DNA of 64,000 nucleotides from a virus: positions 1 to 64,000 of IMG/VR virus record IMGVR_UViG_3300036939_000049, one strand, 5' to 3'. The notes beneath the pieces are model-generated. The model was not told the origin of the DNA. It was given only the letters and a program-made list of their open reading frames with translations, and made no database searches. Of the stretch, positions 1 to 64,000 are shown one piece after another. The translations under genes and the position numbers were made by a program. Position 1 is the first letter of the stretch, and every line of letters begins with the position of its first letter.

Positions 1-12
1 GCGGATAACGCA

Positions 13-636
13 TCAGCTATAAATATCAAAGTCTTCTACCCGTCTTAGTAACGGCTCTTGTCCACGCACACCGTTAGATTCACCAAGTCTAGAAGTTAAT
101 TGATTTTTAAAATTACCGAATATCATGCCTTTGTTGTTGACCGTATCCAGTGAACGAGATCGCGGAACTTCTCCTTCTAAAAACACAGACTGCATTGGCT
201 CAAACCCTTGCGGAGTTTGTAATCCAGGAATAACAATATTGTGTCCAACGGTAAGCATCAGCAACAAATTATTGGCTATGGTATCGTTGCTGCCCGAACC
301 TGTACCGGGAGCAGAACCCAAACTAGGGGCGGGCTCTTGCTCTAATAATCGACGCTTGAGTTCTGCGACAATTTTATTGTTAGCAATCTTAGCCAGTACG
401 GCTTTCGTACTATCCACAATTAACTTTAGCGGTAGCTCATAAATCTGTCCTAATATTCGAGTAATCTCTGCTTCTTCCATCCACGCCACATCGTCAATCA
501 AGGCGCGACTAACAATTTTTTTACCGTAGTAATCATGCGCTTCATCCCCATTAAATTGTGCTACCCCTTCTAAGTACAAATGCGGGAGCATATTGGCAAT
601 TTGCTCAATGGTTGTGTATTTAAATTGATAAACCAT
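13..636 (-). CDS. Hypothetical phage structural-module protein
   Basis: Unrecognised protein of 207 residues. The N-terminal half is helical and mixed in charge; residues about 100-120 form a Gly/Ser/Pro linker, and the C-terminal part carries a run VPRSRSLDTVNNKG. No signal peptide or membrane segment is visible. It is the last gene seen of the leftward capsid module, and its start overlaps the stop of the next gene by one base, which suggests coupled translation. From its position after the capsid gene it may be a head completion or head-tail joining protein, but this is inference from order only. Confidence 0.6.
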   Translation of the reverse strand: MVYQFKYTTIEQIANMLPHLYLEGVAQFNGDEAHDYYGKKIVSRALIDDVAWMEEAEITRILGQIYELPLKLIVDSTKAVLAKIANNKIVAELKRRLLEQEPAPSLGSAPGTGSGSNDTIANNLLLMLTVGHNIVIPGLQTPQGFEPMQSVFLEGEVPRSRSLDTVNNKGMIFGNFKNQLTSRLGESNGVRGQEPLLRRVEDFDIYS

Positions 637-1112
637 CAGCGAAATCCCCTCCTCGCTCGACCTGCTATTGCACTCAACCTGTCTAACCGCCTTAAGCTAG
701 AATCCGTTCGTCCTATCTTTTGGGCATACTCTTTTGCTGCGGCTAAGCTTCTTACACCTCCTGCATAACTCCTAAATATCTTGGCTACAGACTCACCACG
801 CCTTAAGTGTTGGTCAAGCTTTCCTTGCCCCCGTAAAGCCGCGCTGATATTGGCACGATGTGCCTTACTAAGACGCTTCTTCTTGAACACCGTAAGTCGT
901 CGTTCGCCTGCAAAAGGGGTAGGAACTTTTGGAGCCATCACGCTTCTTGCTTTACCCCAACCCGCAGCTAACGCCCCAACCCCCGCTGTCTGAATTAATG
1001 CGTCTCGAACTTGTCCACCCACGTGACCTGCCGCCCCTCTCGCACGCCGACCTAATCGCCGCATTCTCCTGCGGTTTTTGAATCGTTGAATACGGGCGCG
1101 TATGGGATTCAT
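636..1112 (-). CDS. Small Arg/Lys-rich protein with NUMOD3-like motif
   Basis: Highly basic protein of 158 residues with Arg-rich N- and C-terminal ends and a Gly/Ala-rich patch near residues 25-55. Residues about 75-95 contain KKRLSKAHRANISAALRGQ, which resembles the NUMOD3 DNA-binding motif of homing endonucleases, but no nuclease domain follows. It is one of six such basic proteins scattered through the virion genes here, so a DNA-binding or packaged role is plausible. The function is not known. Confidence 0.6.
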   Translation of the reverse strand: MNPIRARIQRFKNRRRMRRLGRRARGAAGHVGGQVRDALIQTAGVGALAAGWGKARSVMAPKVPTPFAGERRLTVFKKKRLSKAHRANISAALRGQGKLDQHLRRGESVAKIFRSYAGGVRSLAAAKEYAQKIGRTDSSLRRLDRLSAIAGRARRGFR

Positions 1113-1124
1113 AAATTACGCACC

Positions 1125-1406
1125 CTAACTTTTGGTTGTTGTTGTCGTAGTCTTAGTGACAGCCACGGGCGTTACTTCAGACGTAATTACTGTGCCGCCA
1201 CCATACATAGGTGGAGTCCAGTCCTTCTGAACTTTAGGGACAGGTCGCTCCCTTACAAAGTCCGGCTTCCGAAAGTCAGCAGGGATTTGCCCCAGTCGGT
1301 AAGTAAAATAGGCGTCGCTGGGGTAGTAGTTGTACGACGAACCAGATTTAGCGTAAAACCCTTTTTGAATGATAACTATTGCGTTTTCATCATTTAAATC
1401 GACCAT
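1125..1406 (-). CDS. Hypothetical small protein with Thr-rich tail
   Basis: Unrecognised protein of 93 residues ending in a run of Thr and Lys (KTTTTTTKS). It contains several Tyr residues (SSYNYYPSDAYF) and a Gly-rich turn MYGGG, which also occurs near the N-terminus of the basic protein at 4699-5160. It sits 19 bases downstream of the major capsid gene on the same strand. A head decoration or connector part is possible but not shown. Confidence 0.5.
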   Translation of the reverse strand: MVDLNDENAIVIIQKGFYAKSGSSYNYYPSDAYFTYRLGQIPADFRKPDFVRERPVPKVQKDWTPPMYGGGTVITSEVTPVAVTKTTTTTTKS

Positions 1407-1425
1407 TGCAATACTCCGCTACAAA

Positions 1426-2634
1426 TTAAGCTGCACGACTTTGCCGCATTTCAGGCAGATTTAAGACTTCTCTGCTGTACAGTTTTTGGGGCTTCAGGAA
1501 CACCGGTAATACGCTACCAATCCCTTCTGTTTGATCGCGCACCGGACGCATTTGTTTTTCATAGGTAATCACATTGAATCCGGTGGCAAAGTCACCCTCT
1601 ACCGTGGGACCAATGAGCTGCTCACCCATTCCCTTCATCAAGAAGATGATGCGTCCATCATGGGTGAATCTCACCTTGCGCTTCTTCTGTCGCTGAACAC
1701 CGTTTTCCATTACCCAATGGGTTTCGGTGAACTGCTCGTCATTTTCTATATAGCCAGGAAGCTCCAAGCGTTCCATCAAGTCACGTAGCTGATTTTTGGT
1801 AATCATGTCTACGCCTTGGATTACCAATCCCTGCATGTTAACTGTGCTCATCTTTCTCAAGACTGAGCGGCAGTTCATGATTTTGGTGGTAATTCCCCCA
1901 CTCCACATATAGGAATCAGGCTTGCTACCGTCATTGGAATCTTTATAAATTTCATTCCACTCTTGGAGGTCTTCTAGTGGCGTCGCAGTTTCAGACTGAT
2001 CCCATGCCTTAGCTGTACCTGCAAGGCTAGGAGGAAAGTGCGCCAGACGCCCTTGCGGATCATGCCCCCAATCCGCCTCTGGGTCACGATAATCAATGCT
2101 TTGCGAAACGTTAGTCAGAGGGGACACGTACCCGGTAATGTGTCCATACTGTAGGCACTGATACGTGAGAAACTTTAAGGCATCAAATAAAGATTTGGTA
2201 ATGGTTTCGTAATTGCCAAACAACATCTTGGCAAAAGCTGGAGCGGAACCCCGAATTACACCACCATTAGCTGCCACTTCGTCGAAAAACTCGATACCCT
2301 TGGCTTGTGCCATTTGCAGGGCTTTTCGCATTTCGATTTGCTTTTGCTTGTCATACGCGATCGCAAGGGCTACTTCAAATAAACTGTAGGTTAGTTTTCG
2401 TAGTTCACCTTGTTCGATGAGAGGAACTTCTTGACCAACGCCTATCATCTGCGCGATCGGCGCTAACTGCTCAATGTAGTGTTGAAGTTCTTCAAAATCT
2501 TCTATGTAGCGAATATCTACAAATCCAGAAAGATGATCTTCCCGTTTCATGATGGCAGATGCCGTCTCATCAACGGTAATCTGCGACATCCTGTGGGCTT
2601 TATACTCTTCTAATACTGTGGCGATTAAGCCCAT
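1426..2634 (-). CDS. Major capsid protein, lambda gpE-like
   Basis: Protein of 402 residues that resembles the lambda gpE-type major capsid family (HK97 fold), which forms the icosahedral shell. Supporting features are the length, the aligned order of a helical N-terminal half, and a C-terminal beta region with DGRIIFLMKGMGEQLIG followed by a Gly-rich turn (TVEGDFATGF) and VLPVFLKPQ. It is preceded in transcription order by a protease candidate and an acidic scaffold candidate, the usual capsid gene order. The family call rests on pattern and context; another structural protein is less likely. Confidence 0.72.
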   Translation of the reverse strand: MGLIATVLEEYKAHRMSQITVDETASAIMKREDHLSGFVDIRYIEDFEELQHYIEQLAPIAQMIGVGQEVPLIEQGELRKLTYSLFEVALAIAYDKQKQIEMRKALQMAQAKGIEFFDEVAANGGVIRGSAPAFAKMLFGNYETITKSLFDALKFLTYQCLQYGHITGYVSPLTNVSQSIDYRDPEADWGHDPQGRLAHFPPSLAGTAKAWDQSETATPLEDLQEWNEIYKDSNDGSKPDSYMWSGGITTKIMNCRSVLRKMSTVNMQGLVIQGVDMITKNQLRDLMERLELPGYIENDEQFTETHWVMENGVQRQKKRKVRFTHDGRIIFLMKGMGEQLIGPTVEGDFATGFNVITYEKQMRPVRDQTEGIGSVLPVFLKPQKLYSREVLNLPEMRQSRAA

Positions 2635-2671
2635 TTTTCTTTTCTCCTCTCTCCTTTATTCGCTATTTGTT

Positions 2672-3544
2672 TTAGTTAAAAGCAGGGATAAAACTGGTAT
2701 CCGGTCGCAAATTAGACAAATGGTTAATACGAATTCCTTCCCGCCAATAAGGCATGTCTTTGACGTAAATACTGGCTTGCTCAATGGCTGTTAACGCTTT
2801 AGAGTCTGCGTGCATCCAATTTTCTGCGTGGGGATGATAGCCAAGTATTCGAGCAACGGGCATTCCTACGTTGACGCCCACAGGAACTGGGAAAGGCACA
2901 TTCGCTTCTAGCGTTACTGTTCCATCACGCCCGATACTGGCAATCTTGCCAATTCGAGTTAACGGTGCCATACCTTGGGTTGGAGTCTTGGTAACAGTGC
3001 CAGTACTCACTGTTATGACCAAGTTGTAATTCGCTTCAGTATCTTTTGCGAAAACATAGAGTTCCGCGTCTCGGTTGGTCACCATCAAGTGACTACCCAA
3101 ATACGGGTCTTTATGGATAAATTCCCGTAAGTCAATCGCTAACTGAGCAGGGGATAAACCGAAAGTTCCTTCCCACGTGTAAGTAACGTCGTAGCCATTA
3201 ACTTGGAATCGGAAAGTAGCGTTTTGAGTAACACCCGTCAACGCAAGCCGCACCATCGGTTCGATGAAAAAAAGCTCATCACCCTGGGCGAATACTTGCT
3301 CTAATACAAGCTTTCCAGTTTTTTCTAGGAAGGCTTCCTCTACTTTCGATTCAGGTAAGTATGCTCCTCGCCCGTCTTTGAGGAAGCAGACGAATAGGTG
3401 TGACGGGTATTCCCAGTCTCCTCTGCGATTAAGCGAAAGACGATCATCCCTCATAATGGTGACCGCATTGGGGGTGCGCCAACCTTCTCCACGTGCAGCG
3501 GGAGGTGGTCCAGAATAACTATTGCGATGACGAGAAAACGACAT
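2672..3544 (-). CDS. Probable head structural protein
   Basis: Unrecognised protein of 290 residues, rich in beta-prone segments, with a Pro/Gly/Arg-rich N-terminus (SYSGPPPAARGEGWR). It lies between the acidic scaffold candidate and the major capsid gene on the same strand, where phages often place a decoration or minor capsid protein. The segment FRFQVNGYDVTYTWEG and a following helical part have the look of a modular virion protein. No signal peptide or membrane segment is visible. Confidence 0.55.
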   Translation of the reverse strand: MSFSRHRNSYSGPPPAARGEGWRTPNAVTIMRDDRLSLNRRGDWEYPSHLFVCFLKDGRGAYLPESKVEEAFLEKTGKLVLEQVFAQGDELFFIEPMVRLALTGVTQNATFRFQVNGYDVTYTWEGTFGLSPAQLAIDLREFIHKDPYLGSHLMVTNRDAELYVFAKDTEANYNLVITVSTGTVTKTPTQGMAPLTRIGKIASIGRDGTVTLEANVPFPVPVGVNVGMPVARILGYHPHAENWMHADSKALTAIEQASIYVKDMPYWREGIRINHLSNLRPDTSFIPAFN

Positions 3545-3562
3545 AATCTAAAAGTTGAAAAT

Positions 3563-4687
3563 TTAATTGCGACCTAGCATGTGCAAAATATTGCGACGCG
3601 CTTGAACTTCTAGGGCGTCTATTTCGCTTAGCTCCTCAGCGCTAAACTCAGCCTCATGACTCAGCATCTGAGGCGAGTAAAGCGGTGTACCACCTTCCGC
3701 AAACTCAGCAAACATCTCAATCGTTCGCGCTTTGTGCGCTAACTCCGAGGCATAATCTGTGCCATTTTGCTCACAGCACATCGAAAAACCCGCAAAGCGA
3801 TCGCGTTCAGATTCCCAGCGCCCAAATTCCCGTTCAAACACGGCATAGGGCATAACGCCCATTTGCACTAAATCTGAAGCCTGCCGCTCCAAATCATCTA
3901 AAGCTTCACTGACATCTTGAGTGGTACGGGCTTGACTGAACTCTGCTTGCAGACGCTGATTTTGGCGGCGCTGATATAAGACTTCTTCTTCTAGAGCACC
4001 CACCGCGTCAACAATGGGGTCATCGTAGTAGTCTTCATCGTCGCCTTCGTACCCGCCCATCAAGACGTAGTAGTCCTCTTCAATGCCTTGATATTGCAGA
4101 GCAATTTCATCAAAGAGTTCTTCGGCTTGTTCCTCGGAGATTTCTCCGTTTTCAAAGAGTTCCTCAATGGCATCGCAGTCATTTTCTAGTTCCGCGATCG
4201 CGACATCGACGACCTCATCAAGTTCTTCAGGAGAAAGCTGCTCCAAAATAGCAATACCTTCTTCTTCAACTTCCTCAAGATCGTCTTCGTCTAACTCTTC
4301 GTCATCATCAAGAAGTTCATCTTCCGGGATATCTTCTAGGTCGGCTACTTCATCAAGAAGTGCTTCTAAATATTCCCGTTCGCTTTGGTAAAGGTCTTCG
4401 GCTTCCTCTTGAGTAAGAATACCTTCCTCTACGTCATCCAAGAGAGAGGCTTCAACAGTTCCAAGAATATCCTCAAGGGCTTCAATATCTCCCTCAAGCG
4501 CTAGTTCCTCAATGATGCTGTCGCCTTCTTCCTCTTCTTCGGGACTGAGTTCCTCGTAATACTCATCCTCAATCTCTTCGTATTCTTCCAGATTAGGACT
4601 GACAACAGCGGCATCAAAATTAGCAGTGCGAGAGAAAGTAGCTAACTTATTTTGCAAATGAGTTGATCGTCTATCGTGAAATTGCAT
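3563..4687 (-). CDS. Very acidic protein, scaffold candidate
   Basis: Protein of 374 residues. Residues about 30-230 are dominated by Asp, Glu, Leu and Ile with several uninterrupted acidic runs and helical heptads; the last 140 residues are a more ordinary helical region ending ARRNILHMLGRN. Located between the protease candidate and the major capsid gene, it fits an internal scaffolding protein that would line the procapsid and be removed before DNA packaging. An acidic mimic of DNA, or a partner for the neighbouring basic proteins, is the main alternative. No enzyme motif is visible. Confidence 0.55.
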   Translation of the reverse strand: MQFHDRRSTHLQNKLATFSRTANFDAAVVSPNLEEYEEIEDEYYEELSPEEEEEGDSIIEELALEGDIEALEDILGTVEASLLDDVEEGILTQEEAEDLYQSEREYLEALLDEVADLEDIPEDELLDDDEELDEDDLEEVEEEGIAILEQLSPEELDEVVDVAIAELENDCDAIEELFENGEISEEQAEELFDEIALQYQGIEEDYYVLMGGYEGDDEDYYDDPIVDAVGALEEEVLYQRRQNQRLQAEFSQARTTQDVSEALDDLERQASDLVQMGVMPYAVFEREFGRWESERDRFAGFSMCCEQNGTDYASELAHKARTIEMFAEFAEGGTPLYSPQMLSHEAEFSAEELSEIDALEVQARRNILHMLGRN

Positions 4688-4698
4688 AAAGCATCACC

Positions 4699-5160
4699 TT
4701 AATCAATTGGAATTGAGCGAGGTGCTCCTACTGATGCGCCACCCGTGATAGGAATGTTTCTTCTCGCTCGTTTACCAGCATTTCTACGACGCTTAGGTGC
4801 GATTCGTTCAGCCGCTCTATTCAAGCCAATTGCCGCTCTGCCGCCCACATTGGCAACGCTGTTACCCGCACCAGTCATCCCCCCAGCAATGCCTCTACGC
4901 ACATGTCCAATATCTGCACCTAATCTGCGCGTGTTAAGCCCTATACGACCTCCTGGCAGGCGTCCATAACGAGAAGCTGCAAGTCCTGCGGCTGCTACAC
5001 CAGCTAAACCCCCAATCCGAGCTGCACGACCTGCTGTAGTGCGACCTAAAATTGCGCTACCTTTCCCTTTTCCGCGACGACCACGGCCTCGTCTCCGAGC
5101 AAAATTAGCCGTACCGCCACCGTACATCGCATACGCAGCTTGCGCCATTGTTATTGCCAC
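4699..5160 (-). CDS. Small Arg/Gly/Ala-rich basic protein
   Basis: Protein of 153 residues with a strongly basic composition. Near residues 20-60 are an Arg/Gly run (RRRGRGRRGKG) and a Gly/Ala-rich, weakly hydrophobic stretch (GLAGVAAAGLAASRYG). The C-terminal part has KRRRNAGKRARRN. It overlaps the protease candidate by 10 bases and lies just before the acidic scaffold candidate, so an electrostatic partnership or packaged DNA-binding role is possible. Function unknown. Confidence 0.55.
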   Translation of the reverse strand: MAITMAQAAYAMYGGGTANFARRRGRGRRGKGKGSAILGRTTAGRAARIGGLAGVAAAGLAASRYGRLPGGRIGLNTRRLGADIGHVRRGIAGGMTGAGNSVANVGGRAAIGLNRAAERIAPKRRRNAGKRARRNIPITGGASVGAPRSIPID

Positions 5161-6116
5161 AAAGCATTCCTCCTAAATTTCCGTTTAATTTGGCAGCGTT
5201 TAAATGAGGCAAGGGTTGACGCCCTTGCCATTTGGACAGGCTTTTGCACTAATGCTTGTGCTTTACTTTTTGAATCGGGTGCGCCTGATGCTGGAGCCTG
5301 TTCCTCAGTCATGGGTTCAGACAAGCCCACTGTGTTTGAAAGCTTTGCCATCAACCCTTCCAATGCCTCAACCTGCAATTGTTCTGGGTCACGTCCCTGC
5401 AATTCTTCGTCTGATGCCATCGAGATTTGAGATGCCATCTCCCACCACATATTGAAGTGTTCGCTAGCCTCCTCATACGCAGCATCTTCATCCCAAGACT
5501 CTTGTTCTGCTTCGTCCCAAGTCAGGGCAAACTTAGCGGACTGTGATGTCTTTTTTTTGAAAATTCTCAAACCCGGAATTGCCGGCGTTGGTGTCGCTGA
5601 GATCTCTTTAATTACATCAACAGCAACGTCTAGTCCTGGTGATAGGGTAGAAATAACACCATCTGTGATTTTTTGGACGACATCTTTACCCTTCCCTACC
5701 AAGCGATCCGCAAAAATCCCTAACTTGCCAACAAGGTGTGGTAAGCCGGGAACATCTTTTGGACGCACTTTGCGAACCTCTAAGTGCCCGTCTAAGTCGC
5801 CAATGGTTGACCACTGCGTTTTCTGGTGGTCGGTAAGCCAAGGAATTCGATTGCCTTTGCTAAACCATGTATTTGTATTTTCAGCAATAGACAGCACCCT
5901 ATCTTTCGAGAAAAAATGAGGGCGTCCCATTGAATCTTCGTGGTGCCCTTCGACAAGAACCAACGCCTTTTTGACCGCGATCGCGTCCTCGCCTTCTGGC
6001 TCAAATGCAGAGGCGTCTAACAATGCAGACTCAAAATAGCGAACGTCTTCTCGTCGTCGCGGCGTAGAGACGGATATCCGATCTCTACCCTTTCCGCGCT
6101 TGGTAAGGGTAGCCAC
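5151..6116 (-). CDS. Prohead protease candidate
   Basis: Protein of 321 residues with a GTG start. Residues 50-180 follow the pattern of phage capsid-maturation serine proteases: a beta strand LVLVEGHH, His97 in WLTDHQK as possible catalytic base, then GVISTLSPGLD (Ser156 or Ser159 as nucleophile) and VIKEISATPTPAIPG, the usual strand leading to a Pro-rich exit. The last third is helical and acidic, then basic, and may act as an internal scaffold. It is the first gene of the leftward capsid operon. The catalytic assignment is inference from motif spacing. Confidence 0.55.
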   Translation of the reverse strand: MATLTKRGKGRDRISVSTPRRREDVRYFESALLDASAFEPEGEDAIAVKKALVLVEGHHEDSMGRPHFFSKDRVLSIAENTNTWFSKGNRIPWLTDHQKTQWSTIGDLDGHLEVRKVRPKDVPGLPHLVGKLGIFADRLVGKGKDVVQKITDGVISTLSPGLDVAVDVIKEISATPTPAIPGLRIFKKKTSQSAKFALTWDEAEQESWDEDAAYEEASEHFNMWWEMASQISMASDEELQGRDPEQLQVEALEGLMAKLSNTVGLSEPMTEEQAPASGAPDSKSKAQALVQKPVQMARASTLASFKRCQIKRKFRRNALWQ

Positions 6117-6156
6117 AATGGTTACTTCATAAGGATTACACCAGCTATGCTACCTT

Positions 6157-6230
6157 TGTGTATAGGACGACGAAACTGTTAGTGTAAAGACTCTACCGTT
6201 TGTGCAAAATACACACCACTTGTGCAAAAT
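6157..6230. promoter_or_regulatory. Iterated operator at divergent promoter
   Basis: Between the leftward protease gene and the rightward XRE gene, TGTGCAAAAT occurs at 6201-6210 and again at 6221-6230, with a related AGTGTAAAGA at 6181-6190 and TGTGTATAGG at 6157-6166. The last three copies are spaced exactly 20 bp apart, two helical turns, so bound proteins would sit on the same DNA face. The most likely binder is the adjacent XRE protein, which could switch the capsid operon. Confidence 0.5.
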
Positions 6231-6474
6231 GCGCGGCATTCAAAACCCTTTAGTCAATGAACAGCAGAGAGTAGACTTTTTGCAAAAGGTATCTCGAAAC
6301 CTAAGAATTGCTAGAGTGTCGGCAAAACTAGACTCTCAATGTAAGGCGGCTGAAGTAGTAGGTTGCTCTCGCGATCGCATCACTAGAGCTGAAGGGGGAA
6401 AAGACATTAAAATCTCAGATTTACTGGAGTATGCGATCGCGTATGGTTGTGATATCAAAAAGTTTTTTGAGTAA
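6229..6474 (+). CDS. XRE-family HTH regulator
   Basis: Small helix-turn-helix protein of 81 residues from ATG 6229; a GTG at 6202 would add nine residues, and neither start has a clear ribosome site. The helix region LDSQCKAAEVVGCSRDRITRAEGG fits an XRE fold with recognition helix around SRDRITRAE. The DNA before it carries repeats at 20-bp spacing that overlap this start, so autoregulation and control of the divergent capsid operon are likely. It ends two bases from the convergent basic protein gene. Confidence 0.65.
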   Translation: MRGIQNPLVNEQQRVDFLQKVSRNLRIARVSAKLDSQCKAAEVVGCSRDRITRAEGGKDIKISDLLEYAIAYGCDIKKFFE

Positions 6475-6476
6475 CA

Positions 6477-6908
6477 CTAAGGTAATCGTCCTCGGTCGTA
6501 GTGCCTTGTGTTTCTCAAGTTATACGCTCCTTGATGCGTATCTCGATAATGATCCCACGCATTCCAGTTCTTGCGCGATCGCGATCTTCCTCCGGGCTTT
6601 CCTAGCCGAACCGTGCGTTCAACTAAGGGAGAAGCAGGGTAGTACTCACGCCCTTTACCAGGTACGTGAACAATAGCACCGCTATGCACGACTCTTGTAA
6701 TAGGCTTGATGCTAGAAATACGGGTAGATTGAACAGACGCAAAAGGTTGTGACTGAATACTGGAAGCTTTGAGATGCGATAGTGGCAGGGATTTTCGCGC
6801 TAAAGTCACGCTACCAGCTACTAGCCCAAGAGCACCGACACCAATTCCTAGTAACGGTAAATTCCGCCGTTTGCGTTGTTGTTTTTTATGATTCCGTAGT
6901 AGCGTCAT
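6477..6908 (-). CDS. Basic protein with one hydrophobic segment
   Basis: Protein of 143 residues. A basic N-terminus (NHKKQQRKRRN) is followed by a hydrophobic Gly-rich segment of about 20 residues (LPLLGIGVGALGLVAGSV) and a basic Tyr/Arg-rich tail. The topology could be a short membrane anchor or a buried hydrophobic helix of a virion protein. It is divergent from the next gene (21-bp gap), whose N-terminus has the same basic-then-Gly-rich-hydrophobic plan. Function unknown. Confidence 0.5.
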   Translation of the reverse strand: MTLLRNHKKQQRKRRNLPLLGIGVGALGLVAGSVTLARKSLPLSHLKASSIQSQPFASVQSTRISSIKPITRVVHSGAIVHVPGKGREYYPASPLVERTVRLGKPGGRSRSRKNWNAWDHYRDTHQGAYNLRNTRHYDRGRLP

Positions 6909-6929
6909 AGATATATATTTTTTGTCAAT

Positions 6930-7697
6930 ATGCTATCCAGTCCTTTCGCTAGGCAACGAGTCCGACAATTACAACAACTAGCTCGATACCATCAAAGAGC
7001 AGAGTTTGCCTTTGGTAGACGTAAACGCCAGAAAGCAAAAACCAGGCGTCGGCTCATGGTAAGTGCAGGGATACTGGGTGGGGGATTAGGGCTGACAGGT
7101 CTAATCGGAACGCTAGCAAAACGAGGCAGTAAAAGCAGTTCGAGTATTTCATCCCCTACAATATCCAGTGTAAGCCCAAAGAATATAACCAATCAATCTT
7201 CAGTATCTAGTGTAGGTACATCGAGGCAAAAGACCCCAAGTCTACCAAGCCAAAAATCAAAATCTATAGAATTTGAGCCTATAGCAATCAAACGAGCAAC
7301 AGGCGCAAGAAAAAGAGAGATTAAAGCCCAGATTGTTGCAGAGCGAAAAGCTGCTTATTTAGGCGGAAAAACAGTAGCTGACATTAAAAGGAACAAGAAA
7401 AAATATCGCAACACCCAGAATGTATTAAAGCGTCGAATAGCCTTAGGCGGCGAAGGAAATGCATTAAGGAATTTACAGTCAGAACGTCAAGATATAAGGC
7501 GCGCTATTGCCAATCGAGAGTATAGCAATAGAAAAGAACTTAGGAAACTAGGACGTAATTATGCAAGAACTAGCGAAAAAATTACTAATGCCAAGACAGA
7601 TGTCAGTCGAAGGCGCAATTCTGATTGGCACCGTCGCCTAGACGCCGCCGAAGCTTATTTAATAGCCAATGGGAGAGGCGCGAAAAAAACCTATTAA
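6930..7697 (+). CDS. Large basic protein, portal-linked
   Basis: Protein of 255 residues, very rich in Arg and Lys. The N-terminus holds a basic run (GRRKRQKAKTRRR) and a Gly-rich hydrophobic stretch (SAGILGGGLGLTGLIGTL), followed by a Ser-rich linker and a long basic helical region. Its stop codon overlaps the start of the portal gene (TAATG), so the two are probably translated together. A packaged DNA-binding or portal-associated role is possible; no known family is recognised. Confidence 0.55.
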   Translation: MLSSPFARQRVRQLQQLARYHQRAEFAFGRRKRQKAKTRRRLMVSAGILGGGLGLTGLIGTLAKRGSKSSSSISSPTISSVSPKNITNQSSVSSVGTSRQKTPSLPSQKSKSIEFEPIAIKRATGARKREIKAQIVAERKAAYLGGKTVADIKRNKKKYRNTQNVLKRRIALGGEGNALRNLQSERQDIRRAIANREYSNRKELRKLGRNYARTSEKITNAKTDVSRRRNSDWHRRLDAAEAYLIANGRGAKKTY

Positions 7698-9139
7698 TGA
7701 CATATTCTTACTTTCCTCACAGAGCGCCTCGAAAGGGTAATGTTCTTCGGCATCCGACAAGCAGTGCGATGTCGGCAGGTTTGTATAGCAACCCGATCGC
7801 GCGACTCACCGCCGAAACCGTACAAGAGCTAAGCTGGCGTCCGGCAAAGGATAAACTGCGGGGGAAAGACTTCAAAAAACACACCTTGGATGATTACGCC
7901 GAGGTGCTGTTACTGGATGAAGTTATTAAATTTTGTTTTAAGTTAGTTGAACTGCGGGCCCGTGAAGCGTTTGGGACATACTCTCACGGCGATGAGAAAA
8001 TTACTGAATTTATCCGAGGAACCATCGCTGACATGGATGGAACCTTAGAGGAATTCGTAGGTATCGCCTGTGCGATCGCGTTTTACTTCGGTTTTTTTAC
8101 CGCAGAGATTGGTTGGAAATATAACACTCCTGGGTTTTACAAGCAGATGCGCTTAAAGCAGTTGCTGCCACATTCACCCTTAACCACACGCTTCAAGGGT
8201 AATCGTGATGGTTTGTTCAGGGTTGTTGATCGATCTGGTGGCGGGAAAGCAATTGAAATTCCTTACCAGAAGTGCATTCATTTGGTTAATCGCGACCCAG
8301 TTGACCCGACCAGTCCTTATGGGAATGGTGCAGGAGCAACGACGGTAGGCTTATTTAAAGCCAAGAGAACTTGTCTTAGTGAGTGGATTGTTGCTGGGAA
8401 AAATCAAAGCTCTGGTTTGTGGATCGTTCAAGCTAACACGTCTGATAGTGTTGTACTCACTGACCATAACGGTCGAGCACTGCAAGAGAATGGACGCGAT
8501 CGCGTAGTCAGTGCAATTGAAAATGCCCGTTCTCAGCTAGAAGACTTTGACAAAAACAATTTTCTTGTGATGGACAAAGCTTACAGCATTAATTGGCAGG
8601 CAATGCCCACCGATACAGCTTTCTTTCAGACGGTGCTTGATGGTATTGACAGGCGACTATTTATGTCGATGAATGTGCCATACCTCGTGGCTAACGAAGG
8701 TGTTGGAGGTGGATTTGGGTATTCAGGTGTAGCTTCACTACAAAGTATTAATTTAGATAGTCAGATTAGCGCCATTGTTAAACAGGTGCGCGACCAGATT
8801 CTTGAAAAAATCGTCAAGCCTTTACTATTTAGGAATTTTGCCCTCAAGCCTAAGCAAGGCTGGGGCAAGTTTGATGTGGAGAAAACTAACGACCCAGGTC
8901 AGGCCGGTGCGAAAATTCAGAATATACTTGCGGCTGTAGGTGCGGGCGCGTTGCCGCTCGATAATAGCGTTAGCAATATGTTGCGTGACTTACTGGGGCT
9001 ACCTAATCAGACCGAGGAGGAACGCCTCATCGCCATTCAAAAAGCCGTGGAAGTTCAACAAGCACAGCAAAACGGTGGTCAGCAACCTGCGGAACCCACC
9101 CCAAATGGCGATGAAGCGACAAAACAAAATTATCCCTGA
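7697..9139 (+). CDS. Portal protein, DUF935/Mu gp29-like
   Basis: Protein of 480 residues from ATG 7697, chosen because it overlaps the previous stop (TAATG). It matches the layout of phage portal proteins: an early helical region (LDEVIKFCFKLVELRAREAF), a middle beta region ending IEIPYQKCIHLVNRDP, the segment SPYGNGAGATTVGLFKAKR typical of the portal wing, a helical stem (ISAIVKQVRDQILEKIVKPL) and a Gln-rich tail. The dodecameric portal would form the DNA gate at one capsid vertex. The neighbouring terminase is not seen here. Confidence 0.75.
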   Translation: MTYSYFPHRAPRKGNVLRHPTSSAMSAGLYSNPIARLTAETVQELSWRPAKDKLRGKDFKKHTLDDYAEVLLLDEVIKFCFKLVELRAREAFGTYSHGDEKITEFIRGTIADMDGTLEEFVGIACAIAFYFGFFTAEIGWKYNTPGFYKQMRLKQLLPHSPLTTRFKGNRDGLFRVVDRSGGGKAIEIPYQKCIHLVNRDPVDPTSPYGNGAGATTVGLFKAKRTCLSEWIVAGKNQSSGLWIVQANTSDSVVLTDHNGRALQENGRDRVVSAIENARSQLEDFDKNNFLVMDKAYSINWQAMPTDTAFFQTVLDGIDRRLFMSMNVPYLVANEGVGGGFGYSGVASLQSINLDSQISAIVKQVRDQILEKIVKPLLFRNFALKPKQGWGKFDVEKTNDPGQAGAKIQNILAAVGAGALPLDNSVSNMLRDLLGLPNQTEEERLIAIQKAVEVQQAQQNGGQQPAEPTPNGDEATKQNYP

Positions 9140-9158
9140 TGTACACGAAAAGTTTACA
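9140..9158. repeat. 19-bp palindromic repeat, copy 1
   Basis: TGTACACGAAAAGTTTACA starts one base after the portal stop codon and lies before the next start. It is a member of the dispersed TGTAMAC-N5-GTKTACA family also found at 13247, 27069, 27843, 29605, 41108, 47572 and 47786. Confidence 0.6.
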
Positions 9159-9167
9159 CGCCTCTAA

Positions 9168-9707
9168 ATGTCCAACCTCTTTGCTCCTAAATTAGTGTTC
9201 TTGTGTGCCCCAGATTTTGGGCAGTTTTGGCGCAAGCAGGGGTTAGAGGACTTGTTCTTGGGAGATACCCAAATTGTGTTGCGGTGCGATCGCGAAGACT
9301 ATCAAACCCCAGTACAAGGGGAGCGCAATGTCTTTGTAGATTATTTTGGTGGGGTTCGAGTACAGGTAGGAACGCAGCGGCTGACCTTTAAGGCGTCGAT
9401 TAAAGACCCGCGAGAAACAGCACTCATTATGATGACAGAGCTTGCCAAACCACCCGGCGGCAACCAGCAGGTTATTCTTACCTGCTACGACTACCACAGG
9501 CGGGTTGACCGAAACGATATGGTACGAGGCTTCCGGATCAGGCAAGGTATATTGCATGTAGACAGCGGGACGGGCACCTTGAGTCAGGGGTATATTCATT
9601 GCCCTAGTCGAATGGAAGTCGTGCCTGCTAATCGACAGTACTACACGCAAGGGTTTGGACTAGAGTTTATCGAGAAAGAACGAGATATTTGGAACCTTGG
9701 AGGCTAA
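9168..9707 (+). CDS. Hypothetical protein, likely tail or head-tail joining
   Basis: Unrecognised protein of 179 residues, beta-rich, without signal or membrane segments. Its position directly after the portal gene, separated only by the palindromic repeat, suits a head-tail completion or tail protein. The segment LGDTQIVLRCDREDYQTPVQ and the C-terminal RQYYTQGFGLEFIEKERD have no known motif. Confidence is in the gene, not the function. Confidence 0.6.
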   Translation: MSNLFAPKLVFLCAPDFGQFWRKQGLEDLFLGDTQIVLRCDREDYQTPVQGERNVFVDYFGGVRVQVGTQRLTFKASIKDPRETALIMMTELAKPPGGNQQVILTCYDYHRRVDRNDMVRGFRIRQGILHVDSGTGTLSQGYIHCPSRMEVVPANRQYYTQGFGLEFIEKERDIWNLGG

Positions 9708-9709
9708 AA

Positions 9710-10309
9710 ATGACGCATCCCCTTTATTTTATTGACACCGAATTTATTGAAGATGGGCGTAGGCGCACCATAGACTTAATCAGTATTGGTGTTGTTAGTG
9801 CCGACGGACGCGAGTACTACGCCTGTAATGACGACTGTGATTTATCAAAAGCTAACGATTGGGTAAAAGCAAACGTCATTCCAAGCTTACCTTCAAAACA
9901 CATCGGCACCAATCCAGGCGATCCAAGCGTGCATCCAAGTGTCAGAGACGATATTTTGAAATGGAAAACACGAGACGCGATCGCGCACGACATTCTAGAA
10001 TTTTGCTCTCCTGAAAAGTATGGAAACCCTATTTTTTGGGGGGAATGGGCGAGTTATGACTGGGTCGTATTCTGCTGGATCTTTGGCAACATGATAGATT
10101 TGCCCAAAAACTTCCCTATGAGGTGCAGGGATGTTATTCAGTGGGCAGAAGACCATCTTGGTATAAATGCACAGGATCTACCGTCTAGTCTAGAAACCGA
10201 AGGCAATCACAATGCATTATTAGGTGCGCGATCGGTAAAACGAAAATGGATGTACTGCTTAGATCTTGAGGTGGCTAAAGCCGAAGCGAGGGCACAGTCC
10301 AATGCCTGA
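9710..10309 (+). CDS. DEDD 3'-5' exonuclease, Rv2179c-like
   Basis: Protein of 199 residues from ATG 9710, behind the ribosome site TTGGAGG. It fits the RNase T/Rv2179c-like exoribonuclease group: Exo I motif FIDTEF at residues 5-10 supplies Asp and Glu, Exo II is GEWASYDWVVF, and the C-terminal motif HNALLGARSVK contains the His and last Asp-equivalent region expected of a DEDDh enzyme. It would degrade RNA or single-stranded DNA from the 3' end. In the late gene cluster it may process transcripts or nucleic acid; the substrate cannot be told from sequence. Confidence 0.7.
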   Translation: MTHPLYFIDTEFIEDGRRRTIDLISIGVVSADGREYYACNDDCDLSKANDWVKANVIPSLPSKHIGTNPGDPSVHPSVRDDILKWKTRDAIAHDILEFCSPEKYGNPIFWGEWASYDWVVFCWIFGNMIDLPKNFPMRCRDVIQWAEDHLGINAQDLPSSLETEGNHNALLGARSVKRKWMYCLDLEVAKAEARAQSNA

Positions 10310-10706
10310 TGTCTCTCGTGTACAGCGGCTAAGGGGAGGACGAATTCGGTATCGGGGACGTGTGTTTCCTGGTTTCAACAAGCCTCGACGTATCTCTCAT
10401 CCAAAACATAAGGGTGAAGTTTTAGCAAAAGTAGACAACCGGGTTGCACATCTTCGCTTTGGAAGTAAGTCTCACAGACACAATTATTCGCCAGATGCCA
10501 AGCGAGACTATCTAAGACGCTCTGGTGGTATTCGAGATAAGAGTGGGCAATTAACTCGCAACAATAAACTCAAAAAAAATTACTGGTCGCGTTCGTTTTT
10601 GTGGTCTAAAAACACGCCAACAACTAGCGAAAAACGGTTAAAAAGACGAGCCGCTAACATGGCTCGATTAAATCGATTAATTGCGTTTAGATCTCGTAGA
10701 TGGTAA
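10302..10706 (+). CDS. Small basic protein
   Basis: Basic protein of 134 residues from ATG 10302, overlapping the exonuclease stop by eight bases. It is rich in Arg, Lys and His across its length, with RLRGGRIRYRGRVFPGF near the start and a basic tail SEKRLKRRAANMARL. No enzyme motif is visible. Like the basic proteins at 636, 4699, 6477, 6930 and 11746 it lies among virion genes and could be a packaged nucleic-acid-binding protein. Confidence 0.55.
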   Translation: MPDVSRVQRLRGGRIRYRGRVFPGFNKPRRISHPKHKGEVLAKVDNRVAHLRFGSKSHRHNYSPDAKRDYLRRSGGIRDKSGQLTRNNKLKKNYWSRSFLWSKNTPTTSEKRLKRRAANMARLNRLIAFRSRRW

Positions 10707-10773
10707 AATATTAATGTCAAAACGATCGCGCTCCTCGGCTAAAAGTTCGCGATCGCCTTACCCAAGATAAAAA

Positions 10774-11718
10774 ATGGGCTGTATTTATCTTATCAGAAAC
10801 AAGGTAAACGATAAAGTTTACGTCGGACAAACGAAGTATGATTCGGTAAAAAAACGCTATAGAAACAAGAGGCTACAATACTTTGGCGGAAATGACCGTC
10901 CATTAGTCAAAGCGATAAAGAGTCATGGTATTGATGCTTTTGAATTCATAGATATCGAGACGAATGTACCAGATGAGAAGTTAGACGAAAGGGAGATACA
11001 CAACATACAGCTTTATAAAGCAACACAAAGAGAATATGGCTACAACGTAGAAAGTGGTGGGAAAAGAAACAAAACCGTATCTGAGGAAACAAAAAAGAAA
11101 ATAGCGCAATCCAGAATGTCTTCTCTAAACCACAGCTATAAATCAAGGAGCTGGTATCATCATATACATGGTTTCTTTGTGGGCGGTGTTTCCGACTTAG
11201 TACGAGCATTTCCAAATGAAAAGCTCAGTGCGGCAGCGCTATCACAACTTGCTTTACCTTATGGGAAACCAAAAAGTCACAAAGGATGGATCAGCCTAGA
11301 TACACCAAAAGAAATAAACGTAGTAAAAATTGAAAGATTCCATTGGGTTCACCAACTTTATCCAGACTTCTATGGTTCTCCTACAGAACTCAAAAATAAA
11401 TACCCGGAATTAAATTTATCGACTCGGCATTTATGGTCTATCGCACGGAAAAAAGATAATCGAGTAATACACAAAGGATGGACTACGGAAGGGTTAGAGT
11501 GTTCCCACACAAGAAAAATAGTTAGAGTATGGGAGTCACCAGAGGGGGAAAAGATTAAATGCTGTGCAACACAGCTAACGGAAAATTTCCCTATATTAAA
11601 AAGACACCAGCTTAAAGAACTCGTAGATGGAAAGAAAACAGAATTATATGGATGGAAGTACCTAGGAGACTTTAATATAGAGAAATTAAAAACAAAAGAC
11701 CAAAACGAAACAGTATAG
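10774..11718 (+). CDS. GIY-YIG homing endonuclease with three DNA-binding repeats
   Basis: Protein of 314 residues. The N-terminal GIY-YIG nuclease has CIYLIRN (residues 3-9), KVYVGQT, an Arg-rich helix KKRYRNKRLQYF, and the catalytic Glu in EREIHNIQLY. After a linker with a NUMOD3-like motif (VSEETKKKIAQSRM) come three related repeats, each ending in a GW motif (HKGW, HKGW, YGW), probably stacked DNA-binding modules. It sits just before the frameshifted DUF5872-like gene and fits a free-standing homing endonuclease. Its base composition is more A+T-rich than neighbouring genes, consistent with transfer. Confidence 0.8.
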   Translation: MGCIYLIRNKVNDKVYVGQTKYDSVKKRYRNKRLQYFGGNDRPLVKAIKSHGIDAFEFIDIETNVPDEKLDEREIHNIQLYKATQREYGYNVESGGKRNKTVSEETKKKIAQSRMSSLNHSYKSRSWYHHIHGFFVGGVSDLVRAFPNEKLSAAALSQLALPYGKPKSHKGWISLDTPKEINVVKIERFHWVHQLYPDFYGSPTELKNKYPELNLSTRHLWSIARKKDNRVIHKGWTTEGLECSHTRKIVRVWESPEGEKIKCCATQLTENFPILKRHQLKELVDGKKTELYGWKYLGDFNIEKLKTKDQNETV

Positions 11719-11745
11719 ATAAACCCCGTCGCAGTTTTCGTTTTT

Positions 11746-12169
11746 ATGCCGAAATCTCCGTATACCAACAATTTGTTGCGCGATCACGTAAAGAACGAAA
11801 TCCTCAACAGCAATAAAGGCGGGCAGACCCGGACAGTGGAGTGCTAGAAAAACTCAACTAGTTGCCCAACAGTATCGTGTGGCTGGCGGTGGATACAAAA
11901 AAGGTGGTTTGCGGCAACGGCAAAGAAACTTGAAGCGCTGGACAAAGGCGGGGTGGCGCACGAACTCTGGCAGACCTAGCTTGCAGACAGGGGAGCAATA
12001 TCTACCCGATCGTGCATGGTGGTGTCTATCTCCTGCCCAAAAAGCTGCAACCAACAGGGTCAAACGTGATCGCATGAAACGCGGCAATCAATTCGTCCCT
12101 AACCCAAGTGCGGTAAAACGCGCATCCCATCGGGCGAGAGTTGAGCGACTGAAACGTTTGCGACGATAG
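11746..12169 (+). pseudogene. DUF5872-like basic protein gene with +1 frameshift
   Basis: The first frame from ATG 11746 reads MPKSPYTNNLLRDHVKNEIL and ends at 11847. The second frame, open from 11792, reads GRPGQWSARKTQLVAQQY and continues to 12169. Joined at KGG (near 11822), where one extra G would explain the shift, they give a protein of about 140 residues with the features I recall for DUF5872: a GxPGQWSARKxQL block, AGGGYKKGG, a Trp-rich centre and a C-terminal QFVPN motif. The frameshift may be a real mutation, a programmed shift, or a sequencing error. The gene lies next to a homing endonuclease. Confidence 0.6.
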
Positions 12170-12201
12170 TACACTTAGAAAAACACAACGTCGAAAAAAA
12201 T

Positions 12202-12903
12202 ATGCTAACAGCCGCATACGAAAACTTGAAAGTTAGTGTTGCACCCAACGTCAAACAGCATGTAATTGGTATTGGGGATACTACCCGTGCCCTTGCAGTA
12301 GAAATTTGCAACCTGGGGAGCCAACCCCTTAAAAGCCTCATCATAAAATACCAGTCAGGTGCCGAAGGGCAATGGTTTGACCTAATCACGGAAAAGAGTG
12401 GTTTTACCACTCAGACTACGGTATTGCGGAAGTGGAATGGCGACAATCCCTACGATCTAGCACCTCAAAGAAAAGCCGCGCTGTACCTCGACGTATCTGA
12501 AATTTGGGCCCTGAAACTGGAGATGCAGTGCGTAGGAGAGCGTGATGCTTTTCCCATTCCCGAAACCAAGGTCAGTATCAGCTACTCTGCGTTGAAGAAT
12601 TTGGGTATTGTTGGCGGCGCGATCGCGCCCATCAGCACGCCATCAGACGGTACATCTTCGGGCAAAGTTTACGAACCTGGGATCGAAAGGGTGACAGGCA
12701 TTTGGACGTTGGCGACATCCCAAAGCATGAGCATCTATAACAAAGGTACAAAAGACGGCACACTGAAGGTAGGGACTAAAACTTACGTGATTCAGCCAGA
12801 AGAAACGCATTCATGGTCACCGCCTGGTGATAATACCTTAAGTGAAGTGACAATAGATGGTACTGGTACAATTTTGGTAGTTGACTACTTAGCTACTCTC
12901 TAA
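12202..12903 (+). CDS. Probable tail or capsid surface protein
   Basis: Beta-rich protein of 233 residues with no enzyme motif. An N-terminal domain (about 1-125) is separated from a small C-terminal domain (about 160-233) by a Ser/Thr/Pro linker (PISTPSDGTSSG). The C-terminal part, with TYVIQPEETHSWSPPGDN, looks like a small jelly-roll or fibre-type module. Position before fibre genes supports a virion surface role. Not a recognised family. Confidence 0.55.
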   Translation: MLTAAYENLKVSVAPNVKQHVIGIGDTTRALAVEICNLGSQPLKSLIIKYQSGAEGQWFDLITEKSGFTTQTTVLRKWNGDNPYDLAPQRKAALYLDVSEIWALKLEMQCVGERDAFPIPETKVSISYSALKNLGIVGGAIAPISTPSDGTSSGKVYEPGIERVTGIWTLATSQSMSIYNKGTKDGTLKVGTKTYVIQPEETHSWSPPGDNTLSEVTIDGTGTILVVDYLATL

Positions 12904-12906
12904 CAA

Positions 12907-13245
12907 TTGCCAACTAGCTATAGCTACAACCCACCACAGACAGGGAAAATCTCCAGCCAAGACGGGTATACCCGTGTGGCTATTCTTTGCTATTTGTGGC
13001 GACTTCCATTAGATAGCGCAGACACCCGCATAATCCGGGAGTACGACGAAGACCTAAACCAAACAACGTTTACTGTAAGTGGTTTACCTGTAGGGTCACG
13101 CCCACAGAAGTTATGGACGGATGGGGTTGAAGCCTTTGGAGCAAAACTTGCATTCAAAGACAATGGAATAATTGTAACTATTGCTCTCAAGAAATTAATC
13201 TTATTTAATCCTGGTTGGGAAATTGAAATAATTTCTCCAGCCTAG
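12907..13245 (+). CDS. Short paralogue of a tail-fibre C-terminal domain
   Basis: Protein of 112 residues with a TTG start; no ATG is available nearby. The segment NQTTFTVSGLPVGSRPQKL matches NETTFVVSGLPAGSHISRV near the C-terminus of the tail protein at 13728-15137, and the surrounding order of strands also fits, so the two share one domain. This copy stands alone. It ends just before the second 19-bp palindrome and the inverted XRE gene. Confidence 0.55.
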   Translation: MPTSYSYNPPQTGKISSQDGYTRVAILCYLWRLPLDSADTRIIREYDEDLNQTTFTVSGLPVGSRPQKLWTDGVEAFGAKLAFKDNGIIVTIALKKLILFNPGWEIEIISPA

Positions 13246-13246
13246 A

Positions 13247-13265
13247 TGTACACGAAACGTTTACA
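13247..13265. repeat. 19-bp palindromic repeat, copy 2
   Basis: TGTACACGAAACGTTTACA lies one base after the stop codon of the short fibre-domain gene and just before the end of the convergent XRE gene. It has the same asymmetric right arm (GTTTACA) as copies 1 and 3. Confidence 0.65.
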
Positions 13266-13277
13266 AATTTCGGTGCG

Positions 13278-13685
13278 TTAGACCGAACCAAACAAAACCA
13301 AAGTTTCATCAATAATCGCGTAGTCAACTACACGACCCTGCTGCCGCCCGATCGAGACACGAAGAGACAAGCCTGAGTTAGCGGAAAGAATTGCTAAGAG
13401 GTCATCGGTTGTAAGCTCTTTGAGCTGCACAAGATTTGTCATGTCAATACGAAGTGCTGACGCGATCGCGTGCAGTTGTTTCAACCCGTCAATTTTTCCG
13501 TTCTCTAGTCGTGAAATAGTCGATCTTGAAAGGTTTGCACATTCTGCTAATTTTTCTTGGGAAAATCCCTTCAACGTTCGATAGCGTTCTACACGCCTAC
13601 CGACGATTGCTGCTAATACCTCACCGGAAACTTGCATCAGTTTTGATTCAATTCTCAAATTTTGGACAACTACTGATGCTGACAT
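13278..13685 (-). CDS. XRE-family repressor, inverted moron
   Basis: Protein of 135 residues with a clear XRE helix-turn-helix at about 30-85: RRVERYRTLKGFSQEKLAECA, then SRSTISRLENGK. The last 40 residues form a small beta-rich domain of unknown role. It is the only leftward gene within the rightward tail cluster and is closely flanked by a palindrome at one end and the next tail gene at the other. This is the arrangement of a moron, a separately expressed gene that may act in lysogeny. Confidence 0.75.
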   Translation of the reverse strand: MSASVVVQNLRIESKLMQVSGEVLAAIVGRRVERYRTLKGFSQEKLAECANLSRSTISRLENGKIDGLKQLHAIASALRIDMTNLVQLKELTTDDLLAILSANSGLSLRVSIGRQQGRVVDYAIIDETLVLFGSV

Positions 13686-13727
13686 ATTAGCAATCCTAGA
13701 ATTGCCTTATAGCAACAAAGGGCAAAT

Positions 13728-15137
13728 ATGGCTTTAAATGATTTGACCAGGGTCGCAATTCCTACTATCCGACAAGAAACAGCTATCAAGCCGCATCATG
13801 ATATTGTTTACGACTTGGATCGGATTAGTATTGGTCCACCAGCTATTAGAGAAGGTCGTATTCATTTAGAGCAGCATGTTGTTGGCGCAGACCTTGACCA
13901 AATCATTTCAGACTACACCAGTGGTATTGGTGCTCTTAGAAGTGAAGTCAATAATTGGCAACGTGGTGTAACACGAGATTATACTGTCGCGGCATTAGCA
14001 CCAACCCTAGCAGACGTAGCCACCGCTACAGTACCGACCTACCCCGCTCCTGCGCCTACTTACGCAAACTGGGTGTTAGTTCCAATTGGACCCGACGCGG
14101 GGATCTATGACCGAACAACCGGAACCGCTATTACACTCGACGGCTTCCCTGTAGGGACTCAGGTCACCGTTGATACATTAGCTGGTGATGGTGCGTCAGG
14201 AATTTTTCAAGTTAAGAACGAACCCACTGTTGGTGGCGTACCTCAGTTTGAGCCGTTTATTCGGTTCACACCTTATGATCGACGACTCGCGATAAAACTG
14301 GATGCCGATCAGCACACATTTTATTTAGATATTTCTCCTCGTTTAACTCAGGCTGGTGACATTCTCAGCTTCTCGCCAGCAACTGAAGCTGAATTAACTG
14401 GACTGCACGATACAGACAACACCATCATTCAAACCAATACCCAACAGCAGGGGCAAATTGATGGCAATGCACGTGATATTACGACTGAGCGGCTGCGTAA
14501 TGACACTCAAGACACGCGACTAACAGCAAATGAAACGTTAGACACTCAGCAGAATACACGCTTAACGACGAACGAACAGGCAATTGAAGCAGAGCGTCAG
14601 CTCAATCAAACCCAAAACGGCACTCTTGATATCCACACGCAGCAACTGGGCAGTTTAGCAACGCGGACAACCCAGCTAGAGGGACGCCAGAATCTTGATG
14701 ACGAACTCAATACCCAACAGCAATCTCGATTGTCGGGAATTGAGCAGCAATTGCCGACGTTTGATACACCTGAATTGAGAGATAGCGCGATCGCGCAGGC
14801 AATTCAAACGTTCTGGGCGAGCAAGTTCCCGAAAGTTGCTTTAATTTCTGGAGATTCCAGAGTTCAGGCGAATTACGATGCCGTGCGAAACGAGACAACG
14901 TTTGTTGTGTCTGGATTACCAGCAGGTTCGCACATATCGCGTGTTCGTGACCCGGAGGGTTATGCTGCTGAAATTTTAAAAGATCGCTCGATTAACAATG
15001 GCTCAACGCTGAGCTTTGCCGTCAAAGGTAATGTTCCACTCTCGGCAACTGCGGAAGGTGCTTGGAAAGTCAGTATTTCTGGTCATGTCCCACTGAACTA
15101 CACAGAAACCGCCACAACGCCCCAGCCAACGCTCTAA
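13728..15137 (+). CDS. Tail fibre/baseplate protein with coiled-coil
   Basis: Protein of 469 residues. The N-terminal 230 residues are globular and may attach to the tail. Residues about 235-345 form a Gln/Thr/Asn-rich helical stretch (TNTQQQGQIDGNARDITTE and similar) that fits a trimeric coiled coil. The last 100 residues carry the domain shared with the 12907-13245 product. This is the usual organisation of a tail fibre or collar fibre. Exact position on the virion is unknown. Confidence 0.65.
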   Translation: MALNDLTRVAIPTIRQETAIKPHHDIVYDLDRISIGPPAIREGRIHLEQHVVGADLDQIISDYTSGIGALRSEVNNWQRGVTRDYTVAALAPTLADVATATVPTYPAPAPTYANWVLVPIGPDAGIYDRTTGTAITLDGFPVGTQVTVDTLAGDGASGIFQVKNEPTVGGVPQFEPFIRFTPYDRRLAIKLDADQHTFYLDISPRLTQAGDILSFSPATEAELTGLHDTDNTIIQTNTQQQGQIDGNARDITTERLRNDTQDTRLTANETLDTQQNTRLTTNEQAIEAERQLNQTQNGTLDIHTQQLGSLATRTTQLEGRQNLDDELNTQQQSRLSGIEQQLPTFDTPELRDSAIAQAIQTFWASKFPKVALISGDSRVQANYDAVRNETTFVVSGLPAGSHISRVRDPEGYAAEILKDRSINNGSTLSFAVKGNVPLSATAEGAWKVSISGHVPLNYTETATTPQPTL

Positions 15138-15155
15138 CCCTCCTGCCACCAATAG

Positions 15156-15548
15156 ATGAAACCTTTTCAAAATATTTCATTTCCAGGAGATTCAAGACAT
15201 CCGTGGGTGCAAGACCCTAGGGACAAGCGTTTCTTTTTTATTTCACTTACCAGGGCTTGGAATCCCCAAAAAGATACCTACTATGAGAAAAATCCTCAAA
15301 CAGGGGAGTTCCAAGCTCTGGTCTTCGATCCCGATTTCTTGAATAAGCGGTTGAAGGGCAACGTCATCCCGGAGGATTCAATAGGTATTTCCAGTGATGG
15401 CTTAACGTTGTGGCGTTTTTCTTTGGATTCAACAGCAACGCTTGAGATCGAGAAAATGGCTTTCGATACAGCTGAAGAAAGCGGATATATCACCAGTAGT
15501 GGTCAGCTATACACTGACAAAGAAGGGAGGGTGCTTTCTCCGGCATGA
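15156..15548 (+). CDS. Hypothetical tail-region protein
   Basis: Unrecognised protein of 130 residues, rich in aromatic residues at the N-terminus (NISFPGDSRHPW). Its stop overlaps the start of the following fibre gene (ATGA), so translation is probably coupled. It could be a fibre subunit or assembly helper. Confidence 0.5.
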   Translation: MKPFQNISFPGDSRHPWVQDPRDKRFFFISLTRAWNPQKDTYYEKNPQTGEFQALVFDPDFLNKRLKGNVIPEDSIGISSDGLTLWRFSLDSTATLEIEKMAFDTAEESGYITSSGQLYTDKEGRVLSPA

Positions 15549-17056
15549 ATATCAAGCTAAACGACTCTAGTTTTCCTCGTGTCTTAGCAGAGCAACTGGC
15601 TGGGAAAGAATTTAAGTTAGGCGATGACTCTCTCGCTTTAGCAACCGAGCTAATTGAGTTTATTCGTAGCCAACTTGAATTAGAACAATACGTTAGGGTC
15701 GTAAATGGGCTTATCCCATCAGCTACCCTGCCCGCCAACTTCAGTACCCGCTATACTGCTGCTTCTCAGACCGAAATGTTTGCCCTAGGTGCGCGTATCG
15801 GTGAGACTTGCATTCGCACAGATCTGAATCCAAGGCAGGTGTTCACAGTCATTAACGAACCCAGTAACGTTCTAGCTAGCTGGGATAATATTACAGATCA
15901 GGTCACTGCAATCTTAATTAATGGGCAGCAAGGTCCCATCTTTAATTTGGCGGCAGTTGATGTTGGTGCTGACCCTGTGGGCAGTTCTGCTACTGTTAGA
16001 GCACTTCTTGACTCCCACGCAAATAGTCGTAACAATCCTCATCAAGTCTCTTTGTCTCAACTAGGAGCCACAGCTTTAGGACGGAGCTTGGTTGAGGCTT
16101 CTACAGCTACTTCTGTACTAGCAATCTTAGGTTTAGGGACAGCAGCGACAGCTAATGTTGGGGATTTTGATTTAATTGGTGCAGCTAAAGCGGTGCAGGA
16201 CTTACTCACCAAGCATGTAGGCGATAGTAATAATCCTCATACCGTAAGCCTAGCTCAGCTCGGAGCAACCGCGTTGGGAATCGCGTTAGTTCAATCTGCC
16301 AATGCTGCGGCGGCAATCTCTCTTCTAGGTCTAGGAACTGCGGCTACCCGTAATTCTAGCGATTTCGATCCTAGTGGTTCAGCCGCGTCTGTATATGGGC
16401 AATTAGTAACCCATGCTCAAGACATCAATAACCCACACCAAGTAAGCTTAGCTCAACTGGGGGTTAGTACCTTTGGGATTAATTTTACCAAAGCCGCCAC
16501 AGCCAAAGCCGCTAGATCTATCATCTCTCAAGGATACGACTACTATCAAACTTCTGTTCCCACTGCACCACTTATAGGAGAGTCTTGGGGAGAATTAGAT
16601 GTTAACGGTGTATTAATTGACGAGTGGGTGTTTAACGGCTTGCGGTGGATAGGAAAACAAACTCTTGCAAAAGCATCAGCCCAAGCTAACTTCTCAACTT
16701 ATCCTGGTGCTGTATTTTTTGGTTATTTTGGTTCATCGCGAGATATTTTAGTTCAAAGAATTTCATTCAATCATAACCAAGCCTCAGGGTTTGTCGCGGG
16801 ATCTACTTATTGTTCAGCAAGATTTCAATTAACAGGTGTTCAGTTAGACCAAACGGGTAGCGGTACAAATTACCGGGAAATTGGCGTTGTCAATCAAATC
16901 TCCACAACCGCTTGTAGCGAAAAAGATATTAATCAGATTTTTACAACGGGTCTTCAACACTATGCTGTTGGTGTCCACGTTACAAAAGTAGGGACTGGAA
17001 CTACTTCAACGATTTTTACTAGTTTTGGAATTCACTACAAGTGGGTCAGAAAATAA
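15545..17056 (+). CDS. Tail fibre with NNPH repeats
   Basis: Protein of 503 residues. The N-terminal domain (1-140) is shared with the fibre at 17614-18459. Residues about 155-310 contain three units built on NNPHQVSLSQLGATALG, separated by spacers such as LGLGTAA; the NNPH-x-V-x3-QL pattern is typical of the shaft of phage tail fibres. The C-terminal 180 residues have no match to the second fibre and would form the receptor-binding tip. It probably binds the host surface. Confidence 0.75.
   Translation: MNIKLNDSSFPRVLAEQLAGKEFKLGDDSLALATELIEFIRSQLELEQYVRVVNGLIPSATLPANFSTRYTAASQTEMFALGARIGETCIRTDLNPRQVFTVINEPSNVLASWDNITDQVTAILINGQQGPIFNLAAVDVGADPVGSSATVRALLDSHANSRNNPHQVSLSQLGATALGRSLVEASTATSVLAILGLGTAATANVGDFDLIGAAKAVQDLLTKHVGDSNNPHTVSLAQLGATALGIALVQSANAAAAISLLGLGTAATRNSSDFDPSGSAASVYGQLVTHAQDINNPHQVSLAQLGVSTFGINFTKAATAKAARSIISQGYDYYQTSVPTAPLIGESWGELDVNGVLIDEWVFNGLRWIGKQTLAKASAQANFSTYPGAVFFGYFGSSRDILVQRISFNHNQASGFVAGSTYCSARFQLTGVQLDQTGSGTNYREIGVVNQISTTACSEKDINQIFTTGLQHYAVGVHVTKVGTGTTSTIFTSFGIHYKWVRK
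15825..15913 (+). repeat. Fibre-gene direct repeat, copy 1 of 89 bp
   Basis: This stretch inside the first fibre gene recurs at 17897-17985 with a single mismatch, while DNA on both sides has diverged more. It encodes the end of the shared N-terminal domain (NPRQVFTVINEPSNVLASWD). Such a block can serve as a recombination joint for exchanging fibre tips. Confidence 0.75.
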
Positions 17057-17617
17057 ATGCAGTATTTAAAAATTGATGATAAAGGTTTTTTTCAAGATGT
17101 AGAAACTTTACAAGAAAACCCTAGTAGTCCTAATTATGTAGACACGCCTTGTACTGAAAGTTTTTTGAAGACACGTTGGATAGGCGACTGGGACACCGAG
17201 ACACAACAATGGAAGCCTGGTGGCAAATGGGTTGAAGGGGCAACGGATGAGGAACTCAGCGTTTTCAAGGCACAATTCCCAACGGAGTCTCAAAGAGACT
17301 GGAAAAACCTCGCGATCGCGTTCCATACTTCAAATCTATACAACATCCACCTTCGGGAAGTAACAGCCGCCGCCGATCCAGAGTGGTCTGATAAACTTTG
17401 GTGGATTGACAAAGATATTACAGTTGTTTTTACGGCTTGGCTAGGGGATGAATTATCTAGAGTAACTCAACTAGAAAACGTGTTAATTAACTTATTTGAA
17501 ACACTTAATAACGCAAAATTTTCTGCGTCTAGTGATGATAAAGCACAGATTATTAATGCTCTTAAAATGCATGGATTCTCAGATATTTCAGAAACTATCA
17601 GTAAGGAATATAAATGA
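17057..17617 (+). CDS. Possible tail fibre assembly protein
   Basis: Protein of 186 residues beginning immediately after the fibre stop and overlapping the next fibre start (ATGA). The first 75 residues, with WDTETQQWKPGGKW, are Trp-rich like many tail fibre assembly proteins; the rest is helical and acidic. A chaperone for the preceding or following fibre is a reasonable reading of the order, but no specific motif confirms it. Confidence 0.5.
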   Translation: MQYLKIDDKGFFQDVETLQENPSSPNYVDTPCTESFLKTRWIGDWDTETQQWKPGGKWVEGATDEELSVFKAQFPTESQRDWKNLAIAFHTSNLYNIHLREVTAAADPEWSDKLWWIDKDITVVFTAWLGDELSRVTQLENVLINLFETLNNAKFSASSDDKAQIINALKMHGFSDISETISKEYK

Positions 17618-18459
17618 CTGGAATTAAACTCAACGATTCTAGTTTTCCTCGTATCTTAGCAAGACAGCTAGCTGGGAAAGAATTTAAGTTAGGTGATGAC
17701 TCGCTTGTCTTGTCTGCTGAACTAATTGAGTTTGTTATCACGGAACTTAAATTAGATCAGTACGTTAAAACTGTCAACGGACTTGTCCCATCTAGTGTTC
17801 TACCTGTTAACTTTAGTACCCGATACACCGCCGCTTCTCAGGTAGAAATGCTGGCACTGAAAGCACGGATGGGCGAAACCTGTATTCGTACAGATTTGAA
17901 TCCAAGGCAGGTGTTCACAGTCATTAACGAACCCAGCAACGTTCTAGCTAGCTGGGATAATATTACAGATCAGGTCACTGCAATCACAATTAATGGTCAG
18001 TCAGGTCCCATTTTTAATTTAACGGCGGCGGACGTTGGAGCAATAACCCAAGAACAGCTTACTACAGCACTGCTGGCGCTACGAAACACCCCTGACTTGC
18101 TACTGCCCGCCAGTGAAGCTTTAAGCAGCAATGCCCAGGTCAGTATATTTCAAGATACCGATGGTATCTTGAAAGCACGAAATGCTGACGCTAGGCTAGG
18201 GTTCGCTGGAATGGCGCATGGGACGACGAAAGCAGCAGCACCCGCTGGAGGAACTGCGGGAATCTTCAGGCGAGCACATGCAATTCCTGGAGAAAATCTT
18301 GACCCAACAAAGCCCTACTTCCTTTCGCATACTGAACCTGGAACGTTCACCTCTACATCCGTACCTGCGGGTTCTGGATATCTACATCAAGTTCTTGGCT
18401 TCCCAAATTCCAGTTCTGAACTTTGGTGGTTTTTTACTGTACCAACCTTACGTGTTTAA
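17614..18459 (+). CDS. Second tail fibre, N-terminal paralogue of the first
   Basis: Protein of 281 residues. Residues 1-145 closely match the N-terminal domain of the fibre at 15545-17056 (KLNDSSFPR, AGKEFKLGDDSL and NPRQVFTVINEP in both). The NNPH repeats are absent, and a different 135-residue C-terminal domain follows. Shared attachment domain with distinct tips suggests two alternative or co-mounted receptor-binding proteins that arose by duplication. Confidence 0.7.
   Translation: MTGIKLNDSSFPRILARQLAGKEFKLGDDSLVLSAELIEFVITELKLDQYVKTVNGLVPSSVLPVNFSTRYTAASQVEMLALKARMGETCIRTDLNPRQVFTVINEPSNVLASWDNITDQVTAITINGQSGPIFNLTAADVGAITQEQLTTALLALRNTPDLLLPASEALSSNAQVSIFQDTDGILKARNADARLGFAGMAHGTTKAAAPAGGTAGIFRRAHAIPGENLDPTKPYFLSHTEPGTFTSTSVPAGSGYLHQVLGFPNSSSELWWFFTVPTLRV
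17897..17985 (+). repeat. Fibre-gene direct repeat, copy 2 of 89 bp
   Basis: Near-perfect partner of the repeat at 15825-15913, differing by one base (cccagcaac versus cccagtaac). Recent gene conversion or duplication between the two fibre genes would explain the local identity. Confidence 0.75.
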
Positions 18460-18468
18460 TTAATTATT

Positions 18469-19293
18469 ATGCCAACAGCAACTAGAAACGATGTAGATCT
18501 CGCTTCCGGATTTAATGAAACTCAAGTCATTGAAACTTTACTAACTCAATTTAGGGCAGCGGGTTTTCCAAATCCTTTTGACTATCAACCCGCTTCGTCT
18601 ACAGGGACAAATCGATACATTGTCTATGAATTCATAAACGATGCAACCAAGACCAAAGGACGAGTTTATCTTCGCATTAGGTGGGTAATTAATGCCACAA
18701 CGGGGGCAATTACTTTTTACTCTCAATTACTTGATAGCTGGAATTTAGGTACAAAAACTGGGACAAATGGCGGTACAGAAATAACATGCAACCTGGTTGT
18801 GTCTATGACGCCAGTACCTTTAGAAACAGTTGCCATTAATCACCCTGAGGTTCGAGGTGTTTGGCTAAGACAAGGTACTACCTTGGGGTGGCTTGTATTT
18901 ATTAAACCTCTTAATTTAATAACTTGGGATGGTGTTCCGCTATTAGATCAAAACAGACAAGCTGTAGGCTATATACCAGCAGCTACTGACGCAAATACCG
19001 TATATTCTACAGCGGATACGTCTGGCAGTACAGACATAACGGGAACTTGGTACGTAGCTACTAATTCGTCTTTAGCTAATAAAAGTGTATCTTTAAATCG
19101 ATATTCGATTGAACCTGCGCCCAGTGTTTATCCCAGTTCAGCTACAGGCGCTTTCTTACGCTTTAGCAATGACATTGCTACAACCGCATCTTCTGGACTT
19201 ACAGTGTTTACTTTTTTTTCTGGAACAGGATACACTTTAATTTTCCCAAGAAGTAATTCAGGTCTAGCCATTCTTCTTCCTGCAAAAATTTAA
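18469..19293 (+). CDS. Hypothetical tail/fibre protein
   Basis: Beta-rich protein of 274 residues, rich in Thr, Ser and Gly, with no signal peptide. It follows the second fibre gene by nine bases. Composition and position suggest a virion surface or fibre protein; no motif identifies it further. Confidence 0.55.
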   Translation: MPTATRNDVDLASGFNETQVIETLLTQFRAAGFPNPFDYQPASSTGTNRYIVYEFINDATKTKGRVYLRIRWVINATTGAITFYSQLLDSWNLGTKTGTNGGTEITCNLVVSMTPVPLETVAINHPEVRGVWLRQGTTLGWLVFIKPLNLITWDGVPLLDQNRQAVGYIPAATDANTVYSTADTSGSTDITGTWYVATNSSLANKSVSLNRYSIEPAPSVYPSSATGAFLRFSNDIATTASSGLTVFTFFSGTGYTLIFPRSNSGLAILLPAKI

Positions 19294-19298
19294 CAATT

Positions 19299-19529
19299 AT
19301 GGCATTTTCTCAAGCAAAAGTTGATTCAATTTTGATTGAATCTCGACCGGATCATTTAAAAGGAAAAATTCTTCCTGTCTCTGTTAGAGGATGTATTAAT
19401 ATTGCGCTTGGAATCCCAGTGACCCATAATGTCAACGCGATCGCGTATGATAGTAAGGGCAGACAAGTCGAAGTTAAACCTGATGTCTTAGACTCAAGCA
19501 TAGCTAAATCTTTAATTAAATTAACTTAG
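19299..19529 (+). CDS. Small hypothetical protein at end of tail cluster
   Basis: Protein of 76 residues with an N-terminal helical part and a beta-prone centre. It is the last rightward tail-cluster gene, and its stop overlaps the convergent lysis-cassette gene by four bases. Function unknown. Confidence 0.5.
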   Translation: MAFSQAKVDSILIESRPDHLKGKILPVSVRGCINIALGIPVTHNVNAIAYDSKGRQVEVKPDVLDSSIAKSLIKLT

Positions 19530-19903
19530 CGATCGCGTCTGTCATTTCTTTCGTCTACGCGATCATATAAGTTGCTTACCTGGACTTCAAGCCACAGGGT
19601 TTTTTGAGTTAGTTCGGTAATCTTTTCTTGCTGCTCAGACTTAATTTTAGTTAAGTCTTTAATATTTTCTTTATTTTCTTGAGCAACAGCCCACACAATT
19701 TTAAGCTTATCAAATAACCATTTAGCCGCGCCAGCCACCATTGGTACGGAACCTAAAATAGGCTTCCAATCAACATGGGCTGCTTCTTTATCTTGTAAAC
19801 CAGACTGTAACACCCATGCAATAATAACAGCTATACCTACGCCAATAAGCAATAGGATTACTAAATCAATGTAGCTAGAATTCCGTACTGGAGGTTGCGT
19901 CAT
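19526..19903 (-). CDS. Membrane protein with coiled coil, lysis-associated
   Basis: Protein of 125 residues. One membrane segment lies near residues 12-34 (LVILLLIGVGIAVIIAWVL), a second weak hydrophobic stretch near 50-62, and residues about 70-118 form a charged coiled coil (ENKENIKDLTKIKSEQQEK). The start overlaps the response regulator-FHA gene by 29 bases. In the lysis cassette it could be a spanin-like or second holin component; the coiled coil fits the former better. Confidence 0.55.
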   Translation of the reverse strand: MTQPPVRNSSYIDLVILLLIGVGIAVIIAWVLQSGLQDKEAAHVDWKPILGSVPMVAGAAKWLFDKLKIVWAVAQENKENIKDLTKIKSEQQEKITELTQKTLWLEVQVSNLYDRVDERNDRRDR

Positions 19904-20657
19904 CTGTGTCTGGTTTTTTTACTTTATACTCCAAAAAGACATTTGGGGCTATTTGAATTTTTTCCCCACCTTTTAGTTCAATCACACCATCAACCCTAAC
20001 CCCGTCTATCCACAGCCCATAGTTGCATGGCTGCGGCGTTTTTCCTATAGTGCCATCAACTAAATAGCACCCTGGTGGTTGTTGTGTAGGACGTTTTTTC
20101 TTAAAAGTACAATGAAATCGAGAAACAGCTTTGTCATCCAATTGTATCTGACACTCTTTACTGCGACCAACTAAAGTTATATCTTGTAGTTCAAATGTTG
20201 CACCTTCTGGATGAGCTGGAGATATAACAGAAACAAAATACCGTGTAACCCGTAAATTCGAGTTTGTTGAAGATTGATGAGTTTGTTTTAATCGAGCATT
20301 TACTGACTCTAATAATTCTTTTCTGGTAAATGGTTTCGTAATATAATCTTGTGCCCCAAGGTTCATGCCTTGACGTGTATCTTCCCTTGCTATGCGCGCC
20401 GTAAGAAGAATTACAGGTGTAGCTGCGGTATTTGGGTCACGACGAACTCGCTGTAGTAAGACAAGACCGTCGTCTTGACCCTGCATCGCAATATCACTAA
20501 TTATGAGATCTGGCTTTGTATCACCACCAAATACTAAGCGCAATGCATCTGAAAGGTTAACGGCTTCTGTGACAACGTGTCCTTCATCTGAAAGAACTTC
20601 TACCAGATTCTCTCGAATAGCAGCGTCGTCTTCAACTACCAAAATTTGAGCAGCCAC
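19875..20657 (-). CDS. Response regulator receiver-FHA fusion
   Basis: Protein of 260 residues. A CheY-type receiver fills residues 1-130: acidic pair Asp10/Asp11, phospho-acceptor Asp55 in IISDIAM, Thr86 in LLTAR and Lys108 in ITKPF. An FHA domain follows at about 145-245, with GRSKECQIQL, the SRFHC motif and a C-terminal DGVRVDG strand, and would bind phosphothreonine peptides. No DNA-binding or enzyme domain is present. The gene starts four bases after the endolysin stop and overlaps the next lysis gene, so it is part of that operon. All receiver catalytic residues are present, so it may be phosphorylated by a host kinase. Confidence 0.88.
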   Translation of the reverse strand: MAAQILVVEDDAAIRENLVEVLSDEGHVVTEAVNLSDALRLVFGGDTKPDLIISDIAMQGQDDGLVLLQRVRRDPNTAATPVILLTARIAREDTRQGMNLGAQDYITKPFTRKELLESVNARLKQTHQSSTNSNLRVTRYFVSVISPAHPEGATFELQDITLVGRSKECQIQLDDKAVSRFHCTFKKKRPTQQPPGCYLVDGTIGKTPQPCNYGLWIDGVRVDGVIELKGGEKIQIAPNVFLEYKVKKPDTDDATSSTEF

Positions 20658-20661
20658 ACAA

Positions 20662-21834
20662 TTAATGGTTAACCTCTAACGGTACTTGCTTAAAACCCGC
20701 TTCGCGAAGCGCGTGCATACAATCCTCAATTCGTCTAAAAATACGGCTGCTCATTGCGACAATGCACCCAGCACTTCCAGGAGAGTAGCCCCGGTTCGCG
20801 TCATCATGAACAAAAAATTCTCCCCTACTTACCCCACTGATCATCACAGGGTCGGGAGTCATGTAGTAAGCATTCCCGTCTATGCCCTTAACCCCTCTTC
20901 GATCGTCAGGCAAAGTTCGCACCCAATAATGCGGAATCCCTACAGCACGATGTCCAGGTATGGGGCCTAACCCTTTCATTTTAGTCCCTCCGCTGTACTG
21001 GTAGGCTCTTTGCCCAGATGTACATTCAAAGGTTAGTTCTTCTCCTCGAAAACCATGTAATCTTAAGACGCCAACAATCAAGACGCCAGGCGGATGATCG
21101 TTTAAAGGCATATCGAAGGTAAAAACTGGCTTTAATGCTGTAGACGTGGAAATAGTAGGAGTTAAGGGCAAAGTACGCCACCGTTGCGCTAGCTCAGTTA
21201 AAACGTGAGGAGAGTTCCGCTCAAGCTCATCTTGCAGGTACGCGATCGCGCTGTCTTGATGCGGCAAACTTTTATAGTGGCGGCAGATATCAAGCAACTG
21301 AATCATGGAGACTTGCTGTCGCTGAAACAATTCCCCTTGTCGCAGCCACCAAGAGTCCAGTACCTCTGATCGCAGTTCAACAATACCTTGCTTCCACAAC
21401 AAAGCTTCAGCAATTCTTCGACGCTTCAGTCCCAGTAACTCAATGCGTCCCTCCCCTCGGAACCACAACAACATCCGTTTTAATGCTTCATCGTGTTGTC
21501 CTTGATTAAGGAGTTTGAGGAAACCCGATTCTAAGAACTGCTCCTCAACGGCGTTGTAAGCAAAGCTAAGAATTGCCTCGTACTGGTTCTGGTCTAAAGG
21601 AACTTTAATCGCATTTTCAATAAAATTTTGCTTTGCTGCTATAGTTCTCAGCAAATACTGCTCTGCTTGAAGCTCAGTAATAGTCAGTCCCGGAGTGACC
21701 CAACCCCCTGTGGAGCCGTAACCAATGGTTAGCCAAGACTCATGCCTCCCTTTTCCCAAAGACACATGCTCGGCTTTAGGCGAAAATCCCTCAAAATACT
21801 TTATCAGCTTGAGCGCACGACTAATATCTCTCAT
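20662..21834 (-). CDS. Endolysin: GH24 lysozyme plus L,D-transpeptidase-like domain
   Basis: Protein of 390 residues. Residues 1-150 are a phage lysozyme of the GH24 type: Glu15 in KYFEGF, TIGYGSTGG at 36-44, and LDQNQYEAILSFAYN. A helical middle of about 60 residues follows. The C-terminal part has FFVHDDANRGY and SAGCIV (Cys near 357), the spacing of a YkuD-type L,D-transpeptidase active site, which may cut, bind or modify peptide cross-links. No signal peptide is seen, so a holin would be required. It overlaps the upstream membrane protein gene by 14 bases. Confidence 0.8.
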   Translation of the reverse strand: MRDISRALKLIKYFEGFSPKAEHVSLGKGRHESWLTIGYGSTGGWVTPGLTITELQAEQYLLRTIAAKQNFIENAIKVPLDQNQYEAILSFAYNAVEEQFLESGFLKLLNQGQHDEALKRMLLWFRGEGRIELLGLKRRRIAEALLWKQGIVELRSEVLDSWWLRQGELFQRQQVSMIQLLDICRHYKSLPHQDSAIAYLQDELERNSPHVLTELAQRWRTLPLTPTISTSTALKPVFTFDMPLNDHPPGVLIVGVLRLHGFRGEELTFECTSGQRAYQYSGGTKMKGLGPIPGHRAVGIPHYWVRTLPDDRRGVKGIDGNAYYMTPDPVMISGVSRGEFFVHDDANRGYSPGSAGCIVAMSSRIFRRIEDCMHALREAGFKQVPLEVNH

Positions 21835-22189
21835 CGGGAGGCGCGATCGCTCTAGCGTGATACAAGTCAGGTTGCGTAATCGCGTACTCTACTTCAGAAA
21901 TATTATCGTCGCTAGCCTGAGTAACAGTCTGCGTCTGTATTTGATGAGGAGTTACTACGTTGGTAGTAGTTGTCCGCATCTCACCGTCCGCTGAAGCCTT
22001 CTTTGTTGCCGATGGCGGAGAGAACCAGTAACTAATCACTGTCCCTAAAAGCAAAAAGTAATTACTCTTGTCATCGACTTGCTTGTCTTTGGATAATTGG
22101 AAAATACAAAATCCTAGAACAACAAACGTTACAACGGCTTGAATGCAAAACTGCGGATTCAGCTCTGTGAAGCGAAACTTGGTATCCAC
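21821..22189 (-). CDS. Holin candidate
   Basis: Protein of 122 residues with two hydrophobic segments, at about 14-32 (CIQAVVTFVVLGFCIF) and 44-60 (NYFLLLGTVISYWFSP), separated by a charged turn, and a hydrophilic Thr/Gln-rich tail. Two-helix topology, small size and position directly before the endolysin fit a class II holin. It is the first gene of the lysis operon. A signal-arrest role or unrelated membrane protein cannot be excluded. Confidence 0.6.
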   Translation of the reverse strand: MDTKFRFTELNPQFCIQAVVTFVVLGFCIFQLSKDKQVDDKSNYFLLLGTVISYWFSPPSATKKASADGEMRTTTTNVVTPHQIQTQTVTQASDDNISEVEYAITQPDLYHARAIAPPDERY

Positions 22190-22337
22190 TATAAAATCGG
22201 ATAAAAGCCCTGAAAGCTTTATTATAATCGCCTTTTATTCTCGCCGACATGCTTAAACGTCATTGCAATCTCCGTATATTTACGGTGTTACGGATACTGA
22301 GTTTTGCTTAAAAATAAAGTATTGATTTGTAACAATC

Positions 22338-22907
22338 ATGCTTGTTTGTTCTGTCCTATCCAAAACGCATCTGCCTAAAGATAGACAAATGGAAACATAT
22401 AGAAAGCTAGACAACAACCAGTCAAGTGAAATTCTCTATTTCTTAGAAGGTCTGATTGAAGTTGTCAACGTCGAAGGTAAGTTCACATTTGACTTAATGT
22501 GTGATAAAGAGATTTATAATGCTCCAATATGCTACCAGCACAAAGAACAAGCACTTAGAGCTGCGAAATTTCAAGCCTTAAAAAGTGTATTAGTTGCTTC
22601 TCCCTATTGGGTCGTATCTTGCATGTGGGGTAGCGATCGCATACTCCTTCAGTCAGATGAATCCTTAGAATTCTTTGATGATTGTCGCCTTCAAGAAAAT
22701 AAAAACTACTTTGAAAATCCAGTAATTCGACAAGAATTACTACGGAATCTCAAATGGCGACCAAAAGGAATTGAAACAAAAATTCGCTTGATTAATAAAT
22801 CAGGCGAATTTTTGGAGGGTAAAGATACGCTTCAATTAATTGACTTGGGTCTTGATACCTGGGTCACGCTTGAAACGCTTGTTCCGACAGACTTCACAGC
22901 AAGCTAG
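22338..22907 (+). CDS. Hypothetical protein
   Basis: Unrecognised protein of 189 residues; ATG 22389 would give 172 residues and starts at METYRKLDNN. A short helical N-terminus precedes a mixed region with conserved-looking segments DKEIYNAPICYQHKEQALRA and WVVSCMWGSDRILL. Its 3' end overlaps the convergent regulator gene by 72 bases. No membrane segment or enzyme motif is visible. Confidence 0.55.
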   Translation: MLVCSVLSKTHLPKDRQMETYRKLDNNQSSEILYFLEGLIEVVNVEGKFTFDLMCDKEIYNAPICYQHKEQALRAAKFQALKSVLVASPYWVVSCMWGSDRILLQSDESLEFFDDCRLQENKNYFENPVIRQELLRNLKWRPKGIETKIRLINKSGEFLEGKDTLQLIDLGLDTWVTLETLVPTDFTAS

Positions 22908-23783
22908 GTCACGCTTAAGACCTGCCACATCCCCTCGGTAGGTAGAAGCCGAGGGGGCGTAATTTGGCTCATCGCCCAACCAAGGATTAGCTTCATTAAG
23001 TCTAGGACATAGCGCAGCAATCACAATCCAGTCATCAGATTGAATTCGCCACCCTTCTTCACCTGAATAAACTCCATGCAAAGCTCGCATACCTAGCTCT
23101 TTAGGGTGAAACCCAAGACCTACAATAGCAGCACGAAGTGTGCGGTAACCTGCGTCTGCAACACCACGCTGCAACAATTTTGATAAACGCTCTCGCTCTA
23201 ATGGCGTTAAGCTATCTCCCATCTGCGACATATCTGTATCACCCTTACTTACGGTATCGGGTAATAGTTTATGTCGCAGATGACTCTTCCTAGTTTTGTT
23301 TTGCTTATCGCTTTGGTGGGGATTTATTACGGATAATGCCTGCAAAGCGTCACTCTTCCTCTGAAGAACGTTTCCCATCGCGTCTGCGCGATCACGCAAT
23401 ATCAAGGCAATAGCAATATCTTTTTCAGTTTCTGGCAATGACGCATAGAGGCTATAGACCTCGTCCAGTGAAGCGATTTTTGGGCGAATTGCCAGAAGCT
23501 GTTCCAAGCTCAGCTCATCATTAAAATACGCCTCTAACTCCTGCTCGCTGACTTTAAGGAGTTTTTGAGCGATCGCACGAAGCGTACCCGGTTGGGGCAT
23601 AGTTTGCTTGTCTTCTGACGCAACCCATCGGTAAAAGGTTTGGTACGCGACGCCAAGAATTTGTGTAATCTGCGTAACGTCCATTGCGGGTCGAATCATT
23701 ACGCCATTTATCTCCCCAGACCTGATAGTCTCTAGAAGCCTACTAATTTTTCTTAAATTTTCGGGTGACGTTTCTATACGCAC
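22836..23783 (-). CDS. HTH regulator with Cys-rich C-terminus
   Basis: Protein of 315 residues. An HTH-like part at about 30-80 reads DVTQITQILGVAYQTFYRWV, with a recognition helix around YQTFYRW. A middle region (about 95-215) is helical and ends LTPLERERLSKLLQRG. The C-terminal region contains a small Cys cluster (CCEVCRNKRF) that might bind a metal. The motif CATCTGYGAC occurs twice in its promoter and twice as an inverted repeat inside the gene, which suggests autoregulation. Possibly the lysogeny regulator, but not a recognised family. Confidence 0.65.
   Translation of the reverse strand: MRIETSPENLRKISRLLETIRSGEINGVMIRPAMDVTQITQILGVAYQTFYRWVASEDKQTMPQPGTLRAIAQKLLKVSEQELEAYFNDELSLEQLLAIRPKIASLDEVYSLYASLPETEKDIAIALILRDRADAMGNVLQRKSDALQALSVINPHQSDKQNKTRKSHLRHKLLPDTVSKGDTDMSQMGDSLTPLERERLSKLLQRGVADAGYRTLRAAIVGLGFHPKELGMRALHGVYSGEEGWRIQSDDWIVIAALCPRLNEANPWLGDEPNYAPSASTYRGDVAGLKRDLACCEVCRNKRFKRDPGIKTQVN
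23220..23282. repeat. Inverted repeat inside regulator gene
   Basis: CATCTGCGACATA at 23220-23232 and its exact reverse complement at 23270-23282 form a 13-bp inverted repeat with a 37-bp centre. Related copies lie in the promoter of the same gene at 23874 and 23895. The pattern suggests operator sites for the gene's own product, possibly with DNA looping. Confidence 0.5.
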
Positions 23784-23873
23784 AATTTGTTACAGGTAAA
23801 CACACTCTATATTATCCATGATCGTACAAGAGTCTGTTGCTTCTGTTACAAACAATTAAAAAATATATTTTCG

Positions 23874-23907
23874 CATCTGCGACTGTTTTTTTCTCATCTG
23901 TGACATA
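23874..23907. promoter_or_regulatory. Paired operator-like motifs between divergent regulators
   Basis: CATCTGCGAC (23874-23883) and CATCTGTGACATA (23895-23907) lie 21 bp apart in the intergenic region between the leftward HTH regulator and the rightward winged-helix gene. They match the inverted repeat inside the regulator gene. Two-turn spacing fits dimers on one face. Confidence 0.5.
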
Positions 23908-23987
23908 CAATTCTTTTAGAAAGAAAACACGACTAATCGCTACAGCACATTTGTACTATAGCGATCAATTGATTCTGTGTGCTTAAA

Positions 23988-24305
23988 ATGGCTCAGTTTT
24001 TGTGCGGAAACGATTTGCGGGTTTTGCAATTTATTGCAGAAAATCCAAATATCCAAAACCGCCAATTGACCCTTACTTTTGCAACAACCTGCGACATCGC
24101 TCACGTTGTTGCGGGACTGCGCGATCGCGGATTAATTCGCCAACGTTGTTGCCGTCGATGGTCTAAGCATGTTTACAACATCACAAAAGACGGCAAGCGC
24201 CAGCTAACAAAATCTCAAAATACAATTGTAACACAGCATGCTAACACGAACAACAGAACAGACGATCAGCAATCAAGACAAAGAACTCTCAGAGTTGTTG
24301 GATAA
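23988..24305 (+). CDS. Small winged-helix DNA-binding protein
   Basis: Protein of 105 residues from ATG 23988; a GTG at 23979 would add three residues. The fold reads like a MarR-type winged helix: NDLRVLQFIAENPNIQNRQL, a recognition region TCDIAHVVAGLRDRGLI, and a wing with a basic patch (RQRCCRRWSKHVYNIT). No ligand-binding domain follows. It is divergent from the HTH regulator and lies near its operator-like motifs, so the two may form one switch. Confidence 0.6.
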   Translation: MAQFLCGNDLRVLQFIAENPNIQNRQLTLTFATTCDIAHVVAGLRDRGLIRQRCCRRWSKHVYNITKDGKRQLTKSQNTIVTQHANTNNRTDDQQSRQRTLRVVG

Positions 24306-24696
24306 ATTAATAAACCTAGACTCTACCTTTGTCTGTTTTGACAATAGCGGAGGTAATTACCTTGTTCGTTTAAAAGAAAACTGGCTAACGATAGCGTGGC
24401 AATATTCAGATGACTTTGATTATATGCGTCTTGATCGTGCTTTGAGAGCACGCATCACTGAACGTGGCTGGTTTTATGGCTTAGGTCTGATGTCCAGTGC
24501 TGTTTTAAATACAAAACTCGCGAGAGTTTGTATACCAAGCTCAAAAGACTTATCATCCTCACCCTATATCCCTCGCCCTCTTTGGATTTGGGGGAGTCAT
24601 GAAGAGGAAGACGCGATCGCGCTATTACGGTCGTATTGCAGAGCTGTTGAAAAAATAGAGGAGCTGATGGCTCATGCTAACAACCAAGTGGCATAG
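24238..24696 (+). CDS. Hypothetical protein
   Basis: Unrecognised protein of 152 residues overlapping the winged-helix gene by 68 bases. It has a short helical N-terminus, a beta-rich centre (DNSGGNYLVRLKENWLTIAW) and a helical C-terminus. No signal, membrane segment or known motif. Its position before the reductase genes may be incidental. Confidence 0.5.
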   Translation: MLTRTTEQTISNQDKELSELLDKLINLDSTFVCFDNSGGNYLVRLKENWLTIAWQYSDDFDYMRLDRALRARITERGWFYGLGLMSSAVLNTKLARVCIPSSKDLSSSPYIPRPLWIWGSHEEEDAIALLRSYCRAVEKIEELMAHANNQVA

Positions 24697-24765
24697 TTAC
24701 AAAGCCCTCCATAAACCCAACCAGCTCATTTATGGTACGGGTAGTGTTGTGGTGATAATTACCTT

Positions 24766-24978
24766 GTGGAATTAGTGGAGAACCAGATTAAGGTTTCTCG
24801 CATGGATAAGCAAGGAACTACCGTGCGGCAATACTCAGGGCGAAATATACAAGCGTTGATGGACGCGATCGCGCTTGATGCTCCAGCCATGCGCCCGGAT
24901 CATGCGTTGTACTTGGGTGTGATGCTTGAACGTGCTTGGAATGCTTTGCGATACGGCGAAAAGTTTATACAAGGCTAA
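24766..24978 (+). CDS. Small protein before the reductase gene
   Basis: Protein of 70 residues with a GTG start. An N-terminal beta-prone part (QIKVSRMDKQGTTVRQYSG) is followed by a helix ending MLERAWNALRYG. It ends five bases before the proposed NrdA start on the same strand, so it is probably cotranscribed. It might supply a regulatory or helical part missing from the compact NrdA, but this is speculative. Confidence 0.45.
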   Translation: MELVENQIKVSRMDKQGTTVRQYSGRNIQALMDAIALDAPAMRPDHALYLGVMLERAWNALRYGEKFIQG

Positions 24979-24983
24979 AAACA

Positions 24984-26339
24984 TTGATCGAAATTCCAAA
25001 ATACACAGCCGTCACCGGCAGAATCGAAAGCTGGCTAAAAAATCCAGAAAGCAAGCTTCCTGTTTCTTGTACAGTACTCGAAGTACAAGACAGCATGGAA
25101 GGACGTGATGGGATTGAAGATTCTTGGATCTTTGCCTCTAAAGCATTACGGTACGCGGCTGGGGTGGCTTTAGATCTATCAAACCTCCGACCCAAAGGCA
25201 AAAGTAACGGACGCGGCTTAGTAGCATCGGGTCCAGTGAGTTTTTGCCAAATCTACTCCAAGCTAAACGAGACTATACGTCGTGGTGGGTGGTACAAGAA
25301 TGGCGCGCTCACTGTTTATGTCGATCATCGACATCAAGATGCTGAAGAATTCTTAAACGCTAGCCGCAATGAACTCCCTTGGGTAAAAAGAGCGCTGTAC
25401 GTTGATGAAAGTTTTCTGTCTTCCCCTTTGCTGCCCCTAATTAAAGCCAAAGTTGACGACGGAACTGTATGGCTTGCCAAGAAGCGCTGGGATAAAAACG
25501 GGAACAGACTTTTTTCTCAGGTTTGCTTAGAGATACTACTGCGATCAAGAGGCACATGTCTTCTTGCTCATGCCAACTTAGGAGAGACACCTATTGGGGC
25601 TATACCTTCAGCATTCAAAAACGCCATGAGGTTTTTGTGTGAAATACACAAAGTAACTGGTGTAGGAGAGTCCGAAATTTATCTATCACCTGAAGAAGAC
25701 CGACAAGTTGGTTTGGGTGTACTGGGCTTAGCTAATCTGCTAGCCATTGAAGGGGTTAGCTACGCCGAACTCGTCCGAGCAATGGAAAAAGCCTTGTCTG
25801 CTGGCTACTGGGCTTGGAGCATGGACAAGGCCGAGCAAATTGCGCTAGCTCTGTTGGAAGGTTTCCAGCAGGCAGCGGCAGTAGCCAAAGCTTACGGCAT
25901 GGATCGCGCCTTCACGGTAGCGCCAACAGCTAGCTGCTCTTACAGATATCGCGATCGCGAAGGCTACACCACAGCCCCTGAAATCTCGCCCCCAAACTGC
26001 CACCCCATTACGAAGGAAGTAGACCGGGACTCCGGCACGTTCGGCGTAATGACCTACCAGTATCACCCCAGCACGGAAACAGCGGCATCTGTGGAGTGGG
26101 ATGTGCAGTGGCGGCTATTAAAGGTATGGCAGATGTATATGGAAAGTACCGGACTGGCACATTCAATTAGTGCCAATATCTGGGACAAGCAGGCAATTAC
26201 AACCGAGTGGTTAAAAGATTGGTGGGAGTCCCCTTTGGTTACAACATACTACAGGCTTGTCACTCAGCAAGCTGCCGTGGATAAGAGTACAGTCTGGAAC
26301 CAGTGTAACGACGAAGTTTGTTCAGCGTGTGCGGAGTAA
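24984..26339 (+). CDS. nrdA: Compact ribonucleotide reductase large subunit (NrdA-like)
   Basis: Protein of 451 residues from TTG 24984, preceded by AAGG; an ATG at 24936 would overlap the upstream gene. It would reduce ribonucleotides to deoxynucleotides. Motifs follow the class I order: SCTVLEV (E. coli Cys225), SQVCLEI (thiyl Cys439 with Glu441), GTCLLAHANLG (Cys462), a TASCSYRYR phosphate loop, TTYY (Tyr730/731), and the C-terminal pair CNDEVCSAC (Cys754/759). The usual NrdA has about 750 residues, so the ATP-cone and other regulatory parts are missing. Asn437 appears replaced by Gln. It is followed after ten bases by the small subunit. Confidence 0.8.
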   Translation: MIEIPKYTAVTGRIESWLKNPESKLPVSCTVLEVQDSMEGRDGIEDSWIFASKALRYAAGVALDLSNLRPKGKSNGRGLVASGPVSFCQIYSKLNETIRRGGWYKNGALTVYVDHRHQDAEEFLNASRNELPWVKRALYVDESFLSSPLLPLIKAKVDDGTVWLAKKRWDKNGNRLFSQVCLEILLRSRGTCLLAHANLGETPIGAIPSAFKNAMRFLCEIHKVTGVGESEIYLSPEEDRQVGLGVLGLANLLAIEGVSYAELVRAMEKALSAGYWAWSMDKAEQIALALLEGFQQAAAVAKAYGMDRAFTVAPTASCSYRYRDREGYTTAPEISPPNCHPITKEVDRDSGTFGVMTYQYHPSTETAASVEWDVQWRLLKVWQMYMESTGLAHSISANIWDKQAITTEWLKDWWESPLVTTYYRLVTQQAAVDKSTVWNQCNDEVCSACAE

Positions 26340-26349
26340 GTAGTAAGAA

Positions 26350-27066
26350 ATGTCGTTTTACAGCAATTTGCTAGCAAAAAAACGTTTGTGGTCCCCAACA
26401 ATGGGGGATAAACAGCCAGTAATGCCAGGAAGCGAAGGAACTATTGGTCGCTGCTTGGCTTTGCGTGTACTGGAGATTCCCGTTGGGGACTGGGTGAACG
26501 AAACCCAAGAAAAAGGAACATTACCAGAAGACGCGATCACGCTCCTCAAATCCAACGCCGAGGACGAGCTTAAACACGACAAACTACTACAAATGGCGCA
26601 CGACACTTATGCGTTGACTACGGTAGAGATGCAACAGGAAGCTAACGTGATCGCGCTCGAATGGTTCAAGCATCCAGACCCCCCAATAGTAAAAGCCTTC
26701 GTACTGGAAAATGCCGTGTTTTTTATCATTTTGCCCATCCTGCGGAAGTTTGGTGGACAAGGACTGAGAAATGCAGCGTTCGATATTAGCTCAGACGAAA
26801 GTATTCACGCGCCATGTAACAGAGCTGTAGCGAAACGTATGGGATACTCGTTCAGTCCAAGTTTGGATAAGCTACGTGATCGCACAGCCCGGTTTTTAGT
26901 GCGTGACTTAAATGCCCCTGGTAAGCTAGGTCTTCCTCAGCCTTGGCTAGATGCTTCAGAAAGCTTGTTGCATAAGGGACTAGCCCCTCAGTTACAAGAG
27001 ACTCAAAATTACATAATGCCTGCGTTTTTTGAATCTCACGCTGCCGACCTCCCGCAGTACTCCTAG
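26350..27066 (+). CDS. nrdB: Compact ribonucleotide reductase small subunit (NrdB-like), Tyr-less
   Basis: Protein of 238 residues, shorter than the common 320-380. Ferritin-like metal motifs are visible: EDELKHD (Glu115 and His118 in E. coli numbering), VLENAVFF (Glu204) and SDESIH (Glu238 and His241). The residue four after the first His, where the radical Tyr122 should be, is Leu. All visible carboxylates are kept, so it may use a metal-based oxidant like the Tyr-less class I subtypes rather than a tyrosyl radical. It is coupled to NrdA. A ferritin-like relative is possible but the context favours NrdB. Confidence 0.75.
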   Translation: MSFYSNLLAKKRLWSPTMGDKQPVMPGSEGTIGRCLALRVLEIPVGDWVNETQEKGTLPEDAITLLKSNAEDELKHDKLLQMAHDTYALTTVEMQQEANVIALEWFKHPDPPIVKAFVLENAVFFIILPILRKFGGQGLRNAAFDISSDESIHAPCNRAVAKRMGYSFSPSLDKLRDRTARFLVRDLNAPGKLGLPQPWLDASESLLHKGLAPQLQETQNYIMPAFFESHAADLPQYS

Positions 27067-27068
27067 TT

Positions 27069-27087
27069 TGTACACGAATCGTTTACA
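27069..27087. repeat. 19-bp palindromic repeat, copy 3
   Basis: TGTACACGAATCGTTTACA lies two bases after the NrdB stop and directly before the GTG of the HNH gene. It differs from the perfect palindrome of copies 5 and 6 only in the right arm (GTTTACA for GTGTACA). Confidence 0.65.
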
Positions 27088-27564
27088 GTGTCCCAACTAA
27101 CACTTGCATTTGATCGCGTACCCATCCCTAACTATCCCAAGTACGCGATCGATTCTTCAGGAAACGTCTACGGGCGCAAAGGACAACCCCTCAAAGGTAA
27201 CTTTGTTGATGGATACAACAAAGTCCACCTAGGTGATAAATACCATTACGTTCATCGACTCGTATTGCTGACATTCGTTGGTTCGTGTCCAGAGGGGTAT
27301 GAGGCATGCCATAAAAACAGCGATCGCGCAGACAACCGCCTCTCAAATTTGTGTTGGGGGAGCAAGAAACGGAATGCGCGTGACCGAAAGAAACTAGGTT
27401 ACCACCGCCCAGGTCTTAGCCCCGCACAGAAGGAACGTGCTCGCTATCTCTATGAGGTTGAGCGCTGGTCGTTTGATAAATTGCATAAGGAATTCAAATG
27501 TGATGACCATACCATCCGCAGATACGCCAAAAAATACGGCTGGCAACGCCAACAAGCCGCTTAG
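27088..27564 (+). CDS. NUMOD4-HNH homing endonuclease
   Basis: Protein of 158 residues with a GTG start. A NUMOD4 domain (about 10-45, VPIPNYPKYAIDSSGNVYGR) is followed by an HNH nuclease (about 55-100): VHRLVLLTFVG, CHKNSDRADNRLSNLCWGS, containing the His and Asn residues of the fold. The C-terminal 50 residues form a basic helix-turn-helix-like tail (DDHTIRRYAKKYGW). It follows the reductase genes, a classic location for phage homing endonucleases, which insert at conserved sites in such genes. Confidence 0.8.
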   Translation: MSQLTLAFDRVPIPNYPKYAIDSSGNVYGRKGQPLKGNFVDGYNKVHLGDKYHYVHRLVLLTFVGSCPEGYEACHKNSDRADNRLSNLCWGSKKRNARDRKKLGYHRPGLSPAQKERARYLYEVERWSFDKLHKEFKCDDHTIRRYAKKYGWQRQQAA

Positions 27565-27835
27565 TCTTGTTAGGGCTGCTGGCATCCTGGATGAAGACTC
27601 CAACAGAGTGTTAGCGATTGCTGGTGAGCTAGAGCCTAAACCTGTGTGCCTTCAGCGCCTAGCAGGACGCATCGAGCGCCACACTCGCTTATCGCTAGGA
27701 CAGAAAGAGCAGGCACTACACTTTTTGTTCCACCCTGCTTATACAAAGGATGGGTACGCGATCGCGCTCCAATACCTGCGATTGTGCCTAAACCCGCGAT
27801 ATACCGCCAGAGGTACGGCTTGGAAAGCCCGATAG
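27503..27835 (+). CDS. Hypothetical small protein overlapping the HNH gene
   Basis: Protein of 110 residues from ATG 27503, overlapping the HNH gene by 62 bases in another frame. The region GELEPKPVCLQRLAGRIERH is helical and basic. No family is recognised. It may be a coupled small gene; an earlier start at 27437 would lie wholly inside the HNH gene and is less likely. Confidence 0.45.
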   Translation: MTIPSADTPKNTAGNANKPLSLVRAAGILDEDSNRVLAIAGELEPKPVCLQRLAGRIERHTRLSLGQKEQALHFLFHPAYTKDGYAIALQYLRLCLNPRYTARGTAWKAR

Positions 27836-27842
27836 TTAGCCG

Positions 27843-27861
27843 TGTAAACTATTCGTGTACT
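27843..27861. repeat. 19-bp palindromic repeat, copy 4
   Basis: TGTAAACTATTCGTGTACT overlaps the stop codon of the leftward XRE gene that ends at 27849. Read along that gene it has the same orientation as copies 1-3. The last base departs from the family. Confidence 0.6.
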
Positions 27862-28082
27862 TCATCCAAGGTTTGATCAAGCGCTCGTGCTACTCGAATC
27901 AAGGTATTTAATCTTGCTCCAGCATATCTACTAGCTTCAAGTTTTTGAACTTGCTGCTCCGTTACACCCAGCCTATCTGCTAACCTCTTTTGAGTCCACC
28001 CCAAATCTTTACGTGTCTGAATCAACTCTAGACCAACATGTTCTAGAAATACTCTAACCCCAATTGACATACCTGTACGCAA
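27849..28082 (-). CDS. Small XRE-family regulator
   Basis: Protein of 77 residues with one XRE helix-turn-helix: LELIQTRKDLGWTQKRLADR, then VTEQQVQKLEASRY. The last helix reads LIRVARALDQTLDEV. No toxin gene is seen beside it, so an antitoxin role is not supported. A perfect inverted repeat 14 bases upstream suggests autoregulation. Confidence 0.75.
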   Translation of the reverse strand: MRTGMSIGVRVFLEHVGLELIQTRKDLGWTQKRLADRLGVTEQQVQKLEASRYAGARLNTLIRVARALDQTLDEVHE

Positions 28083-28096
28083 CTCAATTGCTGTGT

Positions 28097-28111
28097 TACT
28101 CTATCAGAGTA
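28097..28111. promoter_or_regulatory. Operator-like palindrome
   Basis: TACTCT and AGAGTA with a 3-base centre form a perfect 15-bp inverted repeat just upstream of the leftward XRE gene. It is the best candidate for that protein's operator. Confidence 0.5.
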
Positions 28112-28190
28112 GCAAGAAAAACTGCAAAACAAAAGACAGCCGTCGTAGCCGTCTTTTGAGTAGTAAATATTTGATTAAGGCTTGATAATT

Positions 28191-29027
28191 GTGAGCAGTA
28201 TTGAATGGACGGATGCCACATGGAATTGGTTAACTGGTTGTTCTCGTACCAGTCCGGAATGTGACTTTTGTTATGCAGCAGAGGCAGCCAAGTCAGCTCG
28301 GTTGCAACAGTTTTCCCAATATCAAGGGGTAGAGAAGTGGGATGGAACCGTCAATTTTGCGGAGAGTCAGCTAGAGAAGCCACTCTCATGGCGCAAGCCA
28401 AAACGAATATTCACCTGTTCGATGTCGGATGTATTCCACGAAAACGTTCCTGATGAATGGCGCGATCGCGCTTTTGCAGTCATGGCGATCGCGAATCACC
28501 ACACGTATCAAGTTCTAACGAAGCGAACCGCAAGGATGGTGGAATATTTTTCTCAACCTAACCTCGGCAAGCGCTGGGCAAAGATTATTGAGAGTAATTT
28601 TATGTCTAGTCCATGCCTTGGGCATTTATTGGACGAGCTAAAAGAGGACTGCTTTTTAGGTAATGTGTGGCTTGGAACTACAGCTGGGTGCCAAGAGTCT
28701 GTACGTGATCGCGTACCTCTAATATCTGGGCTAACAGATAAAGGCTGGACAACCTTCATTAGTGCAGAACCACTACTTGAAGAACTGCATTTAGGTTTTG
28801 CCTTTCCTGGGTATCGAGTTAGTTGGGTTATCACTGGTGCTGAGTCTGGTCGTAGTGCTCGTCCAATGAATGAAGACTGGGTAAGAAATTTACGCGATCA
28901 ATGCGTAGAGGCGGATGTAGCGTTCTTCTACAAGCAAGATTTTAAAAAAGGCAAAAAAATCAGCTTGCCAGAACTAGACGGTAAGCAGTGGGCTGAATTT
29001 CCACAAAAACAGGAGGTGGCAGCGTGA
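28191..29027 (+). CDS. Phage Gp37/Gp68-family protein (DUF5131)
   Basis: Protein of 278 residues from GTG 28191. It opens with SSIEWTDATWNWLTGCSRTS and has the Cys cluster CSRTSPECDFCYA, followed by RIFTCSMSDVFHE and a C-terminal SWVITGAESG, FYKQDF and a GKQWAEFP end. These are the conserved parts of the Gp37/Gp68 family, whose Cys cluster resembles an iron-sulphur/radical-SAM-like site; its reaction is not established. It overlaps RNase HII by four bases, so the two are cotranslated. Confidence 0.8.
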   Translation: MSSIEWTDATWNWLTGCSRTSPECDFCYAAEAAKSARLQQFSQYQGVEKWDGTVNFAESQLEKPLSWRKPKRIFTCSMSDVFHENVPDEWRDRAFAVMAIANHHTYQVLTKRTARMVEYFSQPNLGKRWAKIIESNFMSSPCLGHLLDELKEDCFLGNVWLGTTAGCQESVRDRVPLISGLTDKGWTTFISAEPLLEELHLGFAFPGYRVSWVITGAESGRSARPMNEDWVRNLRDQCVEADVAFFYKQDFKKGKKISLPELDGKQWAEFPQKQEVAA

Positions 29028-29602
29028 TTGTTGCTCGTGTCGAAGAATCAAAGCGCGGAAACTGGTTCGGTCCTATTGTCGCGATCGCGTCCATACCATT
29101 CGACGACAAAGCTCCCGAACTCGCTCGGTTACTCAAAGGTCGAAAAGGGCAGCTACGGGATTCCAAGATGATGTCCAAGATCGTTCGCCAGAAACTTCTA
29201 CCTCAAATTCAAGAGTCTATTATCTGGCGTATTGGCTACGCTACAGCGACTGAAATTGAGCGAAACGGTATTTACTGGGCTTGGGCAAAGGCTTGTGATA
29301 GAGCCGTACAAAAACTCCCCATTGTCCCAGATCGCGTACTGGTTGATGGCAACCAAAAGATTCCTTGCCTCGAAATTCCCCAGACAACTTTGGTTGATGG
29401 AGACAAGCGAGATTTCTGCCTTGCTGCCTCCAGCGTGATCGTCAAAGAATGGTCCGACGGTTTAGTAGAACGACTAGGAAAGAAATACCCTCATGCATTG
29501 GACAAGCATCACGGATATGGCACGGTACAGCATCGCCAAGAACTAGCACTACACGGGCTAACTCCTCAGCATCGTAAAGGCTTCTGCCAGCGGTACGCCT
29601 AG
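29024..29602 (+). CDS. rnhB: Ribonuclease HII
   Basis: Protein of 192 residues that would remove ribonucleotides or RNA primers from DNA hybrids. It matches the family: RVEESKRGNWFGPIVA at residues 5-20 (normally DExGRGxxxGP), LRDSKMMS, VLVDGN, a central GDKRDFCLAASSVIVKEW and DKHHGYGT near the end. In the first motif the usual Asp is replaced by Glu, so the first metal ligand may be altered. It overlaps the upstream Gp37-like gene and, at its 3' end, the convergent GIY-YIG gene by four bases. Confidence 0.8.
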   Translation: MIVARVEESKRGNWFGPIVAIASIPFDDKAPELARLLKGRKGQLRDSKMMSKIVRQKLLPQIQESIIWRIGYATATEIERNGIYWAWAKACDRAVQKLPIVPDRVLVDGNQKIPCLEIPQTTLVDGDKRDFCLAASSVIVKEWSDGLVERLGKKYPHALDKHHGYGTVQHRQELALHGLTPQHRKGFCQRYA

Positions 29603-30222
29603 TATGTACACGAATCGTGTACATACTTCTCTACTGGAGAAGCTTTCAAAGCCTCAAGCATCTTCTCCAGTAGTTCCTTCCCTGTCCCGTATTCTTCTAA
29701 TTCAGGGTGCTCAATCAAAAAGTCTATGTACTCGCGAAGGACATCTGATTTTGTAGCTTTTACGCGATCGCAGTACTCGCTAAATTCTTCTAAAAGTCTT
29801 GGCTCAATCCAAACTGCCATCGGCTTGGACTTAACTCGCTTCTCTAATCTCTTCTCTCGTTCTGGCTTTACACAAAATCTAATATCAACATGCGGCTTTT
29901 TCTCTCGGGCAGTACGCAATATAGGCATCGGAACGCCATTCAAAGGAGGCTTAAAGTGACTAATCAAAGCCTTCTCTATTTCCAAGAGCAAAGCTGGATC
30001 ACTCACTTCTACCCAAGCAATTCGGACATCACCAATTTCAACCAATTCTTGAAAACGATGGTGCTGTCGCCATCTAAAGCGAACTCGTATCGACTTGCCT
30101 ACGTACAAAACAATCTTGTCTTTTGCTATAGCCAAGTAAATACCTGCGGAATCAGGCAGCAGCTTTCTGTCTTCCAATGGAACACTAGGAAGACTATCTA
30201 CAAATTCATTTGTGAAATACAT
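29599..30222 (-). CDS. GIY-YIG nuclease with RHH-like domain
   Basis: Protein of 207 residues. The N-terminal half is a GIY-YIG nuclease: AGIYLAIAKDKIVLYVGKS at about 26-44, with Arg in RVRFRWRQHH and the catalytic Glu in LLEIEKALI. A basic linker follows, then residues about 135-175 (VWIEPRLLEEFSEYCDRV and TKSDVLREYIDFLI) resemble a ribbon-helix-helix DNA-binding unit. It starts one base from the RHH gene on the same strand. The fusion suggests targeting of the nuclease to a specific site. Confidence 0.7.
   Translation of the reverse strand: MYFTNEFVDSLPSVPLEDRKLLPDSAGIYLAIAKDKIVLYVGKSIRVRFRWRQHHRFQELVEIGDVRIAWVEVSDPALLLEIEKALISHFKPPLNGVPMPILRTAREKKPHVDIRFCVKPEREKRLEKRVKSKPMAVWIEPRLLEEFSEYCDRVKATKSDVLREYIDFLIEHPELEEYGTGKELLEKMLEALKASPVEKYVHDSCTY
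29605..29623. repeat. 19-bp palindromic repeat, copy 5 (perfect)
   Basis: TGTACACGAATCGTGTACA is a perfect 9+1+9 palindrome, extending to 12-base arms (29602-29626). It begins three bases after the RNase HII stop and encodes the last residues of the convergent GIY-YIG gene. Confidence 0.7.
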
Positions 30223-30432
30223 CTAAGACTCGTTATTCTTCTTAACAACCTCTCTCGCAAGGTTCATTCCGCCAGATCGCAGCATAATTTCCAACAATTC
30301 CGATCGCGTAAGCCCCAATTCAAACGAAAGATTGTCCAATTCGTCCGAAATCGTCTCAGTCAGAACAAAGTTATAACGCTTCTTTACTTCACCGTATTTG
30401 AACACTTCCGCTTTTTTGGGGCGTTTGACCAT
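30223..30432 (-). CDS. Ribbon-helix-helix regulator
   Basis: Protein of 69 residues from ATG 30432 (MVKRPKK); a GTG at 30450 would add six. The strand RYNFVLTETI followed by helices DELDNLSFELGLTRSELLEIML fits an Arc/CopG-type fold. It is the first gene of a two-gene leftward unit with the GIY-YIG protein, and copies of TGTATACA lie at its start and 69 bases upstream, suggesting self-repression. Confidence 0.7.
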   Translation of the reverse strand: MVKRPKKAEVFKYGEVKKRYNFVLTETISDELDNLSFELGLTRSELLEIMLRSGGMNLAREVVKKNNES

Positions 30433-30441
30433 GGTATGGGG

Positions 30442-30518
30442 TGTATACACAATTCCACAACTTTAACTTACCTAACTAGCTTACCTTGGTGTTGCATAAT
30501 TAAACAAGTGTGTATACA
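30442..30518. promoter_or_regulatory. Two TGTATACA palindromes upstream of RHH gene
   Basis: TGTATACA occurs at 30442-30449 and 30511-30518, both palindromic, bracketing the presumed leftward promoter. Spacing of 69 bp is compatible with dimer-dimer contact or looping by the RHH protein. Confidence 0.45.
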
Positions 30519-30539
30519 ATTATATTATCCCAAAACGGC

Positions 30540-30565
30540 GAAACACCTCATGCCGGAGGTGTTTC
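30540..30565. other. Hairpin over a small start codon
   Basis: GAAACACCTC and GAGGTGTTTC form a perfect 10-bp stem with a 6-base loop containing the ATG of the small gene at 30550. In mRNA it could limit translation of that gene; as a rightward terminator it lacks a clear T-run. Confidence 0.4.
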
Positions 30566-30669
30566 CAATTGTTCTTATTGAATTCGCCAAACTAATTAGC
30601 TTCTTAGCTTTTGGCTTGCTAATTAGCCTTCTACCTTACAGCCCAACAAAGGGTTCTGTTTGCTTATGA
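30550..30669 (+). CDS. 39-residue single-membrane-segment peptide
   Basis: Small gene reading MPEVFPIVLIEFAKLISFLA and so on, with one hydrophobic segment at about 8-30 (FAKLISFLAFGLLISLL). Its stop overlaps the next start (ATGA), so it is part of a tight run of small genes. Function unknown. Confidence 0.4.
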   Translation: MPEVFPIVLIEFAKLISFLAFGLLISLLPYSPTKGSVCL

Positions 30670-30830
30670 GTATATCTGGTAATGTACCCCCACTGCAAGG
30701 GGGGTGGTTCGTACTTATCGAGAGTTCTTCTCCCTCTCCTCTTCACTGGCTAGGTTGGACGGTACTACTTTGGTCAAAACCTGCGGATAAAATTTGTGTC
30801 GAGGAGAACCGCCGTGACGTCGCAGAATGA
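30666..30830 (+). CDS. 54-residue peptide in small-gene run
   Basis: Starts within the stop of the previous small gene (ATGA) and overlaps the next gene by 17 bases. The centre is Trp-rich (PLHWLGWTVLLWSKPAD) and might be membrane-associated. Not recognised. Confidence 0.4.
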   Translation: MSISGNVPPLQGGWFVLIESSSPSPLHWLGWTVLLWSKPADKICVEENRRDVAE

Positions 30831-31269
30831 CACTACTGTCCCGCAGCCATTCGACGCTGTTTTGGGGGGTATACCCCTGCAAAAGCTGATTAAGCTCACC
30901 CAAATCGAGGTGATTACAGGTGTAGGAAAATATAAGGTTCCGGCTATTGTGACAGGTCAGCTAGCCGTTAATCGTGACCCTCTAGTAGAAAAATGGGTAA
31001 TCACCCATGTCAGGTCTGGAAGACGAATAGCAGACCGCAAACGCAGCATTCAATTCGATACTGAATTCTCACTCTTTGGTGCCTTATATGTGGCGATGTC
31101 TCTAGAAAAGCTTGATTTTTCTTGGTTTACCCAAGATGCGAAGTTAAATACGAAAAAAGCACCGAATGGGTTTCGCGATCGCATTGCAGAAATCCTACAA
31201 GAGGCTAGGAACTGGGAAGTTAACGCACTGACAACAAGCCTAGAACCAATTCAGGAGGAAGAAAGATGA
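30814..31269 (+). CDS. Hypothetical protein
   Basis: Protein of 151 residues from GTG 30814, eight bases behind GAGGAG; another GTG at 30796 is possible. Beta-rich N-terminal half with RDPLVEKWVITHVRSGRRIA and an acidic helical C-terminus. It stands in the early gene region before the methyltransferase and replication genes. No family recognised. Confidence 0.55.
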   Translation: MTSQNDTTVPQPFDAVLGGIPLQKLIKLTQIEVITGVGKYKVPAIVTGQLAVNRDPLVEKWVITHVRSGRRIADRKRSIQFDTEFSLFGALYVAMSLEKLDFSWFTQDAKLNTKKAPNGFRDRIAEILQEARNWEVNALTTSLEPIQEEER

Positions 31270-31549
31270 GCAGTACTACCGACTAGAGATCAATCACGAA
31301 GTAGCCCTAGTAAGAAAAATTCGCCGCGATCCACTAGCCGACTTAAAGGTCAAAGTGCTTCAGGTCAATCATCTTGTCCTAGAACCAGAGGGCAGACCTT
31401 ATACCTCAACATCCTGGTTGTTTGCAGGGTATCTAAAACATGACGGAGCGCTATTCATTCCCGCTACAGCAACGTACGATCCAGCTGGTTGCGAGAAACA
31501 ATTACGCGGTAGAGCGTACCAAGCACTAATCACCAAGGGCAGAAGTTAA
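31266..31549 (+). pseudogene. Small gene with apparent frameshift at its start
   Basis: A strong ribosome site (AGGAGG at 31253-31258) precedes ATG 31266, but that frame stops after six codons (MSSTTD). The -1 frame is open from 31244 to 31549 and reads as a good protein, with YYRLEINHEVALVRKIRRDP and WLFAGYLKHDGALFIPA. Either the gene has a short deletion near its start, a ribosomal slip is used, or translation starts at GTG 31355. Its last codons (AYQALITKGRS) are part of a 47-bp repeat shared with the next gene. Confidence 0.45.
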
Positions 31550-31560
31550 ACAAATTTGTG
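31514..31560 (+). repeat. 47-bp direct repeat, copy 1
   Basis: Covers the end of one gene and the following spacer, from GCGTACCAAGCAC to CAAATTTGTG. It recurs at 32128-32174 with one base changed. The repeats flank the 31576-32163 gene and could recombine to remove or duplicate it. Confidence 0.75.
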
Positions 31561-31575
31561 CCTTTGGTGTAATAA

Positions 31576-32163
31576 ATGCGACACAACACTTATTCATTTG
31601 CAAAAAAGATGGACGACCTATTAGAGTACTACAAAAACAAACTTGAGAATCTTGCAACACATTGCAGAGTGGAGACAATTCATTATTTTGACGAATCCAA
31701 TGGACCACAGGTATGGGGCGATTACTGTGGAGACTGCGCGGAATGGATAGTTAGCCTAACCCGTTGCAAGCTTGTAATGGGTTGCCTCGCACTCTTGGCG
31801 CATCCATTACTCAGACAACGCTATTACCAGTTTTATCAACCGTGGTGGGAGTTTAGCTACTGGGGGGAAAGCGAAATTCACCCTCATATAGAAATTTGCG
31901 CGGAAAAAGACAGCATGTCTTGCTGTGATCGCTGTGGCGTAATTCTGTCCTACAGCCTTACTGAATACGGTGTTAGGACGGAAATTGAGCATTTTGAGTC
32001 TTTGGATGTCAACTCAGTTAATTCACGTAACGCTTACCAACTTTGGCAAGTATTTCAATCAGGCATAGACCTTGAAATTGAATACGAGCGATTAGCGGCA
32101 TTAGGAGAAAAGTTTCTAGGGAAAATCGCGTACCAAGCACTAATCACCAAGGACAGAAGTTAA
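31576..32163 (+). CDS. Hypothetical Cys-rich protein
   Basis: Protein of 195 residues (ATG 31609 would give 184). It contains several Cys residues including YCGDCAEW and SCCDRCGVIL, which might bind zinc. Its last residues (AYQALITKDRS) are almost the same as those of the preceding gene because both lie in a 47-bp repeat, so the 3' end may have been copied. No enzyme motif recognised. Confidence 0.5.
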   Translation: MRHNTYSFAKKMDDLLEYYKNKLENLATHCRVETIHYFDESNGPQVWGDYCGDCAEWIVSLTRCKLVMGCLALLAHPLLRQRYYQFYQPWWEFSYWGESEIHPHIEICAEKDSMSCCDRCGVILSYSLTEYGVRTEIEHFESLDVNSVNSRNAYQLWQVFQSGIDLEIEYERLAALGEKFLGKIAYQALITKDRS

Positions 32164-32174
32164 ACAAATTTGTG
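32128..32174 (+). repeat. 47-bp direct repeat, copy 2
   Basis: Near-identical to 31514-31560. It is followed directly by a 12-base inverted repeat upstream of the Dam gene. Confidence 0.75.
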
Positions 32175-32201
32175 TCGCATTTATGTAACAAATGCGACAC
32201 A
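32171..32201. promoter_or_regulatory. Operator-like inverted repeat before Dam gene
   Basis: TGTGTCGCATTT and AAATGCGACACA form a perfect 12-base inverted repeat with a 7-base centre, 31 bases before the Dam start. The half-site ATTTGCGAC occurs again at 32212-32220. It would bind a dimeric regulator of the methyltransferase and replication genes. Confidence 0.55.
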
Positions 32202-32231
32202 AAACTAACCCATTTGCGACATTATACTACG

Positions 32232-33059
32232 ATGATGGCTATTTCACGTCCAGCCTTACGTTATCCCGGTGGTAAATTTCGGGATGGGTATTGGATTATC
32301 AACCACTTCCCCAAACACATGACTTACTGCGAACCATTCGGTGGTGGTGGTTCAGTCCTACTACTTAAGCAACCTTCGACCTATGAGTTCTACAATGATC
32401 TCGACGGAGAGGTTGTTAACTTCTTCAAGATGCTGCGTGACAGAGGAAGCGCGTTAATTGAGAAGATTCAACTCACGCCTTACAGCCGAGTAGAACAAGA
32501 ACTCAGCCGTATTCCAGAAGGTGATGAATTGGAAAGGGCGAGACGTTTCTATACCAGAAGTTGGCAGACCATAAATGGTGCAGAAAAACGTTATGCCTCT
32601 GGCTGGCGAAATATATATAAAAGTACTCGCGGGACTGATGTGATTCGCGAGTGGAATAACACTGAACACTTGCAGGCAGTTGTTTGGCGGCTTCGTCAAG
32701 TTCAGATTGAAAACCGTCCAGCCTTAGATTTAGTTAAGCGCATTGATACTGAGGAAACTCTGTTTTATTTCGATCCACCCTATGTAAAGAGCACTCGATC
32801 TGAAAAGCATAGAGATTTGTATAAATTTGAGTTGAACGACGAAGAACATTGTCAACTAAGTAAAGTCATTCATTCGCTCAAAGGAATGAGCATCATCTCT
32901 GGGTATGACTGTGCGTTATATCGAGAACTCTTTAAGGATTTTTACTTAGTTAAGAAAAAGACAACCAAAAATCATGGCAAAACAGCCATTGAATGTCTTT
33001 GGCTTTCACCAAATGTCATAAAAAGTCAACAACAATTAAACCTATTTGAGGTGCAGTAA
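32232..33059 (+). CDS. dam: D12-class adenine methyltransferase (Dam-like)
   Basis: Protein of 275 residues from ATG 32232. It would transfer a methyl group from S-adenosylmethionine to adenine N6, probably in GATC. Motifs: RYPGGKF (motif X), CEPFGGGGSVLL (motif I), FYFDPPYVKSTR (catalytic motif IV), and a C-terminal VIHSLKGMSIISGYDC. No restriction enzyme is next to it. The stop overlaps the replication protein start by one base. GATC lies in the HIP1 palindrome of the host. Confidence 0.85.
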   Translation: MMAISRPALRYPGGKFRDGYWIINHFPKHMTYCEPFGGGGSVLLLKQPSTYEFYNDLDGEVVNFFKMLRDRGSALIEKIQLTPYSRVEQELSRIPEGDELERARRFYTRSWQTINGAEKRYASGWRNIYKSTRGTDVIREWNNTEHLQAVVWRLRQVQIENRPALDLVKRIDTEETLFYFDPPYVKSTRSEKHRDLYKFELNDEEHCQLSKVIHSLKGMSIISGYDCALYRELFKDFYLVKKKTTKNHGKTAIECLWLSPNVIKSQQQLNLFEVQ

Positions 33060-34420
33060 TGGGTAAAACATCATGCGTCAGACACTCACCAAACGCTAGA
33101 TACGTGAAATTGAGAGAAGACTATATCGCAATTTGTGATGGACTTGATTGTGCAGCAAAAATACTCGATTTATTTGAGTATTGGACAAACTGCAAACTTG
33201 AGGCAATCAAAGAGGTTCGCTCATACAACACGATGGCTAAAAAGCTGAAACAGCCTGAGATGAACGAACCCACATTGTGGTTATACGAAAGAGTTGCAGA
33301 TTTTCGCGAAGGTTTACTCAATGATCCGAAATTTAGAAAAGCCGTTGGACGCCCAGGGACAGGTTCTGCGGATACACACATCAAAGCTAGTCTTAAGTTT
33401 TTGCACAAAAAAGGCTTTATCAGCTGGCGGGCATCTAGACAAAAGTGTGACAACACAAAAGAGTACCTATTGAATACGAGCGTTGTACAAAAAGCCATTG
33501 ACGCTTGGTGGGAACATCAGCAAAGCGCTGAAAGCCTTGAAAAATCAGATGAGTCAGATTTGACTGACCATGAGTCAGATTTGACCGACCATGAGTCAGA
33601 TTTGACCGACCATGAGTCAGATTTGACCGACCATGAGTCAGATTTGACCGATATCTTTACTAATAGTCAATCTATTAGTCTTCCTAAAAATTCCTACTAT
33701 TCCTCCAACGAAGCGCCCCCTAAACCCGGCGCACCCCCCACCCAAGAAAGCGTGTGTGTGGCAGACCCGGAGGTCAGTCAAGAGGACAAAGGCAATAGCA
33801 ACAACCTCAAAGACTCTCAAACAACCACCCTGGCTACGAAACAGGATTTAATCAGCATCCGGGAAGAAAGCATAGTTTCTGGTAAAGACAAAAATTCCGC
33901 TGCGACGAATGAGAATGATTATCAAAAGAGCTTGTCTGATGCAGAAATTGCAAAAGCCAAAGCAAAACTTGAATCTAGGTACACGGAAGGCAGATTAGCT
34001 AAGCAATGGTTAGAGGACAAGACTTTTCACAAGTTTATTGCTGAGCACCACCTAGTAAATACGTCTCATTGGCAAAAAGCATCTAGACCCCCGCAAGGAA
34101 ATGATGCCAAAAGCTGGGTCAGAACTAAGCTCAAGGAAGATGCTGGGATTATCCAAGACAAGTGGGAAGCTTATCAGCAAGAGCTGGCGCGACGTGTAGA
34201 AGTTGAGCAAATCAAACAACCTGCTGCTGAACCAGCAGTAGCTGAGCAGGCACCGCCCCGCAAAAACAACCAGTTTCAGTTTTACAGGTCAGCCATCAAG
34301 TCCAACGTACCCATACTGCGTCCCCATCGAGAGCGTGGGATTGAGTGGGCAAAGCAGCAGCCAAACGTGGCTCTAGTCTTCGATGACAACGGCGAAGTAA
34401 TCGACATAGAGGAATTTTAA
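33059..34420 (+). CDS. Replication protein with (ESDLTDH) heptad repeats
   Basis: Protein of 453 residues located directly before DnaB, so a replication initiator or helicase loader is likely. The N-terminal 150 residues are helical and basic with a winged-helix look (NDPKFRKAVGRPGTGSADTH and LKFLHKKGFISW). Residues about 165-198 hold five acidic heptads ESDLTDH. A long linker leads to a C-terminal region with QWLEDKTFHKFIAEHHLVN and SWVRTKLKED. A DnaD/DnaT-like role is inference from position. Confidence 0.65.
   Translation: MGKTSCVRHSPNARYVKLREDYIAICDGLDCAAKILDLFEYWTNCKLEAIKEVRSYNTMAKKLKQPEMNEPTLWLYERVADFREGLLNDPKFRKAVGRPGTGSADTHIKASLKFLHKKGFISWRASRQKCDNTKEYLLNTSVVQKAIDAWWEHQQSAESLEKSDESDLTDHESDLTDHESDLTDHESDLTDHESDLTDIFTNSQSISLPKNSYYSSNEAPPKPGAPPTQESVCVADPEVSQEDKGNSNNLKDSQTTTLATKQDLISIREESIVSGKDKNSAATNENDYQKSLSDAEIAKAKAKLESRYTEGRLAKQWLEDKTFHKFIAEHHLVNTSHWQKASRPPQGNDAKSWVRTKLKEDAGIIQDKWEAYQQELARRVEVEQIKQPAAEPAVAEQAPPRKNNQFQFYRSAIKSNVPILRPHRERGIEWAKQQPNVALVFDDNGEVIDIEEF
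33551..33652 (+). repeat. Five 21-bp tandem repeats
   Basis: GAGTCAGATTTGACYGACCAT is repeated four times exactly apart from one T/C, followed by a partial fifth copy. It keeps frame and encodes ESDLTDH heptads. Such repeats vary in number by slippage and would change the linker length without breaking the gene. Confidence 0.85.
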
Positions 34421-35776
34421 ATGCAAGAACTTAAGCAGCAACTAGAAGCGCAGTTCTCATCTGCGCCCATGCTTCCACCGCAAAACGTTGAGGCTGAGGA
34501 AGCTGTCCTAGGGGGAATACTTCTCGACCCAGGAGCTATAGCTCGTGTAGCAGACCTTTTGCCGCCAGATGCGTTTTACATCGCAGCCCACAAAGAAATC
34601 TACAAAGCCGCACTAGCGCTTTATCACGCCGGACGTCCCACAGATTTGTTGCATCTTTCCACTTGGGTCTTCGATCATCACCTGAGCGACAAAATTGGTG
34701 GGAATAACAAGCTTGCCGAATTGGTTGACCGGACGGTATCCGCTATCAATATCGACCGATATGCGGCACTGCTTTTGGATAAGTGGCAGCGGCGGCGCTT
34801 AATTCATGCTGGGAACGAGATTGTTCAGTTGGGGTATGACACGAGCCGTGAGTTGGAGGAGGTAACCAACGAGTCAGAGCAGAAAGTCTTTGCCTTGTCT
34901 CGTCAGTCTCAAAACAACACGGCAACATCTGACCTCTGTGACACGATCGCGTCATGTTATGGACGAATTGAGCAAATTTCTTCTGGTCAGACAGCACCGG
35001 GTATACCTTCAGGCTTCTACGACCTGGATGCTAAGACTGGTGGTTTTGGGCGTGGTGACTTGATAGTTGTTGCTGGGCGGCCGGCGATGGGAAAAACCGC
35101 TTTTGCCACGGGCTGTGCTCGCAACGTGGCTGACAAAGAGCCTACGCTCATTTTCAGTCTGGAGATGAGCAAAGAGCAGCTAGGCGACAGATTTCTCTCG
35201 ACTGAATCTGGTGTTCCTTCCGAGCGGATGCGGACGGGGAAGCTCCAAGACAATGACTGGGCAGCACTGTCAGACGCATTGGGGACACTAGCAAGCCTTC
35301 CAGTTGTGATCAACGACCAAAGCATCATCACGGTTGCTCAGATGGCTAGTATCGCCCGCCAAGTCTCTATCGACAAAGGAGGGCTTGGGATGGTCTTGAT
35401 TGATTACGTACAGCTTATGGGGGAGGGTAAGGATAATCGAGTCCAAGAGCTATCACGAATCACCCGACAGCTCAAAATAATGGCAAAAGAACTAAAAGTT
35501 CCAGTAATCCTGCTTAGTCAGCTCTCGCGAGAAGTGGAAACTCGGACAAACAAGCGCCCGATGATGAGCGACTTGCGGGAGAGCGGCAGTATCGAGCAGG
35601 ACGCAGACATAGTGCTCATGTTGTACCGAGACGAGTATTACAACCCAAACACGCCCGATCGCGGCATTGCTGAACTGATCATTGCTAAGCATCGCAATGG
35701 TCCAACCGGAACAATCAAGCTTTTGTTCGATAGCGAAGTCACGCAATTCAAAAACTTAGCGCAGAAGGGGTTTTAA
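34421..35776 (+). CDS. dnaB: Replicative DNA helicase DnaB
   Basis: Protein of 451 residues, normal length. The N-terminal domain (1-150) reads PPQNVEAEEAVLGGILLD as in bacterial DnaB; the RecA-like domain has Walker A GRPAMGKTAF near residue 220, Walker B GMVLIDYVQLM, and the typical end VILLSQLSREVETRTNKRPM and DLRESGSIEQDADIVLMLYR. It would unwind the replication fork as a hexamer. It abuts the upstream replication protein with no gap and the polymerase with a single base, so the three form one operon. Confidence 0.95.
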   Translation: MQELKQQLEAQFSSAPMLPPQNVEAEEAVLGGILLDPGAIARVADLLPPDAFYIAAHKEIYKAALALYHAGRPTDLLHLSTWVFDHHLSDKIGGNNKLAELVDRTVSAINIDRYAALLLDKWQRRRLIHAGNEIVQLGYDTSRELEEVTNESEQKVFALSRQSQNNTATSDLCDTIASCYGRIEQISSGQTAPGIPSGFYDLDAKTGGFGRGDLIVVAGRPAMGKTAFATGCARNVADKEPTLIFSLEMSKEQLGDRFLSTESGVPSERMRTGKLQDNDWAALSDALGTLASLPVVINDQSIITVAQMASIARQVSIDKGGLGMVLIDYVQLMGEGKDNRVQELSRITRQLKIMAKELKVPVILLSQLSREVETRTNKRPMMSDLRESGSIEQDADIVLMLYRDEYYNPNTPDRGIAELIIAKHRNGPTGTIKLLFDSEVTQFKNLAQKGF

Positions 35777-35777
35777 G

Positions 35778-38489
35778 ATGCTGTATACAGCTAGTTATTT
35801 CCAACCAGAAAATCATCATGGGCAGTTGCTGAGCATCTCGCGATCGCGCCCCGCGAAATTCCAACAAGCTCCTACGCTAGACTTCTTCGCTCCCACTCAA
35901 GACCTGCTGGATTTCTGGCACAGAGAAACCAAGACAGCACAACGCGAAGCTATTCCCCAGTTGTGGACGCAGTATCAAGATCAATTTTTTGAATTACTTG
36001 ACGACCGGGCGTCTCAGATTGAGGACTGGATAGCTCAACTAAATCCAGTAGAGGACTACACTCTCTGCTGTTGGGAGAGAACCACCGACCGGATACCCAA
36101 CTGCCACCGCAATGATGTTGGTGCGTTATTAGCGGTTCGGTGCAAAGAACTATGGGGTGGTTTTGACGTCATTGTCACGCCCCAGGAGCGTGCTTGGAAT
36201 TCACCTGAATTTGAAATTTGCGACGAAGAGGGCACAAAATCAATTTGGTTTTGGGTTGATAAACCAACCGATTCTACAGCCCGACAGCTAACAACAAAAT
36301 GGGGGACTAAAATTGTTCAGCTGAAAGAGATTAAAAAGGTAATCTCAGAATCTTGCGAAACAAACCTGCCGCCCCAAGCTTGTTTGGTTCAATCAGAAGC
36401 CAAACCTTGCAAAGTTTTTGTTCAACCGCAAAAACCACCAATAGATTTCAATGATCCAGTTGTTATCCTCAACCCACAGACACCGGACTATCAAGCACAG
36501 CTAAAAGCAATAGCACAAGCTGACTTATTAGTCTTGGACTTAGAGACGTATGGAGAAACCAATTACAAACATGGGGGCTTGCACCCTTGGGATGGGCGGA
36601 TTCGTTTAGTCCAGTTGTTTGACGGCAAAACCGTTTGGATTGCGGATTTAGGCGGACGTTCGCTCAACACCTTACCGTTATTCGCTACTTGTGAATCTGA
36701 GCGTGATGTTAAGCATCAGCAGTTTCAGGAATTCTTTGAGGTACTGCGCGATCGCGTATCTTCCCCAGAGTGTCGAATTGTGGGTCATAACATACACTTC
36801 GACTTGAGGATGCTGGCTACACAGCTAGGAATTAAAGCCCAAAATATAGCTTGTACTTTAGTTGGCGCTAAAGTATATTTTGGTGACTACGGTAAAGGCG
36901 ACGATACTGATAAAAAAGGGGCATCAGACCCTATTTTATCTGGGGGTTATGGTCTAGGAAATTTAATCAAGCGTTGGTTTGATATGCCGCTTGATAAATC
37001 TCAGCAAAAATCAGATTGGGGCGGGTATCTTACAAACGAGCAAATTGAATATGCCGCTAGGGACGTGATAGCTACATGGCATCTCTATCAGACGCTACAG
37101 GGCTTGTACTCGAATAAAAAATCTCCACTCTACAGTTCAACTTTACTGGAGAGCTGGGAAGTCGAAAATCGTTGCATTCCGGTTGCAGTTGACATCGAAT
37201 GTTGGGGAATGCCCGTGGACTTAGAGTTGGTCGAAGTACAAGGGCAACAAATTGAAAGTATTCGGCAGCAACTTTTACAAGAATGGGAGCAAATCAGTCC
37301 CAATGTCACTTACAACCAAACCGCTGAATTGACCAAACTGTTAGCCGAACAGTACAACATTCACCTAGAGAAGTTGGATAAAACTGAGCTAGCGGCACAT
37401 CAAGATAATCCATTGGTTAAGCTCCGGCTTAAACTCAAGGCTTTGGATGTGAAGCTCAACAACCTAAAAGCATTTGCTCGGTCGGCGGTGCGTGATGGGC
37501 GTGTGCACACAACCTACCGAACGCTTACGGGATTTGGTCGGTTTAGTAGTGGCGAGTCTAAAAACTTTGACGATTTACCCAACTTACAGTCTATCTCCGC
37601 TAAAGACAGCCCGATGATTAGCGAGTACAAACTCCCTAATCCAAGGTCAACCATCAAACCTCCCCCAGGTTATGCGATGGGTGTTATTGACTTGGCGGGT
37701 GCTCATGGTCGGATTGCGGCTGACCAAGCAGAAGATGAAACCGCGATCGCAGGAAATAATGACAAATCAATAGACAACCACAGCAAAGTTGCAGTTTACA
37801 TTGCTAAATGTCAAGGATTGGATTGGACATGGGAGGACATTGCTCGGCTTCGTGAGGAACCGTCTGACGAAGGGAAGAAAGCGGATGCGTTTCGATCCAC
37901 AGCAAAAAATACCTATTATGGTTGGCTTAACGGCGCTGGTGCTGGACGCATTCAAGACCAAATTACTGCTAATACTGGAAAAGAACCAAAGCTTGAAGAC
38001 TGCGAAGCTGCTATTGAAGGGTGTAAGGTGCTTTACCCTAAAGTGTTGAAACATCGTGCAGCACTTCACAAGCGTTTAGTGAAAACGGCTGTTGAGGTTG
38101 ATGGGCGTAAAGTCGCTGTGAATAAAACCTCAGATGGGTTTAGGATTTTGCTCCCATTAGTCGCCAATCGCAACAACCCAGATCGTCTAGAAGCACCCTA
38201 CACACAATCTCTTGCAGCGATTTGGACGCGAATTGAAGCCACAGCCGTAAAAAGGGCTTTACCCAAAATCCAATATCTAATCAACCAATACCCTGAATGG
38301 GATTTGCAGATTATTGGGGTAGTTCACGATGAAGTGGATGTGTTGGTCAAAGAAGAATTTGCCCAGGTCGCGATTATGCAAGTTAATGACTTGATTGGGG
38401 ATGAATTCAAAGCCCAGCTTAAGTACGTGATTGATGGGCGAAAAACCAATTGGAAAAAATTAATTGTTCCATCGTGGGCTGACAAGTAA
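35778..38489 (+). CDS. Family A DNA polymerase with proofreading exonuclease
   Basis: Protein of 903 residues. A 200-residue N-terminal part of unknown role precedes the 3'-5' exonuclease (about 250-450): LDLETYGE, GHNIHFDLRML and YAARDVIATWHLY. The polymerase domain has motif A GVIDLAGAHGRIAAD, motif B RSTAKNTYYGW and motif C GVVHDEVDVLV. In motif A the usual Glu (E. coli Glu710) is His. In motif B the residue at E. coli position 762 is Tyr, as in T7. No 5'-3' exonuclease is present. It would be the phage replicase. Confidence 0.9.
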   Translation: MLYTASYFQPENHHGQLLSISRSRPAKFQQAPTLDFFAPTQDLLDFWHRETKTAQREAIPQLWTQYQDQFFELLDDRASQIEDWIAQLNPVEDYTLCCWERTTDRIPNCHRNDVGALLAVRCKELWGGFDVIVTPQERAWNSPEFEICDEEGTKSIWFWVDKPTDSTARQLTTKWGTKIVQLKEIKKVISESCETNLPPQACLVQSEAKPCKVFVQPQKPPIDFNDPVVILNPQTPDYQAQLKAIAQADLLVLDLETYGETNYKHGGLHPWDGRIRLVQLFDGKTVWIADLGGRSLNTLPLFATCESERDVKHQQFQEFFEVLRDRVSSPECRIVGHNIHFDLRMLATQLGIKAQNIACTLVGAKVYFGDYGKGDDTDKKGASDPILSGGYGLGNLIKRWFDMPLDKSQQKSDWGGYLTNEQIEYAARDVIATWHLYQTLQGLYSNKKSPLYSSTLLESWEVENRCIPVAVDIECWGMPVDLELVEVQGQQIESIRQQLLQEWEQISPNVTYNQTAELTKLLAEQYNIHLEKLDKTELAAHQDNPLVKLRLKLKALDVKLNNLKAFARSAVRDGRVHTTYRTLTGFGRFSSGESKNFDDLPNLQSISAKDSPMISEYKLPNPRSTIKPPPGYAMGVIDLAGAHGRIAADQAEDETAIAGNNDKSIDNHSKVAVYIAKCQGLDWTWEDIARLREEPSDEGKKADAFRSTAKNTYYGWLNGAGAGRIQDQITANTGKEPKLEDCEAAIEGCKVLYPKVLKHRAALHKRLVKTAVEVDGRKVAVNKTSDGFRILLPLVANRNNPDRLEAPYTQSLAAIWTRIEATAVKRALPKIQYLINQYPEWDLQIIGVVHDEVDVLVKEEFAQVAIMQVNDLIGDEFKAQLKYVIDGRKTNWKKLIVPSWADK

Positions 38490-38550
38490 TTTTTGTAGGT
38501 TAACTATCGCTGATGCGTTACATCACTATCACATCTGGGACAATTAAAAA

Positions 38551-41500
38551 ATGAAACCTCCTCACTTCGCCAAACGCCCAAAACCCCCGCTCCCGTCAGA
38601 CGCCCCTACACTAGTCACTGCGTTTAGCTGCGGCGGGTTGTTTGATGTTGGTGCGTGGCATGCTGGGTTTCGACCTGTATTAGCCGTTGAGTTTTACCCA
38701 GCAAAAGGCAAGAAAGATGACAAAGTTAAACAGCGCCAGTCCGCCGCTGCGGCGGATAACTACGAGCGAAATTTAGGTAAGCACGTTGTCCGCAAAACCA
38801 TTGAAGATGCTGTGCGCGATCGCGTCTTCGCCAATCACATTCAGCAACACGGAAGACCCAACGCCTTCCACTGTTCCCCCAGTTGCACCATGTTTAGTCA
38901 GGGGAATACCAAGGGTGTAGAAGATGAAGGGGATATTAGTGCCGCAATTGCAGTGACACATGCGATCGCACAGCTGAATTTTCCTGAAATTTTTACCCTG
39001 GAAAATGTCGATGCTTATCAAAAGTCAAAATCGTGGGCAATCATTCGCGACTTTCTCTACGCCAACGGGTACGGCGTATCGGGTGATGTGGTATTTGCTT
39101 CGGACTACGGAAATCTTGAGACGGGTGAGGGCGTGCCCCAAGACCGGAAGCGCTTTATTGTTCGCGCTGTAAAAAACCACTTTGCCCCACCGCTCCCGCC
39201 TAGACTTCCTCAGCGGATGGGATGGTTGAACGCGATCGTGGACTTAATTGAGGATCTACCTGAAGGTGAACTCGCACCGTGGCAACTTCAAAGACTACCA
39301 GCGTTGGTCAAGAGTGTACTTGTTGACGCAAAGAATATTCATCCCAACGACAAAATAACCACTAGAGAATTTGATCAGCCTGCATTTACCGTAACGAGTG
39401 ACGATCGTTGTAGGATGCAAGCGTATTTGGTTCGCAACGATAACACCAAGCAGGAGTGGGGAAAAGGTTATCGAGAAGGGGAAGAACCATCGGCTACAGT
39501 TACTGCTACTTACGTCCCTTCGGCTGTGTTGCTGAACGGGCAGAACGCTTCTGGTAAAGAGGTTCCGCACAGACAAGAAGCTGAACCTGCATTCTCTATT
39601 ACGACAGGAGCGAAGTGGGCATCGGCGTTATTAGTTGAGCGGGCCGGCGCAAGCGATGCGCGTATCACAGTTCGTACTGCCGAAGAACCAGCCTGGACTC
39701 TTCGCTCCTCCATCGGCACTGACCAAGATGGACGCAACCGCAATGAAGTGATGAACGTGGTGATGGGGTATCGGGTCAAGCGATTGAATGCTCGTGCGAT
39801 CGCGCGACTCCAATCTGTACCCGACTGGTATGAGCTGCCCGACCAAATGAAAGACGCCGGTCCACTACTGGGGAATGGGGTGCCATGCCTACTGGCAGAA
39901 GCGATTATGAAATCACTACTACGGTTCGTTCAGAAGTCTGAGAGTTCACTCTCACTTAAATCTCAGTTAACCCTTAATTCAAGTTGCGCTCGAACTGAAC
40001 TCGACATTCAGTCCTCTGAAACAGCTCTGAACGGACTCTGCACGCCCAGTGAAAATTCAGTGTCAGTTAACTCTCAGTTCACTCCTAATTCAGATCGCGG
40101 ACAAAGTGAGTTCACTCTATTAAAGGCATCGAACTCGACCAGTCCTCAAAACGAAACACTGAACGGACTCCGAACGGTTACTGAAAATTTAGCGTCACTT
40201 CAAGAGCAATTCAATCCCAGTTCAATCCCAGTTCAGTCTCAGTTCAGTCTCAGTTTAACTCCGGTTAAATCACGGAAACCTTTTTTGAAGTGGGCGGGTA
40301 AAAAGACTTGGGCGATCGCACTTCTCGAAGAACTGTATGCTCCGCACCGACATAAACGCTACCGCGATTTAACCTTAGGCTCAGGTGCAATCCCACTTGC
40401 ACTTAAGCCCAATCGCGCTTACCTCTCGGATAAAAACCCGTTTCTTATCCAGTTGTGGGAGTGGGTTAAGTCTGACGGAAAGCTTACCCTTGACCTGCGG
40501 ACGGATAAGGATTACTACTTAGAGTGTCGAGAGCGGTTTAATACTGGCGATCCGCAGCAAGCGGAGTTACTCTACTACCTCAACCACACCTGCTGGCGAG
40601 GGCTGTATCGCTCTAGCAAAGATAAGTTTTTCAATGTACCGTGGGGCGAGTACAAAGAATTTCACGGGCAGACCGACCTTACCCATTACAAGCAAGTAAT
40701 TGGAAACTGGGAGTTTGCAGTTGAATCCTGGGACGAAAGCTTGCGCCACGTCCAGGATGATGACTTTATCGTTTTTGACCCACCGTACCACTCAGTCAGC
40801 GGCAAAGGGTTTACTCAGTACTGTGGTTCATTCACAGAAGCCGACCAAGTACTAGCCGCCCAAACTTTATCTGAGTTGGGCGTACCCGTTGTGGCATTCA
40901 ACGCCGCTACTGACTTCATCCTCGATCTGTATCGAGGTCTAAACTTTGACGTTCAACTACATGAGGCTCCTCGCATGATTTCTTCTACAGGCGATCGCGC
41001 ACCTGCGCTTGAAATGGTCGCGACCAAAAATACACAAGAGCAAAAGCTGGTCTATATTGAGAATTTCCTTGAGTCTAGACAAGCACAACCGGATGATTCC
41101 GAACTCATGTACACGAATCGTGTACATGAATCTGAAGCTACTGAGGGTGACTTAACCTACGATGAGCAACGCGATCGCGCTCACCTCGAACGGAAAGTTG
41201 AAGGGGCGTTCTATGAGGCCGGTAAAGCGCTGAAGGAGTTACGTGATCTCAGGTTGTACCGGACAACGCACAACGACTTTGAAAGTTACTGCTTAGATCG
41301 ATTTGGCTTTGGTCGCCAGAATGCCCATAAACAAATCAAAGCCGCCGACGTTTTCGAGATTCTGTCTACGAATCATGTACAGATTTTGCCTTCTTGTGTT
41401 GATCAAGCTGCCCCGCTGGCACATGCTGACCTGACGGATGAGCAGCGGATTAAGCTGTGGGAAGACTTAACTCAAGATGGAAGACCCCCGAATGGGAAAA

Positions 41501-42027
41501 AAGTCAGGAATGCGGTGGCTGAGATTTGTGATCGGCAGGCTGCGCGAGGAGAGTACCATAATCCCTGGCAAGTAGGGGATTTGTGCCAGATTCATAAAAA
41601 AGGCGACGGGACTTTAGCCAAATACGACGGAATGTGGGGTATTGTCCGCGAAGTTAAAACCAGACAGTGTATTGTTAAAGTCTGGGATGGGGAGCTGCTG
41701 GTGAAAGCTGAAAATCTGGAACCTCTGGAACTAGGAGAAGAATTTGTTGCGGTGTGCGATCGCGTCCGATCGCTCATGTCCCGCCACATAGATGGGGACA
41801 TCACCCTCAAACGTGGTCAGCTTAGATTCCTTGAGGCGCTGGGTGAGCAAGCTAAGTTTTTTGAGCCTGAAGATGTGGATATGCTTGCCTATATCGAGAA
41901 CTTAACCGCTAACCACGATGCTTCTTTGAAACAGGCTACTCAGTTGCTGGTTGAGAACATTGAGGACTTGAGTGAAGTCGATGCGCGATCACTTTACGAC
42001 GCCCTTCGCACTGTACACGAATTCTGA
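38551..42027 (+). CDS. Triple fusion: C5 methyltransferase, Dam-like methyltransferase and C-terminal domain
   Basis: Protein of 1158 residues. Residues 20-455 are a C5-cytosine methyltransferase: FSCGGLFDVGA (motif I), the catalytic Cys112 in SPSCTMFSQ (PPCQ in most relatives), ENV at 151-153, QDRKRFIV and GNGVP. A Ser/Asn/Leu-rich linker (about 456-570) contains repeated units. Residues 575-835 are a D12 adenine methyltransferase with FLKWAGKK, TLGSGAIPL and FDPPYHS. The C-terminal 300 residues are unrecognised, helical, then KOW-like (DGMWGIVREVKT). The 19-bp palindrome lies exactly at the last joint. It may methylate both C and A in HIP1-type sites. Confidence 0.82.
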   Translation: MKPPHFAKRPKPPLPSDAPTLVTAFSCGGLFDVGAWHAGFRPVLAVEFYPAKGKKDDKVKQRQSAAAADNYERNLGKHVVRKTIEDAVRDRVFANHIQQHGRPNAFHCSPSCTMFSQGNTKGVEDEGDISAAIAVTHAIAQLNFPEIFTLENVDAYQKSKSWAIIRDFLYANGYGVSGDVVFASDYGNLETGEGVPQDRKRFIVRAVKNHFAPPLPPRLPQRMGWLNAIVDLIEDLPEGELAPWQLQRLPALVKSVLVDAKNIHPNDKITTREFDQPAFTVTSDDRCRMQAYLVRNDNTKQEWGKGYREGEEPSATVTATYVPSAVLLNGQNASGKEVPHRQEAEPAFSITTGAKWASALLVERAGASDARITVRTAEEPAWTLRSSIGTDQDGRNRNEVMNVVMGYRVKRLNARAIARLQSVPDWYELPDQMKDAGPLLGNGVPCLLAEAIMKSLLRFVQKSESSLSLKSQLTLNSSCARTELDIQSSETALNGLCTPSENSVSVNSQFTPNSDRGQSEFTLLKASNSTSPQNETLNGLRTVTENLASLQEQFNPSSIPVQSQFSLSLTPVKSRKPFLKWAGKKTWAIALLEELYAPHRHKRYRDLTLGSGAIPLALKPNRAYLSDKNPFLIQLWEWVKSDGKLTLDLRTDKDYYLECRERFNTGDPQQAELLYYLNHTCWRGLYRSSKDKFFNVPWGEYKEFHGQTDLTHYKQVIGNWEFAVESWDESLRHVQDDDFIVFDPPYHSVSGKGFTQYCGSFTEADQVLAAQTLSELGVPVVAFNAATDFILDLYRGLNFDVQLHEAPRMISSTGDRAPALEMVATKNTQEQKLVYIENFLESRQAQPDDSELMYTNRVHESEATEGDLTYDEQRDRAHLERKVEGAFYEAGKALKELRDLRLYRTTHNDFESYCLDRFGFGRQNAHKQIKAADVFEILSTNHVQILPSCVDQAAPLAHADLTDEQRIKLWEDLTQDGRPPNGKKVRNAVAEICDRQAARGEYHNPWQVGDLCQIHKKGDGTLAKYDGMWGIVREVKTRQCIVKVWDGELLVKAENLEPLELGEEFVAVCDRVRSLMSRHIDGDITLKRGQLRFLEALGEQAKFFEPEDVDMLAYIENLTANHDASLKQATQLLVENIEDLSEVDARSLYDALRTVHEF
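41108..41126. repeat. 19-bp palindromic repeat, copy 6, in coding sequence
   Basis: TGTACACGAATCGTGTACA, perfect and with 11-base arms (41106-41128), is read in frame as MYTNRVH between the Dam-like domain and the C-terminal domain. A more degenerate copy is at 41363-41381. At other sites the repeat follows stop codons. Confidence 0.7.
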
Positions 42028-42065
42028 TACAAGAAACCCCCTCGATTTTGAGGGGTTTCTTTTTG
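42012..42065 (+). terminator. Rho-independent terminator with palindrome half-site
   Basis: After a half palindrome (TGTACACGAATT) that overlaps the fusion gene's stop, AGAAACCCC and GGGGTTTCT arms fold into a hairpin followed by TTTTT. The downstream TTTTTGGGTG plus GCGCGATCGCG recurs at 47622 and 47834, so this is one copy of a repeated terminator module. Confidence 0.75.
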
Positions 42066-42102
42066 GGTGCGCGATCGCGTTAGAACAGACGTGAACGAAA
42101 GC

Positions 42103-42855
42103 TTACTCTAGAGCCTTCTTGACTTTTTCTCCCGATTCAGAGCAAGCATTGCGACACGCTCTGAACCCTTGCAAATCATCAATTCGCATCTTCTTTCGTG
42201 CCAGCGCTTCAGCTAGGGTGATAGCGGCGTTTTCCACATCATCTAGAGAATCCCGAAGATTATCTTTAGCTGGAACTTTGCGCTCCAACTTAATTTCCTT
42301 GGCTTCGCCACCTAAGACGGGTTTATAAATTTCATTGGTACAGACCCCATACTGCCAAGGCTTGTCAACACCTCGATTTTTTAACTCATCGGTTAAATAA
42401 TTGCGTCCTTCAATCTCCCTTAGCCGAGTTTTAATCCACTCATCCGATTTGCCCTCTTTCTTCCACTTGGCGATCGCTCGTCCACGCGAACGAGTTATTC
42501 CTAGCTCTGGATTGGCGTCTTCTTCAATGCGCTCGGCTAGTGCGCCCAGTGCCCAAGAGTGAAACTTAGGACTCAGATATTCGGCGTAAGCAAGAGCTAG
42601 TTTTGGGATACCAAACGTCCCACCGCCTTTACCCTTGCGGGTTTCATAAATGTGGGATAGTCCCCCATTTTCATTTTTAAGGACGACTTGCAATTTTTCT
42701 GTGTCAGGTAGTCGTAGCCATTGAGCAGGGTTTCTGTTCTCTGGACAACCTTGTGCTCTCCACATATCGGTAAGACTAATCCATTTATCCGTCAACCGAA
42801 TATTGATTGGACATTCGTTGTATTCCACTGCTCGAAATTTGGGTATAGTAGACAT
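42103..42855 (-). CDS. KilA-N domain protein
   Basis: Protein of 250 residues. The N-terminal 110 residues are a KilA-N DNA-binding domain: WISLTDMWRAQG, WLRLPDTEKL, a Gly run KGKGGGTFGIPKLALAYAEY and SPKFHSWALG. The C-terminal part is helical and basic, with a repeated REIEGRNYL segment and a Cys-containing end. It is preceded by AGGAA as ribosome site. KilA-N proteins are common phage regulators or antirepressors; the partner here is unknown. Confidence 0.8.
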   Translation of the reverse strand: MSTIPKFRAVEYNECPINIRLTDKWISLTDMWRAQGCPENRNPAQWLRLPDTEKLQVVLKNENGGLSHIYETRKGKGGGTFGIPKLALAYAEYLSPKFHSWALGALAERIEEDANPELGITRSRGRAIAKWKKEGKSDEWIKTRLREIEGRNYLTDELKNRGVDKPWQYGVCTNEIYKPVLGGEAKEIKLERKVPAKDNLRDSLDDVENAAITLAEALARKKMRIDDLQGFRACRNACSESGEKVKKALE

Positions 42856-42953
42856 CGTGCATTCCTAGTTGATTAGGCGTGTACTCCCGATGGCTGGTGA
42901 CACAGCGCGATCGGGGGCGGCTTTTTACGACGTCCGCCGCAGGTCAAGTGGGA

Positions 42954-43160
42954 TTACCAGTAGTTGGTATATCTCACAGGTCTGTCTGCATCGTCAGGGA
43001 CAAACTTTTTCTCGGTTACATCGCGTTCTCCTTCTGGGGTTCCAGGCTTATACCCTGCTAGAGAGCCATCCCAATTCTTGGCTTGATAAGCCTTAATCTT
43101 TGCCCAGTACTCTGTCCCGTATGACTTTTTGACAATTTTGAATGGTTTTGATTGTGACAT
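42954..43160 (-). CDS. Small hypothetical protein
   Basis: Protein of 68 residues with a good ribosome site (AGGAG) before its ATG. It is hydrophilic and Lys-rich (SQSKPFKIVKKSYGTEYW). It lies upstream of the KilA-N gene on the same strand. Function unknown. Confidence 0.55.
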   Translation of the reverse strand: MSQSKPFKIVKKSYGTEYWAKIKAYQAKNWDGSLAGYKPGTPEGERDVTEKKFVPDDADRPVRYTNYW

Positions 43161-43284
43161 GATTCACTCCTATCTGTGTTGCATTTGTGAGAGCGCGATC
43201 GCGCTATTAGATTTCTGACTTTCGTTGTCTTGGTCGTCGTTTTTGCCGATTTTTGCAGACCGCAAGACTTGATCATTAAAGAAA

Positions 43285-43494
43285 TTAAGGTTCTAACAAA
43301 TCCGCAATCTCTTCAATGCCAAGGCCTGTTGCCTTACATAAATTTGCCATTTGCCTAGGGGTTAACTTTGGTATATGTATACCGCGCTCCCAGTTAGATA
43401 TTGTCTGATCGGTTACTCCGATTGCATTTGCTAGTTCTCGTTGAGTCATATTTAGAGATTCTCTAAGCTTTGTCATGCGTTTTCCGGCTGTCAT
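43285..43494 (-). CDS. XRE-family repressor
   Basis: Protein of 69 residues from ATG 43494, chosen because longer starts run through its operator region. The XRE fold is clear: MTKLRESLNMTQRELANAIG and TDQTISNWERGIH. It ends GLGIEEIADLLEP. Two inverted repeats lie immediately upstream, so it probably represses itself and the divergent small genes. Confidence 0.75.
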   Translation of the reverse strand: MTAGKRMTKLRESLNMTQRELANAIGVTDQTISNWERGIHIPKLTPRQMANLCKATGLGIEEIADLLEP

Positions 43495-43499
43495 TCTTT

Positions 43500-43555
43500 G
43501 TTTCTTGTAAAACATTCTACTACAAGAAACTTGACCTTTTACAAGTTTCTTGTAA
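43500..43555. promoter_or_regulatory. Paired CTTGTAA-type operators
   Basis: GTTTCTTGTA (43500-43509) and TACAAGAAAC (43521-43530) form one inverted repeat; TTACAAG and CTTGTAA with a TTT centre (43539-43555) form a second. All share the half-site CTTGTA and probably bind the adjacent XRE protein. Confidence 0.6.
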
Positions 43556-43645
43556 TACTTAGGTAAATCAAAAGCGATCGCGCCTGTCCTGACAAACTGC
43601 ACGCGATCGCACTTCTAGCCCTTTCTTAAGAAGGGTTAACATATT

Positions 43646-43795
43646 ATGCCAGATTCAGATCAAGATCGTTCTAAAGAAAGTCAAGAGGCTCCGGATGATC
43701 GCAACGCTGATCTTTTTGAAGCTCCTGGAACTGATGCGCCTGGTCAACAATCGCTATGGGAGGTAACGGAAACACCGCCGCCGCGTATCAAGTAA
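43646..43795 (+). CDS. Small acidic protein
   Basis: Protein of 49 residues with AAGAAGGG before ATG 43646. It is acidic and Pro/Gln-rich (DQDRSKESQEAPDDRNADLF). It is divergent from the XRE repressor and may be controlled by it. Function unknown. Confidence 0.5.
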   Translation: MPDSDQDRSKESQEAPDDRNADLFEAPGTDAPGQQSLWEVTETPPPRIK

Positions 43796-43803
43796 AAACT
43801 TAT

Positions 43804-43822
43804 GAGGGCGTTCTACGCCCTC
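43804..43822 (+). other. Leader hairpin before small gene
   Basis: GAGGGCG and CGCCCTC form a perfect 7-bp stem with a 5-base loop. It lies after the small acidic gene and directly before the AAGGA ribosome site of the next, so it could affect translation. There is no T-run. Confidence 0.4.
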
Positions 43823-43834
43823 AAGGAAAGAAAA

Positions 43835-44203
43835 ATGCTAGTACATGTTGTTAATGATTGTCGTTTGTTTGTTGTCAAGTACAAGATTAAGGACACATTT
43901 GTCCTGACAACATTTTTCCCTACGTACACGCCTAACGGGAGTTCCATGTTTGAGACGTTCATGCTGCCTGCGAATGAGGTAATCCCATTTTGTTCTAGTC
44001 AACATGTACCAATTCAAACATCAGGTTATGACTTTCAAATAGGCGATCGCGTTCGATACATAGGGACTGTACGAGCTATCCTTTGTTCGCTTGAAGGGAA
44101 GTTTCTGACAATAGAAACTATCGGTTTGAAAGATATTGGGTGTGTTAGAGATGATGAGACGCATTTACGGTTTTTTTGTCCAGCTGTCCTTGAACTGATT
44201 TAA
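43835..44203 (+). CDS. Hypothetical protein
   Basis: Protein of 122 residues from ATG 43835 behind AAGGAAAG; an ATG at 43802 would run through the leader hairpin. Beta-rich with IGDRVRYIGTVRAI, which resembles a small SH3 or KOW-like barrel, and a Cys-containing centre. Function unknown. Confidence 0.5.
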   Translation: MLVHVVNDCRLFVVKYKIKDTFVLTTFFPTYTPNGSSMFETFMLPANEVIPFCSSQHVPIQTSGYDFQIGDRVRYIGTVRAILCSLEGKFLTIETIGLKDIGCVRDDETHLRFFCPAVLELI

Positions 44204-44256
44204 TTTTCTTGACAAGCACAAGTACGCGATCGCGTAGACCCTTAATATCGCGTCCA

Positions 44257-44284
44257 AAACCGCTCCCAGCAGGGCGGTTTTTTT
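44257..44284 (+). terminator. Rho-independent terminator
   Basis: AAACCGC and GCGGTTT arms with a 10-base loop, followed by a T-run, lie after the rightward gene ending at 44203 and just before the convergent thermonuclease gene. Confidence 0.8.
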
Positions 44285-44287
44285 GTC

Positions 44288-44749
44288 TCAGAACAAAAGC
44301 TGAGTTGCCATCCGCTTTTCTAGTAGGATGTCATTGAGGCACCGCCCATCAGGAAAGAAAATCTTCCCCAGATACCTGCCGTATTTTTCCTGCTTGGTTT
44401 TGCTCTTAACTCGAATAGTTTCTAGGGTCAGCACACTCCCGATCGCGCACAGCCCTTCTACAAACTTCGCGACTTCCTTCCCTTCCTCTGTATTTTTCTC
44501 TGGTGCGTTCAGCCCATACAGTCGGATTGATTCATTCTTCAGCCACAAGGGAGAACCCGTTAGGATTTGTGCGACAAACGTGTGGGGTACAAAAATAGAG
44601 AAGCCCAGGTCAACTAGTTCAGTATCGGGAAGAATTTCGTGCAACTGGCTGAATGAAGCCAGGTTAATATCTATAGCGAGTGTGTCACCGTCTATGACCT
44701 TGACTATCGTGACCTGGTAGAGCCATTGTGCTTTTTGCAGCTTTCTCAT
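44288..44749 (-). CDS. Thermonuclease family protein (SNase)
   Basis: Protein of 153 residues. It matches staphylococcal nuclease: KVIDGDTLAI near residues 17-26 (Asp ligands), IRLYGLNAPEKN (Arg and Glu of the active site) and KYGRYLGKIFF (second Arg), ending in LLEKRMATQ. About 30 extra residues are inserted between the first two motifs. No signal peptide is seen, so it may act inside the cell, for example in host DNA breakdown, though a different export route is possible. Confidence 0.85.
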   Translation of the reverse strand: MRKLQKAQWLYQVTIVKVIDGDTLAIDINLASFSQLHEILPDTELVDLGFSIFVPHTFVAQILTGSPLWLKNESIRLYGLNAPEKNTEEGKEVAKFVEGLCAIGSVLTLETIRVKSKTKQEKYGRYLGKIFFPDGRCLNDILLEKRMATQLLF

Positions 44750-44756
44750 TTTCGCA

Positions 44757-44782
44757 ATTAAAAACCCCCGACATTTCGAGGG
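44757..44782 (-). terminator. Leftward terminator
   Basis: On the minus strand CCC-CGA type arms (with one mismatch) are followed by TTTTT. It lies downstream of the leftward operon ending at 44893 and upstream of the SNase gene. Confidence 0.55.
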
Positions 44783-44892
44783 CTTGACTGGTAAAAATAA
44801 TCTAAGGTTAGCTACATTTTAGCATCCCTAACTAGCAGTTTTCCCGCGTTTCTTTGGGTGTGCTTGTTCTTCACCTTTAAATATTGCATCGA

Positions 44893-45723
44893 TTATTTAT
44901 TTACAGGTGTTTTTTGCGCAAATTCAATCCAATTCAAGATCGCATCTTTAAGATTCACCCCAGCAGCTACCAGCGTCTTTACCTTGTCCTGATAGCTATT
45001 CCGGCAATGTTCTTCTGTGTCGAAATGCGACTTTCCCCAGCCGACTGCCAAAGCTTGAGCCAACTCTTGACATAATTCAGGCGATAACTCCGCAGGTAAG
45101 TGCGCATTATGATCTTGGCACCAACTAACAATCTGATCTGCACTGTGTCCTGTCACTTGGCGGATTGCTTTAATTAAGGCATTGTGTTGTGGGTACAACG
45201 CTGGTTTGGGTGTCGATGGTTGTGCCTGCTGTTTTGGCTGGGGTTTAGCTTGAGGCTGCGGAACTTCTCCGCCGAGTCGAGCAAGTGCCTGATTCATCAA
45301 TGCGCCCCAATCAGCATTTTCCCAGCTACCTGCGCGGATCGGCTCGAAAGTTTCTGGGTCGCGAGCGCTCACCAGCACGTTATTTTTCTCATCCCCAGCC
45401 TTTAGTTCCAACGTGATGGGTCGCTTCAGTTGGTTGTCAGAGAGTGCTGCGATTGTTATCAACATTCCTTTAGTGAACGCTGTATCGACACCAGAGCGCA
45501 ACACGTAACGCCTGTCCGCTATTATCTCAAAGTCTGCTTTCAGTTCGTTGCCAAAACTGGTTTCAGCTTCCTTAACCTCAAGGCGCTTGAGTGTCCCTGT
45601 AAGGGCAGATTCTTGGATGTAACGCTTGGTGCTGTCATCTAAGTAGTACCAGAGGGAATTCCCTTCATTCTTGATAAAAACGTACAGACGGGTGAGTGGG
45701 GCGTGGAATCCCAGCTTAATCAT
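44893..45723 (-). CDS. Possible single-strand DNA-binding or recombination protein
   Basis: Protein of 276 residues in two parts. Residues 1-135 are beta-rich and could be an OB-like domain (LTRLYVFIKNEGNSLWYYLD and so on); residues about 150-175 are a Gln/Pro/Lys-rich linker; the last 100 residues are helical (ALIKAIRQVTGHSADQIVSW). The shape fits an SSB-like protein but I see no definite match. It is the last gene of a three-gene leftward operon with a nuclease. Confidence 0.5.
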   Translation of the reverse strand: MIKLGFHAPLTRLYVFIKNEGNSLWYYLDDSTKRYIQESALTGTLKRLEVKEAETSFGNELKADFEIIADRRYVLRSGVDTAFTKGMLITIAALSDNQLKRPITLELKAGDEKNNVLVSARDPETFEPIRAGSWENADWGALMNQALARLGGEVPQPQAKPQPKQQAQPSTPKPALYPQHNALIKAIRQVTGHSADQIVSWCQDHNAHLPAELSPELCQELAQALAVGWGKSHFDTEEHCRNSYQDKVKTLVAAGVNLKDAILNWIEFAQKTPVNK

Positions 45724-45740
45724 TGTTAATTAATCCTTGG

Positions 45741-46142
45741 TTATTGGGGAAGGTTGAGGGTTAAACGTTGAATGTCGTTGGCGATGTCGGACAGGAATGT
45801 TTCTGTGAGCATCTTTTTGCTGAGTCGATGGTATTTAAATCCCAACTCCTTGGCCGCGATCGCTTTTTCTTCATCTTTATCAAATTTGATTCGATGTACT
45901 CCGCCATGAATATCGATCAAGACAGCCGGGGGTAAGAGTAATTGGGGTTTCTCCTCGTAGAAAACAATGTTGCGTCCATAGGCAAAATCAGCGCGATAAC
46001 GCCGACCCGGAATAAATGGGGCTTGTGTCATTAGCGGAATATTCGGGTATAACCGAGTCCACAAAACAGCAAAGTTTTGCTCTAGAACGCTAGAAGACAT
46101 ATTTTTCAAAGCTTTTAGGCTTATATCTTCCATCGTGCTCAA
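45741..46142 (-). CDS. PD-(D/E)XK nuclease-like protein
   Basis: Protein of 133 residues. The motif YRADFAYG followed by VLIDIHGGVHRIKFDKDEEK matches the order of VRR/VSR-like nucleases, which carry DFA, then E(V/I)xGGxH. Here the second motif is DIHGG, so the usual Glu is Asp. The C-terminus continues AIAAKELGFKYHRLSKKML as in that fold. It is preceded by one base from the upstream gene, so translation is coupled. It may act in recombination or repair. Confidence 0.65.
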   Translation of the reverse strand: MSTMEDISLKALKNMSSSVLEQNFAVLWTRLYPNIPLMTQAPFIPGRRYRADFAYGRNIVFYEEKPQLLLPPAVLIDIHGGVHRIKFDKDEEKAIAAKELGFKYHRLSKKMLTETFLSDIANDIQRLTLNLPQ

Positions 46143-47120
46143 TTAAATTGTCCTTGACAAAATTTTCGATGTTGCGCGATCGCGTTGGTTGATTAATCTC
46201 AATGTGTCTTCTGCTACTAGTTTCTCGTCTGGTGCTTGAGCTGGCAAGGCATCAGCGATAAGCGCGATTGCGCCTTTCGGGAACCTTGCTTTAACCTCTC
46301 CTTGGTATCCGACACGAGAAACAATCAGGTTTTGACCTTCTATCAGCACTCCGCCAAGATAAGCCCCATCTTTGGTTATTCGTAAACACCAAGTTTCATC
46401 ATCCAGGAGTGCTGTGAATTCAAGCCCTCGCTTTGTGGCTTCAGCCTCCAGTTGATCTTTGAGACAGGGCTTGTCGGATGCTGAAATTCGCGAGTTGTTC
46501 CAGTCTGTTAAATAAGGGGAGATGTCCGCGATCGCGCAACTACTTGTTTTCGTACCGTTCCAGTTGTAACGGAGTTTAATGCTGCCGTCCTCAACCGGAA
46601 TGACTTCTTTGATGGTTGCCCCTATTTTACCCCGCTGCTCCAAGGCGAAATTCAATGCTTTGACGATTTTACCAGTGGCGACAAAGCTACAGGTTTTCCA
46701 TCCCGAATCCAGGGTGTAGACCAAATAAAATACCCCTTGCTTGGTTTTTCCCAACTTAATAACGCTTTTGATTTGGGTGTCGTTGACGAGGGACTCGTAT
46801 CTGGGTTTACGGCTAGGCGGCTTCAGCTTGATGACTGCAATACCCGCTAACTGAGCCGCCCAACTGCGCTCTTGTTCAAGAGACTCTTCTAAAGTGTCGG
46901 AACGCTGTCCGCGCTGTGCTCGCTCTTTAATCTTGGCTTCTAGCGCCTCAATTCTTTGCTCACACAACTTGAGTGCTGCATCTGGCGCTAGCTTGGTGCA
47001 GTTGATGACAGCTTTCTCGCCAAAGCGTCGAAAGTCTCCAGCTGTTGCTTCGTGCAAGCCTTCTACAAAACGGAATTTTGGCGGATAACGTACAGGGTTA
47101 CTGGCAGGAAGTGCTAACAT
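46143..47120 (-). CDS. Hypothetical protein with coiled-coil region
   Basis: Protein of 325 residues, first gene of the leftward operon. Residues about 55-95 form a charged coiled coil (EQRIEALEAKIKERAQRG). The rest is beta-rich with no known motif. It may be a partner of the nuclease and the SSB-like protein in DNA processing. The promoter region holds a perfect inverted repeat. Confidence 0.55.
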   Translation of the reverse strand: MLALPASNPVRYPPKFRFVEGLHEATAGDFRRFGEKAVINCTKLAPDAALKLCEQRIEALEAKIKERAQRGQRSDTLEESLEQERSWAAQLAGIAVIKLKPPSRKPRYESLVNDTQIKSVIKLGKTKQGVFYLVYTLDSGWKTCSFVATGKIVKALNFALEQRGKIGATIKEVIPVEDGSIKLRYNWNGTKTSSCAIADISPYLTDWNNSRISASDKPCLKDQLEAEATKRGLEFTALLDDETWCLRITKDGAYLGGVLIEGQNLIVSRVGYQGEVKARFPKGAIALIADALPAQAPDEKLVAEDTLRLINQRDRATSKILSRTI

Positions 47121-47208
47121 ACTTTGTATACTGACACTACAGCTACAGAAAGAGGGCGATCGCGTACTTGGTCACAGCAGCGCGATCGCTTTGTCTTTTC
47201 TTATTATT

Positions 47209-47236
47209 ACAAGTTGACTATCGACTGTCAACTTGT
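47209..47236. promoter_or_regulatory. Inverted repeat in divergent promoter region
   Basis: ACAAGTTGAC and GTCAACTTGT form a perfect 10-base inverted repeat with an 8-base centre between the leftward operon and the rightward small gene, so it may control both. Confidence 0.6.
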
Positions 47237-47315
47237 TAGTATTCTGAATATCAGTATTTTGGTATATCAGTAAACGAGAGACAATACTTTGGTAGTTTTG
47301 CAAGAGGTTAGGTCT

Positions 47316-47576
47316 GTGCGGGTTTATCTCGACATCAGCGGGTATTGGCCAAAATATGGCGATGGAGAGCCGCGATCGGTTAACTCCGTTCACGAGGCGT
47401 TAAAGGGGACGCCCAACGAAATTGGACGGAATACCCTGCGTTTGGCACTAGAAGGGCGTTTAGACCGTGGACACTTCGCTCATGTGATTAAGTTGCAGCG
47501 TGTTGTGTCGTACTGGGTTGGGAGAAAGGTTTCGTTGGAAGAGTTGATGACAGTAGAAGAGGAGCGGCGCGTGTAA
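47316..47576 (+). CDS. Small hypothetical, possibly DNA-binding protein
   Basis: Protein of 86 residues from GTG 47316 behind GAGGTTAGG; TTG 47289 would give 95. Residues SVHEALKGTPNEIGRNTLRL and FAHVIKLQRVVSYWVGRK resemble a short helix-turn-helix protein. Its stop overlaps the 19-bp palindrome. It is a candidate for binding the upstream inverted repeat. Confidence 0.5.
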   Translation: MRVYLDISGYWPKYGDGEPRSVNSVHEALKGTPNEIGRNTLRLALEGRLDRGHFAHVIKLQRVVSYWVGRKVSLEELMTVEEERRV

Positions 47577-47590
47577 ACTATTCGTGTACA
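47572..47590. repeat. 19-bp palindromic repeat, copy 7
   Basis: TGTAAACTATTCGTGTACA overlaps the stop codon of the small gene and is followed by a terminator. Confidence 0.65.
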
Positions 47591-47594
47591 TCAA

Positions 47595-47627
47595 AAACCT
47601 CTGGCTTGGAGCTAGAGGTTTGTTTTT
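47595..47627 (+). terminator. Terminator in repeated module
   Basis: AAACCTCT and AGAGGTTT arms with a 11-base loop and a T-run. The palindrome, hairpin, TTTTTGGGTGG and HIP1 site are repeated almost unchanged at 47786-47855. Confidence 0.75.
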
Positions 47628-47785
47628 GGGTGGGCGCGATCGCGAATAATGTAATAATAAAGAAGATCGCGTTACGGAGTTTTTCTCCCTGAATGGCTTC
47701 CAGTTAGACAAAAGTTGAAGAATGAATGGGTGTCAATGCCCTGGAAAACTCATTGGAATTTGGTCTAGGTAGCGCGATTACCGCG

Positions 47786-47804
47786 TGTAAACGTTTCGTG
47801 CACA
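47786..47804. repeat. 19-bp palindromic repeat, copy 8
   Basis: TGTAAACGTTTCGTGCACA, orientation as copy 7. It lies in a gene-free region before the second copy of the terminator module. Confidence 0.6.
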
Positions 47805-47806
47805 AA

Positions 47807-47840
47807 AAACCCCTGGCTTGGAGCTAGGGGTTTGTTTTTG
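47807..47840 (+). terminator. Second copy of the terminator module
   Basis: AAACCCCT and AGGGGTTT arms with the same loop as the first copy and a T-run. The stem base pairs differ from copy one but still pair (T-A for C-G), so the hairpin is under selection. The stretch 47640-47786 between the modules holds no convincing gene. Confidence 0.7.
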
Positions 47841-47874
47841 GGTGGGCGCGATCGCGTTCAATAGATTTCGCTGA

Positions 47875-48642
47875 CTATACAGTCACCAGCAATTCCGGTC
47901 TTTCGACTACATCCGATTCTTGTTTTCCACGACTTAATACTAAGTCGCCCACGCCCGTTCGTTCACATTGGAAGTGAACTAACATCCAGCCAGCCTTAGT
48001 ACGAATCCGAGCAGCCTGCTCAAACCGGGTTTTACCCTGTGCATACAGCTGTCGTTTCTGCTCTAAATCTTCTGGATGCCAGTCTCCAGATGTGTCGCGC
48101 TGAATCGCGGCTTTCATGTCTTCCATAGACAAAGCATTGAAATTGAACAAATCAACGCTTGCCTTGTTAATACCCCACTGGATAGTGCGAATAACACCAC
48201 CGTTACTATTTAAGATGGGCTGAACCAAACCCATCGGCTCATCGGAATTTTGCATTCGGTCAATAACGGCATCCATTTGTAATTTCTGGTCTGGGGTGAT
48301 AATTCCACCAAACCAGACAAAACGATCGGGCACTTGAATGCTTGATGCTAGATTAGAAGTTGATTCCATTGTTTCTCTCCTTGGTATAGGTATTGGTTCT
48401 TCGGGAGCCATGCTGGCAAATACCCGGTAACCGTTTACTTTGCCAGGGCAGCAAATCTGAGCAACGTCCAGCCCTACCCGGCGTAAAAGTAGGGCTATCC
48501 GCTCAGAGACACCTGGTTTTTTGATAAGGGTCTGCACAGAAGATTTAGGTAAACCCCTTAGCACTAGTTTATTTCCTTCAGCCTGCCAGCCTAACTGCAA
48601 AAGGCTTAAATCAAGTTTGTCTACAGCGTTGTCAAACCCCAT
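47875..48642 (-). CDS. Hypothetical protein, possible PAS-like region
   Basis: Protein of 255 residues. The N-terminal 80 residues are helical (DKLDLSLLQLGWQAEGNK); a Pro-rich linker (EEPIPIPRRE) precedes a C-terminal part in which HPEDLEQKRQLYAQGKTRFE and following strands recall a PAS fold. No cofactor motif is visible. It overlaps the upstream gene by 11 bases. Confidence 0.5.
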   Translation of the reverse strand: MGFDNAVDKLDLSLLQLGWQAEGNKLVLRGLPKSSVQTLIKKPGVSERIALLLRRVGLDVAQICCPGKVNGYRVFASMAPEEPIPIPRRETMESTSNLASSIQVPDRFVWFGGIITPDQKLQMDAVIDRMQNSDEPMGLVQPILNSNGGVIRTIQWGINKASVDLFNFNALSMEDMKAAIQRDTSGDWHPEDLEQKRQLYAQGKTRFEQAARIRTKAGWMLVHFQCERTGVGDLVLSRGKQESDVVERPELLVTV

Positions 48643-49165
48643 TCCTCTTTCTTCCTCTCTTGTGTTTTTGGACGAGCTTGACGATTTCTGTCAAGCTTTC
48701 CGCTTCAGTATCTTCAAGGTCTAAAGCCCCTGAAAGCTCTAGGGCATCATCTGAATCAGCTTTTGCTGTGATCAGCTTTTGAATAAACGCGATCGCGAGC
48801 TTGCCCGCATCTTCTATTTCATCTTCTTCATGCGGTAGATTTTCACGCTGCCGCATAGTGGACTCCGCCTGAGCCAAAATTTCGCGACCCAGCCGAATCA
48901 ACTGAATTCCAGAAAACCGGGCGAATGATCGACGTACCTCGTCAATTGACAACACGCGATCGCTTACGCTGCTTTTTTCGTCTAGCTTCAGTAGCCCACG
49001 TGCAAACCGCTCAATAACTTCGGCAAATGAAACCCCCAAGGAATCAGCGATTTCCTTGAAAAGTCGTTTGCCCGTAGCCGTCAGTTGAAGGTTAAGGCGT
49101 TCCGATTTCGGCTCATCCCATGCTTCACCCTGCCCCCGTCGAGATTTGATTCCTTTTTTTCCCAT
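48632..49165 (-). CDS. Hypothetical protein, RHH-like N-terminus
   Basis: Protein of 177 residues. An N-terminal segment (SERLNLQLTATGKRLFKEIA and VSFAEVIERFARGLL) resembles a ribbon-helix-helix or related DNA-binding fold. The rest is helical and acidic (HEEDEIEDAGKLAIAF). First gene of a two-gene unit; it may be a regulator with its partner. Confidence 0.5.
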   Translation of the reverse strand: MGKKGIKSRRGQGEAWDEPKSERLNLQLTATGKRLFKEIADSLGVSFAEVIERFARGLLKLDEKSSVSDRVLSIDEVRRSFARFSGIQLIRLGREILAQAESTMRQRENLPHEEDEIEDAGKLAIAFIQKLITAKADSDDALELSGALDLEDTEAESLTEIVKLVQKHKRGRKRNGV

Positions 49166-49333
49166 TTTTTTATCCTAAGGCATTGCACGATACCTCCACC
49201 AGCAGAAGCCCCGATATATAGGTACTCTATCATTTATTTATTTATTTGTACGATGCCCTTGACAAGGCTCTACAGAGCACCTAAAGTAAGTAACAGGTCG
49301 AGCAAAGACCTTTTGCACCTTGCAGGCTACACA

Positions 49334-49371
49334 AAACCGTGTAAGCCAGCAGGTTTACACGGTTTCTTTTT
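49334..49371 (+). terminator. Hairpin with T-run
   Basis: AAACCGTGTAA and TTACACGGTTT arms with a 10-base loop and CTTTTTCT. No rightward gene clearly ends before it, so it may stop read-through or act as a leader for the small gene at 49374. The rest of 49166-49373 holds nothing I can name. Confidence 0.6.
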
Positions 49372-49373
49372 CT

Positions 49374-49493
49374 ATGAAAGAACTATTTTGTCTCTCGGCT
49401 CTCGCGATCGCGCTCCTCCTTCTCATAGGAATAACCGCGCAATCGACTATCGAGCTATCCAATCCTTTACTCGAACGAAACGATGAATTTTAA
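49374..49493 (+). CDS. 39-residue single-membrane-segment peptide
   Basis: Starts MKELFCLSALAIALLLLIGI, with one hydrophobic segment at 3-22 and a short polar tail. It could be a small membrane protein or signal-peptide-like peptide. It starts right after a hairpin with T-run. Function unknown. Confidence 0.4.
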   Translation: MKELFCLSALAIALLLLIGITAQSTIELSNPLLERNDEF

Positions 49494-49569
49494 GTCAATG
49501 TTTCACCTAACCCTAGAGCTAGGTGCTTGGTTAGTGACAATGCAAGTTTTGGTAAGTTTAATCCACGAA

Positions 49570-49851
49570 CTAGGGTAGTAGTTTTATCCAAAACTCACAC
49601 CGTTTACCTGGATTAGCCGCTGCCGCTCTGGCAATCACTTGAACTAACTTTTCTAATTCCCAGCTTTCTTCATCAGGGCTTCTGAGAATCACCTCAGCTT
49701 CTGGTACTGAGAGGAAAGCGTTCACATGCACTGTTTCGCTGACCTTGTACACGCCTTTTGTTTCGCTCGTCAATAACTCGCCGCTAAGTTCTAACGAACT
49801 ATAGCGGGAGCTTGTGAAAACAGGCTCTAGTTGACCAGACTCAGTTCGCAA
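49570..49851 (-). pseudogene. Gene truncated by the first IscB element
   Basis: The reading frame of 93 residues runs leftward. Its first 27 or so codons are antisense to the scaffold of the first omega-RNA; the rest (KGVYKVSETVHVNAFLSVPE onward) lies outside the element. The simplest reading is that the element inserted into a gene and the present start codon lies inside the element. The intact form is unknown. Confidence 0.5.
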
Positions 49852-50010
49852 GAACTACGTTATTCAGTTCATGAAACCTACAAATACGTGCCAGTTTGTA
49901 GCTCTTTCGTACAACGTTAAACATCTGTAATGAGTTAAGGAAGTGCGTTGTGCTAAAAAAGGCTGGATAACATTGTCGAGGCAAACTTAACCAGTAATGA
50001 GAGTCTCAAA
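49769..50010 (+). ncRNA. Omega-RNA A (HEARO-type guide RNA)
   Basis: The RNA lies upstream of IscB as expected. Stems in A: GTCAA (49769-49773) with TTGAC (49831-49835); CCGCTA with TAGCGG; CTC with GAG; a small hairpin GTTC-TAAC-GAAC; and GAGCTTG with CAGGCTC. Copy B keeps the same stems with different bases. The last 26 nt before the IscB start (49978-50003) are conserved in both. The probable guide is the 16 nt before the scaffold (49753-49768). Confidence 0.75.
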
Positions 50011-50013
50011 GTA

Positions 50014-51297
50014 ATGCGAGTTTTCGTTCTAGATAAAAACCTAATTCCTCTTGACCCTTGCCATCCAGCACGGGCGAGAGAACTACTACAAAAGGGGAGG
50101 GCTAAAGTATTCAAGCGATATCCATTCACTATTGTTCTACAAGATAGAACTGCGGAGGATTCGGTTACACATCCACATCGAGTCAAAATTGACCCAGGTA
50201 GCAAAGTTACAGGGTTTGCGGTTGTTCAAGAAGAAACAGGGCGAGTAACAAATGCTTTAGAAGTTGCCCATCGGGGACAGCAAATCAAGGACTCCCTTGA
50301 GTCTCGACGCGCTTTAAGAAGAGGTCGGCGCAATCGAAAAACTCGATACCGCAAGCCTCGCTTCTTGAACAGAACTCGTAAAGCTGGATGGCTTCCACCT
50401 TCTCTTGAGAGTCGTATTACCAACATTGAGACTTGGGTAAAGAGACTCAGAAAACTTTGCCCAGTTACTGCAATTTCTCAGGAATTGGTAAGGTTTGATC
50501 TACAGAAAATAGAGAATCCAGAAATTAGTGGGGTTGAGTATCAAAGAGGCGAACTGTTTGGCTTCGAGGTTAAGGAATATTTATTAGCTAAATGGAACAG
50601 GAAATGCGCCTATTGTGGAGTTGAGAACGTTCCTTTCGAGATTGAACATATCCTTGCCAAAAGCAAAGGGGGTTCAAACCGAGTTAGTAACCTCTGCCTA
50701 AGCTGTCATTCCTGCAACCAATCCAAGGGTAACAAGCCTGTTGAGGAATTCCTCAAGAAAAAGCCTGAAGTTCTCAAGAGGGTATTAGCTCAAGCCAAAG
50801 CACCCCTTAAAGATGCTGCTGCGGTTAACGCAACTCGTTGGGAACTGTATAGCCGCCTTCAATCTACGGGTTTACCTGTAGAGGTTGGGTCAGGCGGTCG
50901 AACAAAGTTTAACCGTAAAACCAGGGGGATTGAGAAACATCACTGGACAGATGCCGCTTGTGTTGGAGCATCAACTCCAGAACAACTTCTGCTTAAGGGT
51001 GTCAAACCTCTGATTGTTAAAGCTAAAGGTCACGGAACTAGGCAACGCTGTCGCCCTGATAAGTTTGGTTTTCCAAAAGCGCATGCGCCCAGCGCTAAGT
51101 ATTTTCAGGGCTTCCAAACCGGAGACATCGTTAAAGCCAACATCCCGTCTGGAAAATTTGCAGGTAATTATGTTGGCAGAGTTGCTATTCGATTTAGACC
51201 AAGTTTCGTCTTGCAACTGCCTACTCAAAAATTTGATGTACACCCAAAATACTTGAAAACTATCCACAAAGCGGACGGCTATGAATATCAATTCTGA
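50014..51297 (+). CDS. iscB: IscB RNA-guided nuclease A
   Basis: Protein of 427 residues, complete. The N-terminal PLMP region (VFVLDKNLIPLDPCHPARA) is followed by RuvC-I with Asp60 in KIDPGSKVTGFAVV, the Arg-rich bridge helix (ALRRGRRNRKTRYRKPRF, 100-117), RuvC-II with Glu157 in AISQELVRF, the HNH domain with CAYCG, His212 in EIEHILAKSKGG and CHSCNQSKGN, and RuvC-III with HHWTDAACVG (Asp313). The C-terminus would contact the target-adjacent motif. IscB is the ancestor of Cas9 and cuts DNA matched by the omega-RNA guide. All catalytic residues are present. Confidence 0.92.
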   Translation: MRVFVLDKNLIPLDPCHPARARELLQKGRAKVFKRYPFTIVLQDRTAEDSVTHPHRVKIDPGSKVTGFAVVQEETGRVTNALEVAHRGQQIKDSLESRRALRRGRRNRKTRYRKPRFLNRTRKAGWLPPSLESRITNIETWVKRLRKLCPVTAISQELVRFDLQKIENPEISGVEYQRGELFGFEVKEYLLAKWNRKCAYCGVENVPFEIEHILAKSKGGSNRVSNLCLSCHSCNQSKGNKPVEEFLKKKPEVLKRVLAQAKAPLKDAAAVNATRWELYSRLQSTGLPVEVGSGGRTKFNRKTRGIEKHHWTDAACVGASTPEQLLLKGVKPLIVKAKGHGTRQRCRPDKFGFPKAHAPSAKYFQGFQTGDIVKANIPSGKFAGNYVGRVAIRFRPSFVLQLPTQKFDVHPKYLKTIHKADGYEYQF

Positions 51298-51326
51298 AAA
51301 GGATTCGCTTCGCTCAATTATTCTTG

Positions 51327-51381
51327 GCGGCAATTCCCCTCCCGCTAACCCTATCGGGTATAACGGGAGTCCCCTTGCCGC
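51327..51381. repeat. Right-end hairpin of IscB element A
   Basis: GCGGCAA pairs with TTGCCGC, with an inner inverted repeat (CCCGCTA...). Such right-end hairpins are typical of IS200/IS605-type elements. From 51394 to 51546 I see only a 7-bp hairpin (GAGCCAG 51486-51492 with CTGGCTC 51508-51514), no gene. Confidence 0.65.
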
Positions 51382-51546
51382 ATTTTAGATGGTATTTTGG
51401 GGAACTCTAAAAGGGACACGCGATCGCTAGTGGTCTAGCAGCACAAGTCAGCTGACTGGGTTCAATTCCTGACGATTGCAACTGAGAGCCAGCAGATTAC
51501 GAGGCTTCTGGCTCCCAGGTAAACCTTAGTTAGGTTCTACATTATC

Positions 51547-51666
51547 ATGCCACCAACCGACGACGAAATTCGACGGACTGAAGAAACTAAAAGAGTTTTA
51601 AAAGAGGCGGTCGATAAGCGGGAGGCTGAGCAAGCCGCTAAACAGCGGGGGGATAAGCCAAAGTGA
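51547..51666 (+). CDS. 39-residue charged peptide
   Basis: Starts MPPTDDEIRRTEETKRVLKE; highly charged and helical throughout. Its stop overlaps the GTG of the next small gene (GTGA), indicating coupled translation. Function unknown. Confidence 0.45.
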   Translation: MPPTDDEIRRTEETKRVLKEAVDKREAEQAAKQRGDKPK

Positions 51667-51782
51667 AATATCTAATGTTCGCGATCGCGCTGACCACCTT
51701 GCTCTGTTTCAAAGCTTGTCCTGAGTCCCCCGACCGAGGCGACTGCCGAGAAAACTGCCCGAAACCAACTCAACCCAAGTAG
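51663..51782 (+). CDS. 39-residue lipoprotein-like peptide
   Basis: GTG start, reading KYLMFAIALTTLLCFKACPE. A hydrophobic segment ends at LLCFKAC, which could be a lipobox, and a short Pro/Cys-rich tail follows (PESPDRGDCRENCPKP). The layout is that of a small Rz1-like lipoprotein, but this reading is tentative. Confidence 0.4.
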   Translation: MKYLMFAIALTTLLCFKACPESPDRGDCRENCPKPTQPK

Positions 51783-51841
51783 TTTCGCGCACCTGCTCAT
51801 TCCTTTTAAGGTTGAGCGGGATGGGCGAATCAATAAAGCCC

Positions 51842-51894
51842 CCTAGCGGTAGAGTTTCTATCATCTCGACCGGGTGAGCCGCTAGGTTTCTTCT
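51842..51894 (+). terminator. Terminator with long loop
   Basis: CCTAGCGG (51842-51849) pairs exactly with CCGCTAGG (51879-51886), followed by TTTCTTCTT. It closes the two small coupled genes. Confidence 0.6.
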
Positions 51895-51922
51895 TCCAAT
51901 TAATTAAATAAGGTTAACAGCC

Positions 51923-52135
51923 ATGCCAATGACTAAATTGCAACGTGAACAGCATCGGTTAGTTTTGCTACGTCGTTATCGCCAGCAATTGATTAACCAG
52001 GGTATATGCGAAGACTTGGCGAATGCCGCATTCCGCATCTGGAAGCGCGGTGTTCAACGTCAAAGAGATACACTAATTCTCGATCGCATCGAAGAACTTC
52101 TGGCTATGCCCGTATCCCGTCGTTTAGCGGCTTAG
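51923..52135 (+). CDS. Small basic helical protein
   Basis: Protein of 70 residues, rich in Arg and Gln (KLQREQHRLVLLRRYRQQL). It could bind nucleic acid. It begins the second run of small genes between the IscB elements. Not recognised. Confidence 0.5.
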   Translation: MPMTKLQREQHRLVLLRRYRQQLINQGICEDLANAAFRIWKRGVQRQRDTLILDRIEELLAMPVSRRLAA

Positions 52136-52140
52136 GTAAA

Positions 52141-52368
52141 ATGCAACAAAACTGGAAAATAGGCGATCACGTCCGCTCCCAAACTAAACTACATCGGGTA
52201 ACCGGTACAAAACCCAATGGTGTTGAGTTGACCTCAGAGGACGGATGTGTCAAAACTCATTCACAAGAGGTGTTTGAAAGCAATGGCTTCCACAAAGAAG
52301 AGATTAACTTTTGTCGAAGTTCGCAAACTAGCGAATCAGAAAGGGTTGTCGATGGACAGACATCATAA
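52141..52368 (+). CDS. Small KOW/SH3-like protein
   Basis: Protein of 75 residues from ATG 52141. WKIGDHVRSQTKLHRVTGTK followed by GVELTSEDG resembles a small beta-barrel like a KOW domain. The tail is polar. It overlaps the next gene in another frame. Confidence 0.5.
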   Translation: MQQNWKIGDHVRSQTKLHRVTGTKPNGVELTSEDGCVKTHSQEVFESNGFHKEEINFCRSSQTSESERVVDGQTS

Positions 52369-52492
52369 GCAAGGTTTCCGCATATGGGACAACACTTTCC
52401 ATGCAGAGAAATACAACAGCAAAAATCTCTACCCAAATTTGCATGCTGCAAAAGAGTTCATCGAAAGTTACGAACCCAGTACATCTAGCTGA
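52283..52492 (+). CDS. Hypothetical small protein
   Basis: Protein of 69 residues from ATG 52283. Basic N-terminus (STKKRLTFVEVRKLANQKGL) with a helical look, aromatic centre. It overlaps both neighbours in alternate frames. Function unknown. Confidence 0.4.
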   Translation: MASTKKRLTFVEVRKLANQKGLSMDRHHKQGFRIWDNTFHAEKYNSKNLYPNLHAAKEFIESYEPSTSS

Positions 52493-52781
52493 ACCTGCTG
52501 AGTACGTTTATTTGAGGCACTGGCAAAGCGGGGTCATTATTCGGTGTCGGTTAACACGCGATCGCGCAGACTTCCAAATCGAAAATTTCTTAGGTTCTCA
52601 AGTTCTCGACTACATCAACAGCTTTTGGGAACCAATATCGAGTAGTGCTGTTTTGTATGTAGGTAACCCACCAAATCTAAAGCTGCGTCATCAGCAGCGT
52701 GCATACTATCTCCAAAACTACCTCAATCGTCTACAGTTCCAAAGGATTGAGGAGTTACTAAAAGCATTAACAGTGAGGTAA
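52443..52781 (+). CDS. Hypothetical protein
   Basis: Protein of 112 residues from ATG 52443; ATG 52401 would add 14. It has a beta-rich centre (EYVYLRHWQSGVIIRCRLTR) and a basic helical end (YYLQNYLNRLQFQRIEELLK). Not recognised. Confidence 0.45.
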   Translation: MLQKSSSKVTNPVHLAEPAEYVYLRHWQSGVIIRCRLTRDRADFQIENFLGSQVLDYINSFWEPISSSAVLYVGNPPNLKLRHQQRAYYLQNYLNRLQFQRIEELLKALTVR

Positions 52782-52784
52782 ATC

Positions 52785-52961
52785 ATGCAGAGAATTGTTA
52801 CGGTTGCCAAGTATCAGAAAGCTGCTGACAGCGATGTTAAACATCTCTTGATAGCAGCCAACAAAGATTGGATTGAATGCGACAAGCTTACTCATTCGCT
52901 GGCTTGGAAAACCATCACATCTGGAGGTGTATTTTTTTCAAGTGAGCGCATTTCAAAGTAA
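52785..52961 (+). CDS. 58-residue protein ending at IscB element B
   Basis: Reads MQRIVTVAKYQKAADSDVKH onward. It ends nine bases before the start of omega-RNA B, and the probable guide of B (52954-52969) overlaps its last codons. It may be the intact or truncated remains of a gene hit by the element. Confidence 0.45.
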   Translation: MQRIVTVAKYQKAADSDVKHLLIAANKDWIECDKLTHSLAWKTITSGGVFFSSERISK

Positions 52962-52969
52962 GGCGGAGT

Positions 52970-53210
52970 GTCAACGACCCGCCGCTAACCGCTTAGGCGG
53001 TATAGCGGGGGCTTGAAAGAGTCCTACGTTGACCAGCTCACTTGGTAACAAGTAAACGTTAATTTGGTCATCTCACCTTGGGGTACGTGCCAGCTCCAAG
53101 CTCTGAGGTTCAACATTAAACAGCAAGGACGGGAAAACCAAGCAGTGTGTTGAACGTAAAAAGCCAAGTTAACTGAGCGAGGCAAACTTAACCAGTAATG
53201 AGAGGCAGCA
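52970..53210 (+). ncRNA. Omega-RNA B (HEARO-type guide RNA)
   Basis: Stems: GTCAACG (52970-52976) with CGTTGAC (53027-53033); CCGCTA (52982-52987) with TAGCGG (53003-53008); CCC with GGG; small hairpin CCGC-TTAG-GCGG (52989-53000), which is GTTC-TAAC-GAAC in copy A; and GGGCTT with GAGTCC. The base pairs change together between copies, which supports the structure. Conserved end at 53179-53204. Probable guide at 52954-52969. Confidence 0.78.
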
Positions 53211-53213
53211 GTA

Positions 53214-54497
53214 ATGCGCGTTTTCGTTCTAGACAAAAACTTAAAGCCTCTTGACCCTTGCCATCCTGCACGGGCAAGAGAACTACTACAAAAAAGGAGG
53301 GCGAAAGTATTCAAGCGCTATCCATTCACCATTGTTTTGCAAGATAGAACCGTTGAGGATTCGGTTACACATCCTCACCGAATCAAAATTGACCCCGGTA
53401 GCAAAATCACGGGCTTTGCTGTTGTTCAAGAGAAGACAGGTCGCGTCACAAGCGCCATTGAAGTCTCGCACCGAGGGCTGCAAATCAAGGATGCTCTTGA
53501 GTCACGCAGGGCATTACGAAGGGGTCGGCGTAACCGTAAAACCCGTTACCGTAAACCTCGTTTCTTGAACAGAACTCGTAAACAGGGATGGCTTCCACCT
53601 TCTTTTGAAAGTCGAATAGCCAATATTGAGACTTGGGTGCGGAGGATCAGAAAACTCTGTCCAATTTCAGACATCTCTCAAGAACTGGTAAGGTTTGACC
53701 TTCAACAGATGGAAAATCCTGAAATATCAGGAGTTGAGTATCAAAGAGGGGAGTTATTCGGATTTGAAGTTAAGGAGTACTTACTTCAAAAATGGGGTAG
53801 AAAATGTGCCTACTGCGGCATTGAAAACGTTCCGTTCGAGATTGAACATATCCTCGCCAAAAGCAAAGGTGGCTCTAATAGAGTTAGCAATCTCTGTCTG
53901 AGTTGTCATTCATGCAACCAAGCCAAAGGCAACAAGCCTGTTGAGGAATTCCTCAAGAAAAAACCTGAAGTTCTCAAACAGATTTTAGCTCAAGCCAAAG
54001 CACCTCTCAAAGATGCTGCGGCTGTCAATGCGACCCGATGGGAACTGTACAGACGACTGCAATCAACTGGGTTGCCTGTAGAAGTCGGGTCTGGCGGTCG
54101 GACAAAGTTCAATCGTAAAACCAGAGGGATTGAAAAAGCTCACTGGACTGATGCAGCTTGTGTAGGTGCGTCTACTCCAGGGCGATTACTTCTTAATGGG
54201 GTAAAACCACTGAATGTCAAAGCCAAAGGGCATGGAAGAAGGCAGCGTTGCGGTACAGACAAATTTGGATTCCCAGTCCGTCATGCTCCAAGTCAGAAAC
54301 TTTTCATGGGATTCCAGACAGGTGACTTGGTTAAAGCTGATGTTCTGGCTGGAAAGTATGCAGGGAGCTATACGGGTCGAATTGCAATCCGATTCAAACC
54401 AAGTTTCAAGTTAACAACTGGAGGAAAGAGTTTTGACGTGCATCCGAAATATTTGAAGACCATCCATAAGGCTGATGGCTACGAATATGCATCCTAA
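53214..54497 (+). CDS. iscB: IscB RNA-guided nuclease B
   Basis: Protein of 427 residues, complete and closely related to IscB A. RuvC-I IDPGSKITGFAVVQ, bridge helix, RuvC-II DISQELVRFD, HNH (CAYCGIENVPFEIEHILAKS) and RuvC-III AHWTDAACVG are intact. It differs from A mainly in the bridge-to-RuvC-II part and the C-terminus (RPGRLLLNGVKPLNVKAKG region), which may alter target-adjacent motif choice. The Asp, Glu and His catalytic residues are kept. Confidence 0.92.
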   Translation: MRVFVLDKNLKPLDPCHPARARELLQKRRAKVFKRYPFTIVLQDRTVEDSVTHPHRIKIDPGSKITGFAVVQEKTGRVTSAIEVSHRGLQIKDALESRRALRRGRRNRKTRYRKPRFLNRTRKQGWLPPSFESRIANIETWVRRIRKLCPISDISQELVRFDLQQMENPEISGVEYQRGELFGFEVKEYLLQKWGRKCAYCGIENVPFEIEHILAKSKGGSNRVSNLCLSCHSCNQAKGNKPVEEFLKKKPEVLKQILAQAKAPLKDAAAVNATRWELYRRLQSTGLPVEVGSGGRTKFNRKTRGIEKAHWTDAACVGASTPGRLLLNGVKPLNVKAKGHGRRQRCGTDKFGFPVRHAPSQKLFMGFQTGDLVKADVLAGKYAGSYTGRIAIRFKPSFKLTTGGKSFDVHPKYLKTIHKADGYEYAS

Positions 54498-54532
54498 GAA
54501 CAAGGATTCGCTATCGCTCAATTTATTTACTG

Positions 54533-54622
54533 GCGGCAATTCCCCAGACGCTAAGTTGTCGGCGGTACTCGCCTTACGGCTCGATATATCCGCCTCAACT
54601 ATAGCATCCGCCCCCTTGCCGC
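54533..54622. repeat. Right-end hairpin of IscB element B
   Basis: GCGGCAA pairs with TTGCCGC over a longer loop than in element A. The conserved ATTxTAGxTGGT follows in both copies. No gene lies in 54498-54655. Confidence 0.6.
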
Positions 54623-54655
54623 ATTCTAGGTGGTGTGTTTAGTTCAGATTAAAAA

Positions 54656-55759
54656 ATGGTAAAAAGAGGACCAAAGATAAACCTCCGCGAAGCTTGGGAG
54701 GATGACGAAGAAGAGGTTCTTCCTGAACCTGAACTGGAGCTTGATGAGGTCGAATCAGCTCCAGATATTGAAGAAGTCCAGCAAGTTGAAGAAGAGGAAA
54801 TTGTAGATGAGCGCGATCGCGCCAACCCAGAACCGGACGAACCTCAACAAGAGCCTGAGCAACCAAAGGCTGAGGAAGTCAAAAAAAAAGATGAGCTGCT
54901 TGTCCGTCACATAATCCCAATCGACCCGGAACTGGCGGAGCGAATGTGGGGGCGACCGTTAACCCCAGAGCAGCGTCAGCAACTTGAAGAAGACTGGGCG
55001 TTAGGCTTCCGACAATTAACGGATGAAGAGAGACGCTTCTGCGGTATCTCAAACAACCCGGAAACTTATTCTCGGATGGAGGCTCTTTCAAAGAATTACT
55101 TGAAGGTATCTTTCCAGCAAGGTAAAGACGACTTAATTGTCTTAGAGTTAGCCAGCAAACAATACGGCTGGCCGGAGGGCTACCTCCGTGATGAGAACGG
55201 ACGATTTACCGATCGCTGTGTTTTTGAACTCATGCAGCTTCGGCGTCGCGTTCGAGAATGGATACTTCCTGAAGAACCTGATGGGAGCATAGCTCTCGAA
55301 AAATATAAGCGAGGAGACTTAGCCGCCAAGCGCGGGATTCGGATAAAAAACCCACGTTACAGCCAACGGTTTGATTATCTAGATGCCCTGTTTGAACGGG
55401 CTAAACGCTGGAGGGCATGGAAAGAGGAACGCGATCGCGCAGTCCCTGTTGTTGTTGATGTTGGCGAAGCCGTGTTTGGGGAATTAGTTCTAACTCCTCA
55501 GACTAGAAGTCAACACGAAGCTCAACGCAGTGTCGCCCTTCAAAAGCTGGAAGAAGCAGAGCACTTACTGTGTTCTGTCCCGGAGCAGTTGAAAGACTCC
55601 ATCTGGGAAACAGTCCGCCCATTATGGGCAAACGTTGGACTTGAATTGCGAGCCAACGGTATCGCATATGCGACTCAAATAATGCAAACAGGAGAAATCA
55701 ATGAAAGCACTGAATCCGATCAGCCAAATGAACAACACCCAGACAGAGAATCCTATTGA
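54656..55759 (+). CDS. Hypothetical protein upstream of actin-like gene
   Basis: Protein of 367 residues. Residues 10-75 are very acidic and Pro-rich (EPELELDEVESAP); a basic helical region follows (about 80-270) with KRGDLAAKRGIRIKNPR. It overlaps the start of the actin-like gene by 59 bases. In plasmid partition systems the actin usually works with a DNA-binding adaptor, so it could be that partner, but it carries no ParR signature. Confidence 0.5.
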   Translation: MVKRGPKINLREAWEDDEEEVLPEPELELDEVESAPDIEEVQQVEEEEIVDERDRANPEPDEPQQEPEQPKAEEVKKKDELLVRHIIPIDPELAERMWGRPLTPEQRQQLEEDWALGFRQLTDEERRFCGISNNPETYSRMEALSKNYLKVSFQQGKDDLIVLELASKQYGWPEGYLRDENGRFTDRCVFELMQLRRRVREWILPEEPDGSIALEKYKRGDLAAKRGIRIKNPRYSQRFDYLDALFERAKRWRAWKEERDRAVPVVVDVGEAVFGELVLTPQTRSQHEAQRSVALQKLEEAEHLLCSVPEQLKDSIWETVRPLWANVGLELRANGIAYATQIMQTGEINESTESDQPNEQHPDRESY

Positions 55760-56903
55760 GATACTGGGGCGTCCAAACGACCAGACTTGGATTTTCCCAG
55801 AGCCTATTAATTTGCCAGAAATCCCTGTTTTGATGTTGGATACAGGAAAATCTCCTGACAACGGCAACAAAATTGCAATGTTTCGTGATTCACGAACGCT
55901 TAATATCAAAAAGGTTCCTTGCAACCTAAACAAGAAACCAGGGCATATTGTTCAGTCAGACCCCTCCGATTTCTTTGCAGAACAATACAGCGATCCGGAT
56001 GCATCCTTCTTGGAATTTGAGATGGATGGAGTTGTTTACACAGCTGGTAACCTTGCCGCTGACGAAAATGCTGGTGTAGGACTAGGTTTGGATAAGTTCG
56101 TTGACATAAAACCGCGTGTCACCTCGGCATTGGCTTTGTTTGGCATCACTGGACCATTCGCGTTGTGTTTGACAGCAACCTACGAAAATCTGGAGCACTT
56201 TCAATATCAGTCTCGCCAGATGGAGAACGCCCTGTTGGGTGGGTTTAATTGGACGACAATTTCTGGTTCTTTTTCTGCTCAAATCTTCAAGCAAGATACT
56301 GGGGATGACAATCCCGCAAAGAAAGGGTTGTTTACTATTCCTGAAAGTTCTGAATCCTGGCAGTTCCCTAAGCTTTTTGCTCAGGACAAAAAGCTTTCAC
56401 TAGAAGGTAAACCTAACGTAACGGTTGAGCTTGGTTTTCAGACAACGAACTATATGTTTCGTAAAGCAGGCGCGACGGCACCAGCGCCTGCTTTGTCTGG
56501 AGCCGATAAAGAACTGGGCGGAAATCTTTTTTACGCTGATATTGCTCAGCGAATTGGTGCTAATAACCCCCAATCTCCGGAATTAATTAACGCTATTAAT
56601 CGAGGTGACGCTAGTATTTACTTGCCAGAGCTGGGACAAAAGATAGCATTGCTCTCTGTAGTTAATGCGGCAAAGCCTAGCTTTGAAACTCGCTACATTG
56701 ATAGCATTCTCAAAAATATGAGGAGCGAGTACAGAATCGTAACGCTATCTGGTGGAATGGTTTACTTGTTCGGACCCGCAATCAAGCAAGCTTTAGAGCA
56801 AAAAGGGTTTGAGGTGCGATTAATTCCGCAGTTTCCTGAATTAGCTCAAATCGTGTCCATGAGCGTCATGGCTGTTAATCGCTTCTATCGGATGTTTAAC
56901 TAG
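55701..56903 (+). CDS. ParM/Alp-type actin-like partition protein
   Basis: Protein of 400 residues with GGAGAA before its ATG. Actin-fold nucleotide motifs appear in order: VLMLDTGKSPDNGNK (phosphate 1), VTVELGFQTTN (phosphate 2) and IVTLSGGMVYLFGPAIKQAL (adenosine motif, near 340-360). The rest fits actin length. It would form filaments that move plasmid DNA copies apart, or build a phage structure. The presence of such a gene next to tail genes supports a phage-plasmid. No ParR or centromere is identified. Confidence 0.7.
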   Translation: MKALNPISQMNNTQTENPIEILGRPNDQTWIFPEPINLPEIPVLMLDTGKSPDNGNKIAMFRDSRTLNIKKVPCNLNKKPGHIVQSDPSDFFAEQYSDPDASFLEFEMDGVVYTAGNLAADENAGVGLGLDKFVDIKPRVTSALALFGITGPFALCLTATYENLEHFQYQSRQMENALLGGFNWTTISGSFSAQIFKQDTGDDNPAKKGLFTIPESSESWQFPKLFAQDKKLSLEGKPNVTVELGFQTTNYMFRKAGATAPAPALSGADKELGGNLFYADIAQRIGANNPQSPELINAINRGDASIYLPELGQKIALLSVVNAAKPSFETRYIDSILKNMRSEYRIVTLSGGMVYLFGPAIKQALEQKGFEVRLIPQFPELAQIVSMSVMAVNRFYRMFN

Positions 56904-56918
56904 TAGGCTTTGCGCTTC

Positions 56919-56942
56919 CCGCCCTCTGCAAAGTAGGCGGGA
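56919..56942 (+). terminator. Hairpin after actin-like gene
   Basis: CCCGCC and GGCGGG arms with a 12-base loop lie 16 bases after the actin-like stop. No T-run follows, so termination is uncertain; it could also stabilise the mRNA 3' end. Confidence 0.4.
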
Positions 56943-56966
56943 CGAGCCAAGCTCAAGCATAAATCA

Positions 56967-57581
56967 ATGATTAAACACCTTCTATCGTTTTTCAGGAGGC
57001 TATTTCTTATGCCACGCAAACCTGCTTCTGGGGGTTCACCCAGGAATAGAAAAAAATCAACTCCATCACCAGAGATATCGACAGAGTATCAATTCGATAC
57101 GCTAACAGAAAGTGAAAAAGCTTTGCAACGTGCGGGTTGGAAACCAACCTTGCTTGATGATTTTGCCGAATTTCGCCGCATCCATAACATTACACCAGAG
57201 ATTATTGCTCAAAAACGCGCTGAGGGTTTCGAGATTGCCGATATTGTTAGCTTAGAAGCGACCTCAATTCATGGCGATGTTTTAGAGACAAGTCGTTTAC
57301 GAGGTAGCTTTCATTCTTTGGCGGTGTCAGAAGACCAACTGGGCTTGGTTAAAGAGTTGGAAGCCGCACGTCGCGAGAATGCCCGATTGAAAGGTGATGC
57401 AATTGTGTTGCCTGTCTCCAAAAGCCAAATTGTTGATTTGTTTTGCTGGTGTAAAGACAACATGGCATGGCTCATTGTTGGAATGTTAGGTGTTTCCCTG
57501 ATTTGGGTAGTATTCTTCAAGTCTGCACCTACCCCACATCAAGCGCCTACGCCAACGGTAACTCAAAAAACGCAACGCTAA
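56967..57581 (+). CDS. Hypothetical protein with C-terminal membrane segment
   Basis: Protein of 204 residues. The N-terminus is basic (RRLFLMPRKPAS), a polar linker follows, residues 45-140 are helical and charged, and a single membrane segment lies at about 165-183 (NMAWLIVGMLGVSLIWVVFF) followed by a short Thr/Pro tail. Ahead of the pentapeptide and wall genes it may be a membrane-bound accessory. Confidence 0.5.
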   Translation: MIKHLLSFFRRLFLMPRKPASGGSPRNRKKSTPSPEISTEYQFDTLTESEKALQRAGWKPTLLDDFAEFRRIHNITPEIIAQKRAEGFEIADIVSLEATSIHGDVLETSRLRGSFHSLAVSEDQLGLVKELEAARRENARLKGDAIVLPVSKSQIVDLFCWCKDNMAWLIVGMLGVSLIWVVFFKSAPTPHQAPTPTVTQKTQR

Positions 57582-57589
57582 ACATCAGG

Positions 57590-57629
57590 GTGCGTCCGCT
57601 AGAACTCATCTACCAATCTAAGGACGCAC
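57590..57629 (+). promoter_or_regulatory. Hairpin that covers a ribosome-binding site
   Basis: GTGCGTCC (57590-57597) pairs exactly with GGACGCAC (57622-57629). The right arm contains the AAGGA site of the GTG start at 57634, so the hairpin would hide it and could lower translation of the pentapeptide protein. Confidence 0.5.
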
Positions 57630-57633
57630 TATC

Positions 57634-58131
57634 GTGTCTAATTTTTTTGCTTCATTTTTCAAATCATCCAGCAAAGATTCAACGCCACAAACACCAAATG
57701 CTGAAATAGAATTTCTAAATTTTGCAGGTCGTAACCTCGCAGGCTATAACTTTTCGGCAGCTGGATTAAAAGACGCTAACTTTTCAGATGCGGATTTAAC
57801 AGAAGCTGACTTAAGTTTAGCGATTCTTGCTTGGGGTAACTTTACGCGATCACGCATGACCCACACAAACTTAAGAGGTGCCAATTTAATTGGTGCAAAG
57901 CTGATTAGTTCTGATTTAACCAAAGCTAATTTAGTTGGGACAAACTTGATTGGTGCAGACTTAACCGGAGCTAATCTTGTTGGCGCAAATCTTTCAGGAG
58001 CCACGCTTCAAGCTGCTGACCTTACAGGCGCGAATCTAACAGGTGCAAATTTAAGTGGCGCTAATTTGCTAGATGCCATTATTACAGGGACTAATTTCCA
58101 CGGAGCAATTTTAACGAACGCTAATTACTGA
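57634..58131 (+). CDS. Pentapeptide-repeat protein
   Basis: Protein of 165 residues with a GTG start. Most of residues 30-160 are A(D/N)LxxA repeats (SDADLTEADLSLA, GADLTGANLVGANL and so on), which fold into a right-handed beta-helix. The first 25 residues are Phe-rich and could anchor it. Pentapeptide proteins often imitate DNA or bind enzymes; a specific target cannot be told. Confidence 0.85.
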   Translation: MSNFFASFFKSSSKDSTPQTPNAEIEFLNFAGRNLAGYNFSAAGLKDANFSDADLTEADLSLAILAWGNFTRSRMTHTNLRGANLIGAKLISSDLTKANLVGTNLIGADLTGANLVGANLSGATLQAADLTGANLTGANLSGANLLDAIITGTNFHGAILTNANY

Positions 58132-58136
58132 GAAAA

Positions 58137-59861
58137 ATGGTTGGAACATTACGCAAGCCTTCTGCTATTCGATCTACCACTACATCTTTACCTGTAGCTT
58201 TACCTAAATCTCAATATTGCCTTGCGAGTGAACTTCTTGTAGAACAATCCAAACTTCTGGCAAACCGTGTCACTGGACTTAAAGAGCAGGCGTTGCTCGA
58301 TAGCCAGTGCCAAGAGCTTGCGAGACAAATTGAGGAGCGGGCGCTTCACCTGATTCGTAGGTACGAGTCGGGTGAAATTGACCTTAAAGTCTTCGAGAAG
58401 CATAAGCGCGAGATACTGGGAGCCGCCGCTGCCATTGGCTTGAGTTTGTTGATTTTGAGCAATTTCAATCCAGTCTCAAAAAAAGGGAATACCGAGGTGA
58501 AGTCATCCGCAGTCTCAGTTCAGCCTCAAGTTCAAACTTTGTTCTCTGCGCCAGCTAAGCCTGACACTTTTAAGTCTGTAGACAAATTGAATAGCCCAAT
58601 CAAATCACTTGCTGAACTAAAAGCGTTGTTCGCCGATCCGAAAGCACCGGGCGCGATCGCGATAGGTGCTGCCGAAGGTAATTACGACAGTAAAGGTAAT
58701 CGTCTGAGGAATTGGTATGGGCACTCTGACCCTGGGGATAATCGGTACAACAAAGGTTTTTGTTCTATTGCCCCTGGTAGAGGTGACCATTTTAGTGGGG
58801 GAACACCGGAAGAGGCGGATGCGGCTTGTATCCGGATGCTGCAAGGGAAATTGGAGAAAGTATTTGCTGACTTCGAGAGAGCTGGCGCAGAGTTAACCTT
58901 AGAGCGGGCCATTAATTCTCTTGACCTTTACAACCAAGCTTCTCCTGATGTCTCAAAGAGGTTCCCAAAGCGTCTTGTTGAATTTGAAAGGAAGTCAAGT
59001 GGAGTTGACTTGATTGCCGATGCTCGGACTGCGGCATTCTACAAAGGCAATCGCAACACCGCTACTGGTTTGCTGAGTATCTGTCGTAGGGAGAATCGCC
59101 CGGTTTCGGACTGGAACTGCGTGCGGGGTGACCAGATGCGGCGTGCTGTGGCAATCCGCAAAACCCTTAACGAACTACCTGCTATTGCGCCAAGCTTGCC
59201 CGTTCAAGCTGAATCTAAGAGCAGCATTTTTCGCCCGATTGTCAATTTTTTCAACAAGACCGCTGGGCAGCAATACTCTGCTGAAGCCATTATTCAATTA
59301 ATGGAGAAGCGCGGATACAAAGTCACTCGCAATCCACAAGAAGTCAACATTGTTCACGTTCGCAATGGAATTGAGGCACGCGATCGCTTTGAAGATGATC
59401 GCTTGGTTATTCAGTTCGACGCTTCAGGAAAGCCCCAGATCATCGGGCAGTGGAAAGAAACAACCAAACCAGGTCTAGGTGTGGTACGAACAACCCAACG
59501 ACGGGATGGCGCCATTACTGTTTCAGAAGGGCAGTGGGAGTATAAAGTTGGAACGCACTACGGACAAACGGGCCTGTTTGCCCACGAAGCATTAATTCAG
59601 GTATCCCCTAGTAGAGGAAGACGTGACACCAATCGCGATGGTACGCCTGATAAGCCTGTTTTCGGGCATTACTGGACGAATATCCACGGACCTTGGACAG
59701 ATGAAGGGGACAGGGTACACAAGAAAAGTGCAGGTTGTTTCGTAACCAGAACCAAGAAAGCGCATCAGCAGTTTATGGAAATTGTTAAGCGCGATCGCAG
59801 GTATCAACGAAACTCCGAACATGTGTTTTTAGCAACTGTAATCAACGCAGAGGATTTATAG
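58137..59861 (+). CDS. Large cell-wall enzyme with L,D-transpeptidase-like C-terminus
   Basis: Protein of 574 residues. Residues 95-113 form one membrane segment (LGAAAAIGLSLLILSNF). A middle domain (about 165-345) starts IAIGAAEGNYDSKGNRL with NWYGHSDPGDNRYNKG, a pattern I associate with cyanobacterial wall hydrolase-like proteins. The C-terminal domain (about 400-574) has HYWTNIHGPW and SAGCFV, the His/Ser/Cys order of L,D-transpeptidases. The same SAGC motif ends the endolysin, so the two share one domain. It may open the wall during entry or exit. Confidence 0.65.
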   Translation: MVGTLRKPSAIRSTTTSLPVALPKSQYCLASELLVEQSKLLANRVTGLKEQALLDSQCQELARQIEERALHLIRRYESGEIDLKVFEKHKREILGAAAAIGLSLLILSNFNPVSKKGNTEVKSSAVSVQPQVQTLFSAPAKPDTFKSVDKLNSPIKSLAELKALFADPKAPGAIAIGAAEGNYDSKGNRLRNWYGHSDPGDNRYNKGFCSIAPGRGDHFSGGTPEEADAACIRMLQGKLEKVFADFERAGAELTLERAINSLDLYNQASPDVSKRFPKRLVEFERKSSGVDLIADARTAAFYKGNRNTATGLLSICRRENRPVSDWNCVRGDQMRRAVAIRKTLNELPAIAPSLPVQAESKSSIFRPIVNFFNKTAGQQYSAEAIIQLMEKRGYKVTRNPQEVNIVHVRNGIEARDRFEDDRLVIQFDASGKPQIIGQWKETTKPGLGVVRTTQRRDGAITVSEGQWEYKVGTHYGQTGLFAHEALIQVSPSRGRRDTNRDGTPDKPVFGHYWTNIHGPWTDEGDRVHKKSAGCFVTRTKKAHQQFMEIVKRDRRYQRNSEHVFLATVINAEDL

Positions 59862-59862
59862 T

Positions 59863-60189
59863 ATGTTACCAGATGAACACTGGCTTAATGTACCAATCGA
59901 CGACTACCAATACTACGATTGGAAGCTACAGTGTAAACTCGACCCTAAGGGGATTTACTTTCGTTACCAAGCACCTGGAATGACTGACTGGTGGGACGGG
60001 TTCATTTCTGGGGGTACGCTTGATTATGTCCGCTATTATTTTTCAGCTTGGGCGGACATGCGCGTGCGATCGCTTCCGTTAAGTCCTAAAAAACAAGCAA
60101 AAACTCGGTTGGTAAAAGTAAAAGTAAAACCAGTGCCGTCAACAATTCCAGAAACTTCTAAATCAAAGAAAAAACAGAGTGTAAAATAA
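59863..60189 (+). CDS. Small basic-tailed protein
   Basis: Protein of 108 residues starting right after the wall enzyme. Trp/Tyr-rich N-terminal half (DDYQYYDWKLQCKLD) and a Lys-rich tail. It is the last rightward gene before a bidirectional terminator. Function unknown. Confidence 0.5.
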   Translation: MLPDEHWLNVPIDDYQYYDWKLQCKLDPKGIYFRYQAPGMTDWWDGFISGGTLDYVRYYFSAWADMRVRSLPLSPKKQAKTRLVKVKVKPVPSTIPETSKSKKKQSVK

Positions 60190-60223
60190 GAAGGTTAGTA
60201 GAACGAGATGCACCCTGTAACCG

Positions 60224-60256
60224 AAAAAGCGACGTCGCATACAACGTCGCTTTTTT
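60224..60256. terminator. Bidirectional terminator
   Basis: GCGACGT (60229-60235) pairs with ACGTCGC (60244-60250), with AAAAA before and TTTTTT after. It separates the convergent rightward wall genes and leftward tail genes. Confidence 0.85.
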
Positions 60257-60270
60257 ATGGCTAGAAAAAA

Positions 60271-60651
60271 TCAGGTAACGGTAGTAGCACCCGCGCCGCC
60301 ACCTCGAACACTAAACCAATCCCCAACCGCTGTTGTATTAATTGAAATAAAAATATTTCGACTGACGGAGTTAATGAATACTAAATCAATAAATAGAGGA
60401 ACGAGGGTTGGTGCCGTCTCGCGAACGACAACGTTGTTGTGACAGATCCATTTTCTAGTGCCTCCTAACACAGGAGTAATCACAATCGGTTCATAATCTG
60501 GAAGGGTGCTATCCAAGAGTGTGTAGCTACAAGGCGGTAACCCTGCTCCAGGACTTTTAACAACCAGTGTTGTCCCTGTAAATACGTTGGTTAGATCTAT
60601 CGCTCTTAGCCTGAATAAATTGTCTAAAACGATTGGGTTACTTGCTGGCAT
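60271..60651 (-). CDS. Tail protein, paralogue of neighbour
   Basis: Protein of 126 residues, beta-rich. The run of small motifs (VVKSPGAG, SYTLL, PIVITPVLGG, WICHNN, PLFIDLVFIN) matches in order those of the next upstream gene (VVGSPGTN, WYTLF, PVVVIPTSLT, WIADT, PLFIGQRWIN), so the two arose by duplication. Likely fibre subunits. Confidence 0.6.
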   Translation of the reverse strand: MPASNPIVLDNLFRLRAIDLTNVFTGTTLVVKSPGAGLPPCSYTLLDSTLPDYEPIVITPVLGGTRKWICHNNVVVRETAPTLVPLFIDLVFINSVSRNIFISINTTAVGDWFSVRGGGAGATTVT

Positions 60652-60652
60652 C

Positions 60653-61009
60653 TTAAATCCTCACCCAGTTTGCACTACTAGTAGTTCCTGTTGATTCGTA
60701 CACTTGGACAGGGGTTGTAGCGGTGTTAATCCAACGCTGACCAATAAATAGCGGTGCTGTAGCTGGTGCAGCTGCTGCTGTGAATACTTTAGCCGTATCA
60801 GCAATCCAGCAATCAGCTGTTAAAGATGTTGGTATCACGACAACGGGTAAACTTTCCGTTTGAGTTACAGCTTTGAATAGGGTATACCAACTGGGCAGTA
60901 AATTGGTTCCAGGACTTCCCACAACCCGGCGTGCGCCATTGGGCAAATTGGCTGTGGGTATTGCTTTTAATGCCGCTACATTAGCGACGTAATAAACAGC
61001 ATCAGGCAT
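60653..61009 (-). CDS. Tail protein, paralogue of neighbour
   Basis: Protein of 118 residues, paralogous to the 60271-60651 product. It ends SANWVRI; the C-terminal INTATTPVQVYESTGTTS pattern recalls fibre-tip sandwich repeats. One base separates the two genes. Function as a fibre subunit is inferred. Confidence 0.6.
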   Translation of the reverse strand: MPDAVYYVANVAALKAIPTANLPNGARRVVGSPGTNLLPSWYTLFKAVTQTESLPVVVIPTSLTADCWIADTAKVFTAAAAPATAPLFIGQRWINTATTPVQVYESTGTTSSANWVRI

Positions 61010-61015
61010 TGAACT

Positions 61016-61387
61016 TTAAATTTGAATTACACTCAGATCGATTTGCGCGATCGCGCTCAATGGCGTAATCTCTCCAGGGTTGTCCCAGTCTGAGTTTAGA
61101 TCCCAGTCTGGAAGGGAGTGCCAATCAATTGTATTTACTTCCATTACTTTAGCGCTAAAGCCTTCTCCAGCGCGTAAAACAACTTTCCCTGGTAATCGCC
61201 ACGTAGTGTTTGCAGCTAATCTCACGGTGTACTCTACCGAGGTTTCGCCGGCAGAACGCACAAGATAGAGATTACACGCTTTGCTGCTAATGGCTAACAA
61301 GCTAAATATTATCTCGCCATTTTGGGTAGCCGTATAAATATTAGATCTAGTTCCTGATAATTGAGATACGCCACGATCAATTTTCAA
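61016..61387 (-). CDS. Hypothetical tail-region protein
   Basis: Protein of 123 residues, beta-rich with a Trp-rich segment near the end (TIDWHSLPDWDLNSDWDN). It lies between two fibre-type genes and is probably part of the same virion module. No motif recognised. Confidence 0.55.
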   Translation of the reverse strand: MKIDRGVSQLSGTRSNIYTATQNGEIIFSLLAISSKACNLYLVRSAGETSVEYTVRLAANTTWRLPGKVVLRAGEGFSAKVMEVNTIDWHSLPDWDLNSDWDNPGEITPLSAIAQIDLSVIQI

Positions 61388-61401
61388 GAGTCACCTCAAT
61401 C

Positions 61402-63318
61402 TTAATCTGATAATGCCAATATTAGCCCAATTGCATCGCCGATCGTCGGAACATCCAATTGAGCAGGCGTTACTTGATGGGGGTTGTTGGTATCTATGAG
61501 GTGACTAAATAAATCCACAAAGCTCCCAGGTACTTCAACCATGCAGCCCTCTGCCGGATTGTGAGAAATGCGTGACACTTGAGTTCCATCCAGGTAGTAC
61601 GCGATCGCGATTTCGTATGTACCCGCTATCAGGCTTCCCCCAGATGCGCCTTGTAGCGTAATGGTGGGAGGGCTAAACAATCCGTGGTCACTACTTGGAG
61701 GGGCAGGAAGCGTGGTAATCTCCGTCAATCCGCTTAACGTGCCAATTTGCGGATTTGCAATTGCAGGAACTCGCACTTCGTAAATTCTCCCGCCAAATCG
61801 AACGAAAACCGCTAAGACGGGTAAATTAAAACTACCTTTAGTATTTCCCCCAATTACCGGGTAATCATTCCGGATTGCGTTTGGATAAGTGCAAGTGATG
61901 GAAATAGCTTGATTGACTGTTATTGCCACACTCTTCCATTCCCCGGCTTGGGAGTATCCCACAGCACAATCTACAATCGCTCGGATAGCTTCTGTACTAG
62001 GCACACTACCACCACGTAAAAATATTCCTCCGTTCCCATCAATGGTTACTTTTTGTCCTGTCCTGTTAGGTGCAATCCCATAAACACGATGTCTTGCTTT
62101 TGCAGGAAAGCTAAATCGCTCTACCAAGGCACTACCTTCCAAGACGTCTACGCCGCCCCCATCGTTCGGCAACACACGCAGTAAGTCGCCATTGAAAAAT
62201 ACCAAACTTTTGCCACCAACAAGCTCCCATAAGTCTCCAGCAAAATTCCCAGCCTGTGCAAAGGGAAACAAGATGATAGACAGCCGAGTCCCTTCCAATA
62301 TTTCTCGCTGTACCTGTTCTGAGCTAAATTGTAGGTATACTTCTACAAAGTATGCCCATCCCGTAGGTAAGTCTGTCCGTAAAGTTAGCAATCCCCTTAC
62401 GCCGTACTCCCAAGTTCGAGTTCCGCCCAATTCGTTAATTGTGGTGCCATTACTATCGACTGTCACCAATGCCCCATTAGCTAGATTGACCATCCCTCTT
62501 GGGCGCACAATTAACAAGCGGTCATAAACCTGGCTTCTGATAACCCCTTCTTGCCTTACCTCTATCCCAAATGTCGTTCCCGCCGACACTGCCATAGAAC
62601 TGTTGTTGCGCCAATAAAGCTTTAATGGAAAGCTGCGCGACCCATCCATTGGGTATTTTGGTGGTGCTAGTACCGCATCAAGCGGGACGGTTGTCACGTC
62701 TTGAGCACAACCACTGTCTCCGTAAGGGTCGGTAACTGCACTTAATAAAGGATTTCCTGCCATCCTCACCCATTTCTCCGTTGGGCGACTTGGAGGTGTA
62801 ATTACTTGCGTTCCATCTACTGCCCTATACTCCCCTGGATCATAGTAATAAAAAGCCCCTTTACTACTAATTAAGCGCACCATTCCTTGTAGTAAGTCAG
62901 CGCCTATCGGTAACTGTGTGGCGGTATCGACTGCGGGTGCAAGTGTGATGTGTGCCGCTCTGTTTAAAACGATTGGGGTAAGTACGCGATCGCTAATTCC
63001 AATTACCCGCCTATTTTCATCAGTAGCGTATTCATACGTCTTCCATCCACACAAAATCATGCCGTCATGACATAACCAGTACCAATGAAAATCAGTTGCG
63101 TCTGTTTTATTGCTTATAGGTAGTGTAATTTGAATTGCTTGAGACGCTGTGTAATTTACGGTTACTTCATTACTGGCAATCGTAAACCCTGCCCTGTTTT
63201 GTCCATGCAAGGTTAATGTGAGAGAGCCTGCGGTGCTAAACTGTCCGCCATTGAGTAACGCGATCACGGAGCTATCAAATGCAAGTTTTGTTAATCCGTA
63301 AGCGAATTCACAAGGCAT
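61402..63318 (-). CDS. Large tail fibre/tail-associated protein
   Basis: Protein of 638 residues, beta-rich throughout, without membrane segments. The C-terminal end contains TNNPHQVTPAQLDVPTIG, the same NNPH-type fibre motif as the 15545-17056 gene. The N-terminal 100 residues are a likely attachment domain. It probably forms a long side fibre or spike. Possible receptor contact lies upstream of the NNPH motif. Confidence 0.65.
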   Translation of the reverse strand: MPCEFAYGLTKLAFDSSVIALLNGGQFSTAGSLTLTLHGQNRAGFTIASNEVTVNYTASQAIQITLPISNKTDATDFHWYWLCHDGMILCGWKTYEYATDENRRVIGISDRVLTPIVLNRAAHITLAPAVDTATQLPIGADLLQGMVRLISSKGAFYYYDPGEYRAVDGTQVITPPSRPTEKWVRMAGNPLLSAVTDPYGDSGCAQDVTTVPLDAVLAPPKYPMDGSRSFPLKLYWRNNSSMAVSAGTTFGIEVRQEGVIRSQVYDRLLIVRPRGMVNLANGALVTVDSNGTTINELGGTRTWEYGVRGLLTLRTDLPTGWAYFVEVYLQFSSEQVQREILEGTRLSIILFPFAQAGNFAGDLWELVGGKSLVFFNGDLLRVLPNDGGGVDVLEGSALVERFSFPAKARHRVYGIAPNRTGQKVTIDGNGGIFLRGGSVPSTEAIRAIVDCAVGYSQAGEWKSVAITVNQAISITCTYPNAIRNDYPVIGGNTKGSFNLPVLAVFVRFGGRIYEVRVPAIANPQIGTLSGLTEITTLPAPPSSDHGLFSPPTITLQGASGGSLIAGTYEIAIAYYLDGTQVSRISHNPAEGCMVEVPGSFVDLFSHLIDTNNPHQVTPAQLDVPTIGDAIGLILALSD

Positions 63319-63323
63319 TAAAA

Positions 63324-64000
63324 TTATGCTCCATTCTTTTTTGTATAATAACTTGCTACAAGCACTTTAGCGTTTGGTAATAAACCTAAAACTGTAACTT
63401 TTTTATCTTCTTTTACTACAAGACCATTATTTAGTATTTTAGCTACCCAAACTAAGACATCTTTGGTTGTTTTTTCTGGGTTCGTTTTGTCATATATATT
63501 GAATTCCCGATAATCTCTAAATCTTTTCTTTACCCATAGACCTGAGCCATAAGCGCCTTCCATAATATCACTTTCAATAACGTCTTTATCGATAGAAGGT
63601 GCTACCAGATAAAAATTGTTTTTGACAAGAGTTGCACCAAACCTAGGATTTATTGAGCTTATACTAGTGTTTGTATCTTCATAAGCGTAGCTTGCTAATG
63701 TATTAACTATGGTTGAGTTATCAGCACTCATTTGACTAACAATCACTTTATTGGTGACAACTCTACTAGGTGCAGTCCTAGAGCTACCATCAGAACTTTC
63801 ATACCTTGTAGATGTGTTTTGTTCAAGATGTACAATTGAGTTATTACATCCAATAATAAGAGAGTTTATATTAGTTTCTTCTTTTTGACTAAAAATATCT
63901 AAATACCCTCTAGTCCTAGGTGTTTCACTACTTATGTCTATCAGTTTATAATCAATCGTAAAACCGTCGTTTCCTATAAAAATAGGTTTTATTTTTTCCT
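63324..64000 (-). CDS. Partial tail protein running off the right edge
   Basis: The reading frame is open to position 64000 with no start in the window, so the gene is cut by the edge (at least 225 residues seen). The visible part is beta-rich with GNDGFTIDYKLIDISSETPR and SYAYEDTNTSISSINP. It is six bases upstream of the large fibre gene and probably belongs to the same tail module. The internal Met near 63746 is not the true start. Confidence 0.6.
   Translation of the reverse strand, partial: EKIKPIFIGNDGFTIDYKLIDISSETPRTRGYLDIFSQKEETNINSLIIGCNNSIVHLEQNTSTRYESSDGSSRTAPSRVVTNKVIVSQMSADNSTIVNTLASYAYEDTNTSISSINPRFGATLVKNNFYLVAPSIDKDVIESDIMEGAYGSGLWVKKRFRDYREFNIYDKTNPEKTTKDVLVWVAKILNNGLVVKEDKKVTVLGLLPNAKVLVASYYTKKNGA

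Follow-up and report, generated by a model that had tools for sequence, protein, structure and literature searches.

A probable class Ø ribonucleotide reductase with an active-site glutamine where asparagine is nearly universal, from an uncultured, apparently cyanobacterial phage

We report a pair of adjacent genes in the virus record IMGVR_UViG_3300036939_000049 that together most probably encode an intact ribonucleotide reductase (RNR) of class Ø, the Cyano SP clade, in an uncultured cyanophage, a reading of family and overall function to which we give a probability of about 90%. The kind is already known, as the Cyano SP clade was described by Harrison 2019 (PMC6370689) and named class Ø by Burnim 2022 (PMC9531940); what is new is this pair as a member. 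Its small size and missing radical tyrosine match the published description of the clade, and are thus ordinary family traits. Judged from alignments, the uncommon feature of this RNR is instead a glutamine replacing a nearly universal active-site asparagine.

Carrier contig and gene neighbourhood

The window, by which we mean the whole 64,000-nucleotide stretch of DNA analysed, is part of a virus contig in IMG/VR that measures 101,252 bases (101 kb); the possibly incomplete record beyond the window was examined by profile search. The contig's major head protein is nearest to those of Pseudanabaena phages PA-SR01 and Pam2 (~25%) and its DNA polymerase to those of Nodularia phages (24%), which suggests that the carrier is a distant, uncultured cyanophage, presumably with a cyanobacterial host. 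The RNR genes and the small gene that adjoins them are as follows.

24766 to 24978, + strand: PterinBD-DUF4346-like small ORF, 70 amino acids (Pfam PF14251, E 9e-10), adjoining the 5' side of the alpha gene
24984 to 26339, + strand: predicted class Ø RNR alpha (catalytic) subunit, 451 amino acids, TTG start (7URG, PF02867, AF2 model)
26350 to 27066, + strand: predicted class Ø RNR beta subunit (ferritin-like, proposed radical initiator), 238 amino acids (phrog_6799, AF2 model)

Both frames are intact, and matches to PDB 7URG and phrog_6799 bear out the original prediction of a 451-residue NrdA-like and a 238-residue NrdB-like protein. The alpha frame is open from 24930 to 26336, with its TTG start at 24984 and its stop codon at 26337-26339; after a gap of 10 nt, beta runs from an ATG at 26350 to a stop ending at 27066. 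Close 3' of the pair, positions 28182-29602 of the window encode a DUF5131 protein and a phage-type RNase HII (phrog_19422).

A sister contig of 154 kb, IMGVR_UViG_3300041964_000083 (L002/L003), encodes an 82%-identical alpha, whose TTG at the matching place supports the start assigned here, and an 80%-identical beta. Its neighbouring genes are also those of the window, namely a DUF4346-like ORF (73% identical, same position), HNH and, downstream of the RNR, the RNase HII; no DUF5131 homologue was found in the examined stretch of the sister. Between the two contigs, dN of the alpha/beta pair is 0.155 and 0.149, and only dN is usable because synonymous sites are saturated. Intact genes, retention of the pair and its neighbours in the sister, and a dN of about 0.15 at saturated synonymous sites together indicate that the RNR pair is under purifying selection.

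Profile search of the 101-kb record gave no match for an ATP-cone (PF03477), thioredoxin, glutaredoxin or NrdI, and a second RNR was sought in it and none found. The window holds several other features. Two IscB-like proteins (RRXRR plus HNH, 427 amino acids each) are encoded at 49769-51297 and 52970-54497, each gene with a HEARO (omega) RNA immediately before it (RF02033, 147 and 132 bits), and this one phage thus carries two complete IscB-omegaRNA units at a distance of 3.2 kb. The 1158-amino-acid product of 38551-42027 joins a C5-cytosine methylase to a D12 N6-adenine methylase, and another methylase is encoded on its own at 32172-33059. At 19875-21834, a response-regulator/FHA protein adjoins a phage lysozyme that has a weak C-terminal match to a Tlde1-like domain.

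The alpha subunit

The best solved match of alpha in a phmmer search is 7URG, the class Ø alpha of Synechococcus phage S-CBP4 (E 1e-131, 442 bits, residues 7-444). Pfam search with the 451-residue protein matched PF02867 (E 2e-24) and found no ATP-cone (PF03477). Structure prediction, proposed earlier as a check on the pair, gave an AlphaFold alpha model (pLDDT 87.7) whose top PDB match is 7urg (TMq 0.85, TMt 0.96, 1.6 Å) and a beta model that matches RNR R2 proteins. Alpha homologues covering at least 80% of the query were found in 56 phage records at 45-51% identity, all of them cyanophages or uncultured phages, and relatives are encoded at 578 or more IMG/VR places; no class Ø match was found in plasmids.

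In a first alpha tree the window falls within the class Ø clade (51 class Ø rows against three outgroup rows, one class I and two class II; 100% SH-aLRT), and in a second it again lies in class Ø (34 rows against two class II rows; support 100/99), although the outgroups of both trees are sparse and their branches very long, and the depth of the class Ø split is beyond the reach of these trees. A placement of the window branch at the base of class Ø was dropped: in the second tree the fork is open, and the outgroup branches are very long.

All five catalytic cysteines first read in alpha (C29, C181, C192, C446 and C449) are present, and E183, equivalent to Glu441, is invariant. Residue counts for alpha come from 151 distinct class Ø alphas aligned together.

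25068 to 25070, + strand: C29, equivalent of E. coli C225, predicted redox pair (Cys in 148/151 alphas, three gaps)
25524 to 25526, + strand: C181, equivalent of C439, predicted thiyl-radical cysteine (151/151)
25557 to 25559, + strand: C192, equivalent of C462, predicted redox pair (151/151)
25992 to 26003, + strand: PNCH, a four-residue insertion in the loop after PEISP (window and sister contig only, 2/151)
26247 to 26252, + strand: Y422-Y423, matching the Y730/Y731 dyad for radical transfer (151/151)
26319 to 26330, + strand: C-terminal CSAC (CXXC) shuttle motif (tail CXXC in 55/151, CXC in 92/151)

The beta subunit

Beta matches phrog_6799 ('ribonucleotide reductase class Ia beta subunit') over residues 1-238 of 238 (E 5e-63), and homologues over at least 80% of its length are found in 56 phage records at 36-44% identity. 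Pfam and NCBIfam profile searches with beta gave no match, a phmmer comparison with solved R2 proteins gave nothing up to E 1, and a 52-row beta profile found R2 proteins only weakly (E ~0.1), ranked under unrelated trigger factors. As these sequence searches gave no firm link between beta and solved R2 proteins, a comparison of folds was needed. The AlphaFold model of beta (pLDDT 91.3) has RNR R2 proteins as all of its best 50 listed PDB fold matches, with modest TM scores (~0.46-0.64), as a smaller protein would lead one to expect. Viral rubrerythrin-like and ferritin-like proteins in BFVD match the model only at E > 0.2.

The following residues are counted over 162 distinct class Ø betas.

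26389 to 26391, + strand: W14, invariant tryptophan, candidate W48 equivalent (162/162)
26473 to 26475, + strand: E42, predicted metal ligand 1 (162/162)
26563 to 26577, + strand: D72 in the second sphere, E73 and H76 as predicted metal ligands 2 and 3 (162/162 each)
26587 to 26589, + strand: L80 at the Tyr122 position, four residues after H76 (Leu 158, Phe 4, Tyr 0 of 162)
26707 to 26709, + strand: E120, predicted metal ligand 4 (162/162)
26794 to 26808, + strand: D149 in the second sphere, E150 and H153 as predicted metal ligands 5 and 6 (162/162 each)
27058 to 27060, + strand: Y237, C-terminal tyrosine (Y356 equivalent), penultimate residue (162/162)

The original prediction had noted retained metal ligands and a leucine at the Tyr122 position; all six ligands and L80 are indeed there, and the leucine proves to be the family rule. 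The radical tyrosine of classes Ia and Ib is absent from beta, and with R2 proteins as the listed fold matches, neither of the two results named in the original prediction as fatal to it came up. The published account of class Ø beta gives a protein of ~240 residues with Phe or Leu at the tyrosine site, a tyrosine one residue before the end and two EXXH motifs (PMC9531940). Likewise, Harrison 2019 recorded E,E,H,E,E,H together with D,D at the metal site in Cyano SP alone (Tables 3 and 4 of PMC6370689), and the window's E42, E73, H76, E120, E150 and H153 with D72 and D149 reproduce those eight residues. Both E/D+EXXH motifs typical of class Ø are present, and the protein ends one residue beyond Y237, without an alpha-binding extension. 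The window beta departs from its relatives at two otherwise near-invariant sites, with Asn for Arg at 121, beside ligand E120, and Phe for Trp at 182.

Comparison with named systems

The S-CBP4 reductase (7URG; PMC9531940) is ~50% identical in alpha and 42% in beta. Its alpha is alike in size, YY dyad, cysteine set, fold and lack of an ATP-cone, and its beta is likewise small, adjacent and ferritin-like, with a redox-inert residue at the tyrosine site and a very short C-terminus. Unlike S-CBP4, the window has Gln for the active-site Asn, CXXC rather than CXC, the four-residue insertion and Asn for Arg beside E120. Prochlorococcus phage P-SSP7 (PMC6370689; 46% alpha and 41% beta identity) shares all eight metal-site residues and also lacks Tyr122 and the ATP-cone, but is a 45-kb podovirus, whereas the window's contig is 101 kb.

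NrdA and NrdB of Microcystis phage Mic1 (MN013189; 49% alpha and 36% beta identity) resemble the window in the CXXC tail, although Mic1 keeps the Asn; the two group together in the first tree, a grouping that is unsettled in the second. Alpha adjoins beta in 144 of the 151 class Ø alphas. The Mic1 genes lie 12 kb apart (alpha at 14956-16467, beta at 28680-29450), an exception to the reported rule of adjacent pairs.

Two divergent pairs came from other contigs. IMGVR_UViG_3300040796_000034 (L204, 127 kb) has, at 1190-3723, a very divergent class Ø-like alpha (575 amino acids) and beta, in which the Glu441 position is Gly (INVCNGIYF) while the cysteines of the finger loop and the redox pair are retained, and IMGVR_UViG_3300047483_000759 (L205) has, at 1120-3633, a deep-branching alpha and beta of 551 and 286 amino acids with Leu at the Tyr122 site. 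Both hint at a class Ø wider than the one so far described. Class Ø genes binned with Flavobacteriales, Planctomycetota and gammaproteobacterial MAGs (L098, L099 and L101-L106) fall among sequences from cyanophages in the tree, and most of the 'bacterial' members may be phage contigs that ended up in bins.

Glutamine at the Asn437 position

The motif NXCXE around the catalytic cysteine is common to classes Ø, I and II, and takes the form NVCLE in 30 of the 35 members of class Ø (PMC9669993). In E. coli, Asn437 and Glu441 contact the substrate 3'-OH, and yeast and T. maritima have equivalent residues (PMC4728125). The original prediction had read a Gln for Asn437, and the alignment agrees:

25518 to 25520, + strand: Q179 (codon CAG) at the Asn437 position, finger loop QVCLE against NVCLE

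NVCLE is typical of class Ø without being strict, and was for this reason not used to define membership; other members vary too. The sister contig, which was independently assembled, has the same Gln with a different codon (CAA), so Q179 is not a sequencing error. Gln at 437 is also found in L052 (an S-CBS4-like phage), L193 and L206, and the tree requires at least four changes of state. As some of its forks are open, at least two origins, on the window branch and in L052, appear clearly separate, and there were probably more. The alpha pattern search gives biased counts at 437, one of its patterns having admitted only N or Q; among the alphas adjoining betas from the beta search, a set free of this bias, Asn is present in 49 of 49. 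With Gln in several lineages, the alignments indicate that Asn-to-Gln change within class Ø is rare but recurrent. Cys137-to-Ala accompanies Asn179-to-Gln in the window, L002 and L052, but a coupling of the two as a specific compensation was rejected, since Mic1 has Ala with Asn, and L018 and L097 have Ser or Thr with Asn.

We put forward only tentatively, as somewhat improbable, the further idea that several class Ø lineages independently swapped the 3'-OH-holding Asn (NXCXE to QXCXE), here together with R121N and W182F beside the beta metal site, in a change that would functionally re-set how the substrate is anchored. Were it true, the window lineage would be an alternative source of protein for finding the class Ø metal cofactor.

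Alternative readings of the pair

The class I status of the clade is disputed, with Cyano SP treated as class I and a possible new subclass in PMC6370689 and class Ø as a separate class in PMC9531940. The pair may thus be a stripped-down true class I RNR of class Ic-like type (Mn/Fe, Phe or Leu at the tyrosine site) that lost domains in phages, which we regard as possible though doubtful. The ferritin-like beta adjoining alpha, the YY dyad, the C-terminal tyrosine, a beta fold closest to class I R2 proteins among the listed PDB matches, and the placement by Harrison 2019 all favour it. Class Ic NrdB of Chlamydia trachomatis is alike in lacking the radical-site tyrosine, in R2 fold and in first-sphere E,E,H,E,E,H; however, its second sphere is Glu/Asp where the window has Asp/Asp (D72/D149; table in PMC6370689), it is ~100 residues longer, and its partner alpha belongs to another clade. 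Alpha also scores higher against class II structures (phmmer E 1e-10) than against class I (4e-8 for class Id, ~1e-3 for most others), and the tree of Burnim 2022 sets class Ø apart from I and II (PMC9531940). Of the original prediction of a minimal class I reductase without an ATP-cone, the compact build, the missing cone and the missing radical tyrosine stand; the clade had already been described, the class I label is the disputed part, and the different radical initiator is probable for the clade as a whole.

These observations count against class Ø as the best explanation: Q179, off NXCXE, could impair substrate binding; R121N and W182F lie in beta; and phmmer gave no link between beta and solved R2 proteins. 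The first raises the reading that the Gln-bearing alpha is catalytically crippled or decaying, given the contact of Asn437 and Glu441 with the substrate and a motif common to three classes. We consider this improbable: the frame is intact, dN is low with synonymous sites saturated, the remaining active-site residues are all kept, and the Gln recurs in several class Ø lineages including the 82%-identical sister.

That the pair is a class II (adenosylcobalamin) reductase, with a small downstream protein of no catalytic role, is very improbable. The top NCBIfam match of alpha and, after 7URG, its top PDB matches are class II, and homologous genes were formerly annotated so. Set against this, the YY dyad is present in 151/151 alphas and in 7URG occupies the space of the adenosyl pocket (PMC9531940), the finger loop has VC rather than the PC of class II NPCXE (PMC9669993), and beta is conserved, keeps a complete metal site and lies next to alpha in nearly all relatives. 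That beta is merely a small ferritin or rubrerythrin-like oxidase and no radical initiator, as its lack of significant matches to the Pfam R2 family and solved R2 sequences might suggest, is the least credible reading given the R2 identity of all 50 listed PDB fold matches, the poor BFVD matches to such proteins and the invariant W14, D149 and Y237.

Proposed mechanism

For the class Ø reading, a working scheme can be drawn from residue conservation and from the class Ic and S-CBP4 precedents, with activity, metal and oxidant inferred clade-wide; published activity or metal measurements on class Ø RNRs were looked for in PMC9531940 and PMC12918982 and not found. Alpha would dimerise via its specificity site, by homology with S-CBP4 alpha plus TTP. 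Beta would hold a two-metal centre through E42, E73, H76, E120, E150 and H153. With Leu where Tyr122 would be, it is this centre, once oxidised, that would itself serve as the one-electron oxidant. By analogy, a metal-centred, tyrosine-free oxidant is probable; the centre would most likely be Mn/Fe or another Mn or Fe combination, O2-activated, and Mn/Fe in particular is a candidate that we rate at somewhat under even odds. The hole could then pass from W14/D149 of beta through Y237 to Y423, Y422 and C181 of alpha, where the C181 thiyl radical would initiate NDP reduction. Electrons would come from C29 and C192, which the CSAC tail would re-reduce, itself probably reduced by host thioredoxin. 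Since no thioredoxin, glutaredoxin or NrdI was found in the contig, reduction and any help with assembly would fall to the host, and lacking an ATP-cone the enzyme would have no dATP off-switch.

Implications

A compact, tyrosine-less reductase is in itself unsurprising to specialists since 2019-2022. The Gln at the Asn437 site indicates that a position common to classes Ø, I and II can change. The class Ø ferritin-like proteins are reported to be hard to handle without metals (PMC9531940), and for the question of radical initiation in class Ø, divergent, clearly selected pairs such as that of the window would widen the choice of proteins for testing.
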